From Sabellastarte sp. h YS-2021 (taxonomy: Eukaryota > Annelida > Polychaeta > Sabellida > Sabellidae), in contig OZ024936.1 of assembly GCA_964017235.1 (NCBI GenBank), positions 32,324,040 through 32,388,039 of the forward strand: a stretch of DNA of 64,000 nucleotides, written 5' to 3'. The notes beneath the pieces are model-generated. The model did no database searches and was not told where the DNA came from. It worked only from the letters and a program-made list of their open reading frames with translations. The position numbers and the translations under genes were made by a program. This document shows, in pieces, positions 1 through 64,000 of the stretch (position 1 is the first letter of the stretch; each line of letters starts with the position of its first letter).

Positions 1-703
1 GAAAAAAGTTAATTCTGTATATTTTGTAGACATAGCAATGTAAAGTATTTAAATGGTTGACAATGTTTTCTGAAATAGAAAACTTAGAACCTTTGGCTGA
101 CTGAAAATCTGACTGGACTGGCTTTCTGGATTCTCCTAATAAATATCAGTACATTCAAAAGCTCTAAAAGCAATAACAAAGGAAATACCAGCCAATAAAA
201 CAAATTCTTTGATTTCACAACAGTTTGATATATGTTGGGGGGCAGAGGGTACTAGGTTAATCTGACCAGCTTTCTAGACTCCCTATTAATGTAATCAAAA
301 GCTCTAAAAGTAATAACAAAGGACATATAAGCCAAAACAGGGATAAATCTGATTGCTTTCTAGACTCCCTGCATCCCTGCACATGGTTTCCTATCAACTC
401 CAAATATATTCTAATGCTCTTAAAGTAACAGTTAAGGAAATAAAAGCCAAAAACTCAAATCCCCAATTATATGACTCTGATCTGACCAATAAGGCAGGGG
501 CTCCAGAGGGTAAATCTGACCGGCTGTTTTTTATACCTATTAATACACTACAAATCTCAAAAAGCAATAATAAAGGAGAGATTGATGGTGAAGGTAAATC
601 TGATAAGAGCTCTAGAGTCCCTGCAAATGGTTGCCCATTACCTCCCAATGCATTCTAAAGGTCTAAAAGCAATAGATAAAGCAATAACAACCAAAAGTAC
701 AAA
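1..703. repeat. ~150 bp satellite units flanking DIRS element 1
   Basis: Degenerate tandem units with the recurring phrase gctttctagactccctg, then ...ctcaaaagcaataacaaagg and agataaaagccaaaa. The same unit continues at 4889-5194 and 7973-8285, so elements 1 and 2 interrupt one array. Short ORFs here are not convincing genes. Confidence 0.7.
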
Positions 704-935
704 ATTGCAAATTTAATAATAAAGTAAATTAAATTTTTAATACCCTACCCTAAAGTTAATACCCTATCCAATGAACAATTGCTTTACCGGTCGGCGCGAC
801 CGGTCCCGCCAAACGTCAGAAAAAGACGTCTTGTATATAATACCGGCAGGACCGGCCAGGAGAGTGCATTCACCAGGTGGCGCATCGTACTTCCTCTTCC
901 TGTCTAGACAACATGACGTCATAGCATCTTTTTCG
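704..935. repeat. Element 1 left inverted terminal repeat
   Basis: Starts aaatttaataataaag, then ccctatccaatgaacaattg and a perfect hairpin ACCGGTCG-GCG-CGACCGGT near 786. It is inverted relative to 4697-4888 over the hairpin, the cgccaaacgtcagaaaaaga block, the TATA-like tgtatataata and the gtctagaca block. Confidence 0.8.
914..921. promoter_or_regulatory. CRE-like palindrome TGACGTCA in element 1 ITR
   Basis: A perfect TGACGTCA. The same octamer sits at the equivalent ITR position at 7796-7803 (element 2), 16659-16666 and 22212-22219 (element 4) and 34354-34361 (element 5). This is the known ATF/CREB consensus; its use here is inferred. Confidence 0.45.
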
Positions 936-983
936 TGTCTAGTCCTAGTAAGACCCCTAGTAAGCTGATAGCGGGGCCTTGCC

Positions 984-1070
984 TGTCCATTGGATAGGGT
1001 ATTAACTTATAAAAATTTAATTTACTTATTAAATTTGCAATTTTATTTATCTTATCCAATGGACAATTGC
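984..1070. other. Element 1 internal complementary region (ICR)
   Basis: Reads tgtccattggatagggtatt ... aaatttaatttacttatt (complement of the left end), followed directly by ...cttatccaatggacaattgc (complement of the right end). Joined complements of both termini are the diagnostic DIRS feature thought to template the circular intermediate. Confidence 0.8.
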
Positions 1071-1521
1071 TGAATAACTACCGCTTGGTAGGCAGGTAAG
1101 CAGCTAGGGACTTAAGTGAACTCATAATAAAAACAATACTGAGAAGGCCCATTTGACCTAGGGTCAGAGAACCCTGAGAGGTCAAGGTCGGCTACCAACT
1201 AACTGGTTACCCGGGAGTCTACCAACGTTGCCCCCCCCCTTTTTCTTTCCCCCCAGGGTTGATCTGAGAAGGGAAAGAGAGGGACAGAGAGGGGCTGAGT
1301 TCAGTCCCAGAAGAAATAAACTTCCCAAGGGAAGCAAGTCACAGTTTTTTGTTTGTTTTTTTTATAATATATGTACATTTCAACATATTTACACTATATA
1401 CATATCTAGCATATTTACAATATGTACATATTTATATATATATACAACATCTCCTCACCTCTGGGCCTGGTGGTGCACCTGTTGGGCAGCCACTATAGGT
1501 CCCAGGTGGAAAAGCTCTGAG
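1071..1521. other. Element 1 3' untranslated region
   Basis: Between ICR and recombinase. It contains ctaccgcttggt, oligo-C runs, an oligo-T run and AT-rich ata/tata repeats near 1360-1445. The same layout recurs in elements 2, 4 and 5. No gene seen. Confidence 0.5.
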
Positions 1522-1914
1522 TCAGCCCAGGCAACATCCTTGGAAAGCCTTAGATGCAGCAAAGGCCCTAACATCATGGGCTTTAACCTGATGCAAGGAG
1601 AGGGCCTCCTGGTCAGAGAGCTCATAGCACAGAATCACAGTCTGTTTGATCCATGAGGAGATGGTGGCAGGGGAGATGTCTTTGTCGAAACCTTTCTTGA
1701 AGGAGACAAATACTAACTCCTTATTCTGTCTAAGATCTGAAGTCCTGTCCAAGTAGTAGCGCAAGGCTCTAACTGGACATAGGGACCTGTCACCCTTGAG
1801 TGACCTATCTAGAGATGGTGCCAGGGCTGGAATGACCACTGGTGCCACACTGTCTGGACCCTCCTTAGCCAGCTGATTCTTGGATAGGAAGCTGGGTGAG
1901 GGGTACAAGGACAC
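1522..1914 (-). pseudogene. DIRS tyrosine recombinase C-terminal part, element 1
   Basis: Reads SLYPSPSFLSKNQLAKEG, DRSLCPVRALRYYLDRTSD and then KAHDVRAFAASKAFQ. HDVR is the H-x-x-R motif of tyrosine recombinases. It is out of frame with the upstream part (stop at 1921, single-base lesion). The ORF ends soon after KAFQ because the segment that carries the His/Trp box and nucleophilic Tyr in element 5 is deleted. Not expected to be catalytic. Confidence 0.8.
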
Positions 1915-1920
1915 CTTACA

Positions 1921-3417
1921 TCAGTTTGACTGGTGCCTGATGTTCTTATGTAACCAAGCATGGATCTCACTCCTGGGTTTACCAGAACCTAAGGCCAACA
2001 AGAAAACAGTCTTGAAAGTCAGATGCTTCAAGGAGGCCTCTTTTAGGGGTTCAAAGGGAGCCTTTGTCAGCTGGTGTAGCACCAGGGAAAGGTTCCAGGA
2101 GGGGATGCCCCTCCTGCCCTTGGGTCTGTCTCTATGGAAACTGTCCAGGAGACGAGTGAGATTCTCATCCTTGCTGACATTAATGGTCAGTTCTGACTTC
2201 TCCTTGTTCACCAGCCACCCTAGTTCTTGACAAAGGGTTACTAAGGTTTGTGTATGCTGGAGACAAGTGTCGTGGGTAGAGGCTCTCACCGGCCAGTCGT
2301 CTAGGTACTGGTGGATCCTTATACCCCTTTGAAGTGCCATGAGTTTGACCTCTTTGGCCACTACTGTGAACTCCATGGGAGCTGTGGATAGACCAAAGGG
2401 TAGGGCTTTGAACTGGTAGGACCGATCCTGGAGGTGAAAACGCATGTACTTCCTGGACTGACTGTGAATTGGTATATGGAAGTATGCGTCTTTGAAGTCT
2501 ATGGATGTGACCCATTCCCCTGCCTGTTGGGAGGTTCTTATTGTCTCTGGGGTCTCCATCTTGAACGACTCTGTGTTTAAAAAGGTGTTCAAGGTGCTCA
2601 GGCTCAGGTCCAGGACCGGTCTCCACAAGTTGTTGGGTTTGGGTACCAAAAATAGCCGGTTGTAAAAACCCAGTGAGTTTTGATTTTCTACCGGTTCAAA
2701 TGCATTCTTGTTTATCAGCTGATACAGTGCCTCTAAAAGGAAGGACTGCTTGGCTGAGTTGTGGTAGTTGCTTATTACCATCGGTGACCTTGTCAAGTTG
2801 GGTCTGAACCGGAAGGGGAGGGTGTAGCCCTCCCTCAATGTGGTGACTACTTTTGGACTCAAACCCAGAGCTTCCCATTTTTCCCAACACTGGTGTAACC
2901 TTGCCCCTAGAGGAGGATCTATAACAGCATGTGGGGCATTGGTGACAAGATTTACAGAACTCAAGTGACCTACACAAGAAACATCGTTCACATATTTTAT
3001 TTCTGTGTACATTTGACATGCATTGGGATTTACGCCTTTCCTTTGTGACAACCCGGTGACAATATGAGCATTTGCAACACAAAAGTCTACATTCAAATTT
3101 AAAGTCACTTTGCTGTTCCCGGCTACCACTGGTGCTGGGTCCAAGTCTCCCTGACCGGTAACATATACAGAGTTCTTCTGACCGGTCACAGAATTTACAC
3201 AGTGATTGTCATTTATGAGACTTGGAACCTTTAGCCCGCTTCTGGGAGAATGTGGAGGCTTTGCCATGACTTTTCCTTGCCTGCTGCTAGTCTTTGATCT
3301 GTTTCCAAACAGGGAGGTTCTTCCTGTCGTGATGGCCAGTCGACTTGTCACTTGCAGCATAAGGGTGGAAGCGACCTTTGTGTCAGTGTGATGTACCCGA
3401 CGAACGCCTCTCCTCAC
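1921..3417 (-). pseudogene. DIRS reverse transcriptase fused in frame to recombinase N-part, element 1
   Basis: 498-codon ORF. Residues ~230-400 are RT: SLGFYNRLFLVPKPNN, TSIDFKDAYFHIP, ALPFGLSTAPMEF and IHQYLDDWPVR with the catalytic YLDD. Directly after KSEL the frame continues as NVSKDENLTRLLDSFHRD, the recombinase N-terminal part, through FLLALGSGKPRSEIHAW with the first catalytic Arg. In element 5 these are separated by RNase H and a methylase-like domain, so this is an internal deletion around 2185-2192 that preserves frame. Another frame (3082-2696) is strongly Cys-rich; see findings. Confidence 0.85.
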
Positions 3418-4607
3418 TTCTACTGATTTCCTCTTCAGCCTTGGTGATAAGCTGGTGCGGGAACAGTGCGTTGAGATGTACTGGAGACGTTCTTAAGGCG
3501 TTCCCAGTATCTTGCTTCACTCCAGCATGTAGGTAGTCAAGGTAACTATCTCTGCGGGCCAGAGTGAAGTTAGCCATGTTTATAAAGACACCCTCAGATA
3601 AGTCCTGACTTTACAGGTTGGCTGAACACGTGCACCGGCAAAGGGGTTGTCATCTGCAGCAGAGGACACAGTTTCAAACTCTGGGATCTTATGCCAGTTC
3701 ATGAAGCTTCTCACACCTCTCATAGTCTCTCTATAATTGGCCTCCTCAGTAGGTTCCTGGTCAGCCTCATCCCTGGGGACATCTCTGTCTGGTGACCTGT
3801 CCCGGTGGATTTCATCATCCAGGGAACCAGCAACACTGAGCTGGTCAGCTTCACTATCAGATGCTGAACTCAGATCTCCCTCACCGGTGGGCTGAACATC
3901 AGGGGCTGAACCGGGGTCTGAACAGGGTTGCTGTCCCGGCACTGGGAGCCTCAAGAGGCTGGGTGGCTGTCTGCATCTCATCTACTGCTTCCCTGGTGGC
4001 CTGATCAAGGCAGGGACCGGAATTCATTGCAGTCTGACTGCTGGTGGTGGCACCAGGGTAAAAAAATGGCTTCTGGCTGGTAGTCACATCTGAAGCTGGC
4101 TTCACAACTGGTTCAACCGGTACAGTGAAAGTCTTGGCCAACAGCATCGCCTCCAGCCTGGAAAACCTCTGCCCATTTATCATCTAGCTGCTTCAGGTCA
4201 TCAGCTGAAGGTCTGCTACTGGAAGATCTCTTCTTACTGGCAGAGGGCTTGGGTGATTCACTATGTTTCATCTTCTTTGTAGTAGGGGTTGACTGAGGCT
4301 GCAAAGCCTTGACCTTCTCAACTTTACCCAGCACACTCACGTGTGCAGGGTCCACTAGAGTGCGAGTAGAGGAGGACGCAGTCGCCTTCTTTTCTTTTCG
4401 ATCTCTGTAGGTGGGTGTTGATAATTGCTGGATCTGTTGAGGGGTAAACCCCTTGCAGACATCACATTCTTTCTTGAGGACGCAAGGGTCGTCACTCACC
4501 CCCTTATCTCGACAATGTGCACACTTGGAGTGGGAGTCAAACCCAGCCATAGCATGACCGCAGGAACCTCGTCTCTGTCCTGGGGAAGACATAGCCGTCG
4601 ATAACAC
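3383..4607 (-). pseudogene. DIRS gag-like ORF1, element 1, frameshifted
   Basis: Composite of open pieces 4607-4113, 4183-3899, 3981-3580 and 3577-3383. The N-terminus MSSPGQRRGSCGHAMAGF leads into a Cys/His cluster (CAHCRDKGVSDDPC, ECDVC) also seen in elements 3, 5 and 6. The middle is Ser/Pro/acidic-rich. The C-terminal part reads FTLARRDSYLDYLHAGVK, matching FLKLCH- and SYLNHV-type segments of elements 6 and 5. Frameshifts break it. Probable structural or nucleic-acid-binding protein by analogy with DIRS ORF1. Confidence 0.75.
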
Positions 4608-4696
4608 TGTAGAACTTCCTTAAGTAGAAATAAAAAGGTTGGGTTCGGTGTAGAACAAAAAATTCGCTTGTCATGAAAACACGTCTTCACTCTCCA

Positions 4697-4888
4697 CGCG
4701 CCAAACGATAAAGATGCTATGACGTCTAGACAGGAAGAGGAAGTACGATGCGCCACCTGGCGAATGCACTCTCCTGGACGGTCCTGCCGGTATTATATAC
4801 AGGACATCTTTTTCTGACGTTTGGTGGGACCGGTCGCGCAGACCGGTAAAGCAATTGTCCATTGGATAGGATGTATTAACGCAATAAA
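4697..4888. repeat. Element 1 right inverted terminal repeat (promoter end)
   Basis: Inverse of 704-935. It is at the 5' end relative to the minus-strand ORFs and ends ccattggataggatgtatta, acgcaataaaat. Confidence 0.8.
4791..4800 (-). promoter_or_regulatory. TATA-like box in element 1 right ITR
   Basis: On the minus strand it reads gtatataata, about 180 bp upstream of the gag ATG at 4607. The same box is at 7873-7882 (element 2) and 22290-22299 (element 4). It is missing from the element 5 right ITR. A promoter role is inferred. Confidence 0.4.
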
Positions 4889-5194
4889 ATCTGCAATTTT
4901 ACAATCCTAGTATGATCAAAATGAGGCAGGGGTGGGGGGCACTGGATAAATTTGACCAGCTTTCTAGACTCCCTGTTTATGGTTTCCTATTACCTACTAA
5001 TACATTGTAAAGCTCACAGTAAAAGCCATAATGAAGGCGATATAAGCCAATTTCATGTTTGATACATAAGTGGGGGAGCCAAGAGTAAATCTGACAAGTT
5101 TCTAAACTCTCTGAATATAGTTTCTTATTACCTAGTAATACATTCCAAAGTTCAAAAAGCAATAACATGAGATAAAAGCCAAAAACATGAAATT
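4889..5194. repeat. ~150 bp satellite units between elements 1 and 2
   Basis: Two units with tttctagactccctg and cctattacctactaatacat, homologous to 1-703. Both neighbouring DIRS insertions interrupt the unit just after agccaaaaacaYraaat. Confidence 0.7.
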
Positions 5195-5559
5195 GCAAAA
5201 TTAATTTAATAAGTAAATTAAATTTTATTGCGTTAATACATCCTATCCAATGGACAATTGCTGAATAACTACCCCTTGGTCGGAGGGTAAGTTACTAGGG
5301 ACTTAAGTGAACTCACAAATGATACATTTTAAACCTACGGTCTAGGCTGACTTAGTCAGGAGACCTATGGGTCCAGGCCTGGGTTGATCTTAAGGTCATT
5401 AAACCTTGAAAGGCCATAGTCAGTTACCAGCAGCCGGTTCCCCAGGGCTATACCGACGTTGCCCCCCAAACCTGTTTTTCAGACCTGCTTTGAGGTAGGG
5501 GAAGAGTTCAGTCCCATAAGGCAAATAAACCTCCTGAAGGAAGCACGTCACTTTTTTTA

Positions 5560-6123
5560 CTATTTATTGAGCTCTAAATCAGCCCAAGCCACATCTTTCA
5601 GATAGAAATGTGTGAAGGTGTTACGTGACTTCCAGTGATAGGCTGATAGAATCTGCCCCAAGGAGACTCCCAACTGGACATCCTTTAAAGCAGCAAAGGC
5701 CCTGACATTATGGGCTATAACTTGCTGTAAAGTGAGAGCCTCCTGATAAGAGAGCTCATAGCATAGGATCACAGTCTGCTTGATCCATGAGATAGTGGCA
5801 GGTGAGATATCTTTGTCAAAGCCTTTCTTAAAGAAGACAAAGACTAACTCCTTGTTCTGCTTGAAGTCTGAGGTCCTATCAAATACATATGTAGTAGCAC
5901 AATGCTCTGACTGGACACAGGGGCCTGTCAGACTTGAAGGACTTATCCACAGTTGGGCCAGGGCTGGTATAACCACTGGGGCCACACTGTCTGGACCCTG
6001 TTTGGCCAGCTGATTCTTGAAAAGAAAGCTGGGAGATGGATACAGAGACACCAACCGGTGTTTGATGTTCTTGTTTTGCCAAGCATGTATCTCACTTCTG
6101 TGTTTGCCTGACCCTAGGGTCAA
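5560..6123 (-). pseudogene. DIRS tyrosine recombinase, element 2
   Basis: 187 codons, broken N-terminally. Reads GSGKHRSEIHAW (first Arg), SLYPSPSFLFKNQLAKQG, then AHNVRAFAAL (H-x-x-R), SAYHWKSRNTF and THFYLKDVAW (candidate nucleophile Tyr). All catalytic positions are recognisable, but the region upstream of 6123 has stop codons and there are local anomalies (CATTYVFDRTSD in place of RYYLDRTSD). Confidence 0.75.
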
Positions 6124-6270
6124 GAGGAAAAACAGTTTTGAAGGTCAAATGCTTCAGAGAAGCCTCATTAATTCAAATGGGGGCTTTGTCAGCTGGTGCA
6201 AAACCAGGGAGAGGTTCCAGGAGGAGATGAAAGTCCTAAAACAGGTACATAAGGAATTCAGCTACTGACT

Positions 6271-7010
6271 TTATTGGGGGTGCCCTGAAGTCCACCTGAA
6301 TACTGAGGCACCACTTTGTAAAAGTGGCCAACTTTGTCTCATAGACTGATCTGGTTGATCGTCTCTGAGCCTCAATTCATGCTGCCACAGCCTCAGAGAA
6401 GCCCTGCTCTTTGATTGTCGAGGCTCTAGGAGCCATGCATACAGATTTAGATTGGACTGATTCCTGTGAGGAGTCTGATTGACAGGCCGAGTGAGCAGGT
6501 TGGGCAGGCTCAGTGGGATTTGGCTGGACATGGCCACTAGATCGCAGAACCAGGGCATGTTGGGCCTCCCCGGAGCAATCAGAATGATTCTCCTGCATGG
6601 GTAATCGTGCAGCTTCGCCACCACTTTGCCCAAGATGGCTGCTGATGGGAAGGCATATGCATTCTCCCATGGCAGGCTGAGTGCATCCATTGCCCAGGCC
6701 AGGGGGTCTGGTACTGGTGACACAGAGGTAACTTGTTGAACTTCATGGAAAATAGATCTATTTAAGGCTGGTGCCACTTGCTGCATACTGACTGGAAGAC
6801 CTCTGGAAGGGGAGACCAATCCATTTGGATGGTCTGGTCTAGCCTGGATAGCATATCTGCTACCACATTCAGCTGGCCTGGAATGTGTCGGGCTATGAGT
6901 CACCTGCTTCAGGGACACCAGGTCAGGATTCTCCACAGAGGGGCATACAGTGAGCCCGATCTCATGCCTCCTTCCTTGTTTATGTATGACACCACTGTGG
7001 TGTTGTCGGT
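6271..7010 (-). pseudogene. DIRS RNase H end plus methylase-like domain, element 2
   Basis: From 7010 downward, frames give the RNase H motif STDNTTVVSYINKEGG. The main ORF (6936-6271) then reads DPLAWAMDALSLPWENAYAF, RIILIAPGRPNMPWFCDLVA and LLEPRQSKSRASL. This post-RNase H segment is the position of the Dam-like methylase domain described in DIRS elements. Frameshifted. Confidence 0.65.
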
Positions 7011-7580
7011 TGATATTAATTGCTGAATCAATTTTGCAACTATCTCTTCAGTGCCCGTCTTTCCTGTGTATATTTGACAGATGCCGTAGAAGCCCTTGTG
7101 AGCTATATTTAGAAATAACTGCTGGTCGGTGAATCATGTGACTAGCTTGCTGAAGATGATGACGTCATTTGAGTTCTTTTGTGATACTTAACCCGGCAAC
7201 TGTATGTAATACTGGCCATCCACAAACACCACTACCGATAACAAGGACGGGTCCATGAGGGAGGGACTGGTATCACAGTAGATGTGAATTCTGAAGAACG
7301 CATTGCTGAATTATTTTTTAAACTATCTCAGTGCACGTCTTTATTGTGAAGATTTGAAAGATGCCAGGATAGCCCTTGTGAGCTATATTTAGCAACAATT
7401 TGCTGGTCGGAAGGTCACGTGACCAGCTTGCCAGAGAAGATAATGTCAGTGGTCGAGTTCTTTCGTGACACTTAACCAGGCAACTGTACAGTATTCTGGC
7501 CATCCACCAACCCCACTACCAACAACAAGGCCGGGTCCATAAGGGAGGGACTGGTATAACAGTAGAAGTGAATTCTGAAG
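7005..7580. repeat. 280 bp tandem duplication inside element 2
   Basis: Two copies with 280 bp spacing: agcccttgtgagctatattta at 7091 and 7371, and ctggta-cacagta-tgtgaattctgaag at 7269 and 7549. Function unknown. Not seen in the other DIRS copies here. Confidence 0.75.
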
Positions 7581-7744
7581 TTGAACCACCTGGGGAGGAA
7601 ACTAGCAACATGGCGGTCTGCATATTTCTCATCGCTTACTGCCCTATCATCAACACTAAATTGAATCGACTAGGGAGTGTTTCCAGCAGATTTCTTAATG
7701 AATATTAATGCTTGATATGTAGATAACACTTCTACACAAAAATA
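7581..7744. other. Element 2 leader, no gene seen
   Basis: AT-rich stretch between the duplication and the right ITR. No ORF or recognisable repeat. Confidence 0.35.
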
Positions 7745-7972
7745 TTTGCAAATAACATGTCTGCACAGTACACACACCAAACAAAAAAGATGCTATGACG
7801 TCACGCCGTCTAGACAGGAAGGAAGTATGATGCACCCCCTGGCAAATGTACAGTGGGACCGGCCGGCCCATATATTATATACAAGGCGACTTTTTTCTGT
7901 CGCTTGGCGGGCCGGTCTGCACTGACCGGATTAGCAATTGTCCATTGGATAAGATGTATTAACGCAATAAAG
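7745..7972. repeat. Element 2 right ITR
   Basis: Shares with the other ITRs: TGACGTCA (7796), gtctagacaggaaggaagta, tattatatac (7873), ggcgggccggtctgc and gcaattgtccattggataag, then tgtattaacgcaataaa. Confidence 0.8.
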
Positions 7973-8285
7973 TCTTTGATTTTATGACCCCAGTTTTACC
8001 CATAGGACAAGAGGCCAAGGGGGTAAATCCGACCAGCTTTCCAGATTCCCTGAATATTTTTATTACCTACTAATAATTTCCAAAGCTCTAACAGCAACGG
8101 AGAGATAAAAAGCCAAAGACACAAAATCTCAGATTTTATGACTTCAGTATGACCCATAGGGGCTGGAGGGTGTAGTCAGGGGGAAAATCTTTACCAGCTT
8201 TTTAGGCTCTGCAGATGATGGTTTCCTATCGCCTCTCAATACATTTTGAGGCTCAAAATGTAACAGACAGAGAGATAATATAGGA
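7973..8285. repeat. ~150 bp satellite units right of element 2
   Basis: Includes an uninterrupted unit (agccaaagacacaaaatctc, then agattttatgacttcagtat) that shows the empty target for elements 1 and 2. Confidence 0.7.
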
Positions 8286-9001
8286 TTCTGATGGAGTTAA
8301 GCTATGTGATTACTACTTGGTACAATACTCATAACTACCTTAATCTTGGGCCAGTTGCGCCCACAATCTAATCAACTAGATAGAGATATTGATAGCCTTA
8401 ACTTGTATGTAACATTATACCCTACTTCAGTACGTAGTTTTTCCTGAGCAGTGGTGACATGTGAGTGTATCTAAAAAAAACTGGTCTTTGTTCGTGCAAC
8501 CTTGAAAAGCTCATAGGTTAAAACTAAGCAAATGGAAAAGTTCCCCCCATGCCCAAGGTATATAAGTACCAAATATGGTTAGAAAGCCCCCACCAATTAG
8601 GAATATATTGAAGGGAGACCATAATCTGGTGGCAGCAGTGGCAAGGAAACCTGACCCCAAAATAAGTTTTCTAAGTGCCCTTCTCCATGGACACTTAATT
8701 ACCAAAGATAAGTCAAAAAATTTACTGCCAAAATTTTCTGTAAATTACTTACAATGTTATATTTGTGATTTTTGAACTATTATAATTCAGGTTATTGAAT
8801 GATAAAGTGTTTTCATAAATCCTGCTACTTTATACTTAAGTTTAAGAGGTGCCAACAACATATAGATATGTCAGTATAAAACAATACAGCTCGCAGAATT
8901 TCAATCAAATGGCATGACAGTTAATTATCAATTTTACATTGTTTCATTAAGCAGTATTTTAAAATATATAATTGTTATTAACAACTATTTCATACTTATA
9001 C
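8286..9001. other. Intron downstream of exon j, nothing recognised
   Basis: Unique-looking AT-rich sequence. No exon, RNA gene or repeat recognised. The next coding exon must be beyond the left edge. Confidence 0.5.
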
Positions 9002-9233
9002 CATCGATACTCATTAAATATTGTTAGAATTTCCACAATTTCATTGTTGTTCTCAGTGGAGATTTTCAGGAAATGTCTTACCAAAATGTATCTGGGCTGT
9101 GTGATGTTTGAAGTGTTGAAGACTATGTCTCTAATGAAGGCAGCTCCTGGTGTTGACTGACCAGTGGATGGATCTCCATACAGAAACATGTGGAGATGTT
9201 CATAGAACTCAGCATTAGAGCTTATATTCAGAC
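9002..9233 (-). CDS. Patched-like exon j (extracellular domain 2)
   Basis: 232 bp exon, acceptor tatcactgtag, donor GATG/gtataagt. Reads G/LNISSNAEFYEHLHMFLYGD, GAAFIRDIVFNTSNIT, then PRYILVRHFLKISTENNNEI and VEILTIFNEYR, ending with two bases of a codon. The donor is weaker than the others, so the 3' end is less certain. If it were skipped, the frame would reach a stop at 8959. No later exon is recognisable between 1 and 9001. Confidence 0.75.
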
Positions 9234-12200
9234 CTACAGTGATAAACATAAATACTAGGTTAAGTTTACCAGAAAATAGAAATCCAACCGAATACGTGTG
9301 CCAATTTGACATTAAAAAGTTAAATACTCAATGAGCTGAGGGTAAAAAAAATTGTTTTCCTTTAAGGTAGCCATGACATCATTAATAATTAAATTTTAAG
9401 TAAGCCAGAACTTTCCTTAGGTAAACTTCAATATCAGTGGAATGTAGAGATTTATGAACCAGGGGGTTTAAGCTCAATTTTATGACATTAAGACAGCCTT
9501 CATTTAATTTATGTTCAAATATTAAGGTCTCCCATGTTAATTCCTTATTTTGACTTTAAGGTAGCCATACCTTCTTCAACATGGGGAGGATTTTGACAAT
9601 TAGGATCTTCTTTAGGTCATCTTTAACAGGTGCACCACGTTTGATAAGAAAATGTCAATATGGTATTTATGCACTCTATCCACACTGAAATTTTGTGATT
9701 GGTATTCAATACTAAACTTAAATTTGACAATGATATTCCAAGCCTGCCTTTACTTGAAGGAGACATACTAGGACTATTGAAACTAGGGTGGACGTTCACC
9801 ATTGTAAAGTATCTGTGACTGCATCATACAAACTTTTATACAATGTTAACCAATTAAATGCAACATTTTGCAAGTTCACACTGTGGAATAATGATCTTGC
9901 AAATTTAAGTTACAAATTAAGTTAAATTTTTATAAATTGATAACTTACATAATGGACATTTAGTTCTCTTGCCACTGCCAGCCGGCCCTGCCAAACATCA
10001 GAATAAGACATCCTGTGTCTTCACCGGCAAAGCCCGCTAGGTTGCCACCATTCGCTTCTTGGACAGAGAATGTGACAACATATTAGTCAGTCTCAGAGGG
10101 ACATAAGCTGGTCCCATTGCTTGGTTGTCAGTGAAATAGTGGCTGGCACTGATCAAAGTTGCTCCCCCACCTCCTACTTAACAGACCTGGTGGGGGAAGA
10201 GATACGAGTTCAGTCCAAGGAGAGACCCTCTTCGGAAGGAATAGGAGCAGAGTTGGTGGTCTTTGAACAGGACCTGTCACCCTGAAAGCACTGCTAGACA
10301 AGGTGACAGGTTGCTTAAATACATATATATATTTGTTAGTGGTGGATATGCTGGGCAGATACCACTGGGCCCAGATGAAAAAGCTCAGATTCAGACCAGG
10401 ACACATCCTTCAAGTAATCTGTCTGAAGGTGTTGTGGGATTTCTAGTGGCAGGCTGATAATAACTGTTCCTGGGTGAGGTCAAACTGGTAGCCTACAAAA
10501 TCAAATATTTGTCTGAGATCAAGTTCTGATTTTTCTATCCAACCTAGTTAATGACACATAGCTACTAGAGTCTTAGTATGCTAAAAACAGGTTTGTTGGG
10601 ATGTGGCTCTGACCAACCAATCGTCTAGGAACTGGTCGATTCTTATATCCTTGTTTTGAGCCATCAATTTGACTTCCTTAACTAACAATGAGAATTCCAC
10701 AGGAGCAGTGGGCAGGCCAAATGGTAGAGCTTTGAAATGGTGGGATTGACCTTGGACATGAAAACTTCATGACCATGACCTTGGACATGAAAAAGTATTT
10801 CCTGGATTGTGGATTTATTGGGGTATGGTAGTAAGTGTCCTTGAAATTTATGGATGATATCCATTCGCCTGTTTGAAAGGAAGTTCTTATACTTTCTGGT
10901 GTCTCCATTTTGATTTTTTTTTTTTTGACTTCAGGAGTTTGTTCAGTCAGCTCAGATATAGGATAGGTCTCCACTTGTTGTTGGGTTTGAGAACCAAGAA
11001 TAGTCAGCTAAAGAAAGCCAAAGGTGTCTGATTTTTTACCTGTTCTATTTGCTTCTTTCTACACATAAGTGCATGTAATGCATCCATCATGTAGCTGTTC
11101 CTGAGGGATGTGCATAGCCACTTTATGATTACTGAAGACCTTTTCAGAGTTAAAATTTAAGACTACTTCATGCGAGTCAGAGGTCAATGCCTTGTATAAT
11201 CACTATGATTTACTAGTAATTGTATTTTGACTGTCTATAACAGTAAGAGCAGTCTCAGAGGCTAAGGGCATTGGCCTAATGTCAAATACAGGTTCAGGGA
11301 TCCCTGAAGAATTTTTGGGCTAACCTATTGAATCTGTTCCTAGAACTGTTTCTGAACCTCTGGAACCAGTTCAGGCTTAAATAACAGGTTTCAGAAAACA
11401 ATAGTCTTGTCACATTATAAGAAAAACTGACAGATACTCGTCTACATCTCCACTACACCTCTGCTCACCATGCACCTTGCAAAACTTAAGGACCATATGA
11501 GTACATGATCTTCATGATAACCCACCCTGCTGACCATTCACCATCATCCTCATAATGCTCAATGAGGCCATCACTTGAAGTACTTCTATATGCACATGTG
11601 TTATGAGTAGCACTAGTAGCACATGGATCCATAAACAGTATTTGTAGGCAGCAAGCAACTTCATCTCTGTTGAGAATATTAGTAATGTGTCCTTGGAAAT
11701 TACTGCCTTGTATGAGCCTTTGTTGAGTGTGGTTGATCCTTTTCTGTTTAATCATGTCATCTATCTCCTTTCCATGTATCAAGTCTGGTTTTGCTTCCAT
11801 CATGTTATTGTCTACCATTAGCTTTTCCCCAAACCATTTGACTTTATTACTGTTTTTTTGCCTTCTTATATATAGGCCAAAGTTTCCTCTTTCTGTCATT
11901 AACTTCAGGTGGAATTGCTCCACCACAGAGAAATTCTTTGAACGGTCTAGATTTTTTTGAATGGCGAAGTACCCAAATTTTATCTTGTATGGAGCTGAAG
12001 CATGCAACTATTTGTCTAGAACTCCTACTATTAGACATTTTTCCCATACTATGTGCATTTTCAATCACTACTGCCAGCACTTTCTTCAGACATTTTGAGT
12101 TCTTGCACAAAGAAATCTCTTAGAATCTTGTGGACATCTTCACCTCTTGACTCTGATATATTGTAGAACAGTGGACTTTCTCATGCTTCTTGCCATCTGT

Positions 12201-15200
12201 GGACATTTGTGACAGGCTTGACAGAAGGCAACTGATCCACACAGAAATTTCTGATTCAAAGCATAACAATTTATATTGAAAGTCTTTAGCCTAGTCATTC
12301 TGAATGATCTTCAGCTGACTCAACATATTGTCCTGCATTATGGTGAGGCATATTTATGATGACTCTCTGGCACATTTCTCTCATTTCCTGAGGGTTTCTT
12401 TGGAGATTGGATGGGAGGTCAGTGGGCTGGATGAAGACAAATCTGAAGCTTGACCAACTGATTGTACCAGAAGGACACATCATTTGAAGGGTTCTGGATG
12501 TCAGAGTGGATACATCGGTACTTCTGGAGTCATAGCCCTCCACTAGGGTAAGATTTTATCTTTCCAGTTTCTTACATATTTAATCGTCGGCTGGCAGATT
12601 AACAGAGATCTTTCCTTTAGGTTAAGGTCATGAACCGGCAAAGGGGTTGTTGTCTGCTGAAGAAGAGGCATTGTCAAAGTAGGAGACGTGATGCAAACCA
12701 ATGTAAAATTTGATCCCCTTGCCTGTTTCCCTGTATGATTGCTCTTCAGCTAGTAGTTGGGCAGCCTCACTCGTAACAATGGACCATTGTCATATAGTTC
12801 ACACTCTTCTTCTGCCAGCCTGTGTGGTGAAACAGAGTGCATATTGCCTTCAAAATCAGAGGACGGTTCTTGCTGTGGAGATCTGGCAAACGACGTACTT
12901 GGTACAGACTTCTTCTGCAGAGCAGGAGCCTCGTCAGTGTCGGCCTGGTTGGTCAGTGTGATCGGTGGAATAAATGGCTTTTCAGATACTGCACTATCTG
13001 GTGGTGGGTGAACTGGAGCTGACAACAGAGGGATTAGAAATAATCTTCTTATTAGAAATCTTATCTTTCTTAATCTTGTCGGTGGGGGTAGATAGCTGGG
13101 CATGTTGTTCAGTAGTTAGGACACTGCAAAACTGGCAACCTTGCTTCAAAACGCAAATGTCTTTGTCCCTGCATCATGCACAATGAGCATGTTGGCAAAA
13201 CCCAGCCTTTCAAAAGGCCACACACACCCCGTTTTTGTCATGAGTTTTTATAGAAGTATTTTATGAAATAAGTTTGAATCTTGAGAGTTCCTCAAAACAA
13301 GTCTTGACTGCATATGTGCCAAATGCAAAAGGAAACAGTGCATGCCACCTAGCAAATGGTGGCAACCTAGCCGGCCTTGCCAGTGGAAGCACCGGTCCGG
13401 GATGTCTTTTTCTGAGGTTTGGCGGGGCCGGCTTATGCCAGCAAAATAGCTAAATGTCCATATATTTTGATACATCCATGTATTAAGGCAATGAAATTTT
13501 ACCTGCAGACAAAAGCAGGAATCTTACCAGAATTTTTCAGCCACATATCATAAAAGTAGTACCAGCTGTAAACAGACCCTGACTGTATTGTATCCATGCT
13601 CTCCATGTCTTTGTGAAGTTGTACTAGGTTCAGAAAAGCTTCGTAATAATCTATCTTACCTAAAATTAAACAGATTGTTTGGACAACATACATTGTTTTG
13701 GTTGTTAATAATTCCACTTCATACATACTGAATTTATTCATATGCATTTTTCAAAAGGGGGGGGGGGGTGACTATTTACAGATAAAAAAATCAACTCTCG
13801 AGTCCATTGGCAATGGGCAATAATGGACACTGACAGCCTTGATCTTGATTGCCAGCATGTATTATGGCAAGAGAGCTTAAAATATACCAATATACTTAAA
13901 TCTGAAGAAATTACTCAGTTTTATCTTATATTTTTTGCAGATTTAAATGCATCTGTGATCGAAACTGCCATGTTTTGTTCTGATTTTCTTTACTTCTTGT
14001 AAGCGGTATTCTACTGGCGGAAGTACTTAAACGCATCTTTTTTTGGAATCCCAGAATCAAAAAGCTCTTGAGAGGGATGTAAAACCCTGAAATATGAACT
14101 TTGCAAAGGTAGACAGAAGGAGGGGCAATTAAAATGGAGGGGGCATTTGTATATGGATAAATACAGTATTCTAAAGTCAAATATAAAGTAAAAAAATAAC
14201 ATCGGAGATACCCGTACCCCACAGCCCAGGGAAATAGTTGTTAACGTCATGAGATATAGAAAAAATGAAACAATACAAACATTAGGACACTTTCAGAGTA
14301 GTACCAGTTAAGTACAGGTCCAAATAATGTTTAAGTGGAGAAAATAATGTTCAAGAGTGAGAAAATGTATGTAAAGATAACACATGATTCAAGATAACAG
14401 ACAGCATTAAGCAGTAAACTAAAAATTATGAAGCTATAAAATTTATTAACTGACGTATAGCTGTCAATGGAAATATCACAATTAAGTATACATATATATA
14501 ATGATAATAGTTACAGCAATCCATTTATCTTTGTCATAAGAGAAAATTGTCTCAAACATGGTACTTTAGCAGAACCCAGGTTTAAGGTCACACTATGATT
14601 TAACCAACCTACACTCCCCATCCAATGACTCAATCGAGAATCAACTTCCTACACCTTACAGTTTCTGAGATACTGACCCACCAGATTTATAAAGGTCAAG
14701 GTCACTACAGCAAGGTCAAAGGTTAATTCAAGGTTACACCACGATGTTGTACACCTACACCCCCAACTAATGTCCCTACCAAGTATCAACGTCCTACACC
14801 TTACGGTTTTTGAGACATAGCCAGGACAACATTTTCAAACTCAAGGTCGCTACGCCAAGGTCAAAGGTCAAATCAAGGTCACACTATGACTTTGCACACC
14901 TACAACCCACAATTGATGTCCCTGCCAAGTATCAACTTTCTACACCTTACAGTTTCTGAGATACAGCCCAGACAAACTTTTCCCAGCGCCCACCTGCCCA
15001 TCCGGACGCCATGGGTGAAAGGGCTGTCAAGTCAAAACTACTATTACTACTTTCTGGATTGCACAGCTATTGAGCCTTATGTAGAGTGGAAGACTAGTGT
15101 TACTTTACCTAGATACACAGTAGCAGGTATTGAAGATGAATCGCAGAAGAATTCATCATCTGCTTGAAGGTAATCATACAAGTAAGTATCACTGGGAATG

Positions 15201-18200
15201 AACCAGTCTGGATCAAAATCCTGCTTTAACTGAGTCACTCCATACACTGCTGGGCCAAAGAGTGCTGCAGCCAAGAGGATTACAAGGACCTGCAATGAAA
15301 TAGTATTGCTACGACTCTCTAGCTAACCCCAAGAAGATTGGGGTTCGATTATTGGTGGAATCATGGAAATTAAGGTACAATACACACATAATGAACTTTG
15401 ACAGCAGTTGGCAAGGTAAACAGGCTGGCATCCTCTTCAGGGAAGTGGAAATCTTGTAGAGTAAGAAATCTAAAATTCGCCACATATCTGAAATTCGCCA
15501 CATGTCAAAATACTAATAAAATAAATGAATTGTGGTGAGATTTGTTGACTGTAGAGTAAATTAAGGCTTTTTGAACTGAAAAATACCAATTTCTAGACAA
15601 AAACATCATTTTCTTCATAAAATTAACTAAGGTTTTAGAGGTGGCGAATTTTAGATTCCTGGCGAATTTTAGATTTCTTACTCTAAATGGACTCATGCTA
15701 TAGAAATGAAAAATAAGCTTTACCCTTACTCAGTGATACTACAGGAAGAGAAGACATATATTTTCCATGAGAGTCCAAGATTGCCACAAAATAAAAGTCT
15801 TTAAAAGTTGGCCATTTGCCAAAAAAATCGCAAAAAGGCCAAAATTGACTGGGCCCGAGATTTCCATGTTAAAAATTTTGCTGTCAAGTTTCACTGCTGC
15901 AGTTACAACAGTATTTCCCAAACAGTGCTACCAAGCAAGTCCCTGAGAAAAAAATAGGTCAAAGGTCAAACACACATTTACTGTATCAGTATACACATTG
16001 TATATGAATAAAAAAATTTGAATGAAATCTACCCAAACAGTTTTAGAGTTAGTCAAAAATGAAAAGGCAGGAGATACATCGAAGTAAATTTTCCTCCATT
16101 ATATAAACAAGTGTCCTACAGGTGCACAATGTTTAAAAAGCACCGTTTTGAACAGTTATCATATCAAGGTAGAGATGGAGTTCTTAGTGGCATCACTGGT
16201 AACACAGTTGGCAAATGATCATCTGGAACTTGCTACTGAGCTTATGCGTTTAGCATCTAAAATTATGGTAAATACTCATGATCCGCCACAATAAGATCGT
16301 AGCGATTTAAAATGAACATAAAAACCTCTAACGGTAGTTTTAATACTACATACATGATATACAACAGTACCCCAGTAATCAGACCTTCTCACATAAATAA
16401 CCGACAATCGAACCACATTTAGCCAAATATCAAAGGGCTAGAAAAATAGTTGTAAGTACCCAGAAATTTGCAAATTTAATAAGTAAATTAAATTTTTATA
16501 AGTTAATACCCTATCCAATGGACAACTGCTTTACCGGTCGACGCGACCGGTCCCGCCAAACACCAGAAAAAGACGTCCTGTATATAATACCGGCAGGACC
16601 GGTCAGTAGTGTGCATTCGCTAGGTGGCGCATCATACTTGCTTCCTGTCCAGACAGAGTGACGTCAGTTCATCTTTTTCGTTGTCTAAACAGATTTAGAC
16701 CCCTAGTAAGCTGGTAGCGGGGTCGGTTGGGAGGGCCTTGCCTGTCCATTGGATAGGGTATTAACTTATAAAAATTTAATTTACTTATTAAATTTGCAAT
16801 TTTATGGCGTTAATACATCCTATCCAATGGACAATTGCTGAATAACTACCGCTTGGTCGGAGGGTAAGTTACTAGGGACTTGTGTGAACTCATAAAAGAT
16901 AAGAAAATTCCCTCTGGCCTAGGTTAACTTTAAGTCAGTAAACCTGTAGGCCTATGGTCGGATACCAGTGCCCGGTTGCCGGGGCGTATACCGACGTTTC
17001 CCCCCCCCCCCTTTTAACAGACCTGCTCTGAGGTAGGGGAAGAGAGGGATGAGTTCGGTCCCAGAAGGCAATAACCTCCCAAAGGAAGGCATGTAGTTAG
17101 TTCCAAGAACTATTAACGCTACATATATACAAATCTCAGTATATATATGGGCCAATTGTGGATCTGCTGAGCAGCCACTACTGGGCCCAATTGAAGGAGC
17201 TCTGAACCAGCCCAAGCCACATCCTTCAAATAGAACTGTGTGAAGGTGTTATATTACTTCCAGTGGCTGGCTGAAAAATTGTTCTAAGGAGACTCCCAAC
17301 TGGAATGCCTTAGAAGCAGCAAGGGGCCCTGACAACATGAGGTTTAACCTGATGTAGGGCGAGGGCCGCTTGACCCGAGAGCTCATAACCTAGGATCACA
17401 GTTGCTTGATCCATGAGGAGATAGTGGCAGGACAGAGGTCTTGTCAAAAACCTTTCTAAAGGGTGACAGACTAACTCATTGTTCTGTTTGAGATCCTGTC
17501 CCAATAAGAAGCACAGTGCTCTGGACACAGGACCTATCAGAATCGAGGGACTTATCCAGAGTTGGGGCCAGGGTTGGTATAATCACTGGGGCCACACTGT
17601 CCGGACTCTCCTTGGCCAGCTGTTTCTTGGAAAAGAAGGCTGGGTGCTGGGTACAAAGACACCTTTGACCAGTCTAACTGGTGCCTGATGTGTTTCTTTT
17701 ACCAAGAAAGAATCTCACTCCTGTGTTGCCAGAACCCAGGGTCAAGAGGAAAACAGTCTTGAAGGTCAATGCTTCAAAGAGGCCTCTTTAAGGGGTTCCA
17801 ATGGAGCCCTGCCAATTGGTGCAACACCAGGGGAAGGTTCCAGGAGGGGATGCCCCTCCGACCCTTAGGTCTGTCTCTGCAAGTTGTCCAAGAGACGAGC
17901 AAGATTCTCATTGTGCTGACATTGGTGACATACCCAGTTGTCAGCAATGACTGATCTGGTTGATCCTCTTTGAGCCTCAATTCCTACTGCCACTGCTTTA
18001 GAGAAGCCCTGCTCCTTGATTGCTGAGGCTCTAGGAGCCATGCATGCAGATCTAATTTTGACAGATTCCTGTGAGGAGTCTGACTAGATGGTTGAGAGAG
18101 CAGGTTGGACAGGTACCAAGGAATCTGACCTGACATGACCCAGAGATTTGGAGCAGTCAGTGTGATTCCCCTGCATGGGTAGTGCTGCAACGTCTCCACC

Positions 18201-21200
18201 ACTTGCCCAAGATGGCTACCAGTGGGAAGGCATATGGGTCCAGATCCACCCATGACAGACTGATTGTATCATTGTCCATATTGGGGGATCTGTCCCCAGT
18301 GATGCACGTTGAGACAGTTTGTTTTGAGCCAGGTGGCAAAAAACAGGCTAATTAGGCCTAGTGCCACCAGAAGCATATTGCTTGGAAAACTCTGACAGGA
18401 GGGACCATTCTGTCTGCTCTGTCTAGTTGCGTGAGACTGGATAGCTTGTGTGCTATGTCATTCAGCCGCCTGGAATGTGTCGGGCTACAGTCACCTGTTT
18501 CCTGGAATACCAGGTCAGGGTTCCCCATAGAAGGGCACAAGGAGGGCCTGACTTCATCCCCCCCCCCCCCCCCTTCCTTCATACAGGCAACCACGGTTGT
18601 GTTGTCTGTAGTTATGACAGCAATATTGTTCGACCAGATGTCTTGGCATTCTTAAAGGGCCAAAAATTAATGACCACCTTAGTTCCAGATAGTTCAATGT
18701 GTAACTTGCTTCTGGAAGGGACCATGGTTCCCCTTGCAGTGTGTTCTCCTAAGTGAGAACCCCACCCTTCTTGATGCATCTGTAAGGATTGAAGAGCATA
18801 TTTAGCGGGTGTAATGGTTGACCCTGAAGCACATTGTCTTCCTGCAGCCACCATTTAAGATCGGGGTAGAGGGAACTGGGGTCATCTTTTCTAGTGATTC
18901 TGGTACCCTCCAGTTGTTCTTCTAGTGCCACTTTATCGGCCTCATATGGAGGTGAGCTAGGTGCACTTGCTTCTCTATGGCTGTCAGTAACCCTATCAGG
19001 GGCATCAGGTGCCAGACCGGGCATAAAGGTCCGGGGAGAAGCTTCTGGATAAGCATTCAAGGTCTACCCACGCTCTAGGGTGGGTCTGACCTTAGGCTCT
19101 TCCGAGCTAACTGGAAGCCTACTAAGTCGAAGACTTGCTCGAGGTCCAGTTCTAATTTATTCATGTTTACCATTCAAGCTTACTCCTGACACTGATATCC
19201 TAGAGAATGTGTATGCTGGAGACAGGCTTGGTGGGAAAACAGGCTTGACCAACCAGTCGTACCGGTGGATTGTGGTACTCTGTAATGCCATAGTTAGACC
19301 TCCTTCGCCACCACTGAGAGAAGACTCCCTTGTACTGTGAACAGACCAAGGGGAGTGACTGAACTGGTGGGGAAGACCCTGGACATGAAAAATTCCGGTA
19401 CTTCCTTGTTGGTGGAAAGCGGTGAGGAAGTAGGGAACCTTGAAGTTCTCCACTCCCCTGCTGAAGAGAGGTTAATATAGTGCTCAAAGTTTCCCAAAGT
19501 GAATTACTCAGGGTACTGGGCCACTTCTCCAGCCTGGAGATCTGGTCAAGCCGGTCATCTCCGGAAGGTGAGGGTGTAGCCTTCCTAGGAGATTTCTTCG
19601 AACTTGGGCTAGCCCCTAGGACGGCCCAAGTTTTGAGGAGGCATAGTTAGCCAAAAATAGTGTCAACACTGGTGACAGACTAGACTTCACTCATCCCCAT
19701 AGCCATTTATAACATCGGTGACCCCTGGTCAGATTAACAGATATTTTACCCACTGCTTGAGTTTTGAAAACTGGCAAAACGGGTTATAATCTTGAGGGGG
19801 AGGCTGAGCTTACCAACTCAGGACCCCTTGAGGCAGCTGACACTGGTCACAGGTTGGGTACAAGACAAACTGGATGGCCAGTCTACGAGGTGTGAGGTCT
19901 GATAAGGGGAGGTTGACTGGTAGTGGACAATTCCTGCTTGACAGTCTCCCTCTTATCTCTAGCCACTGTCTGGCCAGCTGGGTCCCGAAAGGGTAGGCTG
20001 GCTGACTGGTCAGGTAGCTTGACAGGCATTTCACCGGGACCTGTGACTGGTCAAAGAATTCCTCTGTAACCAGTTCCTTAGGCTGCCACTGGTTGGCCTA
20101 AACAGCTGTTTGGGCCTTCTGCCGGTCTGTCAGTCAGTCCTGGAGACCTGCCCAGTACCAGGCCTTAAACGGTTATACGTGAGGCAATGCTCTGTAACCG
20201 GTTCCTGGTGGCTCCACAGTTCTGCATAAACTCACCGGAGTTGGCAGAACTGGGTGAACTACTTCCTAGCAAGGATAGGCTCATATGAAGTTGCCTTCTT
20301 CCTGTCCACAGTGGTGGTTCAGCAGCTTTTCTCTGCAATCAACAAGCTCTGTAACCGGTCAAACCTGTAGGCTCTGAGAGAAGGCTAACTGTTGAACCTG
20401 TTGTCAGCACTGAATTTGAAGCTGGTTCCTTGCCAGTAAGGCTGGGAACAGCAGCTTTCTTGTAACCAGCAGCATTACGGTTCCGGAACCAGCAACACTC
20501 CGGAACCGGCAATTCTCTGTAACCGGCAAACCTGTTGTCAGCACTGGATTTGAAGCTGGTTTCTTGCCTTTAAGGATGGGTACAGATTCCTCTGTAACCG
20601 GCACCACTCCGGAACCGGCAACACTCAGGAGCCGGTAATTCTCTGAACCAGTAGACCTACTGTATGTCACCAGCAACTCTGTGTAACCGGTAATCCTGTT
20701 TAACCGGTAGCCCTTGCTGGATTTCTGTGACCACAACCAGCAGTCTGAACAGAACTGGTGCCGGTATCCCTCATCACTGGCTGGCTAGTGACCTTACCGG
20801 TAGCCTGAACAGGACCGGTACCGGTCCAAAATTCTGCACAGGGAAGATAAGGGTCTCAATGGTCACCGCGACTTCTGGTAGGTGAACCCTCTGAGCAGCC
20901 GCACCGGTGGTCTGAACAAGACTGGAACCGGTATCCCCAACAGTCACACCAGTGGAAAGGCCTCTGGTGGAGGTTCCAGTATCAAAACAGGGCTGATCAC
21001 TGGTAACCACTGAAGGGGGGTTCCTTGACAGCTTCACAGGAACATGGCTGGAACCGGTACCCCAACAGTCCCACCAGTGGAGAGGCCTCTGGTGGAGGTT
21101 CCAGGATCAAAAAGGGGTGATCACTGGCAACCACTGAAGGGGTTTCTTCACAGGAACAGCACCCACCGGTAGTCTGTACAGACCGGAACCGGTACCCCCA

Positions 21201-24200
21201 ACAGTCCCACCAGTGGAAAGGCCTCTGGTGAAGGTTCCAGTATCAACACACGGCTGATCACTGGAACCACTGAAGGGGGGTTTCTTGACAGCTTCACAGG
21301 AACATGACTGGAACCGGTACCCTAACAGTCCCACCAGTGGAAAGGCCTCTGGTGGAGGTTCCAGGATCAAACAGGGCTTGTCACTGACAACCACTGAAGG
21401 GGTTTCTTCACAGGAACAGCACCCACCAGTAGTCTGTACAGACTGGAACCGGTAAAACTCATCACTAGTGCTCCCCACCGGTAGTCTGACCAGAACTGGT
21501 ACCGGTAAAAACTCATCACTTCTTGTCAGCTGAACCAGCCACGCCTGGGGATTTGCTTGCCGGTAGTTGTCTTGAGATCTGTGAAGTCACATGACCGGCA
21601 CCGGCAAAAAAACGCAGAGTTTAATGACCATTTGTCATCTAACTTCTTCAGGCCAACAGACGAGTTGCTGGATTTCTTCTTGACAGTTAAAATGTGGGTG
21701 TTGAGTAGTAAAAGCTCGTCTTTTCTTCTAAAACTTCTGTTGAAAACATGATTCCTCCATTGTTGAATGCGTATCACGTGACCAGGTACCTGTCACGTGA
21801 TAAGCATAAGCTGGAAGTGATGACGTCAGACGATGCATTCTTCTTTCCTTCTAATATTTTCTCGTCGACATACACGCAGTGTTACTCGACTAAGTAAGAA
21901 GTAAATGGAGGGTGAGTCATGGACATAAAGACTTCTGATCAGAAGAAGAATGCTGCAGGGACGACACACGAGCTCTCACCCACGACTTCGTCTCGACGAC
22001 AAGTACACAGAAATTCTTCAAAACTGGTTATAAAGTGCTGGATAATGCCTCGTTTAATCCTGGAGAGGCCATGATATGTAAGTAACACAATATATATATT
22101 GTCAGATGAAATTAAGCTTTAAATTCGTAGAATAAACCGCGTTTCCTTCAAACTTGGAGATAATTTCAAAACGCGTCTGCACACTACACGCGCCAAACGA
22201 AAAAGATGAACTGACGTCACTCTGTCTGGACAGGAAGCAAGTATGATGCGCCACCTAGCGAATGCACACGCACTGACCGGTCCTGCCGGTATTATATACA
22301 GGACGTCTTTTTCTGGCGTTTGGCGGGACCGGTCGCGTCGACCGGTAAAGCAATTGTCCATTGGATAGGATGTATTAACGCAATAAAATTGTAAATTCAT
22401 ACATTTCAATGAAAAGGAGCCCTCTAATTTCACAACATTTACTTCTTAAAAAATCCACTTTAGAGACTTCCCCTGAGTTCATTATCAACATTATTAATAA
22501 TCAACAAGGAGGTATATATAATTGGTGGTGCATGTTTGTTTGCAAAATAACTCAAAAAGTTGCCATGGATTTCAATGAAAGTTTCAAGATATGTCAACAT
22601 AGGCACAAGGAACAGATGATTAAAAAATACCTGGATGCAGATGGTTATCCGTATCACTACCAAAATTTAAAGGATTTTTTATCATTACACTCATAAGCCA
22701 CAGTGAAAGTATTGGGCCTTGTGGGAGGTCAGCTCTCTCTGAGTGTTTTTCTGGTCATTACTACTATGAGAAATTTTAAGTATTTGTCTTATTTGTTTTT
22801 TATCCTTTTATTAAAAGAATCACTGTTGGATGTTGGCAACAGCTTGTCCCAAATTGCAACCCGAAACAAGTAAACCCCTAGTAAACATCAATCAGAAAGA
22901 GGATACAGATCTCTATGGCAAATTAGGCATCGCATGCAAAGAGCTACTTTGTAGACACTGTGTACATACATTTATAAGGGTATGACTGTGTATGTCTTAA
23001 ACAACAAGGCCGAGAAGTCTTTTTGTCTACATGCATGAGCTGCACAGCCATCAGACACGAGTAGTGCACTAGAATTTATGAAAGTCTGGCGACAAGAATA
23101 AATTCCAATTCAGACACATACCACAGCTGATGCAGAACTCAGATGGTCACCCATCTCAGTACTAACATAGCCCATTGCCACTTCAGTGAAAAGACAGATA
23201 CTCATCACATTACGCCACAATTTATGAAAGTCTGGGGACAAAAAAAATTATTCCTAGAAGTGCGAGCCTCGCTAAAAGCTCGGCCTTAACAAATTAATAC
23301 AAGAGATCATTGTTACCTTGACTGGTATTTTGGTGAGAACTCCTCCAAGCATCCTGTCAAAAAATCCCTGAACAAACTCCCGCTGGCTGCATTTGTTGGG
23401 CTCGTAATTCTTGTGCACATAGCAACAGCAGCAGGCATTTCTATGGTTACTTGCCCTGCGGTTGTCGAGGGTAATACAGGCAACAAAGAAGGTGGCTTGG
23501 AGCAAGTAGATGGCAAAAATTCCAATACAGGCATAGATACAGAATGATCGCAAGGCAGGGATTTTCTAAAAAAAAAGTAGTTTTAATAAAACACATATTA
23601 CCAGAGTGGGATATTTTTTCTTAAATTTTAGCCCGACCAAAGACAAAACCATAATGAAAGAGGATGTAAATTTTTAGTCATTTATTTTCTGTTACTATTT
23701 TTATTTTTTATTTTCAAGTGATAAAATGTAAAAGACTTTAGTACATTTCATAAGGGGTTACTTTACAATTAATATACACCATTTTCGATGGATAATAGAT
23801 TACATATGTGAAGATTCATATAAGCCTTAAAATGTAAACACTGAAAGGGCACCAGTGACAATAAAGGCTTTAATTTTGATATTCTGATTCTTTACGGGTT
23901 TAAATGCAACAAAAACATGCAAAACCCCTGTAAAAGTACATTTCTGATGATGTACACAAGATATTTGTATGTTACATGGTTTTAGAAAACTTTTTTATGA
24001 ATTTATAAAACTAATTTTCCACAGTAAGCGGGAATAAAAAGTATTCCTCAGTCTTTATTTACCAGCACTTAGGTAAATTGAGTTACTGAGTCATACAACA
24101 AAGAAGTGAAGCACGTGTAGGAAATGTCAAAGACGTTTTATGGTTGATAATCTGATATGGCTGATTTATGGGCAAAATCATTTGAATTCTGGCTTTGGAT

Positions 24201-27200
24201 GATAAGGATTTCTATTTTCTGCACAGGCACAGATATAGTAAGACTATATGGGTTCAGTTTTGTAAAAGAAGATGAAAAACATTAATCAAAAACATAGTGC
24301 ATAGGTCACATCACAAAGGCTCAATACATAGTGATTGTCACATCGCACAGATAACACAGGTCACAAACATAAAAGATTCAACAAATTATATAGGTCAAAT
24401 CACACCAAATCAACACACTGTATCGGCTGTTTCTAAAGGAATTAACACACTGTTTTTGTAACATAAGAAAAATTCAACACTGTATATTGGTCACAAAGAT
24501 TCAAAACATTATACCAGTCACATCGCAAAGGTAAGTAGCAGGGTTGGAGAAAGGTTGCACATTTTAGTTGGTTAAGAGTTTAAACCCTTGCTGTATAGAC
24601 AATAATCAGTTGAATATTTGACAAATATCTGGACCAAATATTTGAATAATGATTTAGCTTTCAATTTTCAGCAATAAAATTAAAGGCATGGTTCTCAGTA
24701 CCATGGGGTGCCTATTTATTCAAAATAGCCACTTCAAATGTCAAACATAAACTAAACACAGAGGTTTAATAGTACTAGCTATGAGCTATATTAGCTAACG
24801 CCTAATACAAACTTATATAGGCTTACAGTTCTTACTCCAGTGTTACAAGCAACTTCAGAACAAGCTTGCAGTGGCCGCCACAATGCCATTAATACAAATT
24901 CAGCATAGGTTGACAGTGGTCGCCCCAATGTCAAATGCAAATGCAAGACAATCTTACAGTGATCGCCCCAATATCAACTGTAAATGCAACACAATTTTAC
25001 AGTGGTTGTCCCAATGTCAAATGTAAATGCAAGAGAATCTCATAGTGGTTGCCCCAATACCAAATGCAAATGCAAGACAATCTTACAGTGTTCACTCCAA
25101 TGCCAAATACAAATTTAACACATGTTTACAGTGGTCATCCCAATGCCAAAAGCAACTTCAAGGCTTATAGTGGTCACCCAAGTTTCAAATACAAATACAA
25201 CACAGGCTTACAGTGGTCGCCCCAATACCAAATGCCAGGATGTCGGTGAGTGATGTGACAGTGATGGAGACACCTGCATTCTTCATCATTTTACCAATAC
25301 GTTCAGGCATGGGCAGGTCCTCTGTCTGAGCTTTAGTCATCTCCCAAGCCTGAACGATCACAAACATGTCATCCACACCAATACCTGCAGGCATAAGGCA
25401 TAATTAATTCATTTTATGTGCAGTTGAACCCCCTATGCTTAGGATGCAATGGTTTACTGTAGGATGCAGCTGTTAGGTTTTACAAATGTTTCCATTACAT
25501 AACTGTTATTACAACTCAGATCTAAAACTCTGAATTTTTAAATAGTAAAGGGAAGGGAGGAAAAGGAAAGTTTCTTTGATCAGAACAAGTACTGCACTGA
25601 TAATACACAGGGATAATTAAATACTCGCCTGTCACATAATGATAACCCTAGTGATTTGAAACAGATTGTGTACAGATTTTAATATGGCTACGAAAAATAT
25701 GAAATTGGCTGGAGATAAATAGTGTATCTACCTTAAACAGTGTATATAGACTGCAAGTACATACAAGTGGAAATAGTGAAAATACTCGTCTGTCTTGTCA
25801 CCTGGTTAAACTGAAAAAGTCCCAATTTCAGGTGGCAGTCAACCAGCTTAACATTATACCTTCTGCTCTGACAACTTCATAGCACACTCAACAAATACCA
25901 AATAAAAGGGCGAAATTTGGGTCCAATTGCTTGCAAAACTCTAATAAGCTCAACATTTTTACAGCATTAACATGCATGTGAAATTACACCATTAGGCTAC
26001 TAAAGTAAATAGGTTTTGCTAAGCAACGATGACCAGCAGGTACAATAAAAAAACAGGTACATCAGGGCCAAAATATGGATAGAAAGGATCAACTAATAAC
26101 TAGTAATAAGGGAAATACTGAAGGGAGAGCAGAGGGAAAGCAAGGAAATCTATCAACACAAAGATAAGCAACATTTACAGGGGTGCTAAATTAAAAAGAG
26201 ACTCTTTATGTAACTGATGATATGTATTAAGGCTGTGACTTTGTTAGAAAAGTGACACCAGGTATTCATCTTGAAAGTACCAATCCAAATTCAAGTAACC
26301 ACAGTGGAAGAAGTATCTTAGAAGCAAACATGGCAGATGATGTAAATAGAATGTTGTGAAACATAATGTTAAATATCTGTATAAATAAGGAAAACTAGAA
26401 ATAGGCCGCCCTGTTGATAGTAGATGCGAATAGAAACAGGATAGCATAGAAGAACACACATTATCATGTGTAATGTCCACCCATGAACCTTTTGCCCAAA
26501 TTGTACAGCAGTCTTACAAGACCCTGTTTCATTTGTAAAATATATCAATGATGCTTAAATATTTGTTAGTGTAGATGTAAATTATTTCAGCTTCATGCCT
26601 TTTTGCATTGGTTGGGTTGAAAATTTTGACGAAATCACTCTATCTTGCACGGTTAAGAAGATAGAAGCAAATTCCTGTTTTTCTATTTTTGGCAAAAATT
26701 TGAAAATTCAAAATGGCCGCCATTTTTTGGAAAAGGAAATTTTTTTGAAAATTGCCAAGAGTACATTTCTTAGATACCCTATGGGTCGAAAATTTCAACG
26801 AAATAACTCTATTTTGCACGGTTAAGGCCAGTTTGTGTTTTTCCATTTTGGGCAAAAATTCGAAAATTCAAAATGGCTGCCATTTTTGGGGAGGGGAAAT
26901 TTTTTTGAAAATTGCAAAGATTACATTTCTTAGATACCCTGTGGGTCAAAAATTTCGACGAAATTGCTCTATCTCGCATGATTAAGGAGATAGAAGCAAA
27001 TTTGTGTTTTGCCATTTTTTTGGCAAAAATTCGAAAATTCAAAATTGTCGCAATTTTTGGGGAGGGGAAAATTTTTTGAAAATTGCAAAGATTGCATTCC
27101 TTAGATAACCTGTGGGTCGAAAATTTCGACGAAATCGCTCTATCTCGCACGGTAAAGGAGATAGAAGCAAATTTGTGTTTTGCATTTTTGGCAAAAATTC

Positions 27201-30200
27201 AAAAATTCAAAATGGCCGCCATTTTTGGGGAGGGGAAAATTCTTGGAAAATTGCATAGATTGGATTCCTTAGATACCCTGTGGGTCGAAAATTTCGACGA
27301 AATCGCTCTATCTCGCACGGTTAAGGAGATAGAAGCAAATTTGTGTTTTGCCAGTTTTGGCAAAAATTCGAAAATTCAAAATGGCCGCCATTTTTGGGGA
27401 GGGGAAAATTTTTGGAAAATTGCAAAGATTGCATTCCTTAGATACCCTGTGGGTCGAAAATTTCAACGAAATCGCTCTATCTCGCACGGTTATGGAGATA
27501 GAAGCAAATTTGTGTTTTGCCATTTTTGGCAAAAATTCGAAAATTCAAAATGGCCACCATTTTTGGGGAGGGGAAAATTGCAAAGATTGCATTCCTTAGA
27601 TACCCTGTGGGTCGAAAATTTCAACGAAATCGCTCTATCTCGCACGGTTATGGAGATAGAAGCAAATTTGTGTTTTGCATTTTTGGCAAAAATTCGAAAA
27701 TTCAAAATGGCCGCCATTTTTGGGGAGGGGAAAATTTTTGGAAAATTGCATAGATTGCATTCCTTACATACCCTGTGGGTCGAAAATTTCTACGAAATCG
27801 CTCTATCTCGCACGGTTAAGGAGATAGAAGCAAATTTGTGTTTTGCCATTTTTGGCAAAAATTCGAAAATTCAAAATGGCCGCCATTTTTGGGGAGGGGA
27901 AAATTTTTTGAAAATTGCAAAGATTGCACTCCTTAGATACCCTGTGGGTCGAAAATTTCGACGAAATCGCTCTATCTCGCACGGTTAAGGAGATAGAAGC
28001 AAATTTGTGTTTTACCATTTTTGGCAAAAATTCGAAAATTAAAAATGGCCGCCATTTTTGGGGAGGGGAAAATTTTTGGAAAAATTGCAAAGATTAGATA
28101 CCCTGTGGGTGGAAAATTTCGACGAAATCACTCTATCTCGCACGGTTAAGGAGATAGAAGCAAATTTGTGTTTTGCCATTTTTGGTAAAAATTCGAAAAT
28201 TCAAAATGGCCGCCATTTTTGGGGAGGGGAAAATTTTTGGAAAATTGCAAAGATTAGATACCCTATGGGTGGAAAATTTCGACGAAATCACTCTATCTCG
28301 CACGGTTAAGGAGATAGAAGCAAATTTGTGTTTTGCCATTTTTGGTAAAAATTCGAAAATTCAAAATGGCCGCCATTTTTGGGGAGGGGAAAATTTTTTA
28401 AAAATTACCAAGAGTACAATGCTTAGATACCCTGTGGGTCGAAAATTTCGACGAAATCGCTCTATCTCGCACGGTTAAGGAGATAGAAGCAAATTTGTGT
28501 TTTGCCAGTTTTGGCAAAAATTCGAAAATTCAAAATGGCCGCCATTTTTGGGGAGGGGAAAATTTTTGGAAAATTGCAAAGATTAGATACCCTGTGGGTG
28601 GAAAATTTCGACGAAATCACTCTATCTCGCACGGTTAAGGAGATAGAAGCAAATTTGTGTTTTCCCAGTTTGGGCAAAAATTCGAAAATTCAAAATGGCC
28701 GCCATTTTTGGGGAGGGGAAAATTTTTGGAAAATTGCAAGAGTACACTCCTTAGATACCCTGTGGGTCGAAAATTTTGCCGAAATCGCTCTATCTCGCAC
28801 GGTTAAGGAGATAGAAGCAAATTTGTGTTTTGCCATTTTTGGCAAAAATTCGAAAATTCAAAATGGCCGCCATTTTTGGGGAGGGGAAAATTTTTTGAAA
28901 ATTACCAAGAGTACAATGCTCAGATACCCTGTGGGTCGAAAATTTCGACGAAATCGCTCTATCTCGCACGGTTAAGGAGATAGAAGCAAATTTGTGTTTT
29001 GCCAGTTTTGGCAAAAATTCGAAAATTCAAAATGGCGGCCATTTTTGGGGAGGGGAAAATTTTTGGAAAATTGCAAAGATTGCACTCCTTAGATACCCTG
29101 TGGATCGAAAATTTCGACGAAATCGCTCTATCTCGCACGGTTAAGGAGATAGAAGCAAATTTGTGTTTTGCCATTTTTGGCAAAATTCGAAAATTCAAAA
29201 TGGCCGCCACTTTTGGGGAGGGGAAAATGTTTTGGAAATTGGAAAGATTAGACTCCTTAGATACCCTGTGGGTCGAAAATTTCGACGAAATCGCTCTATC
29301 TCGCACGGTTAAGGAGATAGAAGCAAATTTGTGTTTTGCCATTTTTGGCAAAAATTAAAAAATTAAAAATGGCCGCCATTTTTGGGGAGGGGAAAATTTT
29401 GGGAAAATTGCATATATTGCATTCCTTAGATACCCTGTAGGTCAAAAATTCTGTCGAAATCGCTCTATCTCTTACGGTTTCTGAGATATTAGCAAATTAC
29501 TCAAAAGTAGTACTGAAAATACACAATGAAGTACCTAAATGGCTATTACTCATGTACTGACAAAGCTATCAGTCCCAAATGCAATACCAAGCGAGCTATG
29601 GACATAACAATCTTGTATTCAAAATTGTAGTAAAATATCTTTAATTATTTTGGCTTAAATGCACGGAAACCAATGGGTACTGAAAATAGCTGTACTTAAG
29701 TATTACTCAGTAAGCAAAAGAGGTACAACAGCCAAAAGCAATCCCAAACAAGCTACTGACCCAATAAGCCTGCATACCAAATTTGGTGACAATAGCTCTA
29801 ATACTTTTCCTTTAAATGAGCGGAAACCATGCGTGACGCCGGACATCGGACGCCGGACGCCGGACATCGGACATCGGACAATGGACATCGGACGGCGCAA
29901 AAAGCAAAAATAATATATCCACCCCCCAGGGGGGTGGACATAATTAAGTGAAACACTGATGCCAGTTAGAGAAATCTGACAGAATACTAAGGTATTTTCT
30001 TACACAAGTTTTTCATTGATTTACAGTATATTATCTAATGTATGTATTTTTTCAGTTACCCGCTTTGCCACTTTATAATCGGTTTCTTAAATGGATACAG
30101 TAAAGTGGTTCATCTTTAGTTTATAAATGTTACATCACTATTATTATTTCTGCACACACATGCTTAGATGGTGCCTAGAGATTGTCTGGCTACTTACCCA

Positions 30201-33200
30201 ACAATAGAAATGGTAGGATATTGTGTAAAGGTCCAAAGAAGACATCAGCATAAGAAGCAATTCCAATACTGACCAGTACAGAAAACCCTACACAGAGAAC
30301 TCCAGAGATGGCCAGAAAAACCTGAAGGTAGTAACACATCAAACAAACATTGAAAATGTCTTCCTTTAGGTTTGATGGAGACCAAAGTCTGTGACAGATA
30401 GCCATACTGTACTGTTTTGTACTAAAACCAACAATGTCTTTGCAAACTTCTGTTTAACTAAAATCACTTTCCATTTCCCTGAGGGGTTCAAGGGTATATA
30501 CTTATAAATATGAGCCATTTTGATCAAGCAGAAATAGTCTCTTCCAATCTAATGTTCCAAATGTAAACTCTGACAGAGAACACTAAACTTGACCAGTGTT
30601 TTCATTTGTAAAATGCAAAGTTTAACCATTTAGAAACAGTCTGGCTTAATCTAACAGAAGTACTCACTCTTACAAAGGACCACATTAAACTTACCTGCTG
30701 TATTTAATTATAAATGTATACAATTTATATAAATTAGAAACAGCCTTCTCTAATGTAACTCATCTGATGACGAACCATCTTGAACCTGCCCAGGGTACTT
30801 GTTGAATGCATACCCTTTATGCTAATTAGAAATTGTGATCCTAAATTTAGTGTATACATACAACACTCAGCGTCACCCACCCTCTGATAGAGCACACTGA
30901 ATTTGCCCAGTATATTAATTTCAAAATTTGAACTATTCAAAAATTAGTCCGTTCAAATCTAACTCACCCTGTGATGAACCATGTTGAACTTGCCCAATGC
31001 CAGGGCCACAAACACAACTATTAGAATAATCCCAGCAAACAGGAGGTTCAAGTCTCCAAATATTGCTCCACTTCCAACATCTTGCTGACTGTAACATAAA
31101 ATAATAAGAAATACTATGTGTAACATAATATTATTAATAACATTTTTTTCACATTCTTTATATATTGAAACTTTTATGAAACAAACACCATAGTTTCAGA
31201 AGAGCAAGAGAAACACTGCACTGCCAAAAATGAGATAAAACTAAGAAATAAAAACGAGATTTTCATTTTACTAATTTACCAAAAAAATTACTAAAATTTT
31301 GTGAGCATTTTTGCCTACATATTATTGATAACTGACAATAATTTTGATAAAACAAATATAAAATTGACAAGAACTTCATTAAGGCACTGGTATTAATACT
31401 TTTGTTCCACTTACACAAGTTATCATAAGAACAAGGAAATTTTTAATTTATCAGGCTACTACAACCAATCCTCTTGAAAACAGGTGACAAACCATGTGAT
31501 TTGTTACAAGTAAAACCATGACAACACAGCCATACAACATGCTCCCAATGTAACAGTAAGCCCCGACAAGTCATGTACAGTACAGTAGGGGAATCGTACA
31601 ACAAAACGTATTACTTGGCTCTATTTTTACAGAACAGTGTACCATAGGAAAACTTCCCAAATGACATATACACATAAAACATATCACAAAAGAAGATGAC
31701 AATATTATACAAAATGCATAGCAGGAGTATTATATTGTTAATCTTCATGAGTGATATATTTTTAAGTGCGAGCCTTGAAGAGCATGTGTTTCTGCAGATC
31801 ACTTTTTTTTTTTGGTCTCCGGACTTTGATGAAATTGACAACACCTGTGCATTCTGAATTTGCCTCTCTTGCTCTCCAATAGCTAAAAGGACACATGTCC
31901 TTTTGCCTTTTCCCCATACATATGTCCTTCTGAATTTGCCTCTCTTGCTCGCCAATGCCTAAAAGGCCACATGTCCTTTTGGCTTTTTACCATACATATG
32001 TCCTTCTGGCATTGGACTTTCATGAATTGTGGGGCAGCATGATGACTATTTGTCTGCTCACTGAAGTTAAATTACACAAGTCATGAGAGTTTTTCTTTTG
32101 TTAAAAGTGTCCAATATCTTTCACTATTGACCACTTTGTGATTTTGATCATATATATAGAAGTCTTTTTAGCACATTTCCAAAGAAACCCTTTTACATTT
32201 ATTTCAACTAAAATGATCATTAAAGCAAAAATACACACCAGAAATTGAGGAATGAATAGCATGGATGTTAAATAACATTTTTAAAATTAAAAATTGAGGG
32301 AGGGGTGTAATTCGAGACCTCGTAAATAGTCCATTTTTATCCAATAGTGGATACTTACTATATTTAGCATATAAAGTGATCATTAACCTATACTTAAGCA
32401 GCAATGGGCTACGTTAGTATTTGGATGGGTGACCATCTGGGGCCAGATTCATGAAAGGTTTTAAGTCTCAAATCTGAGATTTTTGTCTCAAATCTAAGCT
32501 TTATCTTAGATTTTTCTCAGATTTGAGACCTTTGCTCAGCTGGGATTCATGAAACATCTCAGGATGAGATTTGGCTCAGATTTGGTCTCAAATCTAAGAT
32601 TGCCTAGGGGGTGACTTAAGTTTTCATAAAATAGAGTATATGTAGTTACAAGTCTCGAAACAAAATGAAAATTGCCAAGTATGACATATTTATAAATTTT
32701 AACACAAAAACATGAATATATACTAAGACTTTGTATGAAAACAACAGTAAAACATTTACATTTAATTTAGTAATTTACATGAATGGTTTGCTTTGCAGTT
32801 TCAATCAGTTATTTTGTATGCCAGTACAAATTATAGTAAAAAGAAAACATTTTACTTGATAGAACATATTATAAAATGTGAGTACATGCAATACAGCTGT
32901 AAATATACATGTGTATGCTTTACACTGATCTCAACAGAATGTTACATCAATTTTGATTTGTCCACACTCAAAACATGTCTGAGATTTTGGTCTCAGCTAA
33001 GATCCCTTTCGTGAATCTCAACTTGAGCAGAATCTCATTCGAGACTAAACTCTCAAATTTGAGCAAAATCTCAGCTGAGATTTGGCTAAGACTTGAGACC
33101 TTTTGTGAATCCGGCCCCTGAGTTCTACACCAGCTGTGGGATGTGTCTCAGGTGGAATTTCTTTGTGTCCCCAGACTTTCGTAAAATTTAGTGCACTACT

Positions 33201-36200
33201 TGTGTCTCTGATGTCCTAAGCACCTCATAACCAAAAACTTCGATCTTTGTCATTTCAAGACAGAAATTCTCACTTGCTCACTTTACAACTGAATAAAATA
33301 AGTCAACATATGACCAATATAGATAATCTTGGCCCTACATCATTATGGGGAAGTTGTGTTTTGTACGCACAAAGATGAGGTTATAGTCAGAAAAGGTCAC
33401 TTTTTTTTGTACCAGCAAACCTACAATAGTAACAGTGGGGTGTAACAGATGTGGTTCCATTCTAACGTACATGCACAAAACAGATAACGCCACATGGAAT
33501 GTCAAATTGGCTCAAATATTTGTTTTACTAAAAATCCAGAATATCATCCCGAAAAACAGACATATAAAAAAATCTGTATAAGAACCAGTGCATGCTGAAT
33601 TTAAGAACAAAGTAAAATTAATACTGAGACAATAACACCAGAATATTGACCTCAGGATATGAGTAGTTAGGAAGTGTGAAAACTTAATCACTTGCATTTC
33701 ACATCTCTCAGAACAGATTTGAGTAAACTTTATCGCAGCATGACCTGTCCGGGTATGACCTTAGTTGAATATAAAACCCAACCCTTTGGCTTTGATCCAA
33801 CAAAAAAGAGATAATTTTGCTTGGTACAGGTGAAAGCTGCTCATGACCTGACCCAATTTCTGTGGATATCGGGGCCTTTAGTTATACAGTGTTTACTGTA
33901 CAGAAAAAAGACAGACAAGACTGCAAGGAATGTTAGTGAAGTTCCCGCTTACCTTCTTTCTGCTCTGTAGTAAACAGCCTGGACTCCTGAGTGACCTTCC
34001 TCACCTACTTTCAGGAAACCTTCTTCAAATAGTCGCGCCCTTTCATTTCCCTGAAATTAGAGCAGCATAGCTTGCAACTGAGAAAAAAGTTATATCGAAA
34101 AAATAGTGAACTATACCTTGGCATGTAAAATTGCAAATTTAATAAGTAAATTAAATTTTAATCATTTGAGTTAATTTAAAATTTAATTATTTAACTTAAT
34201 ACCCTATCCAATGGACAATTGCTAATCCGGTCGGGGCAGACCGGCCCGTCAAACATCATAAAAAGACGTCCTGTGTTTTCACCGGCCAGCCGGTCCGTAG
34301 TACTAGTGCACTCGCCAGATGGTATGTCATACTTCCTTCCTGTCTAGACAGCGTGACGTCACTGCATCTTTTTCATTGTCTAAGCCTATTAGACCCCTAG
34401 TAAGCTGATAGTGGGGTCGGTGGGAGGGTCTTGTGTGTCCATTGGATAGGTTATTAACTTATAAAAATTTAATTTACTTATTAAATTTACTATTTTATTA
34501 CATTAATACATCCTATCCAATGGACAATTGTTGAATAACTACCGCTTGGTTGGCGGGTAAGTTACTAGGGACAAAGGGGAACTCATAAACAGAACTAAAC
34601 AAATTTTTCTTTCAGGCCTGGGTCGACCTTGAGGTCAGAGAACCATTAAGGTCATAGTCGGTTATCAGAGACTGATTATTAGGTCCAAGCCGACTGTCCC
34701 CACCCCTTTTTTTACAGGCCTGCTCTGAGGTAGGGGAAGAGAGGGCTGAGTTCAGTCCCATAATGAGTAGGAATAAACCTCCAGAAGGAAGCACGTCACA
34801 GTTGTTTTGGGTTTTTTTTCTTTTTTTATATATATAACTATTCACATATTTACAACTATTTATGTATGTACAAAATCTCCTCTATTTCTGGGTTATTTGT
34901 GGATCTGCTGAGATGCCACTATGGGACCCAGGTGGTAGAGTTCTGAATCAGCCCAAGCCACATCCTTTAGATAAAACTGTGTGAAGGTATTATAATGTGA
35001 CTTCCAGTGGCAGGCTGACAATATTTGTTCAAAAGAGACTCCCGACTGGAAGGCCTTAGAAGCAGCAAAGGCCCTGACATCATGGGTTTTAACCTGATGT
35101 AAAGTGTGGGATTCTTGATCAGAAAGCTCATAACACAGGATCACAGTCTGTTTGATCCATGAGGAGATAGTGGCATGTAAAATATCTTTGACGAAACTTT
35201 TCATGAAGGAGACAAAGACTAACTCCTTATTCTGTCTAAGGTCTGAGGTCCTGTCCAAATAGTAGCGCACAGCTCTGACCGGACAGAGGGACCTGTCAGA
35301 CTTGAGGGATCTATCCAGAGTTGAATCCAGGGCTGGTATAACCACTGGGGTCACACTTTCTGGACCCTCTTTGGCCAGCTGATTCTTAGAGAGAAAACTG
35401 GGTGATGGATACAGGGACACCTTTGACCAATCAGATTGGTGTCCAATATTTCTGTTCTGCCAAGCATGTATCTCACTTCTACATTTGCCCGACCCAAGGG
35501 CTAAGAGGAAAACTGTCTTGAAGGTTAAATGCTTCAAGGAGGCCTCTTTAATTGGTTCAAATGGGGCTTTAGTCAGCTGGGGCAGAACCAGAGAGATATT
35601 TCAGGAGGGAATTCCCCTCCAACCTTTGGGTCTGTCTCTGTGGAAGCTATCCAGGAGACATATTTTTGTCTTTGCTGATATTAACGGGTGAATTGCCCAG
35701 TTTATCAGCAATGTTAGACCTGTAACCATCAATGGTGCTGGGATGTAACTTCCTGTCTTGAAAAAGGTATATAAGGAGGTCAGCTACTGACTTTACAGGG
35801 GGTCCCCTGAAGTGCACCTTATTAGTGAGGCACCACTTTGTAAAAATGGTCCACTTTGCCTCATAGACTGATCTGGTTGATCCTCTTTGAGGAGCCTCAA
35901 TTCTTGCTGCCACTGCCTCAAAGAAACCCTGCTCCTTGATTGTTGAGGCTCTACGAGCCATGCATGGAGATTTAGATTTGTCAGATTTCTGTGAGGGATC
36001 TGATTGAAGGGCTGTGTCAACAGATTGGGCAGGTTGGGCAGGCTCAATGGGATCTGACTGGACATGGCCACTAGATCCCCAAACCAAGGCATGTTGGGCC
36101 ACCCCAGAGCAATCAGAATGATTCTTTTGCATGGGGAGTCCTGCAATTTCTCCACCACTTTGCCCAGGATGGCTGCTAGTGGGAAGGCATACACGTTCAG

Positions 36201-39200
36201 ATCCTCCCATGGCAGACTGAGTGCATCCACTGCTGTGGCCAGGAGATCTGGTACTGGTGACACAAACAGAGGCAACTTGTTGTTGAACCTCATGGCAAAT
36301 AGGTCTATCTAAGGCCGGTGCCACCTGCTGCATATAGCTTGGAAAACCTCTGGAAGAAGGGACCACTCTGTTTGAATGGTCTGGCCTAATCAGGATAGCT
36401 TGTCTGCTACCATGTTCAGCCGGCCCGGGATGTGTCGGGCTTTAAAAGTTACTTGATGTCTGGTACACAAGGTCAAGATTCTCCACAGTAGGGCACACAG
36501 TGGGCCCGACCTCATGCCTCCTTCCTTGTTTATGTATGACACTACTGTAGTGTTATCGGTTGCAACAAGTACTATCTTGTCGATACAGAGGTCTTGGAAC
36601 TCTTTCAAGTGCTAGAAAGACTGCTTTTAGTTCCAGATAGTTTATGTGTAGCTTCCTTTCTGGTAGGGACCAGGATCCTCTTGCAGTGCGTTTGTTTAAG
36701 TGAGCGCTCCACCCTTCTTTTGATGCGTCTGTAATGATTTGCAGAGCATATTTTATTGGGTGTAATCGTTGGCCTGTGAGAATGTTGTCTTCCTGTAGCC
36801 ACCATTGTAAGTGGGGATACAGGGACCTGGGAATTGGGATCACCTTTTCTAGTGATTCGGGTACCCTCCAGTTGTTTTTGAGATGCCACTGTATGGGTCT
36901 CATGTGTAGTCGGCCTAGGTGAACCTGCTTCTCTGTGGCTGTTAACAAACCTATTAGGGACATGAACTGCCGGTCCGGACAGGCCGGTAGTGACAGTATT
37001 TCTGCTATTTTGTTCTGAAGGTTGGTCCAGTGTTGGTCGGACCTGACCGGTCCTGAGGTCGAACTGGTAACCTACAAAATCGAAGATCTGCTTTGGTTCC
37101 AGTTCTGACTTTTCCAAATTCACCAGCCAACCAAGATTTTGGCATATTTTCACAAGATCCTGAGTGTGCTGGAGACAAGCCTGGCGGGATTTGCCTCTCA
37201 CCAACCAATCGTCTAGGCACTGGTGGATCCTTACACCCTTGTGTATGGCCATCAGTTTCCCCTCCTTTGCTACCACAGTGAACTCCAAGGGTGCTGTGGA
37301 CAGACCGAAAGGCAGAGCTTTGAACTGGTATGTCTGACCCTGGACGTGAAATGTCGGATATTTCCTGGACTGTCCCTGTATTGGTATATGGAAGTAGGCG
37401 CCCTTGAAATCTATTGAGGTGACCCACTCCCCTTGTTGGAGGGATGTCCTGATGGTATCCGGTGTCTCCATTTTGAATTTCTCCGCCTTAAGGAAAAGAT
37501 TTAGTTTGCTCAGGTCTAATATACAGTAGGTCTCCATTTGTTGTTGGGCTTTGGGACTAAAAATAGTTGGTTGAAAAATCCCAGAGATGTTTGGTTTTAT
37601 ACCAGTTCCACTGCATTTTTGTCTATAACCTGATGTAATGCCTCCAGCAGGTAGCTGTTCCTGTGGGAATTGACATAACAACTTATGACTGTGGGAGACC
37701 TTGTGAGTTTTGGCCGGTTCCGGAAGGTGAGGGTGTAACCCTCTTTCAAGATTTGAACAACTTTCGGACCGGCCCCCAAGTTTGCCAAAAGTTTTGAAGT
37801 CTGGCCCCGACAGGCAGATTTAAGGCAGCATTTCTGACATTGGTTACAGGATTGACACAAGACAACTGAGTGACACAAGAAACACTTTTCACATATTTTA
37901 ATTTGTGATTTCTGAAATAACAACCTGCTGACCTGGGACTTAATTCTCTCTTTTGGGAATGCCCGGGTGCAGAATGAACAGCTTGAACAACATGAGAGTT
38001 TACATTTAAACTTTGACAAGTGTCTAATGTCTGTCTTGTTGAAATATGGCTCCAGGCCAGCAGTCCTCTCTGTAACCTATCTATACAGTAATTGTCATTT
38101 ATAGGACTGCTGGCCCTTGTCTGGTCGCGATGAATAGCTGGAAGACTTCCCCTTGGGTTTCTTGTAGCTACTTTTCCCAATGTTCTTCCAAGCGGGTCTG
38201 TCACTGTTTGCATCCGACCTTTTATCTTACCTTTTCTCTGTATGCTCATATGGGTGGTACCGACCCTTACCCCTTGAGTGTGCAATTTTCTCTTCTGCCC
38301 GTTTGATGATACTATCCGAGAACAAAGTAGGGATGTGTGATGGAGCAGCCCTGAGTGCGGCTATTGTATCCGGCTTTTTGACACCTCCCATGACGTGGTT
38401 CAAATAAGAGTCTTTGCGGGCCAATGTCAGATTTCCCATAGAAATGAAAACAAAATCAGATAAGTGTTCCATTGTCTTGGCAGCTGCTTGGGTTATGCTG
38501 GCATTGAAATCCATAAGGAATTGGAGTTCATCCAAAGCAGAAGACACTTTTGCTGAACCTTTCCCTTTGCTTTCAGACCGGATAGTTTTCATCTGTTCCT
38601 GTATGTTTTGTTGCACTTTGAAGAGGCAACGATTGAAGCTGGCTGCTTGATTGCAGATAACAATGGCCTCCCTAGACGGCTTCTCCCATTTTCGCAGAGT
38701 TTACTGTGAAAGGCGACGCGATGCAGGTGGGGTAGATGTAAGGCCCGACTGTCTGGTGATTCTGCTAAAGCAACTATTCAACTTTGAGGCATCAGTACTC
38801 CAGGTGTTGACAGTTGATGAATCTACTTTGTGGTCAGAATAAAGTCCATACCACCTTGATTGAGATTTTGCCGGCCTCAGGAATTGATCCTTCAATAAGC
38901 CACCAGCCTCAGAGCTTCTTTTCAGATAACCTTTAGTCAGTGTCACATTTAACTTGCTGAGCTTTTTGCAAAGCCAGTCCTCTGTTGGCATAGTGACAGA
39001 AACCTTGCCGGGCAAAGGAACCTTGGGTCTGGAAAAGGGGTTGTCATCTGAGGGTGTGTTGGAGCTGTCTACATCAGGAATGTTGGTCCAACCCATGCAT
39101 GACCTAATGCCCCTCATGGTTTCCTGGTAGGTCTGTTTGGCAGAAGGTGTCTGGTCCAGTTCAGCAACAGTCTGATCAGCCGACAGTTCACCTTCCTCCA

Positions 39201-42200
39201 CGTATAAATCTACAGGTGGTCGGTCAGAGACGTCACTACCGGCCTCAGAACTGCAACTGGAAGCACTGTCCTTCCTGTGTCTGTGCAAATGAGGAGAGCC
39301 GGAGTCGGTAGGAACTGAAGATCTGGGTCGGTGAGAATGAGGTCGGTGATACATAAGCTGGCTAGTAGACTGATGCCTGGGGGCAGAGGAGTCGGTACCA
39401 GTGCACTCAGAAGTTTTGGGTCGGTGTCAGTCAGATGAAAGCTGGCTGGACGACTGATGCTTGACAGCAGAGGAGTCAGAACCAGTGCGCTTGGGTGAAG
39501 ATTCCTGTTGTTGAAGGTTGGATCTGAGCTGGCTGGAAGGCTGATGCAATGAAGCAGAGGAGCCCTGTCCAGTGCACTCTGAAGTAACAGTAGTCTCTTG
39601 AGCGAGCTGGCTGGCAGACTGATGCATAGTAGAGAAGTTCTGGCCAGTTGAAAGTCGGTTGAAAAAAAGGTTCAGTGTCTTTAGCAATGGTAGATGGAGG
39701 AGAATGGGTTGGTGTCACTATCACAGCAGATCAGAAGGTCAATTGGAAGGTCTTTGCTTCCAGGTAATTGAATCTGTCTGATCACGTCTGATCCAGTTCC
39801 TCCATTTTCTGGTCAGTAGCAGATTTTTCAACCATTTTCTTGGACTTAAAGGTAGATGGCTTGTCCATCTTAGGTTTCTTATCAGGAACAGAGTCCGGAA
39901 ATGGAAGAAATGGAAGCATTATCACTTACGGCTCCAATAACTGATATGGTAGCTGGGTCAACCAAAGTACCGTCCTTTGTAGGTGAAGACAGTTCTGCTT
40001 TCTTTGCATCCCTCTTTTCCTTTTTCAATTTGTAGGATGGAGTGGCGAGTTGTGCCTTCTGTTCAGTGGTCAATAATAAGCAGAACGTACATTCCTTAGC
40101 TGGAGTTTCAACACATGTGTCCTTCCCCTTTCCTTTCTCACAACAGAAGGAATGGCCATCAAAGCTAGCCATGACATGGCCGCAGTTACCCCTTTTTTGC
40201 CCTGGAGATGACATGATGTTCTATAATTACAGTAATATCCGTTTAAGTTTTTGAAATACTTAAAAACACAAAATTCTGGCAGTAAACTTCAAACAAGAGG
40301 AGAGTGCCCGTTCAGCTGACTGAGTGTATTTGATTTGTGAAGGTGATAATGAGAGGAAAGCATAATTATCAGGGAAAGTGCTGTACAGAAGTACAGTACA
40401 GTAAATGGTAATTGAACAGCATGTTTGAAAGAAATTCCGAAGCTGACAGAAGAAAAGGACCAAAAAGTTGTGCCCTGCAAATGGTATTATGAAGGAAAGT
40501 AACAAGGTAACTGTTTAAGTGTAAAAAGTAGGTTAAAACATATTTAAAGAAATACTGCAAATGCAATATCCTCGTTCCACCTTGAAGAAGGGGTCCAAGG
40601 TCAAATCCAACCACACAAAAAACATTCCCAGCCCATGATTTCCTATAGGTTGGTTACTATCCCAAACCTCTAGGACCAATAATAAGCGAGTTATAAGCAC
40701 TTTTAAGTTTGGCTGTCCTCATTTGACCTAGAAGGAGGGGTCCAAAGGTCAAATCTGACCACACCAAAAGAATCCCAGCCCATGATTTCCTATATGTTGG
40801 TTTACCATCCCAAACTTCTAGGACCATTAATAAGTGAGTTATAAGCACTTTTAAGTTTGGCTATCCTCGTTTGACCTTGAAGGCAGGGTCCAAGGTTAAA
40901 TCTGACCACACCAAAAGATTCACAGCCCATGATTTCCTATAGGATGGTTTACCATCCCAAACCTCTAGGACCAATAATAAGCAAGTTATAGGCACTTTTA
41001 AGTTTCGCTATCCTTGTTTGACCTTGAAGGAGGGGTCCAAGGTCAAATCCGACCACACCAAAAGAGTTATAAGGACTTTTAAGTTTGGCTATCCTCAATT
41101 GACCTTGAAGGAGGAGTCCAAGGTCAAATCTGACCACACCAAAAGAATCCCAGCCCATGATTTCCTATATGTTGGTTTACCATCCCAAACTTTTAGGACC
41201 ATTAATAAGCGAGTAAAAGGCACTTTTAAGTTTGGCTATCCTTGTTTGACCTTGAAGGCAGGGTCCAAGGTCAAATCCGACCACACCAAAAGATTCCCAG
41301 CCCATGATTTTCTATAGGTAGGTTTTCCATTCCAAACCTCTAGGACCAATAATAAGTGAGTTATAAGCACTTTTTACTTTGGGTATCCTCGTTTGACCTT
41401 GAAGGAGGGGTCCAAGGTCAAATCAACAGATTCCCAGCCCATGATTTCCTACATGTCTGTTTACCATCCCAAACCTCTAGGACCAATAATAAACGAGTTA
41501 TAAGCATTTTCAAGTTTGGCTATCCTTGTTTGACCTTGAAGGAGGGGTCAAAGATCAAATCTGACCACCAAACGATTCACAGCCCATGATTTCCTACAGG
41601 TTGGTTTACCATCCCAAACCTCTAGGACCAATAATAAGAGAGATATAGGCACTTTTCATGACTGACAAAGAAACACCTGTGGCAGCCATCTTGTTTTTCA
41701 AAATGAGGCCAAAAATATTCCCAGGCAACATGTTATGGTTATTAATATATCCTGCAAACTTGAGAAGGCTAGCTATAATATTATTTTTTCGTTAGAGCAG
41801 TAATGGCGAAATCTCTCTACACACTGCGGCTATCCAGTGGATACAATGATTTACTCAACAGTGAGAACCTGAAAGTAGCTATTGCTCAGCTATGCCATGA
41901 CATACAGGTCTGCAATTTCACTATGTTATAGCTGACCAAAAATTATGTGAATAACATATTTAAACAAAATACTCTAAATGCAATAGTTTTCAAGTTACAA
42001 CTGATTTACTCAATAGTGATAACCTCAAAGTAGCTATTACTCAGCTATGCAATGAGCTACATGTCTGAATTTTTACTATGTTATAGCTGACCCAAAAGTA
42101 GGTGAACAACATATTTAAGCAAAATACTGTAAATGCAATAGTTTTCAAGTTACAACTGATTTACTCAATAGTGAGAACCTGAAAATAGCTATTACTCAGC

Positions 42201-45200
42201 TATGCCATGAGTTGTAGGTCTGTAATTTTACTATGTTATAGCTGACCCAGAAGGAGGTGAACAACATATTTTAACAAAATACTCCAAATGCAATCTTTTT
42301 CAAGTTACAAATGATTTACTCAACAGTCAGTACCTGAAAATAGCTATTGCTCAGTTGTGCCATGAGCTACAGGTCTGTAATTTCACTATGTTATAGCTGA
42401 CCCAAAAGTATGTGAACAACATATTTTAACAAAATACTCCAAATGCAATATTTTTCAAGTTACAACTGATTTACTCAACAGGCAGTACCTGAAAATAGCT
42501 ATTGCTCAGTTGTGCCATGAGCTACAGGTCTGTAATTTCACTATGTTACAGCTGACCCAAAATTAGCTGAATAACATATGTACACAAATTTCTGTAAATG
42601 CAATAGTTTTCTAATTACAACTGATTTACTCAACAGTGAGAACTTCAAAGTACCTATTACTCAGCTATGCAATGAGCCACAGGTGTGGAACTTCACTATG
42701 TTATAGCTGATCCCAAAATAGGTGAATAACATATTGAAACAAAATACTCTAAATGCAATAATTTCCAAGTTATAAGCGATTTACTCAACAGTGATAACCT
42801 AAAAGTAGCTATTACTCAGCTATGCCATGAGCTACAGGTCTGAAATTTTACTATGTTATAGCTGACCCAAAAGTAGCTGAATAACATATTTATACGAAAT
42901 TCTCTAAATGCAATAGTTTTCCCAATTACAACTGATTTACTCAACAGTGAGAACTTCAAAGTACCTATAATTCAGCTATGCAATGAGCCACAGGTGTGGA
43001 ACTTCACTATGTTATAGCTGATCCCAAAATAGGTGAATAACATATTGAAATAAAATACTCTAAATGCAATAGTTTTCAAGTTATAAGTGATTTACTCAAC
43101 AGTGATAACCTAAAAGTAGCTATTACTCAGCTATGCCATGAGCTACAGGTCTGAAATTTTACTATGTTATAGCTGACCCAAAAGTAGCTGAATAACATAT
43201 TTATACGAAATTCTCTAAATGCAATAGTTTTCAAGTTACAAGTTATTTTACTCATGATGGAAGTTACTGAAAAGCCCAAAAGTAGCTATTACTCACTTAG
43301 CTATTGAGACAGACATCCAAGTTACCCACCATATTGTAGCTCTGAAAAAAGTAGCTGAATAACATATTTTAACAAAATGCTCTAAATGCAACACTTTTCA
43401 AGTTATAAGTGATTTAGTGCATGATTTCATGAATTTTAATGCATTAAAAATGATTAAAAAAAATTATTAAAAAAATAAGACAGATCCAGGTCTCACACTC
43501 ACACAAGAGAATCTACCTCTGGCCTAGTACATATATGCAAGATATGAGAGAAATCCCTGCAATAGTCACTGAGAAAATTGTGATACAGTGTTGAAATTTT
43601 CACACTTTTGGTGGGGGTACCTCCCTTGTAATGTCTCTAGCAAACAGACAAACAGACAGATTTACATGCCTTGAACAATTTTTCATCCTCGATAGATAAG
43701 GTATCTTTTAAAAAAACAGCATGTCTCTAGGCCTTGTAGTTTTGGAGGAGAAGATGTTCACGCGGACGCATACTCGTACGCCCATGCTGCAGAGTGACGA
43801 CATAATGTCAGCTGACTTGTCAGTCAGCTGACATAAAAACTCTGAAGCAAAATCTGTGTGCACTAGTTCATGCCAAACGAAAAAGATGCTATGACATCAC
43901 GCTGTCTAGACAGGAATGAAGTACGACACGCCATCTGGCGAGTGCACTAGTACTACGGACCGGCTGGCTGGTGGAAACACAGGATGTCTTTTTCTGACAT
44001 TTGGCGGGCCAGTCTGCGCTCACCGGATTAGCAATTATCCATTGGATAGGATGTATTAACGCAATAAAAACATATAATTCTAAGTATAATTGGACTTAAT
44101 AGTGCATAATCTCCTCTTTATAAGATGATTCTATGGTGCAACATATTAACCAAAACAGTCAGCCAATTTGAAAAATTTTGTTGTAATTTTAATTTTTATT
44201 AGATAAATACTTACCATATCCTGACCATAGCTATTTCTTGGTGCCATCCAACTCACTGGCCAACGTTGAGAAACGTTTTAAGCTACCTTAAGAAACCAGT
44301 GAGTGAGTGTGGACTAGGAAGCCCCCCAATGGTCATGTGACCACGCCAATAATAATTCATTGTTTTTGTTGCAAAGCTCACCCCTAGTAGTCTAGTACTG
44401 AATCCGCGGGGAGGCCGGGGGGGACTATCCTGGTCAGGAAATGGTAATTTATCTAATAAAAATTAAAATTACAACAAAATTTTTCAATTTTATTGCGAAA
44501 AATACACTTACCATTTCCTGACCATAGCTGAATGCAGCCTTCATGGATGGCGGGCAGTACTAGAAATACAGACCTAGTAACAACCACATGAACAGTAAAT
44601 AAAACACACCACAAGCATACAGGCATTCACACTCGGACTCACCTCAACCACGAGGAAGCCGGACTGCTGAGTAATGCTGTGGAAGTCATACTCCATATGT
44701 TGATACCGTTCACACCACCACCTCTAAACTCATGAAACAGCAAACTAACAGCTAACAAAACGGTCTATTTACAGCTGTACAAACACCTCAGAACACATCT
44801 GAAAACACAAGAAGCCAAATATAAGAACCTAAAACAAATACAGGCTTCAAAATAACATATTCCAAGTACAATGACATTATAATAACAAAATATTACTAAT
44901 GACATTACCTATTAACAATTTACAATATGTTGAGCCGCAACTACAGGCCCAATCTTCATAACATCACCATTATGCCAGCACAAATCTTTGAGGTAAAAAT
45001 TTGTGAAAGTAGAATGGCTTCTCCAAAAACAGCAAGTCATAATCTCATCCAAAGCAACTCCTCCCTTAAAAGCCAAAGAGGCAGCCAAAGCTCTAACCTC
45101 ATGTGCCTTGACTTGGGAAACAGTTTGAACTTCCTGATCAGACTTTTGATATGCCAAAATGATAGACTGCTTAATCCAAGATGATATAGTAGCCTTTGAA

Positions 45201-48200
45201 ATATCTTTTGAGTAGCCCTCTTTAATAGCTACAAAAGAAGTTTCTTGCCTTTCCTCAGATCTTTTGTCTTATCAAGGTAATATCTGAAAGACCTGACTGG
45301 GCAAAGAGACCTATCTTGCACCAAAGATGGATCCAATGTGGGTTTCAAAGCAGGAATAACCACATGTTGAATAGCCAAGGGTCCCTCCGAAGCCAACTGA
45401 TTTTTGGCTAGGAAAGCAGTTGAAGGTGAAAAAGTAACTTGTGACCAATCCCTTTTCCGACTGAAGGAGTCAAAAGTCCAAGCATGAATTTCGCTACGCC
45501 TCTTGCCAGAAGCCAAAGCCAACAAGAAAACTGTCTTAAAAGTCAAAATCTTAAGATCAGCCTTTGCCAAAGGTTCAAAAGGTGGTCGAGTGAGGGCCAG
45601 TAACACCAGCGACAAGTCCCAATTGGGAATAGATCTATTTGCTGAAGGTCTGTCCCTATGAAAGCTAGCAATCAAACGATTCAAATCCAAGCTTTGAGAA
45701 ACCATATTACCTGCAGAGCCCAACCCATCTGCTACTGAAGTTCTGTAACCCGCAATAGTTCTGGGGCCGGTTTCACAAAGGGTCTCAGACTTAGGCTAAG
45801 TCAGGGACTTAAATCCGAGTCATTTGTCTTTGCCAAGTCCTGGACTTAAATGGATTTCACAAAGGGTGACTTAGCGAAGTCCAAGCTTGTCATATAACCA
45901 CAGTGGTTTTCTATGTCATATGACCCTTTATTTCTACTCAAAATATTTTAGTGGTAACATATATCCCTTGTTTAGCTCATTTTATCTTTGAAAAAATGCT
46001 GTATTTTTAAATGGGAAACCTTATAATCACAGACATGTCCAGAGAATAATTTAGGGAGGTGTTCTATATATTTATTCTTTATTTTCAAGCATTTTTGAAG
46101 TGAGAAAAATATATGGCGGCCATATTTAAGCCTTTGTTTACAAAAGTTAAGCCCACTCTTGGGTAGACTTAGCTAAAGCCTAGACTTAGCAGCTCTGTGA
46201 AATCCTCCAAGTCTAAGATCACAGACTTAGCCTCATTTTAAGACAAAAGTCTTCAATTTAAGTCTAAGTCTGGGCTAAGTCCTTTTGTGAAATCGGCCCC
46301 AGGGTTTCAAGTTCTTGTCAGTAAAGAGATAATTAAAAAAATCAGCTATTTGAGGAATAGTTGGTTTAGTGACATCCACCTGATTCTCCTGGGCCCACTT
46401 TTGAAATATGGCCCACCTTGAATCATACACTCGTCTTGAGGATTCTCTCTGAGGTGCCTTAATTCTATCTGCCACCTCATCAGAGAATCCTCCTTGACCT
46501 TCTTGAATGAGTCCAGATACCACGCATGTAGGTTCAGATACTCCAGATTCTTGTGAAATCTGAGACTGAAGGGTTGCTTCAGGAGATTGTGCACTTGAGG
46601 AAGCCTCAGTGGAATCTTGGCTGACAATTCCACCAGATCCCAAAACCAAGGCATCCCCGGCCACCCTGGTGCTATCACAATGACCCTGCACCTGTAGGTG
46701 ATCATTTTCTGAACTAACTGGGGAAGGATGGCTACTGGACAAAAAGCATAGGCGTCCAGAGCCTCCCAAGAGATGTTCAATGCATCTATCTGCCAGGCCT
46801 TGTCGTCTGGGACAGGAGACACGTAGGTTGGAAGTTTGGCATTCAAGCTGGTGGCAAACAGATCCACCATTGGCTTGTGCCAAACTTGGCAAATTTCTTG
46901 AAAGATCTGAGGATGCAAAGACCACTCTGTCTGAATGGCCTTGTCCCTCCTGGACAGGGAATCTGCTATTACATTGAGATTCCCTGGGATATGTCTGGCT
47001 CTTATATGGATCTCCCTGGCATTGGACCATGCCAGAATTCTCCACATCAAAGCACACATTTCGAAGGAGTGAGTGCCTCCTTCCTTGTTGATATATGAGA
47101 CCACAGTTGAGTTGTCTGAAGAAACCAACACTATTTTTTGCCTTAATTGTCTTGAAAATGTTTCAGGGCTAGAAAAACAGCTTTCAGTTCCAAAATATTG
47201 ATATGCAAGTTTCTTTCTGATTGCTGCCAGACCCCACTTACAGTACAATTGTTCAAGTGGGCCCCCCCAACCCTTCTCTGATGCATCTGTGAACATCAGC
47301 ATATTGTGTTCTTTCTGATGCAGATTCGAACCCTTGAGTAAGTTCCGAGGATCCATCCACCAAGCCAGATGGTCCTTTATCAACTGAGAAATTGGGACTA
47401 CCTTGTCCAAGGACTGGGGAAACTGCCAGTTGGTCTTCAGAAACCACTGAAACGGTCTCATATGGATCCGACCCAAAGGAACTGTTTTCTCCATGGAAGC
47501 CATGACCCCAATTAGTGACATGAGCTTCCTTGGAGTAGTAGAGTGACCTTGGAAAATGGAAACTGCCAGAATTCTGAGTTTGTCTAGTTTCTTTTGATTT
47601 GGGTACACTAAACCTTCTCTAAGGTTGAACCGATAACCCAGAAACTCAAGATCTTGAGTTGGTTTGAGTTCCGATTTTTTCAAATTGACAATCCAACCCA
47701 ACTTTTCGACTAGATTGACCAATTTTTGAAGGTCCCGAGCACAAGACTCTGGATCCTTGGATCTCACCAGCCAATCGTCCAAATACTGATGGATTCGAAC
47801 CCCCTGTGAAAGTGCTATGAATTTGACCTCTTTCACAACTCGAGTGAACTCCAAAGGAGCAGTCGCTATCCCGAAGGGTAGGGCTCTGAACTGATAAGCC
47901 TGACCCTGTACATGAAAGTGCAGATATTTTTGAAACTTTTGGTGTATGGGTACATGAAAATAAGCATCGGTAAGGTCTATCGAAGCCACCCACTCGCCTG
48001 CTTGAAGAGAAGCCCGAATGACATCTGCAGTTTCCATTTTGAAGATGGGAACATGCAAAAAGGTATTTACAACACTGAGATCTATTACTGATCGCCATTT
48101 GTTTTCTGGTTTTGGAACCAGAAACAAATGACTGTAGAATCCGAGAGAGTTCTTGTTTTTAACCGGAACCACTGCCCTCTTTTGAACCATTTGTTGAACC

Positions 48201-51200
48201 GACTCCAGCAAAGCTTTTTGTTTTACTGGATCCAAATAACTGCTTCTGATTGTCGGATACCGGGTCAGAGGTGGTTTCTGTTTGAATGGAAGACAATAAC
48301 CTTGTTTCAAAACAAGAACTACCCTCGGATGTACTTTGAAGTTTTCCCACACTTTCCAATAATTTCCTAAACGGGCACCAGGAGATTGTGTTTGTGTGCT
48401 TACCTCCATGTAGTCACTTCCTCCTGCCCCTACCCCCTCGGGCAGAGCCTCTATTGTTGTTGAAAGCACCAGATTGCCTTTTGTTTTGATCCCCTTGTTT
48501 GCTTTGCAAACGAAAATTCTGGAAAGCAGCATTCTGGTACCTGTTTTCTGTCGATTCCTTCTTAGAATCAGTAAAAGAACGGGAACCATAAGAATCTCCT
48601 CTGTGCTTTTTGAAAGCCGGTTCCCGGTTAATCTGGCTCCATTGTATGAAGTTCTGCTCCACTTCTGCCAGAACCTTGGAATTAAACAACTCCTTTTTAG
48701 TGAGGGATGAATTTCTGAGTCTAGCAATATCTTTATCTGTTACATCCCTATGACAAAGTTTGAGAAAATTATCCCTTCTGTTCAATAGCAAATTTGAAGC
48801 AAGGGTCATGGAGGTATCCAATACATCGTCTAAAGCTTTGCCCAGACATCCCATGGTGGTAGACTGGAGATGCAAACAATTCTGCATAAAATTCATGCTC
48901 TGTTGTATATCCTCCTGGTCTACAGACTCTTTCATTTTATCTAACTCTGCAAACATTTCATTTGTAGCCTTCTCCATTGCTGATTTGAACCAGAACACAT
49001 GATTTAAAATCTGTATATTTTCCCTAGAAACTGTCTCCCAAGCCAAATATTGTTTCAAAGGTGTAGAAACTGAAGTAGGAGCTTGAAAAGGAGAAGCTGC
49101 AATGTTCTTAAATGCATCCTGAATCCTAGGGGCTGTCAATGAGAAAGATTGAGGAGAGACTTGATAGAACTTCATCTGTGGCTTTGGGAAAGAAAGGAAA
49201 TGACCCTTAGACAAAGGTGGATGATGAGGGTCATTGTCGTCTACATCATTGCTTCCTAAAGCAGAAAACTCCTTATATTTCCATAACTCCACTAATGGTT
49301 GAGCAGGAGGCAAAGCCATAGATTGTTGTACAGATTTCTTAACCTGATCTCTGCTTGAAAAAACAGAAGGAGGAACAAAACATTCAACATTCTTCACCTC
49401 CAAATCCAGCCATTTTTTGATAGTCTCTAAAGTATCAGTGTAACCAGGTGAATCTTCCACTTTGGGATGAATCTCACCCTGTTCCAAATCCGGATCCGGC
49501 TCCTCTGAAGACTCTGAATGAGATCTTTTCCTAGACACACCGGATTCATCAGAAGCAAGACCGGATACAGCCTGTCGGTCAAATTCAGCCCTTGTAATGG
49601 TAGATGACCTTCTCTCCAACCGGCCCGGGGCGGCACGAGTCGCAGAAGAAGATGAAGGTTTAGAATTCGCCAGGGGTTGCTTGGCAACCTGATAACTGTC
49701 CCTGCCGGAGCTAATACGACTGCTGACAGTTTCAGAGTCTTTGTGTTCCAAATTCTGAATTCTTTGAGATAAATTTGCAAATTCAGAGAAAAATTTGTCC
49801 AATTTATCTTCTAAAGACCTACTTTTATTAGAAGCAGTAACAGAAGAAACTGAAACTTCATCCTCGTCCAACAAAGAGTCATCAATTCCACCTTCTTTAC
49901 CGCCATTGTTCACCAAAGCAGAAGAATTCTGAGTTTTCTTGCTTTTATATCTGTTCCTATTAACCAGTTTCCTCTTCTGTTCCTCCGAAAATGAAGAGCA
50001 AATGGTACACTCTGAAGATTTAACACAGGGATCGTCACCCTTCATATCATCCTTACACTTAGGGCAAAAGTGATGATCATCCCATTCTGCCATAAAATGG
50101 CCACAGAAAGCACTTTTCCTCTGTCCTTTTTTAACTTTGTCCTGAGAAGACATTGTCAAAACATAGGCCTCACTACAGAACTAAAAGTCCACAATAAATC
50201 CACAAGAAGACTATACCTCACATTTATTATTATTTGTAAAATTTTAAATCGACATCAATCTATTACACAGAAACTAACCATTAAAATTAAATGGAAAAAC
50301 GCCGTTTGGTGAAATTCTTAAAAGTTTTAAAATTATAGTGAAATTTTCCCACCTAAAATTTCCAATTTTACAGAAAACTCAGCAAAAATACAAACCAAGA
50401 GATCACACCCATACCTCTGATAGCTCCTCCTGAATGGAGACATTGCTCTTTAGCACATAGCTTAGGTAAGCTGCCTTGGCCCTCAGAATTTTCCCACTGC
50501 TGTCTCTAGTCAGACCACCAAGGTACCGAGTCACTTCAAATTGAACCTGGTACACCGGACTGTAAGAATACAATATGTGTCATACAGTGTCTTGTATTTA
50601 AAAATAGGCTGTATGAAAACATTAGTATGGTGGAAGAATGTTTCTGTACTCAGGTCTCCCAGGTACCAGGCGACTATTTACAGAAACTTCTTCACCAGAC
50701 AGCAAACTAACATTAAGGCATGGGTACCAATACACTAACAAGAGGAAGCAAATCAGATGTATTGGTTGATGGTTGTAGTGACAATGCTTGGGACAATGAG
50801 AATAGATTATCTGAGCGAGTTGAGATATTAACCTATCTGGGAAAATCTGAACTGGGCAATACTCCACAAGCAGGCAATACTGAGCAATGCTAGTTTTTAT
50901 TCACAAAACTGGGAAATAGTTTAAGTGATCTTTAATTCATATTAAATGTGCATATGTGCTTAGTTTTAGTACATAAGATATAAAACAGTATTAATTAGTA
51001 CTAAAATAGGAAGACTTCCCGAAGGTCATATACAGAAAAAATATATCATGGATGAAGATAATATTTTAAGAGTGTGCAACATATCTTGAGTATTATGTTG
51101 TTAATCTTCATCAGTGATATATTTTTTGTATATGTCTAATGAGAGATGTTTTACTTTTATTATCAACCATTTTGTATGATTTATAGGATGAATAAGTAAA

Positions 51201-51540
51201 TATTAAAGGAGAGAATGTGAAATACAGCTTGAGGTGGATAATAAATGACATGACATGTGGGGTCATAAATTACAGATTTAGTGTTTTGTTTTTCTTTATT
51301 ATTGCTTTTAGACTTTGGGACATATTTATATTGGTAAAACTGTTGCAACAAGTAGATTTAAAACTTCTAACTAGGTTCTAGTTACACACACAGTCTTTGT
51401 AAATATGCAGACAAAATTTTCACCTGATTTCAACAGAGTTGACAACATCTAGGATGGTATCAGTGTCTAGTTCAGAAATGACAGAGCTGTTGAATGACCA
51501 GAGTTCAAGGACACTGTTTGACCAGCACTCTGACCCAAGT
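9002..51540 (-). CDS. Patched-domain (RND/SSD) membrane protein gene, ten internal exons, PTCHD3-like, partial
   Basis: Ten exons were assembled by eye: 51540-51424, 50559-50415, 34050-33953, 31088-30968, 30321-30198, 25384-25212, 23565-23317, 15289-15109, 13659-13528 and 9233-9002. Each has an AG acceptor and GT donor, and reading phase is consistent at all nine junctions (1572 bp). The product reads as the end of extracellular domain 1, TM2-TM6 with the sterol-sensing domain including GIGVDDMFV, a Cys-rich cytosolic loop, TM7 with the FDPDWFIPSD motif, and extracellular domain 2. This matches Patched/Dispatched-like RND permeases, closest in style to Patched-domain-containing protein 3. Such proteins are multipass membrane proteins of uncertain substrate, presumably sterols or lipids. 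Start codon, TM1 and the last TM bundle are outside the window. Introns hold all the transposons described here. Confidence 0.9.
9234..9898. other. Intron i-j segment, nothing recognised
   Basis: AT-rich intron between exon j and DIRS element 3. The phrase ttaaggtagccat occurs twice (about 9363 and 9557), hinting at an old duplication. Confidence 0.4.
9899..10045. repeat. Element 3 left ITR
   Basis: aaatttaagttacaaattaa, then ttacataatggacatttag and the ccggccctgccaaac block. Inverse of 13345-13500. Confidence 0.65.
10380..11060 (-). pseudogene. DIRS RT remnant joined to recombinase scrap, element 3
   Basis: Recognisable RT pieces: METPESIRTSFQTGEWISSI, NFKDTYYHTPI and a region matching LVPKPNNKWRP. 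The GYQF box (caaactggtagcctacaaaa) lies immediately next to the recombinase tail region, so RNase H, methylase-like and most recombinase sequence is deleted. Multiple stops. Confidence 0.65.
11061..11485. other. Element 3 degraded interior, no gene seen
   Basis: The first part resembles the RT N-terminal region (tgtagctgttcctgagggatg). The remainder is unrecognisable. Confidence 0.35.
11486..12120 (-). pseudogene. LINE ORF1-like protein fragment nested in element 3
   Basis: Overlapping frames read NAHSMGKMSNSRSSRQIVAC, FSSIQDKIWVLRHSKKSR, then IPPEVNDRKRKLWPIYKKAK and KVKWFGEKLMVDNNMMEAKP. This resembles the RNA-binding ORF1 protein of non-LTR retrotransposons (A-H-R-x-G ... R-x-I-V-x-F ... 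E-x-R-R-x-L-x-P-x-x-K-x-A). One frameshift lies near 11860-11960. No endonuclease or RT found. Confidence 0.6.
12121..12619. other. Unassigned interior of element 3
   Basis: Probably upstream LINE sequence plus old DIRS sequence. An 82-codon minus ORF (12543-12295) is not recognisable. Confidence 0.3.
12620..13215 (-). pseudogene. DIRS gag-like remnant, element 3
   Basis: One frame around 13200-13070 gives CRDKDICVLKQGCQFC then TTEQHAQLSTPTDK, matching CTFCLLLTTEQKAQLATPSY of element 5. A later frame is open for 117 codons (13103-12750) with Pro/Ser-rich sequence. The acidic NNPFAGS-type box lies near 12635. Frameshifts and a stop within the Cys cluster. Confidence 0.6.
13345..13500. repeat. 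Element 3 right ITR
   Basis: ggcaacctagccggccttgc, ggatgtctttttctgaggtt, then tatgccagcaaaatagctaa and tacatccatgtattaaggca. Ends 28 bp from exon i. Confidence 0.65.
13528..13659 (-). CDS. Patched-like exon i (extracellular domain 2)
   Basis: 132 bp exon, acceptor ttaattttag, donor TCTG/gtaaga. Reads G/KIDYYEAFLNLVQLHKDMES, then QSGSVYSWYYFYDMWLKNS. The SWY..F..W motif is typical of the second extracellular domain. The right end of DIRS element 3 lies about 28 bp downstream of this donor, so the transposon almost abuts the splice site. Confidence 0.87.
13660..14579. other. Intron h-i, unique part
   Basis: Contains a G10-type run at about 13755 and AT-rich sequence. No exon or transposon recognised. 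Confidence 0.4.
14580..15030. repeat. ~146 bp tandem repeat (AAGGTCA-rich)
   Basis: Three units at ~145 bp spacing (ctacacctta at 14649, 14794, 14940), each with aaggtcacactatga, tgtccctRccaagtatcaac and a CACCTTACAGTTTCTGAGAT box. The array is followed by tgcccatccggacgccatgg, which can fold CCCAT/ATGGG. This type is frequent in marine invertebrate genomes. Confidence 0.7.
15109..15289 (-). CDS. Patched-like exon h (TM7 and start of extracellular domain 2)
   Basis: 181 bp exon, acceptor tttcattgcag, donor CTAG/gtaaag. Reads VLVILLAAALFGPAVYGVTQ (TM7), then LKQDFDPDWFIPSDTYLYDY and ADDEFFCDSSSIPATVYL plus one base of a Gly codon. 'Y.....LKQDFDP.WFIP.DSY' is the hallmark that follows TM7 in Patched-domain proteins. 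A 5.9 kb DIRS element (element 4) lies in the intron upstream. Confidence 0.9.
15290..15457. other. Intron upstream of exon h, short
   Basis: Polypyrimidine acceptor of exon h and unremarkable sequence. Confidence 0.3.
15458..15684. mobile_element. 227 bp foldback MITE with TA flanks
   Basis: Arms of ~43 bp: gagtaagaaatctaaaattc + gccac on the left and the complement (gtggcgaattttagattcc..., gatttcttactc) on the right. It is flanked by TA on each side, as expected for Tc1/mariner-type targets. No coding capacity. Confidence 0.65.
15685..16470. other. Intron g-h segment, nothing recognised
   Basis: AT-rich, no repeat or exon recognised. Confidence 0.4.
16471..16690. repeat. Element 4 left ITR
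   Basis: aaatttaataagtaaattaa, ccctatccaatggacaactg, hairpin ACCGGTCG-ACG-CGACCGGT, tgtatataataccggcagga, TGACGTCA at 16659. Nearly the exact inverse of the right ITR. Confidence 0.85.
16743..16838. other. Element 4 internal complementary region
   Basis: tgtccattggatagggtatt...aaatttgc (left-end complement) joined to aattttatggcgttaataca...tccaatggacaattgc (right-end complement). This is the clearest ICR in the window. Confidence 0.85.
17225..17990 (-). pseudogene. DIRS tyrosine recombinase, element 4
   Basis: Frames give a fragment like RDRPKGRRGIPSWNLPLVLH (about 17900), then SRALCFLLGQDLKQNNEL, YELSGQAALALHQVKPH and VVRAP at the H-x-x-R site. Many frameshifts. Inactive. Confidence 0.7.
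17984..19060 (-). pseudogene. DIRS RNase H and methylase-like region, element 4
   Basis: Upstream part: EGTRITRKDDPSSLYPDLKW, then KWWLQEDNVLQGQPLHPLNM, the RNase H lead-in also seen in element 5. Downstream part: LLEPQQSRSRASLKQWQ and FPLVAILG fragments. Broken by indels. A C14 run is at about 18549. Confidence 0.65.
19080..19620 (-). pseudogene. DIRS RT remnant, element 4
   Basis: Short frames across 19497-19157 preserve RT-like order (QQGSGELQGSLL, FTVQGSLLSVVAKEV, hinting at TAPLEFTVVAKEV), and near 19200 cctgtctccagcatacac. Highly mutated. Confidence 0.55.
19800..21770 (-). pseudogene. DIRS gag-like region, element 4, with internal repeats
   Basis: Includes VGLKKLDDKWSLN near 21650, matching LKQLDDKWAEVF of element 1 gag. 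Downstream minus-strand frames (21478-20404) are Thr/Gly/Pro-rich and repetitive (EPPPEAFPLVG; TFTRGLSTGGTVG). Repeat units of 125 and 136 bp alternate. Frameshifts prevent one long ORF. Confidence 0.6.
20935..21460. repeat. 125/136 bp alternating minisatellite in element 4 gag
   Basis: cagtcccaccagtggaaagg occurs at 20941 (variant), 21066, 21202 and 21327, i.e. spacings 125, 136, 125, implying a 261 bp composite unit. Each carries ggaaccggtacc. Confidence 0.75.
21771..22164. other. Element 4 leader
   Basis: 5' untranslated region relative to gag, with catcacgtgaccaggtacct and a TGACGTCA-like tgatgacgtcagacg near 21820. No ORF recognised. Confidence 0.4.
22165..22390. repeat. Element 4 right ITR (promoter end)
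   Basis: acgcgccaaacgaaaaagat, TGACGTCA at 22212, tattatatac at 22290 (TATA-like on minus strand), ACCGGTCGcgtCGACCGGT hairpin, tccattggataggatgtatt, aacgcaataaaatt. Confidence 0.85.
22391..23009. other. Intron g-h segment, nothing recognised
   Basis: A 95-codon plus-strand ORF (22409-22696) has no recognisable features and is probably chance. Confidence 0.4.
23010..23260 (-). mobile_element. 5S rRNA-derived SINE, copy A
   Basis: On the minus strand (23205-23125) it reads cactgaagtggcaatgggct, then gttagtactgagatgggtga and ccatctgagttctgc, colinear with the 3' half of eukaryotic 5S rRNA (GTTAGTACTTGGATGGGTGACC). A body follows: gtggtatgtgtctg, then gtcgccagactttcataaat. The same head-body junction recurs at 32390-33180. 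A partial extra copy of aatttatgaaagtctggRga lies at 23220. Confidence 0.65.
23317..23565 (-). CDS. Patched-like exon g (TM5-TM6, Cys-rich loop)
   Basis: 249 bp (83 codons, phase 0 at both ends), acceptor after an oligo-T tract (ttttttttag), donor AAG/gtaaca. Reads KIPALRSFCIYACIGIFAIY, LLQATFFVACITLDNRR, then a cytosolic loop with four consecutive cysteines (NACCCCYVHKNYEPNKC), EFVQGFFDRMLGGVLTKIPVK. PALRSFCIYACIGI is a classic Patched-family SSD signature. The cysteine cluster could be palmitoylated (inference). Confidence 0.9.
23566..24219. other. Intron f-g, unique part
   Basis: AT-rich, oligo-T acceptor tract for exon g, nothing else recognised. Confidence 0.4.
24220..24540. repeat. Degenerate short repeats (ggtcacatcacaaagg)
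   Basis: The phrase aggtcacatcRcaaagg, with variants, recurs about six times at irregular ~45-65 bp spacing. Low-order and degraded. Confidence 0.4.
24869..25240 (-). repeat. 43 bp minisatellite derived from the exon f 5' splice junction
   Basis: On the plus strand cagtggtcgccccaat-type words start at 24869, 24914, 24957, 25000, 25043, 25086, 25129, 25168 and 25211, mostly 43 bp apart. The last one (25211) is the exon f donor itself. On the gene strand each copy reads like the exon end (ATTGGGGCGACCACT) followed by gtaag or a variant. Units 24914, 24957, 25000 and 25086 keep or nearly keep gtaa/gtca at the donor position. Confidence 0.85.
25212..25384 (-). CDS. Patched-like exon f (SSD core, GxGVDD motif)
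   Basis: 173 bp exon, acceptor tgcctgcag, donor ACT/gtaagc. Reads G/IGVDDMFVIVQAWEMTKA, then ERIGKMMKNAGVSITVTSLT and DILAFGIGATT in phase 0. GIGVDD is the TM4 motif of SSD/RND proteins, whose acidic pair sits where proton-coupling residues occur in the superfamily. The last ~24 coding bases plus the donor are repeated about eight more times just inside the downstream intron (24869-25210); see the minisatellite entry. The outermost donor gives the phase needed by exon g. Confidence 0.9.
25385..26595. other. Intron e-f, unique part
   Basis: Acceptor tract of exon f and AT-rich sequence. No exon or repeat recognised. Confidence 0.4.
26596..29480 (+). repeat. ~168 bp tandem array (about 17 units) with AAAATGGCCGCCAT
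   Basis: Units carry CGGTTAAGGAGATAGAAGCA, caaatttgtgttttgcc, ttcaaaatggccgccatttt, tggggaggggaaaatttttg and taccctgtgggtcgaaaatt. Spacing is usually 168 bp (27167, 27335, 27504, 27662, 27830...). Outer units (26600-27000, 29400+) are more diverged. Long plus and minus ORFs here are repeats of a ~56-codon frame and not genes. Confidence 0.9.
29834..29896 (+). repeat. Short GGAC(A/G)(T/C)C(G/A) minisatellite
   Basis: gacgccggacatcggacgcc and gacatcggacatcggacaat: 7-14 bp tandem words. They are placed between the 168 bp array and the hairpin at 29918. Confidence 0.75.
29918..29938 (+). other. Perfect GC-rich hairpin, Helitron-like 3' end candidate
   Basis: TCCACCCCCC-A-GGGGGGTGGA, a 10 bp perfect stem, followed by cataatta. 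With the array upstream this matches the organisation of non-autonomous Helitron/Helentron elements (tandem core, terminal hairpin). No CTRR end is visible, so Helentron-like is more likely than classical Helitron. Confidence 0.5.
29939..30197. other. Intron e-f, segment before exon e
   Basis: No feature recognised. Confidence 0.3.
30198..30321 (-). CDS. Patched-like exon e (TM3 and start of TM4)
   Basis: 124 bp exon, acceptor taccttcag, donor TGG/gtaagt. Reads VFLAISGVLCVGFSVLVSIG, then IASYADVFFGPLHNILPFLLL and the first base of a Gly codon. Two hydrophobic segments are separated by a short polar turn, the TM3-TM4 layout of the sterol-sensing domain. Confidence 0.87.
30322..30967. other. 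Intron d-e, degenerate duplications
   Basis: Phrases like agaacactRaacttgaccag and agcacactgaatttgcccag recur (about 30577, 30890), with taacYcacyctgtgatgaac near exon d and tctgatgacgaaccatcttg near 30762. These suggest diverged copies of the exon d 3' boundary (gtgatgaaccatgttgaactt). No functional duplicate exon is evident. Confidence 0.4.
30968..31088 (-). CDS. Patched-like exon d (TM2, start of sterol-sensing domain)
   Basis: 121 bp exon, acceptor atgttacag, donor AGG/gtgagt. One base completes the codon from exon c, then it reads QQDVGSGAIFGDLNLLFAG followed by the hydrophobic IILIVVFVALALG and KFNMVHHR, ending phase 0. The 18-20 residue hydrophobic stretch is the TM2 expected at the start of the SSD. 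Confidence 0.85.
31089..31640. other. Intron c-d segment, nothing recognised
   Basis: AT-rich. Confidence 0.3.
31641..31770. repeat. Interspersed repeat, copy 1 (related to 51005-51130)
   Basis: Shares aaaacttccc-aatgacatata and gtattatattgttaatcttc, atgagtgatatattttt with the copy at 51005-51130. Confidence 0.5.
31850..32010. repeat. 76 bp tandem duplication
   Basis: ttctgaatttgcctctcttg at 31852 and 31928, each followed by a ctaaaaggMcacatgtcctt palindrome-like word and ccatacatatgtcc. Confidence 0.7.
32011..32374. other. Intron c-d segment, nothing recognised
   Basis: AT-rich, no repeat or exon recognised. Confidence 0.3.
32375..33220 (+). mobile_element. 5S rRNA-derived SINE, copy B, split by a MITE
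   Basis: Left part 32375-32439: gtgatcattaacctatactt, aagcagcaatgggctacgtt, agtatttggatgggtgacca, tctg matches 5S rRNA. The right part resumes at 33121 with agttctacaccagctgtggg, atgtgtctcaggtggaattt, gtccccagactttcgtaaaa. Comparison with copy A shows that 32440-33120 is an insertion. Confidence 0.65.
32440..33117. mobile_element. GGGCC-ended palindromic MITE 1 (678 bp)
   Basis: Starts gggccagattcatgaaaggt and ends ccttttgtgaatccggccc. Arms are built of the word ctcaaatctgagat. The target duplication CTG (32437-32439 and 33118-33120) is supported by the empty site in copy A. No ORF. Confidence 0.7.
33221..33952. other. Intron c-d segment before exon c
   Basis: No exon or known repeat recognised. 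Confidence 0.35.
33953..34050 (-). CDS. Patched-like exon c (end of extracellular domain 1)
   Basis: 98 bp exon, acceptor taatttcag, donor AAG/gtaagc. Starts in phase 0 with GNERARLFEEGFLKVGEEGH, then SGVQAVYYRAER, ending with two bases of a codon completed by exon d. It corresponds to the 'W/F-E..FL' linker before TM2 in Patched-like proteins. The intron between exons b and c contains DIRS elements 6 and 5 (about 16.4 kb). Confidence 0.82.
34135..34380. repeat. Element 5 left ITR
   Basis: aaatttaataagtaaattaa, ccctatccaatggacaattg, ccggtcggggcagaccgg hairpin, gtccgtagtactagtgcact, TGACGTCA at 34354, ctttttcattgtct. Confidence 0.8.
34436..34530. other. Element 5 internal complementary region
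   Basis: tgtccattggataggttatt...attaaattt joined to attaatacatcctatccaat ggacaattg: complements of left and right ends. Confidence 0.8.
34531..34892. other. Element 5 3' untranslated region
   Basis: Same layout as element 1 (taccgcttggttggcgggta; T-rich; tatatataactattcacata). No gene. Confidence 0.45.
34893..35537 (-). CDS. DIRS tyrosine recombinase, element 5 (catalytic core open)
   Basis: 214 codons. Catalytic residues by inspection: Arg20 (SGKCRSEIHAW), His152 and Arg155 (THDVRAFAAS), His177/Trp178 (SACHWKS) and Tyr189 (TFTQFYLKD), the R-H-R-H/W-Y set of tyrosine recombinases. In DIRS elements this enzyme integrates the circular cDNA without target duplication. The N-terminal DNA-binding part (NISKDKNMSPG...) lies upstream in other frames with stops, so the full enzyme is probably not made. 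Confidence 0.8.
   Translation of the reverse strand: MKHLTFKTVFLLALGSGKCRSEIHAWQNRNIGHQSDWSKVSLYPSPSFLSKNQLAKEGPESVTPVVIPALDSTLDRSLKSDRSLCPVRAVRYYLDRTSDLRQNKELVFVSFMKSFVKDILHATISSWIKQTVILCYELSDQESHTLHQVKTHDVRAFAASKAFQSGVSFEQILSACHWKSHYNTFTQFYLKDVAWADSELYHLGPIVASQQIHK
35647..36366 (-). pseudogene. DIRS methylase-like domain, element 5
   Basis: Two overlapping frames. 36293-35793 reads DALSLPWEDLNVYAFPLAAI, RIILIALGWPNMPWFGDLVA and LNLHAWLVEPQQSRSR. 36366-35647 continues as GSTRSVYEAKWTIFTKWC and NKVHFRGPPVKSVADLLIYL, the recombinase N-terminal arm. Frameshifts separate them. Position and pattern fit the Dam-like domain of DIRS elements. Confidence 0.65.
36390..36963 (-). pseudogene. DIRS RNase H, element 5
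   Basis: 36963-36553 gives LIGLLTATEKQVHLGRLHMR, ITDASKEGWSAHLNKRTARG and KLHINYLELKAVFLAL (catalytic Asp and Glu). 36608-36390 gives VATDNTTVVSYINKEGGMRS and ARHIPGRLNMVADKLS (later Asp and the closing motif). One frameshift lies around 36600. Confidence 0.75.
36605..38285 (-). pseudogene. DIRS reverse transcriptase region with overlapping Cys-rich frame, element 5
   Basis: The frame 37681-36605 reads DFKGAYFHIPIQGQSRKY, KALPFGLSTAPLEFTVVAK, IHQCLDDWLVRG and KSELEPKQIFDFVGYQF. The catalytic motif is CLDD instead of YLDD, likely damaging. Upstream frame 38019-37597 has a dense Cys cluster (KICEKCFLCHSVVLCQSCNQ, then CQKCCLKSACRG) followed by RT N-terminal sequence (LLEALHQVIDKNAVELV). RT is therefore split across frames. 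Confidence 0.75.
38227..40214 (-). pseudogene. DIRS gag-like ORF1, element 5, frameshifted
   Basis: Pieces: 40214-39882 (MSSPGQKRGNCGHVMASFDG, then CTFCLLLTTEQKAQLATPSY), 39724-39427 (Ser/Gln-rich with imperfect ~80-90 bp repeats encoding SQLAQE/SSQLRSN-like words), 39354-38701 (HRHRKDSASSCSSEAGSDVS, then DDNPFSRPKVPLPGKVSV and LCKKLSKLNVTLTKGYLK), 38616-38227 (MGNLTLARKDSYLNHVMGGV). Same domain order as elements 1 and 6. Confidence 0.75.
40215..40554. other. Element 5 leader proximal to gag
   Basis: Non-coding. Short minus ORFs are not convincing. The boundary of the inserted tandem block lies in or after this stretch. Confidence 0.35.
40555..41660 (+). repeat. ~147 bp tandem array (about 7 units)
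   Basis: Units with caaacctctaggaccaataa, taagcgagttataagcactt, ttaagtttggctatcctcgt, ttgaccttgaaggaggggtc, caaggtcaaatctgaccaca and ccagcccatgatttcctata. aggacc positions 40672, 40820, 40967 give 147-148 bp. One internal unit is shortened (about 41060). Confidence 0.9.
41795..43440 (+). repeat. 155 bp tandem array (about 10-11 units)
   Basis: gatttactca starts at 41848, 42003, 42158, 42313, 42468: exact 155 bp period. Units carry GCAATAGTTTTCAAGTTACA, agtagctattactcagctat, gagctacaggtctgaaattt and actatgttatagctgaccca. Two more units are at 52795-53150. Confidence 0.9.
43441..43860. other. Unique tail of the block nested in element 5
   Basis: Begins with tgcatgatttcatgaatttt, aatgcattaaaaatgatt (shared with 53105-53140), later ggtgggggtacctcccttgt, cacgcggacgcatactcgta and a TCAGCTGACTTGTCAGTCAGCTGA palindrome (about 43809-43834, tgtcagctgac repeated inverted). 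Possible 3' end of the nested Helitron-like unit. Confidence 0.45.
43865..44069. repeat. Element 5 right ITR
   Basis: catgccaaacgaaaaagatg, gctgtctagacaggaatgaa, gtgcactagtactacggacc, ggatgtctttttctgacatt, ccattggataggatgtatta, acgc. Inverse of 34135-34380. The CRE octamer is mutated (tgacatca). Confidence 0.8.
44070..44165. other. Spacer between elements 5 and 6
   Basis: About 95 bp of host sequence. Confidence 0.4.
44166..44431. repeat. Element 6 left terminal repeat
   Basis: The outer 59 bp (tttgaaaaattttgttgtaa, ttttaatttttattagataa, atacttaccatatcctgacc) is inverted at 44432-44489, forming a large hairpin around 44220-44431. An inner palindromic patch is cactggccaacgttgagaaa / agaaaccagtgagtgagtgt. 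Confidence 0.7.
44432..44523. other. Element 6 internal complementary region
   Basis: ggtcaggaaatggtaattta, tctaataaaaattaaaatta, caacaaaatttttcaa (left-end complement), then ttttattgcgaaaaatacac, ttaccatttcctgacc (predicted right-end complement). Shows how the missing right end should read. Confidence 0.75.
44524..44911. other. Element 6 3' untranslated region
   Basis: A-rich non-coding sequence between ICR and recombinase. No gene. Confidence 0.4.
44912..45723 (-). pseudogene. DIRS tyrosine recombinase, element 6, one frameshift
   Basis: 45723-45229 reads LNRLIASFHRDRPSANRS, LALASGKRRSEIHAWTF (first Arg) and DRSLCPVRSFRYYLDKTKD. A single-base loss in a T run near 45233 ends the frame. The correct frame resumes through 45157-44912: KAHEVRALAASLAF (H-x-x-R), MTCCFWRSHSTF and TNFYLKDLCW (Tyr). 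The N-terminal arm continues on the other side of the MITE (46345 onward). Few lesions suggest a young copy. Confidence 0.8.
45763..46300. mobile_element. GGGCC-ended palindromic MITE 2 (538 bp) inside element 6
   Basis: Ends ggggccggtttcacaaaggg and ccttttgtgaaatcggcccc. Arms are made of gacttaggctaagtc-type words, with an AT-rich centre. It splits the recombinase ORF; alignment with element 5 (gtaaccatcaatggtgctgg) places the empty site between 45762 and 46301. It inserted after element 6. Confidence 0.75.
46346..48727 (-). CDS. DIRS RT-RNase H-methylase-like ORF, element 6
   Basis: 793-codon open frame. The likely start is Met107 at 48409, 4 bp after the gag stop (TGA-CTAC-ATG), suggesting reinitiation. 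In ORF numbering: RT ~185-370 with DLTDAYFH (251), LPFGIATAP (283) and YLDDW (315); RNase H with FTDASEKGW (479), DNSTVVSYINKEGG (538) and ARHIPGNLNVIADSLSR (~585); methylase-like part with DALNISWEALDAYAF (~650) and VIVIAPGWPGMPWFWDL. Between ~488 and ~530 the frame is shifted: a G/C homopolymer near 47263-47272 and a second indel near 47140-47150 make the Glu-containing RNase H segment (LELKAVFLAL) read in another frame. RNase H is therefore probably dead although no stop appears. Confidence 0.85.
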   Translation of the reverse strand: MLDSEIHPSLKRSCLIPRFWQKWSRTSYNGARLTGNRLSKSTEEILMVPVLLLILRRNRQKTGTRMLLSRIFVCKANKGIKTKGNLVLSTTIEALPEGVGAGGSDYMEVSTQTQSPGARLGNYWKVWENFKVHPRVVLVLKQGYCLPFKQKPPLTRYPTIRSSYLDPVKQKALLESVQQMVQKRAVVPVKNKNSLGFYSHLFLVPKPENKWRSVIDLSVVNTFLHVPIFKMETADVIRASLQAGEWVASIDLTDAYFHVPIHQKFQKYLHFHVQGQAYQFRALPFGIATAPLEFTRVVKEVKFIALSQGVRIHQYLDDWLVRSKDPESCARDLQKLVNLVEKLGWIVNLKKSELKPTQDLEFLGYRFNLREGLVYPNQKKLDKLRILAVSIFQGHSTTPRKLMSLIGVMASMEKTVPLGRIHMRPFQWFLKTNWQFPQSLDKVVPISQLIKDHLAWWMDPRNLLKGSNLHQKEHNMLMFTDASEKGWGGPLEQLYCKWGLAAIRKKLAYQYFGTESCFSSPETFSRQLRQKIVLVSSDNSTVVSYINKEGGTHSFEMCALMWRILAWSNAREIHIRARHIPGNLNVIADSLSRRDKAIQTEWSLHPQIFQEICQVWHKPMVDLFATSLNAKLPTYVSPVPDDKAWQIDALNISWEALDAYAFCPVAILPQLVQKMITYRCRVIVIAPGWPGMPWFWDLVELSAKIPLRLPQVHNLLKQPFSLRFHKNLEYLNLHAWYLDSFKKVKEDSLMRWQIELRHLRENPQDECMIQGGPYFKSGPRRIRWMSLNQLFLK
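48414..50159 (-). CDS. DIRS gag-like ORF1, element 6, intact
   Basis: 581 codons. N-terminal Cys/His cluster: C19, H21, H29/H30, C32, C35, C45, C51, C54 (CGHFMAEW, FCPKCKDD, DPCVKSSECTIC). It is followed by a Lys/Ser-rich region with a short coiled coil (KLDKFFSEFANLSQRIQNL, ~130-150), an acidic middle, a helical C-terminal part (MTLASNLLLNRRDNFLKLCH) and an RGG-type tail (RGSARGGRGRRK) suited to nucleic-acid binding. Elements 1, 3 and 5 share this order. Likely the capsid-like or RNA-binding protein of the element. Start chosen at the first ATG before the Cys cluster. Confidence 0.8.
   Translation of the reverse strand: MTMSSQDKVKKGQRKSAFCGHFMAEWDDHHFCPKCKDDMKGDDPCVKSSECTICSSFSEEQKRKLVNRNRYKSKKTQNSSALVNNGGKEGGIDDSLLDEDEVSVSSVTASNKSRSLEDKLDKFFSEFANLSQRIQNLEHKDSETVSSRISSGRDSYQVAKQPLANSKPSSSSATRAAPGRLERRSSTITRAEFDRQAVSGLASDESGVSRKRSHSESSEEPDPDLEQGEIHPKVEDSPGYTDTLETIKKWLDLEVKNVECFVPPSVFSSRDQVKKSVQQSMALPPAQPLVELWKYKEFSALGSNDVDDNDPHHPPLSKGHFLSFPKPQMKFYQVSPQSFSLTAPRIQDAFKNIAASPFQAPTSVSTPLKQYLAWETVSRENIQILNHVFWFKSAMEKATNEMFAELDKMKESVDQEDIQQSMNFMQNCLHLQSTTMGCLGKALDDVLDTSMTLASNLLLNRRDNFLKLCHRDVTDKDIARLRNSSLTKKELFNSKVLAEVEQNFIQWSQINREPAFKKHRGDSYGSRSFTDSKKESTENRYQNAAFQNFRLQSKQGDQNKRQSGAFNNNRGSARGGRGRRK
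50160..50414. other. Element 6 leader / intron junction
   Basis: AT-rich. Contains the undefined right edge of element 6 and the exon b donor at 50414/50415. Confidence 0.35.
50415..50559 (-). CDS. Patched-like exon b (extracellular domain 1)
   Basis: 145 bp exon. Acceptor ttcttacag, donor GAG/gtatgg. After one base that completes a codon from exon a it reads 48 codons: PVYQVQFEVTRYLGGLTRDS, then GKILRAKAAYLSYVLKSN, ending ELSE in phase 0. The ILRAKAAYLSYVLK stretch is the conserved Patched-domain segment near the end of extracellular domain 1. DIRS element 6 begins within about 250 bp downstream of its donor. Confidence 0.88.
50560..51004. other. Intron a-b segment, nothing recognised
   Basis: Phrases near 50640 (actcaggtctcccaggtacc) echo exon b (ccaaggtaccgagtcacttc) only weakly. 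No exon. Confidence 0.35.
51005..51130. repeat. Interspersed repeat with foldback ends, copy 2
   Basis: aaaaatatatcatggatgaa at the left and ttaatcttcatcagtgatat, atttttt at the right are inverted. Related to 31641-31770. Probably a small MITE. Confidence 0.5.
51424..51540 (-). CDS. Patched-like exon a (extracellular domain 1)
   Basis: 117 bp exon. The acceptor ends ttattatttcag and the donor is CAG/gtgaaa. It completes a codon with one base, reads LGSECWSNSVLELWSFNSSV and continues to ...DVVNSVEI, ending with two bases of a codon completed by exon b. The CWSNSVLELW segment is the typical Patched-domain extracellular motif (Cys-x-Ser-Ile/Val-Leu-Glu-hydrophobic-Trp). The preceding exon must end with two bases of a split codon. 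I found none between 51541 and 64000. Confidence 0.85.
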
Positions 51541-51697
51541 CTGAAATAATAAAGATGATCTGAAGAATCAACTGGGTTCATAATCAGTAACAATCTTATT
51601 CTTAGAAAGTTTTATTAGAATAATGAAACATTTCTAAGAATAAGAGTTTGTAAATTCATGAGAATTTATAGAATTCGAAAGGTTATAGTGGCAAACT
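51541..51697. other. Intron upstream of exon a, proximal
   Basis: Contains a small foldback: ttcttagaaagttttattag / aatgaaacatttctaagaat. Confidence 0.35.
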
Positions 51698-51969
51698 GGG
51701 CCCAGTTTCACAAAGGCCTACTATCCCCTTAGTAGGCTACTAAGTGCTAGTAGTGTACTAAGCCTATACTATCAGCTTCACTGAGATAGTATTCACTGTG
51801 GTAATTAGTAGGCTCTCCCCAATAGAAGCCATGCCATCTCAGGTCACTTGGTAGATCCCAAGTAGCAGCTCAGTGGAACACTTTGGTTGTGACTACCAAG
51901 GCCCTACTAAGATATAGACTTAATAGTATACTATCTTCTATATTTAGTAGGCCTTTATGAATCTGGGCC
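51698..51969. mobile_element. GGGCC-ended palindromic MITE 3 (272 bp)
   Basis: Starts gggcccagtttcacaaaggc and ends aggcctttatgaatctgggcc, with arms of ctactaag-type words. The terminal ~20 bp matches MITE 1 and MITE 2 while the internal words differ. Confidence 0.7.
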
Positions 51970-52195
51970 TTGAATATAATAGCTGTGCCAAAGAGATGTA
52001 CATTTATTAATTTACTATTTTAATAGTGATTCAATGTGAACGCATTATTTGTGGGGAAAAAATTGTTGTAATACACTGTTATAACAATTATGAAAAATTC
52101 TTATGCTTTAGTTTTGTGTTCTTATATTTTTTTTCAAAGACCATGCCTGTTATTACAGGAAACTTCAAAGAAGGAGAATATTGTAACAACAGACA
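51970..52195. other. Upstream intron segment
   Basis: No feature recognised. Confidence 0.3.
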
Positions 52196-52208
52196 ACCAC
52201 AAAGTCGA

Positions 52209-52439
52209 TTTATTTATTTGAGGTTTTACGTCGCTTTCAACACTGTACAGGTCATATCACCACGGGTAGTTGGAAGGGTAGAGGAAACCAGTACATACAG
52301 TTCGTTAGGGTTCTGTACTGTAAACTGCCGACCAACGGCAAGCAACTACCAGCTTTCCCATTTGGGGTCGTGCCGGAAATCGCACCCCAGCCTCAGAGGT
52401 GGGAGGCAAGAGTGTTACCACTCTGCCACCGTGGCCCCT
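52209..52439 (-). mobile_element. tRNA-derived SINE, copy 1
   Basis: On the minus strand it begins aggggccacggtggcagagt with a tRNA-like A box (GGCAGAGTGGTAACAC) and a degenerate B box (GGGTgcGATTtCC). It ends ...gttgaaagcgacgtaaaacc, tcaaataaataaat. It is flanked by a 13 bp duplication ACCACAAAGTCGA (52196-52208, 52440-52452). The plus-strand ORF 52026-52460 is mostly this SINE. Confidence 0.85.
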
Positions 52440-52452
52440 ACCACAAAGTCGA

Positions 52453-52794
52453 ATCTTTAGATTAAAGTTGAGTTAAACCCAGAATAATATATATCAATTT
52501 ATTGTGTTTAGACAACAATATACATATACCACAAGGGCAAAAAGGAGAGAGCTCATTAGTACCTATTAATAACTTTCAAGATATTTAATAGTGTTTTTGA
52601 ATAGAAACATGTCATTTACCAAAACTGTTAAAATGTGTTTTTATGATAGATTTACAAATGAAAATCCTAACAGTGAAGGCAACAACCTTTTCTGAGGGAG
52701 AAATTCTAAACAGATTTGCAGAACCCAAATAACTTTATTAAACTAGACTAAGGACGCATCTGTGGCCAGATGCAAGATGTATCCACCGGCAAAG
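52453..52794. other. Upstream intron segment
   Basis: AT-rich. Ends near 52750-52795 with ggacgcatctgtggccagat, gcaagatgtatccaccggca, a GC-rich patch of the kind found at Helitron-like ends. Confidence 0.35.
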
Positions 52795-53150
52795 GCAAAA
52801 GTACCTATTACTCAGCTATGCCACGAGCTAGAGGTCTGAAATTTTACTATGTTATAGCTGATCCCAAAGTAGGTGAATAACATATTTGCACAAAATTCTC
52901 TAAATGCATTAGTTTTCAAGTTACAAGTGATTTTACTCATGATGGAAGTTAGTAAAAAGTCTAAAAGTAGCTATTACTCACTTAGCTATTGAGATAGACA
53001 CCCAAGTTACTCACCATGTTGTAGCTATGGAAAAAGTAGCTGAATAACATATTTTAACAAAGTGCTCTAAATGCAATACTTTTCAAGTTATAATTGATTT
53101 AGTGCATGATTTCATTAATTTTAATGCATTAAAAATTATATAAAAAAATT
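52795..53150 (+). repeat. 155 bp-family repeat, second locus (2 units)
   Basis: Same units and same distal junction (tgcatgatttcattaatttt, aatgcattaaaaatta) as the array nested in element 5. Confidence 0.8.
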
Positions 53151-53164
53151 CATAAAAAAAACTT

Positions 53165-54153
53165 TAGCATGTGAAAGCTCTCCAAAATGTAGGTGAATGA
53201 GTTATTTGAGAAATACTGGCTATCTGCAATACTTTTAGAGATAATAGGCATTTACTCATTTTGAGTAGGTGAGTAAGTAGCTAGGGATCTGAAAATTCAC
53301 TAATTGAATGCTCTCCAAAATGTATATGAATAAGTTATTTGAGAAAAATTGGCTATCTGCAATACTTTTAGAGATATTTTGCATTTACTCATTTTGAGTA
53401 GGTGAGTAATTACCTACGGGTCTGGAACTTCACCATGTGAAAGCTCTCCCAAAAGTAGATGAATGAGTTATTTGATAAAAATTGGCTATCCGCAATACTT
53501 TTAGAGATAATTCGCATTTACTCATTTTGAGTAGGTCAATAATTAGCTAGGGATCTGAAACTTCACCAAGTAAAAGCTATCCCAAAAGTAGGTGAATGGG
53601 TTATTTGAGAAAAATTGGCTATCTGCAATACTTTTAGAGATAATTCGCATTTACTCATTTTGAGTAGGTGAGTAATTAGCTATGGGTCTGAAACTTCACA
53701 GAGTGAAAGCTCTCCCAAAAGTAGGCGAATGGGTTATTTGAGAAAAATTGGCTATCTGCAATACTTTTAGAGATAATTCGCATTTACTCATTTTGAGTAG
53801 GTGAATAATTAGCTATGGGTCTGAAACTTCACCATGTGAAAGCTCTTCCAAAAGTATTTGTTTATTTGTTTGTTTATTTGGGGTTTAACGTCGCTTTCAA
53901 CACTGTACAGGTCATATCACGACGGGTAGTTGGAAGGGCAGAGGAAACCAGTACATAGAGTTCGCTAGGGTTGTGTACTGTAAACTGCCGACCAACGGCA
54001 AGCAACTACCAGCTTTCCCACTTGAGCCCGTGCGGGAATCGAACCCCGGCCTCAGAGGTGGGAGGAGAGAGTGTTACCACTCTGCCACCGTGTCCCCTCT
54101 TCCAAAAGTATGTGAATGAGTTATTTGAGAAAAATTGGCTATCTGCAATACTT
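53165..54153 (+). repeat. 133 bp tandem repeat, first block (interrupted by SINE copy 2)
   Basis: About five units with GCAATACTTTTAGAGATAAT, tcgcatttactcattttgag, taggtgagtaattagctatg. The 53858-54096 SINE is inserted in one unit. Confidence 0.85.
53858..54096 (-). mobile_element. tRNA-derived SINE, copy 2
   Basis: Minus strand: gggacacggtggcagagtgg (A box), then ccggggttcgattcccgcac (B box GGTTCGATTCC), body with cggcagtttacagtacacaa, end gttgaaagcgacgttaaacc, ccaaataaacaaacaaa. A perfect 15 bp target duplication CTCTTCCAAAAGTAT occurs at 53843-53857 and 54097-54111. Inserted in a 133 bp repeat unit. Confidence 0.9.
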
Positions 54154-54154
54154 T

Positions 54155-54995
54155 TAAGCGATAAGCCACCTGCCAAATATGAAAGAAATGTGGAAAGAAA
54201 TGTGGACTGTAGGTCACTAACAAGCAATATTCCACATTTTAGACATTTTAGTCTACCACAGGCCTAATTTAGACATAAAGCCTACCAAAAAGATAGGGTG
54301 GCGAGTTCTCTAGCATACCAAGCCACCTGCCAAATATGAATGAAATCTGGAAAGAAATGTGGACTGTAGGTCGCTAACAAGCAATATTCCACATTTTAGA
54401 CATTTTTGTCTACCACAGGCCTAATTTATACATAAAGCCTACCAAAAAGATAGGGTGACGAGTTCTCAAGCATACCAAGCCACCTGCCAAATATGAATGA
54501 AATCTGGTAAGAAATGTGGACTGTAGGTCGCTAACAAGCAATATTCCACATTTTAGACATTTTTGTCTACCACAGGCCTAATTTAGACATAAAGCCTACC
54601 AAAAAGATAGGGTGGCGAGTTCTCTAGCATACCAAGCCACCTGCCAAATATGAATGAAATCTGGAAAGAAATGTGGACTGTAGGTCGCTAACAAGCAATA
54701 TTCCACATTTTAGACATTTTTGTCTACCACAGGCCTAATTTAGACATAAAGCCTACCAAAAAGATAGGGTGATGAGTTCTCAAGCATACCAAGCCACCTG
54801 CCAAATATGAATGAAATCTGGAAAGAAATGTGACTGTAGGTCGCTAACAAGCAATATTCCACATTTTAGACATTTTTGTCTACCACAGGCCTAATTTAGA
54901 CAAAAAAACCTACCAAAAAGATAGGTTGGCGAGTCCTCCACCATATCAAGCCACCTGCCAAATATGAAAGAAATGTGGAGTGTAGGTCGCTAACA
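54155..54995 (+). repeat. 157 bp tandem array (about 5-6 units)
   Basis: aagccacctgccaaatatga at 54320, 54477, 54634 gives a 157 bp period. Units include gtggactgtaggtcgctaac, aagcaatattccacatttta and cctaccaaaaagatagggtg. Confidence 0.9.
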
Positions 54996-55027
54996 AGAAA
55001 TCTCTGCGGACGCTGATGAATCCATAG

Positions 55028-55051
55028 TATCCCCGCTTTGCGCCGGGGATA
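55028..55051 (+). other. GC-rich hairpin, Helitron-like 3' end candidate
   Basis: TATCCCCG-ctttgcgc-CGGGGATA, followed by caatta, directly after the 157 bp array and a ctctgcggacgctgatgaat patch. It parallels the hairpin plus cataatta at 29918. Confidence 0.5.
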
Positions 55052-55910
55052 CAATTAGTCATGTGGTGTCTACCATCTATGAAACTGTTACTGTCCACAT
55101 GCTTTCATGTATAGAGCCACCAGATGAATACTTTTTTTGTGATCAAGAATATCTCATCACAAAAACATATAATCCCCATGCATGGCTTTTTCAGTATACA
55201 TTTTAAACAGTGACCTATAAATGAAGCTAATACTGATCATTACATATACCATATATTTTTTAATTAATGCACCTTAACTTTAATACCAAATTTGTAATGA
55301 GAGTGTCTGTAATATATACACCAGACAACACTGTTCCATGCTAATTTTTTATTTACAATGAGCAAAAAATATTTGAATCATGTGTTTTAATTTCTGCCTC
55401 ATTTATGGTAGAAATTGATGCTGAATGATTGGGATTTCGTTGACACATGTTACATACAGTTATTTAAGATTTCTGTGTATACATGACACTTTCAAGACAT
55501 ATAATTGGCTCAGTTTCTGTTGCGTCTATTTGTAGAGTAATCAACACTAACTAAATCTAACTCTAATAGTATTTCTATAGCATTTAACCACCATCTAAAG
55601 ACAGTCACTGGGTTGAAGTATGGATGGACTGGACCCCAGATTCCAAGACACATTAAACAGCTTCTGAGGAACATCAAACAAGAAAAATCAGAGATCAACA
55701 ATTATTAAGGATGAGACATTGCAGGTGAAAAGCTGAAGGTTGTGACGTAAGTTTTAAATTTGTAAAATAAAACTATAGGAGACATGGTGGGTGAGCTATA
55801 AATCATAGTTCTCAGTATCAAAAATATAAGTAGATTTCTGATACAATAGTTAAAGGTAAATTTGTCTTTTATTTCTATATGGTTAACTTACATGAATAAT
55901 ATAATTGACT
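55052..55910. other. Upstream intron segment, nothing recognised
   Basis: AT-rich. A minus ORF (55701-55510) has no Patched-like features. Confidence 0.35.
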
Positions 55911-55914
55911 TTAA

Positions 55915-56208
55915 CCCCTAAAAGACCTTATCTGTCGACTAGCAGTCGACAACAATGTGTATTCTACAGTACCATGTCTGTCAGCTAGCAGTCGACACCC
56001 CATATGAAATTCTAGCTTTCCCTCAGTACTGTAGAATTAAACGTCTTGGAATACAGAAATGCGTTATTTAAAGTATTATGTACGAGGACGTTATGGATGA
56101 CAAAAAGTGCTTGTGGTATGTGTTTTAGCAACTTAAACTGTCTGTAAGCTATTCATCCCGGATTTTCTTTCAGTATAGTAGAGTACTGCTCCCTTGGTGG
56201 CGAAGGGG
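55915..56208. mobile_element. piggyBac-like MITE, copy 1 (294 bp)
   Basis: Flanked by TTAA (55911-55914, 56209-56212). Ends CCCCTAAAAGACC and ggtggcgaagGGG. Contains the hairpin CTGTCGACTAGCAGTCGACA. TTAA duplication plus CCC...GGG ends fit piggyBac-type elements. Confidence 0.75.
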
Positions 56209-56212
56209 TTAA

Positions 56213-57650
56213 ATTATTCAATAAAACAGAATTCATAAATATTGTATGATCAGTAAGCCAATAATGTGAAGGCCTTGTTCCAAGATTACATCATAAGTCA
56301 AATGTTAGTTTTCCCCATTTCATCATGTACTGTCATAAGGTTGGTAATTGCTTGCCTTGGCATTCATGGGCATATGTTCTACTTCTCTTTCGACATTAAA
56401 ATATTACCTATACAATGGTGCAAGTGAATTTTAGACCAACAACATTTAAATTAGTATTTAAATTGGACTTAAGTTGTCTTAACATGGCTGATGAAAGACA
56501 GATTTTGGGGCTGTGTAATGCTTCAAACTGTAACTTGGAAAATGCCTCCACTTTGCACAAAACAGAAGACAATTTATATCTTCACATTCACTTGCCACTG
56601 CAAAAATTTACATGTTGCGACATAAGAAAGATTGATTTATTGCCTTGTCTGTTGTAAAAGTTACATTTGTACTAGAGCTAGGGCCAATACTAGTGTCACT
56701 ATTTTGGTTCTACTGTTTCAACTCCGACAAATGACATTTTAAAGGTTCTGCTTAATATTACCATGGTTGACATATATGATGGAAACTTTACTTGATATTA
56801 AACAAAATCTAATCACAGAAAATATGTTGCCTACTGTAGCCTCTGTTACGTTAGTATTTACCCAAAGTAGAAACATCATGTTAATGTTTTATGACTATTC
56901 TCTAGTGTTTTGCAGATGGTAGAATGTTATCTGGGGCCTCTCCGTAATTAAGTGAATTTCTCTGGGTGTCAATTGAATGAATTATGGTATTTCATCAATT
57001 ACAAGTTTAAAGGACAAGGTGTGATCTATAACAACTAGAAACAATTTAAACTAATTCTGCATATATGTATAACTTTATACATAACACACCCCATGACTTT
57101 CAAGTGCAAGCACCAGAGATCCTCAATATTGGTACATGTACTCTGTATTATCTTTAAAGAGGCTTACATGCTTTATACATATCTTTGATGTGGCTACACA
57201 AATGCACACAACAATAGATCTGTCCAAATATGACCCTGAATATTGCACACAACATTAAGTGCAGACTTTGGTTTTCCCTTTGGAATATTTTTACCAGGAG
57301 ACAGATACAGTCTAGACAAAAGCTAGACAGTGTATTCATTTCATAAACTGCACATTAAAGAAAATATTGAACAAAAAACAAAATGACAGTATATAGAGTA
57401 CCTCTTATATTTAATATATGTGTATAGATATTGCATATATCTTTTAGAGGATAAAATCGCGTTTTTTAAATAACAATCAGAACCCAATACATAACTCGAA
57501 TCCAAGATTCGACTAATAAACATCACAGTGAGTGAAAAGGTTGAATTCTCTTTACATTAAAAGACAAGTACAGTGAAAGGTACTGTAAAATAGATATCTT
57601 AGTATTCAATACATATTACAACAAGACCACTGCCGTGGTATGATCTCCCG
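56213..57650. other. Upstream intron/intergenic segment, nothing recognised
   Basis: AT-rich. An 80-codon ORF (56415-56657) without recognisable motif is probably chance. Confidence 0.35.
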
Positions 57651-57654
57651 CCAC

Positions 57655-57841
57655 ACTACATCAAAAAGTAGGTGAACAACATATTTGACAAAACTCCTTT
57701 AAATTGAATAGTTTTGCTTGAATGTACATATTCCGCAGTTATGTACATGTAAGATATGCACTAAAAAGGTTTGGATATCTTCATTCCACCTCAAAGAAGG
57801 GGCCCAAGGTCTTACCCTTACCCTGTGCTTTTCCACAGGTT
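57655..57841 (+). repeat. Mosaic of 155 bp- and 147 bp-family fragments
   Basis: aaaaagtaggtgaacaacat (155 bp family) followed by ggatatcttcattccacctc, aaagaaggggcccaaggtct and cacaggttggttt (147 bp family). Confidence 0.6.
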
Positions 57842-60800
57842 GGTTTGAAGCTCTCCCAAAAGTAGGTGAATGAGTTATTTGAGAAAAATTGGCCATCTGC
57901 AATATTTCTAGAGATAATTCGCATATACTCATTTTCAGTAGGCGAGTAATTAGCTATGGGTCTGAAACTTCACTATGTGAAGGCCCTTGCAAAAGTAGGT
58001 GAATCAGTTATTTGAGAAAAAATTGGCTATCTGCAATACTTTTAGAGATAATTCGCATTTACTCATTTTGAGTAGGTGAGTAATTGAGCTATGGGTGTGA
58101 AACTTCACTATGTGAAGGCCCTTGCAAAAGTAGGTGAATGAGTTATATGAGAAAAAATTGGCTATCTGCAATACTTTTCAGAGATAATTCGCATTTACTC
58201 ATTTTGAGTAGGTGAGTAATTAGCTATGGGTGTGAAACTTCACCAAGTGAAAGCTCTCCCAAAAGTAGGTGAATGAGTTATTTGAGAAAATTGGCTATCT
58301 GCAATACTTTTAGCGATAATTCGCATTTACTCATTTTGAGTAGGTGAGTAATTAGCTATGAGTGTGAAACTTCACCAAGTGAAAGGTCTCCCAAAAGTAG
58401 GTGAATGAGTTATTTGAGAAAAATTGGCTATCTGCAATACTTTTAGAGATAATTCGCATTTACTCATTTTGAGTAGGTGAGTAATTAGCTATGGGTCTGA
58501 AACTTCACTATGTGAAGGCCCTTGCAAAAGTAGGTGAATGAGTTATATGAGAAAAAATTGGCTATCTGCAATACTTTTCAGAGATAATTCGCATTTACTC
58601 ATTTTGAGTAGGTGAGTAATTAGCTACGGGTGTGAAACTTCACCATGTGAAAGCTCTTCCAAAAGTAGGTGAATGAGTAATTTGAGAAAAATTGGCTATC
58701 TGCAATACTTTTAGCGATAATTCGCATTTACTCATTTTCAGTAGGTGAGTAATTAGCTATGGGTCTGAAACTTCACCAAGTGAAAGCTCTCCCAAAAGTA
58801 GGTGAATGAGTTATTTGAGAAAAATTGGCTAAGTACAATACTTTTAACCCCTTAAAGACCTTATCTGTCGACTAGCAGTCGACAGCAATGTGTATTCTAC
58901 AGTACCATGTCTGTCGGCTAGCAGTCGACACCCCCATATGATATGCCAGCTTTCCTTCAGCACTGTAGAATTAAACGTCTTGGTATACTGATATATGCTA
59001 TTTAAAATATTATGTACGAGGACGTTATGGACAACGTAAATCACTTGTGGTGTGTGTTTTAGCAACCTAAACTGTCTGTCAGCTCTTCATCCCGGATTTT
59101 CCTTCGGTATAGTAGAATACTGCTCCCTTGGTGGTGAAGAGGTTAAGAGATAATTCGCATTTACTCATTTTGAGTAGGTGAATAATTATCTACGGGTCTG
59201 AAACTTCACCATGTGAAAGCTCTCCCAAAAGTAGATGAATGAGTTATTTGAGAAAAATTGGCCATCTGCAATACTTTTAGAAATAATTCGCATTTACTCA
59301 TTTTGAGTAGGTGAGTAATTAGTTATGGGTCTGAAACTTCACCAAGTGAAAGCTCTCCCAAAAGTAGGTGAATGAGTTATTTGAGAAAAATTGGCTATCT
59401 GCAATACTTTTAGCGATAATTCGCATTTACTCATTTTGAGTAGGTGAGTAATTAGCTATAGGTCTGAAACTTCACCAAGTGAAAGTTCTCCCAAAAGTAG
59501 GTGAATGAGTTATTTGAGAAAAATTGGCTATCTGCAATACTTTTAGCGATAATTCACATTTACTCATTTTGAGTAGGTGAGTAATTAGCTATGGGTCTGA
59601 AACTTCACCAAGTGAAAGTTCTCCCAAAAGTAGGTGAATGAGTTATTTGAGAAAAATTGGCTATCTGCAATACTTTTAGCGATAATTCACATTTACTCAT
59701 TTTGAGTAGGTGAGTAATTAGCTATGGGTGTGAAACTTCACCAAGTGAAAGTTCTCCCAAAAGTAGGTGAATGAGTTATTTGAGAAAAATTGGCTATCTG
59801 CAATACTTTTAGCGATAATTCACATTTACTCATTTTGAGTAGGTGAGTAATTAGCTATGGGTGTGAAACTTCACCAAGTGAAAGTTCTCCCAAAAGTAGG
59901 TGAATGAGTTGTTTGAGAAAAATTGGCCATCTGCAATACTTTTAGAGATAATTCGCATTTACTCATTTTCAGTAGGTGAGTAATTAGCTATGGGTCTGAA
60001 ACTTCAGCATGTGAAAGCTCTTCCAAAAGTAGGTGAATGAGTTATTTGAGAAAAATTGGCCATCTGCAATACCTCTAGAGATAATTCGTATATACTCATT
60101 TTCAGTAGGCGAGTAATTAGCTATGGGTCTGAAACTTCACTATGTGAAGGCCCTTGCAAAAGTAGGTGAATGAGTTATATGAGAAAAAATTGGCTATCTG
60201 CAATACTTTTCAGAGATAATTCGCATTTACTCATTTTGAGTAGGTGAGTAATTAGCTATGGGTGTGAAACTTCACCAAGTGAAAGCTCTCCCAAAAGTAG
60301 GTAAATGAGTTATTTGAGAAAAATTGGCTATCTGCAATACTTTTAGCGATAATTTGCATTTACTCATTTTGAGTAGGTGAGTAATTAGCTATGAGGGTGA
60401 AACTGCACCAAGTGAAAGGTCTCCCAAAAGTAGGTGAATGAGTTATTTGAGAAAAATTGGCTATCTGCAATACGTTTAGAGATAATTCGCATTTACTCAT
60501 TTTGAGTAGGTGAGTAATTAGCTATGGCTGTGAAACTTCACCATGTGAAAGCTCTTCCAAAAGTACGTGAATGAGTTATTTGAGAAAAATTGGCTATCTG
60601 CAATACTTTTAGCGATAGTTCGCATTTACTCATTTTGAGTAGGAGAGTAATTAGCTATGGGTGTGAAACTTCACCAAGTGAAAGTTCTCCCAAAAGTAGG
60701 TGAATGAGTTATTTGAGAAAAATTGGCTCTCTGCAATACTTTTAGCGATAATTCACATTTACTCATTTTGAGTAGGTGAGTAATTAGCTATGGGTCTGAA

Positions 60801-62705
60801 ACTTCACCAAGTGAAAGTTCTCCCAAAAGTAGGTGAATGAGTTATTTGAGAAAAATTGGCTATCTGCAATACTTTTAGCGATAATTCACATTTACTCATT
60901 TTGAGTAGGTGAGTAATTAGCTATGGGTGTGAAACTTCACCAAGTGAAAGTTCTCCCAAAAGTAGGTGAATGAGTTGTTTGAGAAAAATTGGCCATCTGC
61001 AATACTTTTAGAGATAATTCGCATTTACTCAATTTCAGTAGGTGAGTAATTAGCTATGGGTCTGAAACTTCAGCATGTGAAAGCTCTTCCAAAAGTAGGT
61101 GAATGAGTTATTTGAGAAAAATTGGCCATCTGCAATACCTCCAGAGATAATTCGTATATACTCATTTTCAGTAGGCAAGTAATTAGCTATGGGTCTGAAA
61201 CTTCACTATGTGAAGGCCCTTGCAAAAGTAGGTGAATGAGTTATATGAGAAAAAATTGGCTATCTGCAATACTTTTCAGAGATAATTCGCATTTACTCAT
61301 TTTCAGTAGGTGAGTAATTAGCTATGGGTGTGAAACTTCACCAAGTGAAAGCTCTCCCAAAAGTAGGTAAATGAGTTATTTGAGAAAAATTGGCTATCTG
61401 CAATACTTTTAGCGATAATTTGCATTTACTCATTTTGAGTAGGTGAGTAATTAGCTATGAGTGTGAAACTGCACCAAGTGAAAGGTCTCCCAAAAGTAGG
61501 TAAATGAGTTATTTGAGAAAAATTGGCTATCTGCAATACTTTTAGCGATAATTTGCATTTACTCATTTTGAGTAGGTGAGTAATTAGCTATGAGTGTGAA
61601 ACTGCACCAAGTGAAAGGTCTCCCAAAAGCAGGTGAATGAGTTATTTGAGAAAAATTGGCTATCTGCAATACGTTTAGAGATAATTCGCATTTACTCATT
61701 TTGAGTAGGTGAGTAATTAGCTATGGCTGTGAAACTTCACCATGTGAAAGCTCTTCCAAAAGTAGGTGAATGAGTTATTTGAGAAAAATTGGCTATCTGC
61801 AATACTTTTAGCAATAATTCGCATTTACTCATTTTGAGTAGGAGAGTAATTAGCTATGGGTGTGAAACTTCACCAAGTGAAAGTTATCCCAAAAGTAGGT
61901 GAATGAGTTATTTGAGAAAAATTGGCTATCTGCAATACTTTTAGCGATAATTCCCATTTACTCATTTTGAGTAGGTGAGTAATTAGCTATGGGTGTGAAA
62001 CTTCACCAAGTGAAAGTTCTCCCAAAAGTAGGTGAATAAGTTATTTGAGAAAAATTGGCCATCTGCAATACTTTTAGAGATAATTCGCATTTACTCATTT
62101 TCAGTAGGTGAGTAATTAGCTATGGGTCTGAAACTTCAGCATGTGAAAGCTCTTCCAAAAGTAGGTGAACGAGTTATTTGAGAAAAATTGGCTATCTGCA
62201 ATACTTTTAGTGATAATTCGCATTTACTCATTTTCAGTAGGTGAGTAATTATCTATGGGTCTGAAACTTCACCATGTGAAAGCTCTCCCAAAAGTAGATG
62301 AAGGAGTTATTTGAGAAAAATTGGCTATCTGCAATACTTTTACAGATAATTCGCATTTACTCATTTTGAGTAGGTGAGTAATTAGCTATGGGTCCGAAAC
62401 TTCTTCAAGTGAAAGCTCTCCCAAAAGTAGGTGAATGAGTTATTTGAGAAAAATTGGCTATCTGCAATAGTTTTAGCGATACTTCGCATTTACTCATTTT
62501 GAGTAGGTGAGTAATTAGCTATGGGTCTGAAACTTCACCAAGTGAAAGCTCTCCCAAAAGTAGGTGAATGAGTTATTTGAGAAAAATTGGCTATCTGCAA
62601 TACTTTTAGAGATAATTCGCATTTACTCATTTTGAGTAGGTGAGTAATTAGCTATGGGTCTGAAACTTCACCAAGTGAAAGCTCTCCCAAAAGTAGGTGA
62701 ATGAC
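57842..62705 (+). repeat. 133 bp tandem repeat, main array (about 34 units) with higher-order structure
   Basis: Monomer: gtgaaagctctcccaaaagt, aggtgaatgagttatttgag, aaaaattggctatctgcaat, acttttagagataattcgca, tttactcattttgagtaggt, gagtaattagctatgggtct, gaaacttcaccaa (~133 bp). The variant cttcagcatg occurs at 60002, 61068 and 62134, exactly 1066 bp apart (8 monomers). A piggyBac MITE interrupts at 58848-59142. Confidence 0.92.
58848..59142. mobile_element. piggyBac-like MITE, copy 2 (295 bp)
   Basis: TTAA at 58844-58847 and 59143-59146. Ends CCCCTTAAAGACC and gtggtgaagaGG. About 90% similar to copy 1 by eye. Inserted in a 133 bp monomer (caatacttt/TTAA/gagataattcgc). Confidence 0.8.
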
Positions 62706-64000
62706 TTAAAAAGTAGATGAACAACTTATTTGAGAGAAATTGTGTAGCTGCAATACTTTTGAAGATATAAGGCATTTACTCATTATGGTTATCATTAAAA
62801 ATTGACAAAGTAGCTATTACTCACTTAGCTATGGAGATACACTTCCAAACTAGTGACCATGTTGTAGCTGTGGAGATAGTAGCTGAACAACATATTGGAA
62901 CAAAATTGTGTAGCTGCAATACTTTTGAAGATATAAGCCATTTACTCATTATGGTTATCATCAAAGTAGCTATTACTCAGTTAGCTATGGAGTTACAGCT
63001 GTGAAAATTCACAATACAGTATATCTAAAAGATAGGTGAACAACATATTCGACACAAATCCTCTATATTCAATAGTTTTTGAGTTATAAGTGACTTGCTC
63101 AATGGTCAAATGTTAAACTTAGTATAGCTATTACTCAGTTAGCTATGGTGCTACACCTTGGGCACCTCACCATGATATAGTACATGAAGGAGTTGTTGAA
63201 CAACATATTTCAGGCCAATATTGTAAGTAACAGTTACAAAGACAAAATCAATTTACTCATTTTGCTCATTGTTAATAACAGAAAATAGCTATTACTCACT
63301 TAGCTATGAAGATAGAACCCTAAAAATGGTACCATCTTGTAGGCATGGAGAAAGTAGCTGAACAACGTATTTTACAGAAACACTCTAAATGCAGTCGTTT
63401 TGCAGTTATGAGCACTTTACTCAAAGTAGCCACCATTGCTATTACTCACTAAGCTATGGTCCTAGGTGTGAAATAACAGCATCAAATGAAAGGACATAAG
63501 CAATAAGGTCATAAAAAACATTGAAAAGGCCAAGGAGAAACAACCAGTGTGATGTACAGCCCTTTATAAAAGCGTGACACACACTCAATAGCATTTACTC
63601 ATTTTCAGTAGGTGAGTAATTACCTACGAGTCTGAAACTTCACCATGTGAAAGCTCTCCCAAAAGTAGATGAATGACTTAAAAAGTAGATGAACAACTTA
63701 TTTGAGAGAAATTGTGTAGCTGCAATACTTTTGAAGATATAAGGCATTTACTCATTATGGTTATCATTAAAAATTGACAAAGTAGCTATTACGGTTTGCG
63801 AGATATTTGTCATTTTTCACCAAAAGTAGCAATAAAGTAGCCATTACTCACTTGTACATTCAGCAACAGTTGTGAAACTTAAATATGTTACAGTTCACAA
63901 AAAAGTAGATGAACAACTTATTTGAGAGAAATTGTGTAGCTGCAATACTTTTGAAGATATAAGGCATTTACTCATTATGGTTATCATTAAAAATTGACAA
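62706..64000 (+). repeat. Diverged relatives of the 133/155 bp units
   Basis: gcaatacttttgaagatata, aggcatttactcattatggt, tatcattaaaaattgacaaa recur at about 62750, 62920, 63722 and 63945. Other segments (agtagctattactcacttag, ctatggagatacac) match 155 bp-family arms. The array continues past the right edge. Confidence 0.75.

Follow-up and report, generated by a model that had tools for sequence, protein, structure and literature searches.

A minisatellite built from an exon-intron junction of a Patched-like gene in a sabellid annelid

A tandem array of 43-nt units in an intron of a Patched-like gene of Sabellastarte sp. is a real and well resolved exon-edge minisatellite, of a kind already known from the amphioxus mirages and from human IFI6. 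Most likely, local tandem duplication left the array as a neutral by-product, and not as a splicing switch. The whole stretch analyzed (the window) spans 64,000 nt (C14:32324040-32388039), and the genome searched comprises 1.79 Gb in 647 contigs.

RESULTS

An Array of Exon-Intron Junctions in a Patched-like Gene

The array adjoins exon e0, whose 58-residue translation matches the Pfam families Patched (1.9e-19) and Sterol-sensing (8.6e-15). Joined together, four exons match solved chains of Patched-1 (best E is 1.2e-23), NPC1-like, and NPC1 proteins. By homology, the gene housing the array is Patched-like, and e0 encodes part of a sterol-sensing domain. The e0 protein segment ends in AFGIGATT, with phase 0 at the 3' end of the exon. 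This end reads GCATTTGGTATTGGGGCGACCACT and is followed by gtaagc. Other satellites are found in the window: one with a 169-bp unit and ∼17 copies (26613-29498) occupies the intron just upstream of e0, and others lie at 41842-43254, 53159-53856, 54163-54979, and 57848-62708.

On the minus strand, the array extends from the exon edge at 25235 to ∼24808 and contains the true junction, eight clear copies, and one decayed copy (Table 1). Each 43-nt unit consists of the last 24 coding bases of e0 and 19 intronic bases including the donor. The earlier note had proposed a minisatellite built from a real exon-intron junction and starting at the exon edge, and this is what we find. Its estimate of ∼20 repeated coding bases correctly placed exonic sequence in the units and fell short of the 24 nt that are shared. 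Its nine copies at ∼43 bp correspond to the nine clear units including the junction, to which the decayed tenth has to be added. The units start at 25235 (true junction), 25192, 25153, 25110, 25067, 25024, 24981, 24938, 24893, and 24850 (decayed), with spacings of 43, 39, 43, 43, 43, 43, 43, 45, and 43 nt, two of the nine thus differing from 43. Tandem Repeats Finder delineates the array at 24860-25235 (period 43, 8.8 copies, score 303).

Table 1. Features of exon e0, its intron, and the tandem array (window coordinates)
Feature	Position	Strand	Length (nt)	Donor position	Donor sequence	Remarks
Previous exon e-1	30198..30321	-	124
Exon e0	25212..25384	-	173			Patched/SSD-family gene; boundaries from AG/GT and the same length in two paralogs
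True 5' splice site	25206..25211	-			GTAAGC	exon side ACT; from sequence, use predicted from homology
Intron after e0	23566..25211	-	1646			first ∼400 nt are the array
Unit A1	25193..25235	-	24 exonic + 19 intronic			likely source copy
In-frame TGA	25185..25187	-				begins at intron base 25; met by any read-through of the true donor
Unit A2	25154..25192	-	39	25168	ATAAGC	no GT
Unit A3	25111..25153	-		25129	GTAAAC
Unit A4	25068..25110	-		25086	GTAAGA	U1 pairing equals true donor
Unit A5	25025..25067	-		25043	ATGAGA	no GT; exonic identity 23/24
Unit A6	24982..25024	-		25000	GTAAAA
Unit A7	24939..24981	-		24957	GTAAGA	U1 pairing equals true donor
Unit A8	24894..24938	-	45	24914	GTCAAC	exonic part 22/24
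Unit A9	24851..24893	-		24869	GCAAGC
Unit A10	24808..24850	-		24826	GTAAGC	decayed; 13/24 + 12/19 to A1
Next exon e+1	23317..23565	-	249			KIPALRSFCIY...

The eight clear copies match the exonic 24 nt at 16-23 positions and the decayed copy at 13. The copies are 58-84% identical to the junction unit A1, and their exonic and intronic halves are similarly conserved (0.729 and 0.694, permutation p is 0.32). Taken alone, A10 is not significant (nhmmer E is 0.34).

The Repeat Is Found at One Exon Edge in Two Tandem Paralogs

Comparison of the last 24 exonic bases of e0 with 500 intronic bases yields a score of 22, whereas the best of 200 approximate shuffles, which move dinucleotide blocks, reaches 11. 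In a sample of 24 edges in all, from 12 exons of three related genes, two score above all their shuffles: the donor edge of e0 (22 versus 11) and the same edge of its tandem paralog B (17 versus 13). The e+1 acceptor edge of the C3 paralog ties with its shuffle maximum (10 and 10).

A profile of units A1-A9, searched against the window and the supplied loci, returned 16 matches with E < 0.01. These are the nine source units and seven matches in paralog B, one of which is B's own junction; all remaining matches have E values of 0.34 or worse. In the genome (1.79 Gb), at least three matches occur at two places, both at the e0 exon edge, one in the window and one in the tandem paralog. The same satellite elsewhere, away from the exon, had been named beforehand as evidence against an exon-derived array; the only other place located, with counts that are lower bounds, is the same edge in the paralog, an outcome in favor of the note. 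We reject a dispersed satellite on the basis of these genome searches, which found two places only, the counts again being lower bounds.

Since other satellites abound in the window, the array could in principle be one more of them, resembling the exon by chance or over a few bases. The probability of this is practically nil: the score of 22, twice the highest shuffle score (11), refutes a chance similarity, the 24 exonic nt belong to conserved coding sequence, and no copies were found away from the e0 exon edge in searches that give lower bounds.

Tandem Repeats Finder was also run on ten Sugar_tr loci. The one array region that was read, in locus L045, lies after the stop codon of the open reading frame and is not an exon-edge repeat. 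Locus L012 carries a 22/44-bp repeat array with many short palindromes (2005-2920) downstream of another Patched-family exon. Inspected by eye, the array beside this L012 exon has no similarity to it.

Origin and Relative Age of the Array

The tandem paralog B, located 169 kb away (C14:32518570-32518743), encodes the 58 amino acids of e0 identically and has an array in this intron as well, in decayed form. The C3 paralog shares 69% amino acid identity over the exon and agrees with the window gene in intron, exon length, and phase, and we detected no array in its corresponding intron. Nine other paralog matches, out of 12 genome matches looked at, have no array in the flank shown or by profile search. 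When 14 units are compared (A1-A9 and B2-B6), A1 resembles the rest most closely (mean similarity 0.76 versus 0.61-0.73), and the CpG of A1 is changed to TG or CA in five of the eight clear window copies. Because C3 has no array, A1 is the most central unit, and the A1 CpG reads TG or CA in these five copies, the array probably derives from the exon junction.

As C3 has the same intron without an array, the array would most simply be younger than the intron. This bears on a different history, in which the intron was gained through tandem duplication of a splice boundary and the array is a relic of its making, as is proposed for amphioxus globins in passages of PMC3087553. Relatives without the array should then lack the intron, yet the C3 outgroup keeps an intron at the same position and in the same phase, and we have rejected intron gain as extremely unlikely. 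Loss of an older array in C3 would also fit, and the outgroup argument comes from one paralog.

Window positions 25074-25150, covering parts of A3 and A4, are 84.4% identical to the paralog B array over 77 nt (E is 1.7e-13), and in each array the second unit falls short of 43 nt (39 nt in the window, 40 nt in paralog B). The 77-nt match and the shared short unit suggest that part of the array is older than the gene duplication. A collinear order of units in window and paralog B is suggestive but not significant at 5%, with 6.2% of 5040 orders scoring as well, and gene conversion between the paralogs may account for the shared stretch instead of common descent. The number of units and their spacing are not the same in the two arrays, which belong to paralogs, not alleles, within one assembly.

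Exons e0 and e+1 differ between the tandem paralogs at 4/173 and 5/249 bases (2/30 and 1/30 at 4-fold sites). Divergence is higher in exon e-1 (5/22 at 4-fold sites) and in the exon at 13528-13659 (3/10), and the intronic sequence flanking e0 scarcely aligns. The closeness of e0 and e+1 looks as if gene conversion between the tandem paralogs had been limited to exons. Two observations complicate this interpretation: 4-fold differences are few (1/25) in the exon at 15109-15289 but its total is 12/181, and the intron start after e-1 aligns in part between the paralogs.

Donor Sites in the Repeat Copies

The true donor is weak and pairs with U1 at five bases (-4.3 kcal/mol); among 2000 GT sites sampled from the gene strand, 24.8% attain -4. 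Three U1 genes of the same genome confirm the U1 5' end used for pairing. U1 snRNA genes form a tandem cluster at G000:C1:43709855-43769220, with a spacing of mostly ∼1.2-1.6 kb, among at least 42 scored U1 matches. The copies at 25086, 24957, and 24826 equal the true donor in U1 pairing and are not plainly dead.

The earlier note had described the copies as carrying gtaag or a decayed version. GT is kept in six of the nine extra units and GTAAG in three (25086, 24957, and 24826), and donors are broken or weakened in 6/9. Of the candidate decoys listed in the note, 25168 (ATAAGC) lacks GT, 25129 reads GTAAAC, and 25086 reads GTAAGA. The idea that the copies are working decoy donors finds no support in the window, where the donor bases are kept no better than the rest of the unit. 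In the eight clear copies, GT is present in 5/8, compared with a mean of 4.85 for other pairs of adjacent bases, and GTAAG in 2/8, compared with 2.03. Paralog B retains GT in 6/7 copies by alignment (5/7 with G and T adjacent) versus a mean of 3.44 for other pairs, 10% of which do equally well; GTAAG is kept in 2/7 versus an average of 1.13. This above-average GT retention is not decisive.

Read-through of the true donor would encounter a TGA after eight codons (25187-25185), upstream of the donor of every extra copy. Therefore, every downstream donor is predicted to truncate the protein. In paralog B, the frame past the true donor is open for 48 codons, and the early stop is not shared.

Alternative donors had been suggested to restore the frame and add in-frame residues when three units are included. 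Three units do amount to 129 nt, and some copies encode AFGIGATT-like peptides, but the TGA lies in frame within the first unit, and no copy number can continue past it. In addition, the frame-preserving positions +168, +297, and +342 read ATGAGA, GTCAAC, and GCAAGC. Despite a period-129 row in the Tandem Repeats Finder output, the array has no three-unit higher order, identity between units being 0.729 at lag 3 and 0.747 at lag 1. The stop codon, the unsuitable in-frame donors, and the missing lag-3 excess rule out three-unit inclusion, to which we assign a negligible probability.

The same stop could be put to use in an unproductive-splicing rheostat. The weak true donor would compete with the copy donors at 25086, 24957, and 24826, messages reaching the TGA at 25187-25185 would undergo nonsense-mediated decay, and copy number would tune expression. 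The five U1 pairs of the true donor (-4.3 kcal/mol), matched by three copies, could suit such a device, yet the window donor bases are not preferentially conserved and six of nine extra donors are broken or weakened. All extensions reach one and the same stop in the window, but that stop is absent in paralog B. In favor of the rheostat, both paralogs have kept arrays in which some donors are intact, and paralog B retains GT at an above-average level; against it, the amphioxus mirages, in the passages of PMC3087553 and PMC3902484, are reported without disturbance of splicing. On balance, we consider the rheostat quite improbable. Its copy-number-variable form, in which donors of equal strength, located 125, 254, and 385 nt downstream, would compete with a weak true donor and all lead through one early stop, appears very improbable; if true, every expansion or contraction of the minisatellite would alter the amount of Patched-like protein. 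Occasional unproductive splicing from 25086, 24957, or 24826 is possible, judged from these donor sequences.

DISCUSSION

We conclude that the array is, in all likelihood, a mirage-type intronic minisatellite: an exon-edge tandem duplication multiplied within the intron, with copies that drift while the normal donor is used. One short tandem duplication would have copied 43 nt across the e0 end and the intron start, with likely breakpoints at two almost identical heptamers, GCATTTG on the exonic side and GTATTTG on the intronic side. The unit would then have multiplied within the intron by slippage or unequal exchange, probably in part before the tandem gene duplication. Replication slippage anchored at an exon edge had been among the options raised at the outset and fits best. 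Coding selection would hold the exonic copy, and the intronic copies, donor sites included, would drift. Neutral decay in the window is indicated by GT and GTAAG retention at the level of other adjacent bases (5/8 versus 4.85 and 2/8 versus 2.03) and by the alike conservation of the two unit halves (0.729 and 0.694). The donor at 25211 is presumably used as normal and the array removed with the intron; if a surviving copy donor is now and then used, a truncated and probably degraded message would result.

Amphioxus mirages are minisatellite-like tandem duplications across an exon-intron boundary, described for Adh3, the globins BflGb6 and BflGb9, TnC, and PGBD5 in the passages considered of PMC3087553 and PMC3902484, the latter of which adds PGBD5 and cites Adh and TnC. 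According to these passages, their units are tens of bases long (10-72 bp in Adh3), many but not all units retain splice signals, and regular splicing is reported not to be affected (PMC3087553, PMC3902484). By its sequence, the annelid array has the structural features of a mirage. Its units likewise span the genuine neighboring junction, with 24 nt from the exon and 19 nt from the intron, and splice signals are present in many but not all of them (GT in 6/9 extra units). In contrast to the amphioxus cases, it lies in a Patched-like gene of another genome, on the donor side only, and in two tandem paralogs. BflGb6 units are given as 81-100% alike in the part of the source considered, compared with 58-84% identity to the junction unit for the window copies.

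The minisatellite of human IFI6 (G1P3, 6-16) sits at an exon edge. Turri et al. reportedly described it in 1995, with downstream units as donors. The introduction of PMC4526556 states that two of its downstream repeat units are used as splice donor sites. In IFI6, the downstream units are said to be used and to yield different isoforms, whereas the first unit in the window contains an in-frame stop and donor use is putative. Coding isoforms of the IFI6 type are not predicted for the window, where the TGA precedes every downstream donor. The intronic minisatellites of earthworm metallothionein differ between tandem gene copies with undiverged coding regions (PMC12783039, passages considered), in which respect they resemble the arrays described here; these passages of PMC12783039 contain no statement that the repeats copy an exon edge.

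Our analysis apparently adds an annelid case to the lancelet and human minisatellites across exon-intron boundaries that were found in the literature searched. The probable order of events is that the intron came first and the array next, with the gene duplication following after at least part of the array had formed. The array may serve as a natural test of how the spliceosome chooses one donor among neighbors that pair equally well with U1 and are flanked by similar exonic sequence.
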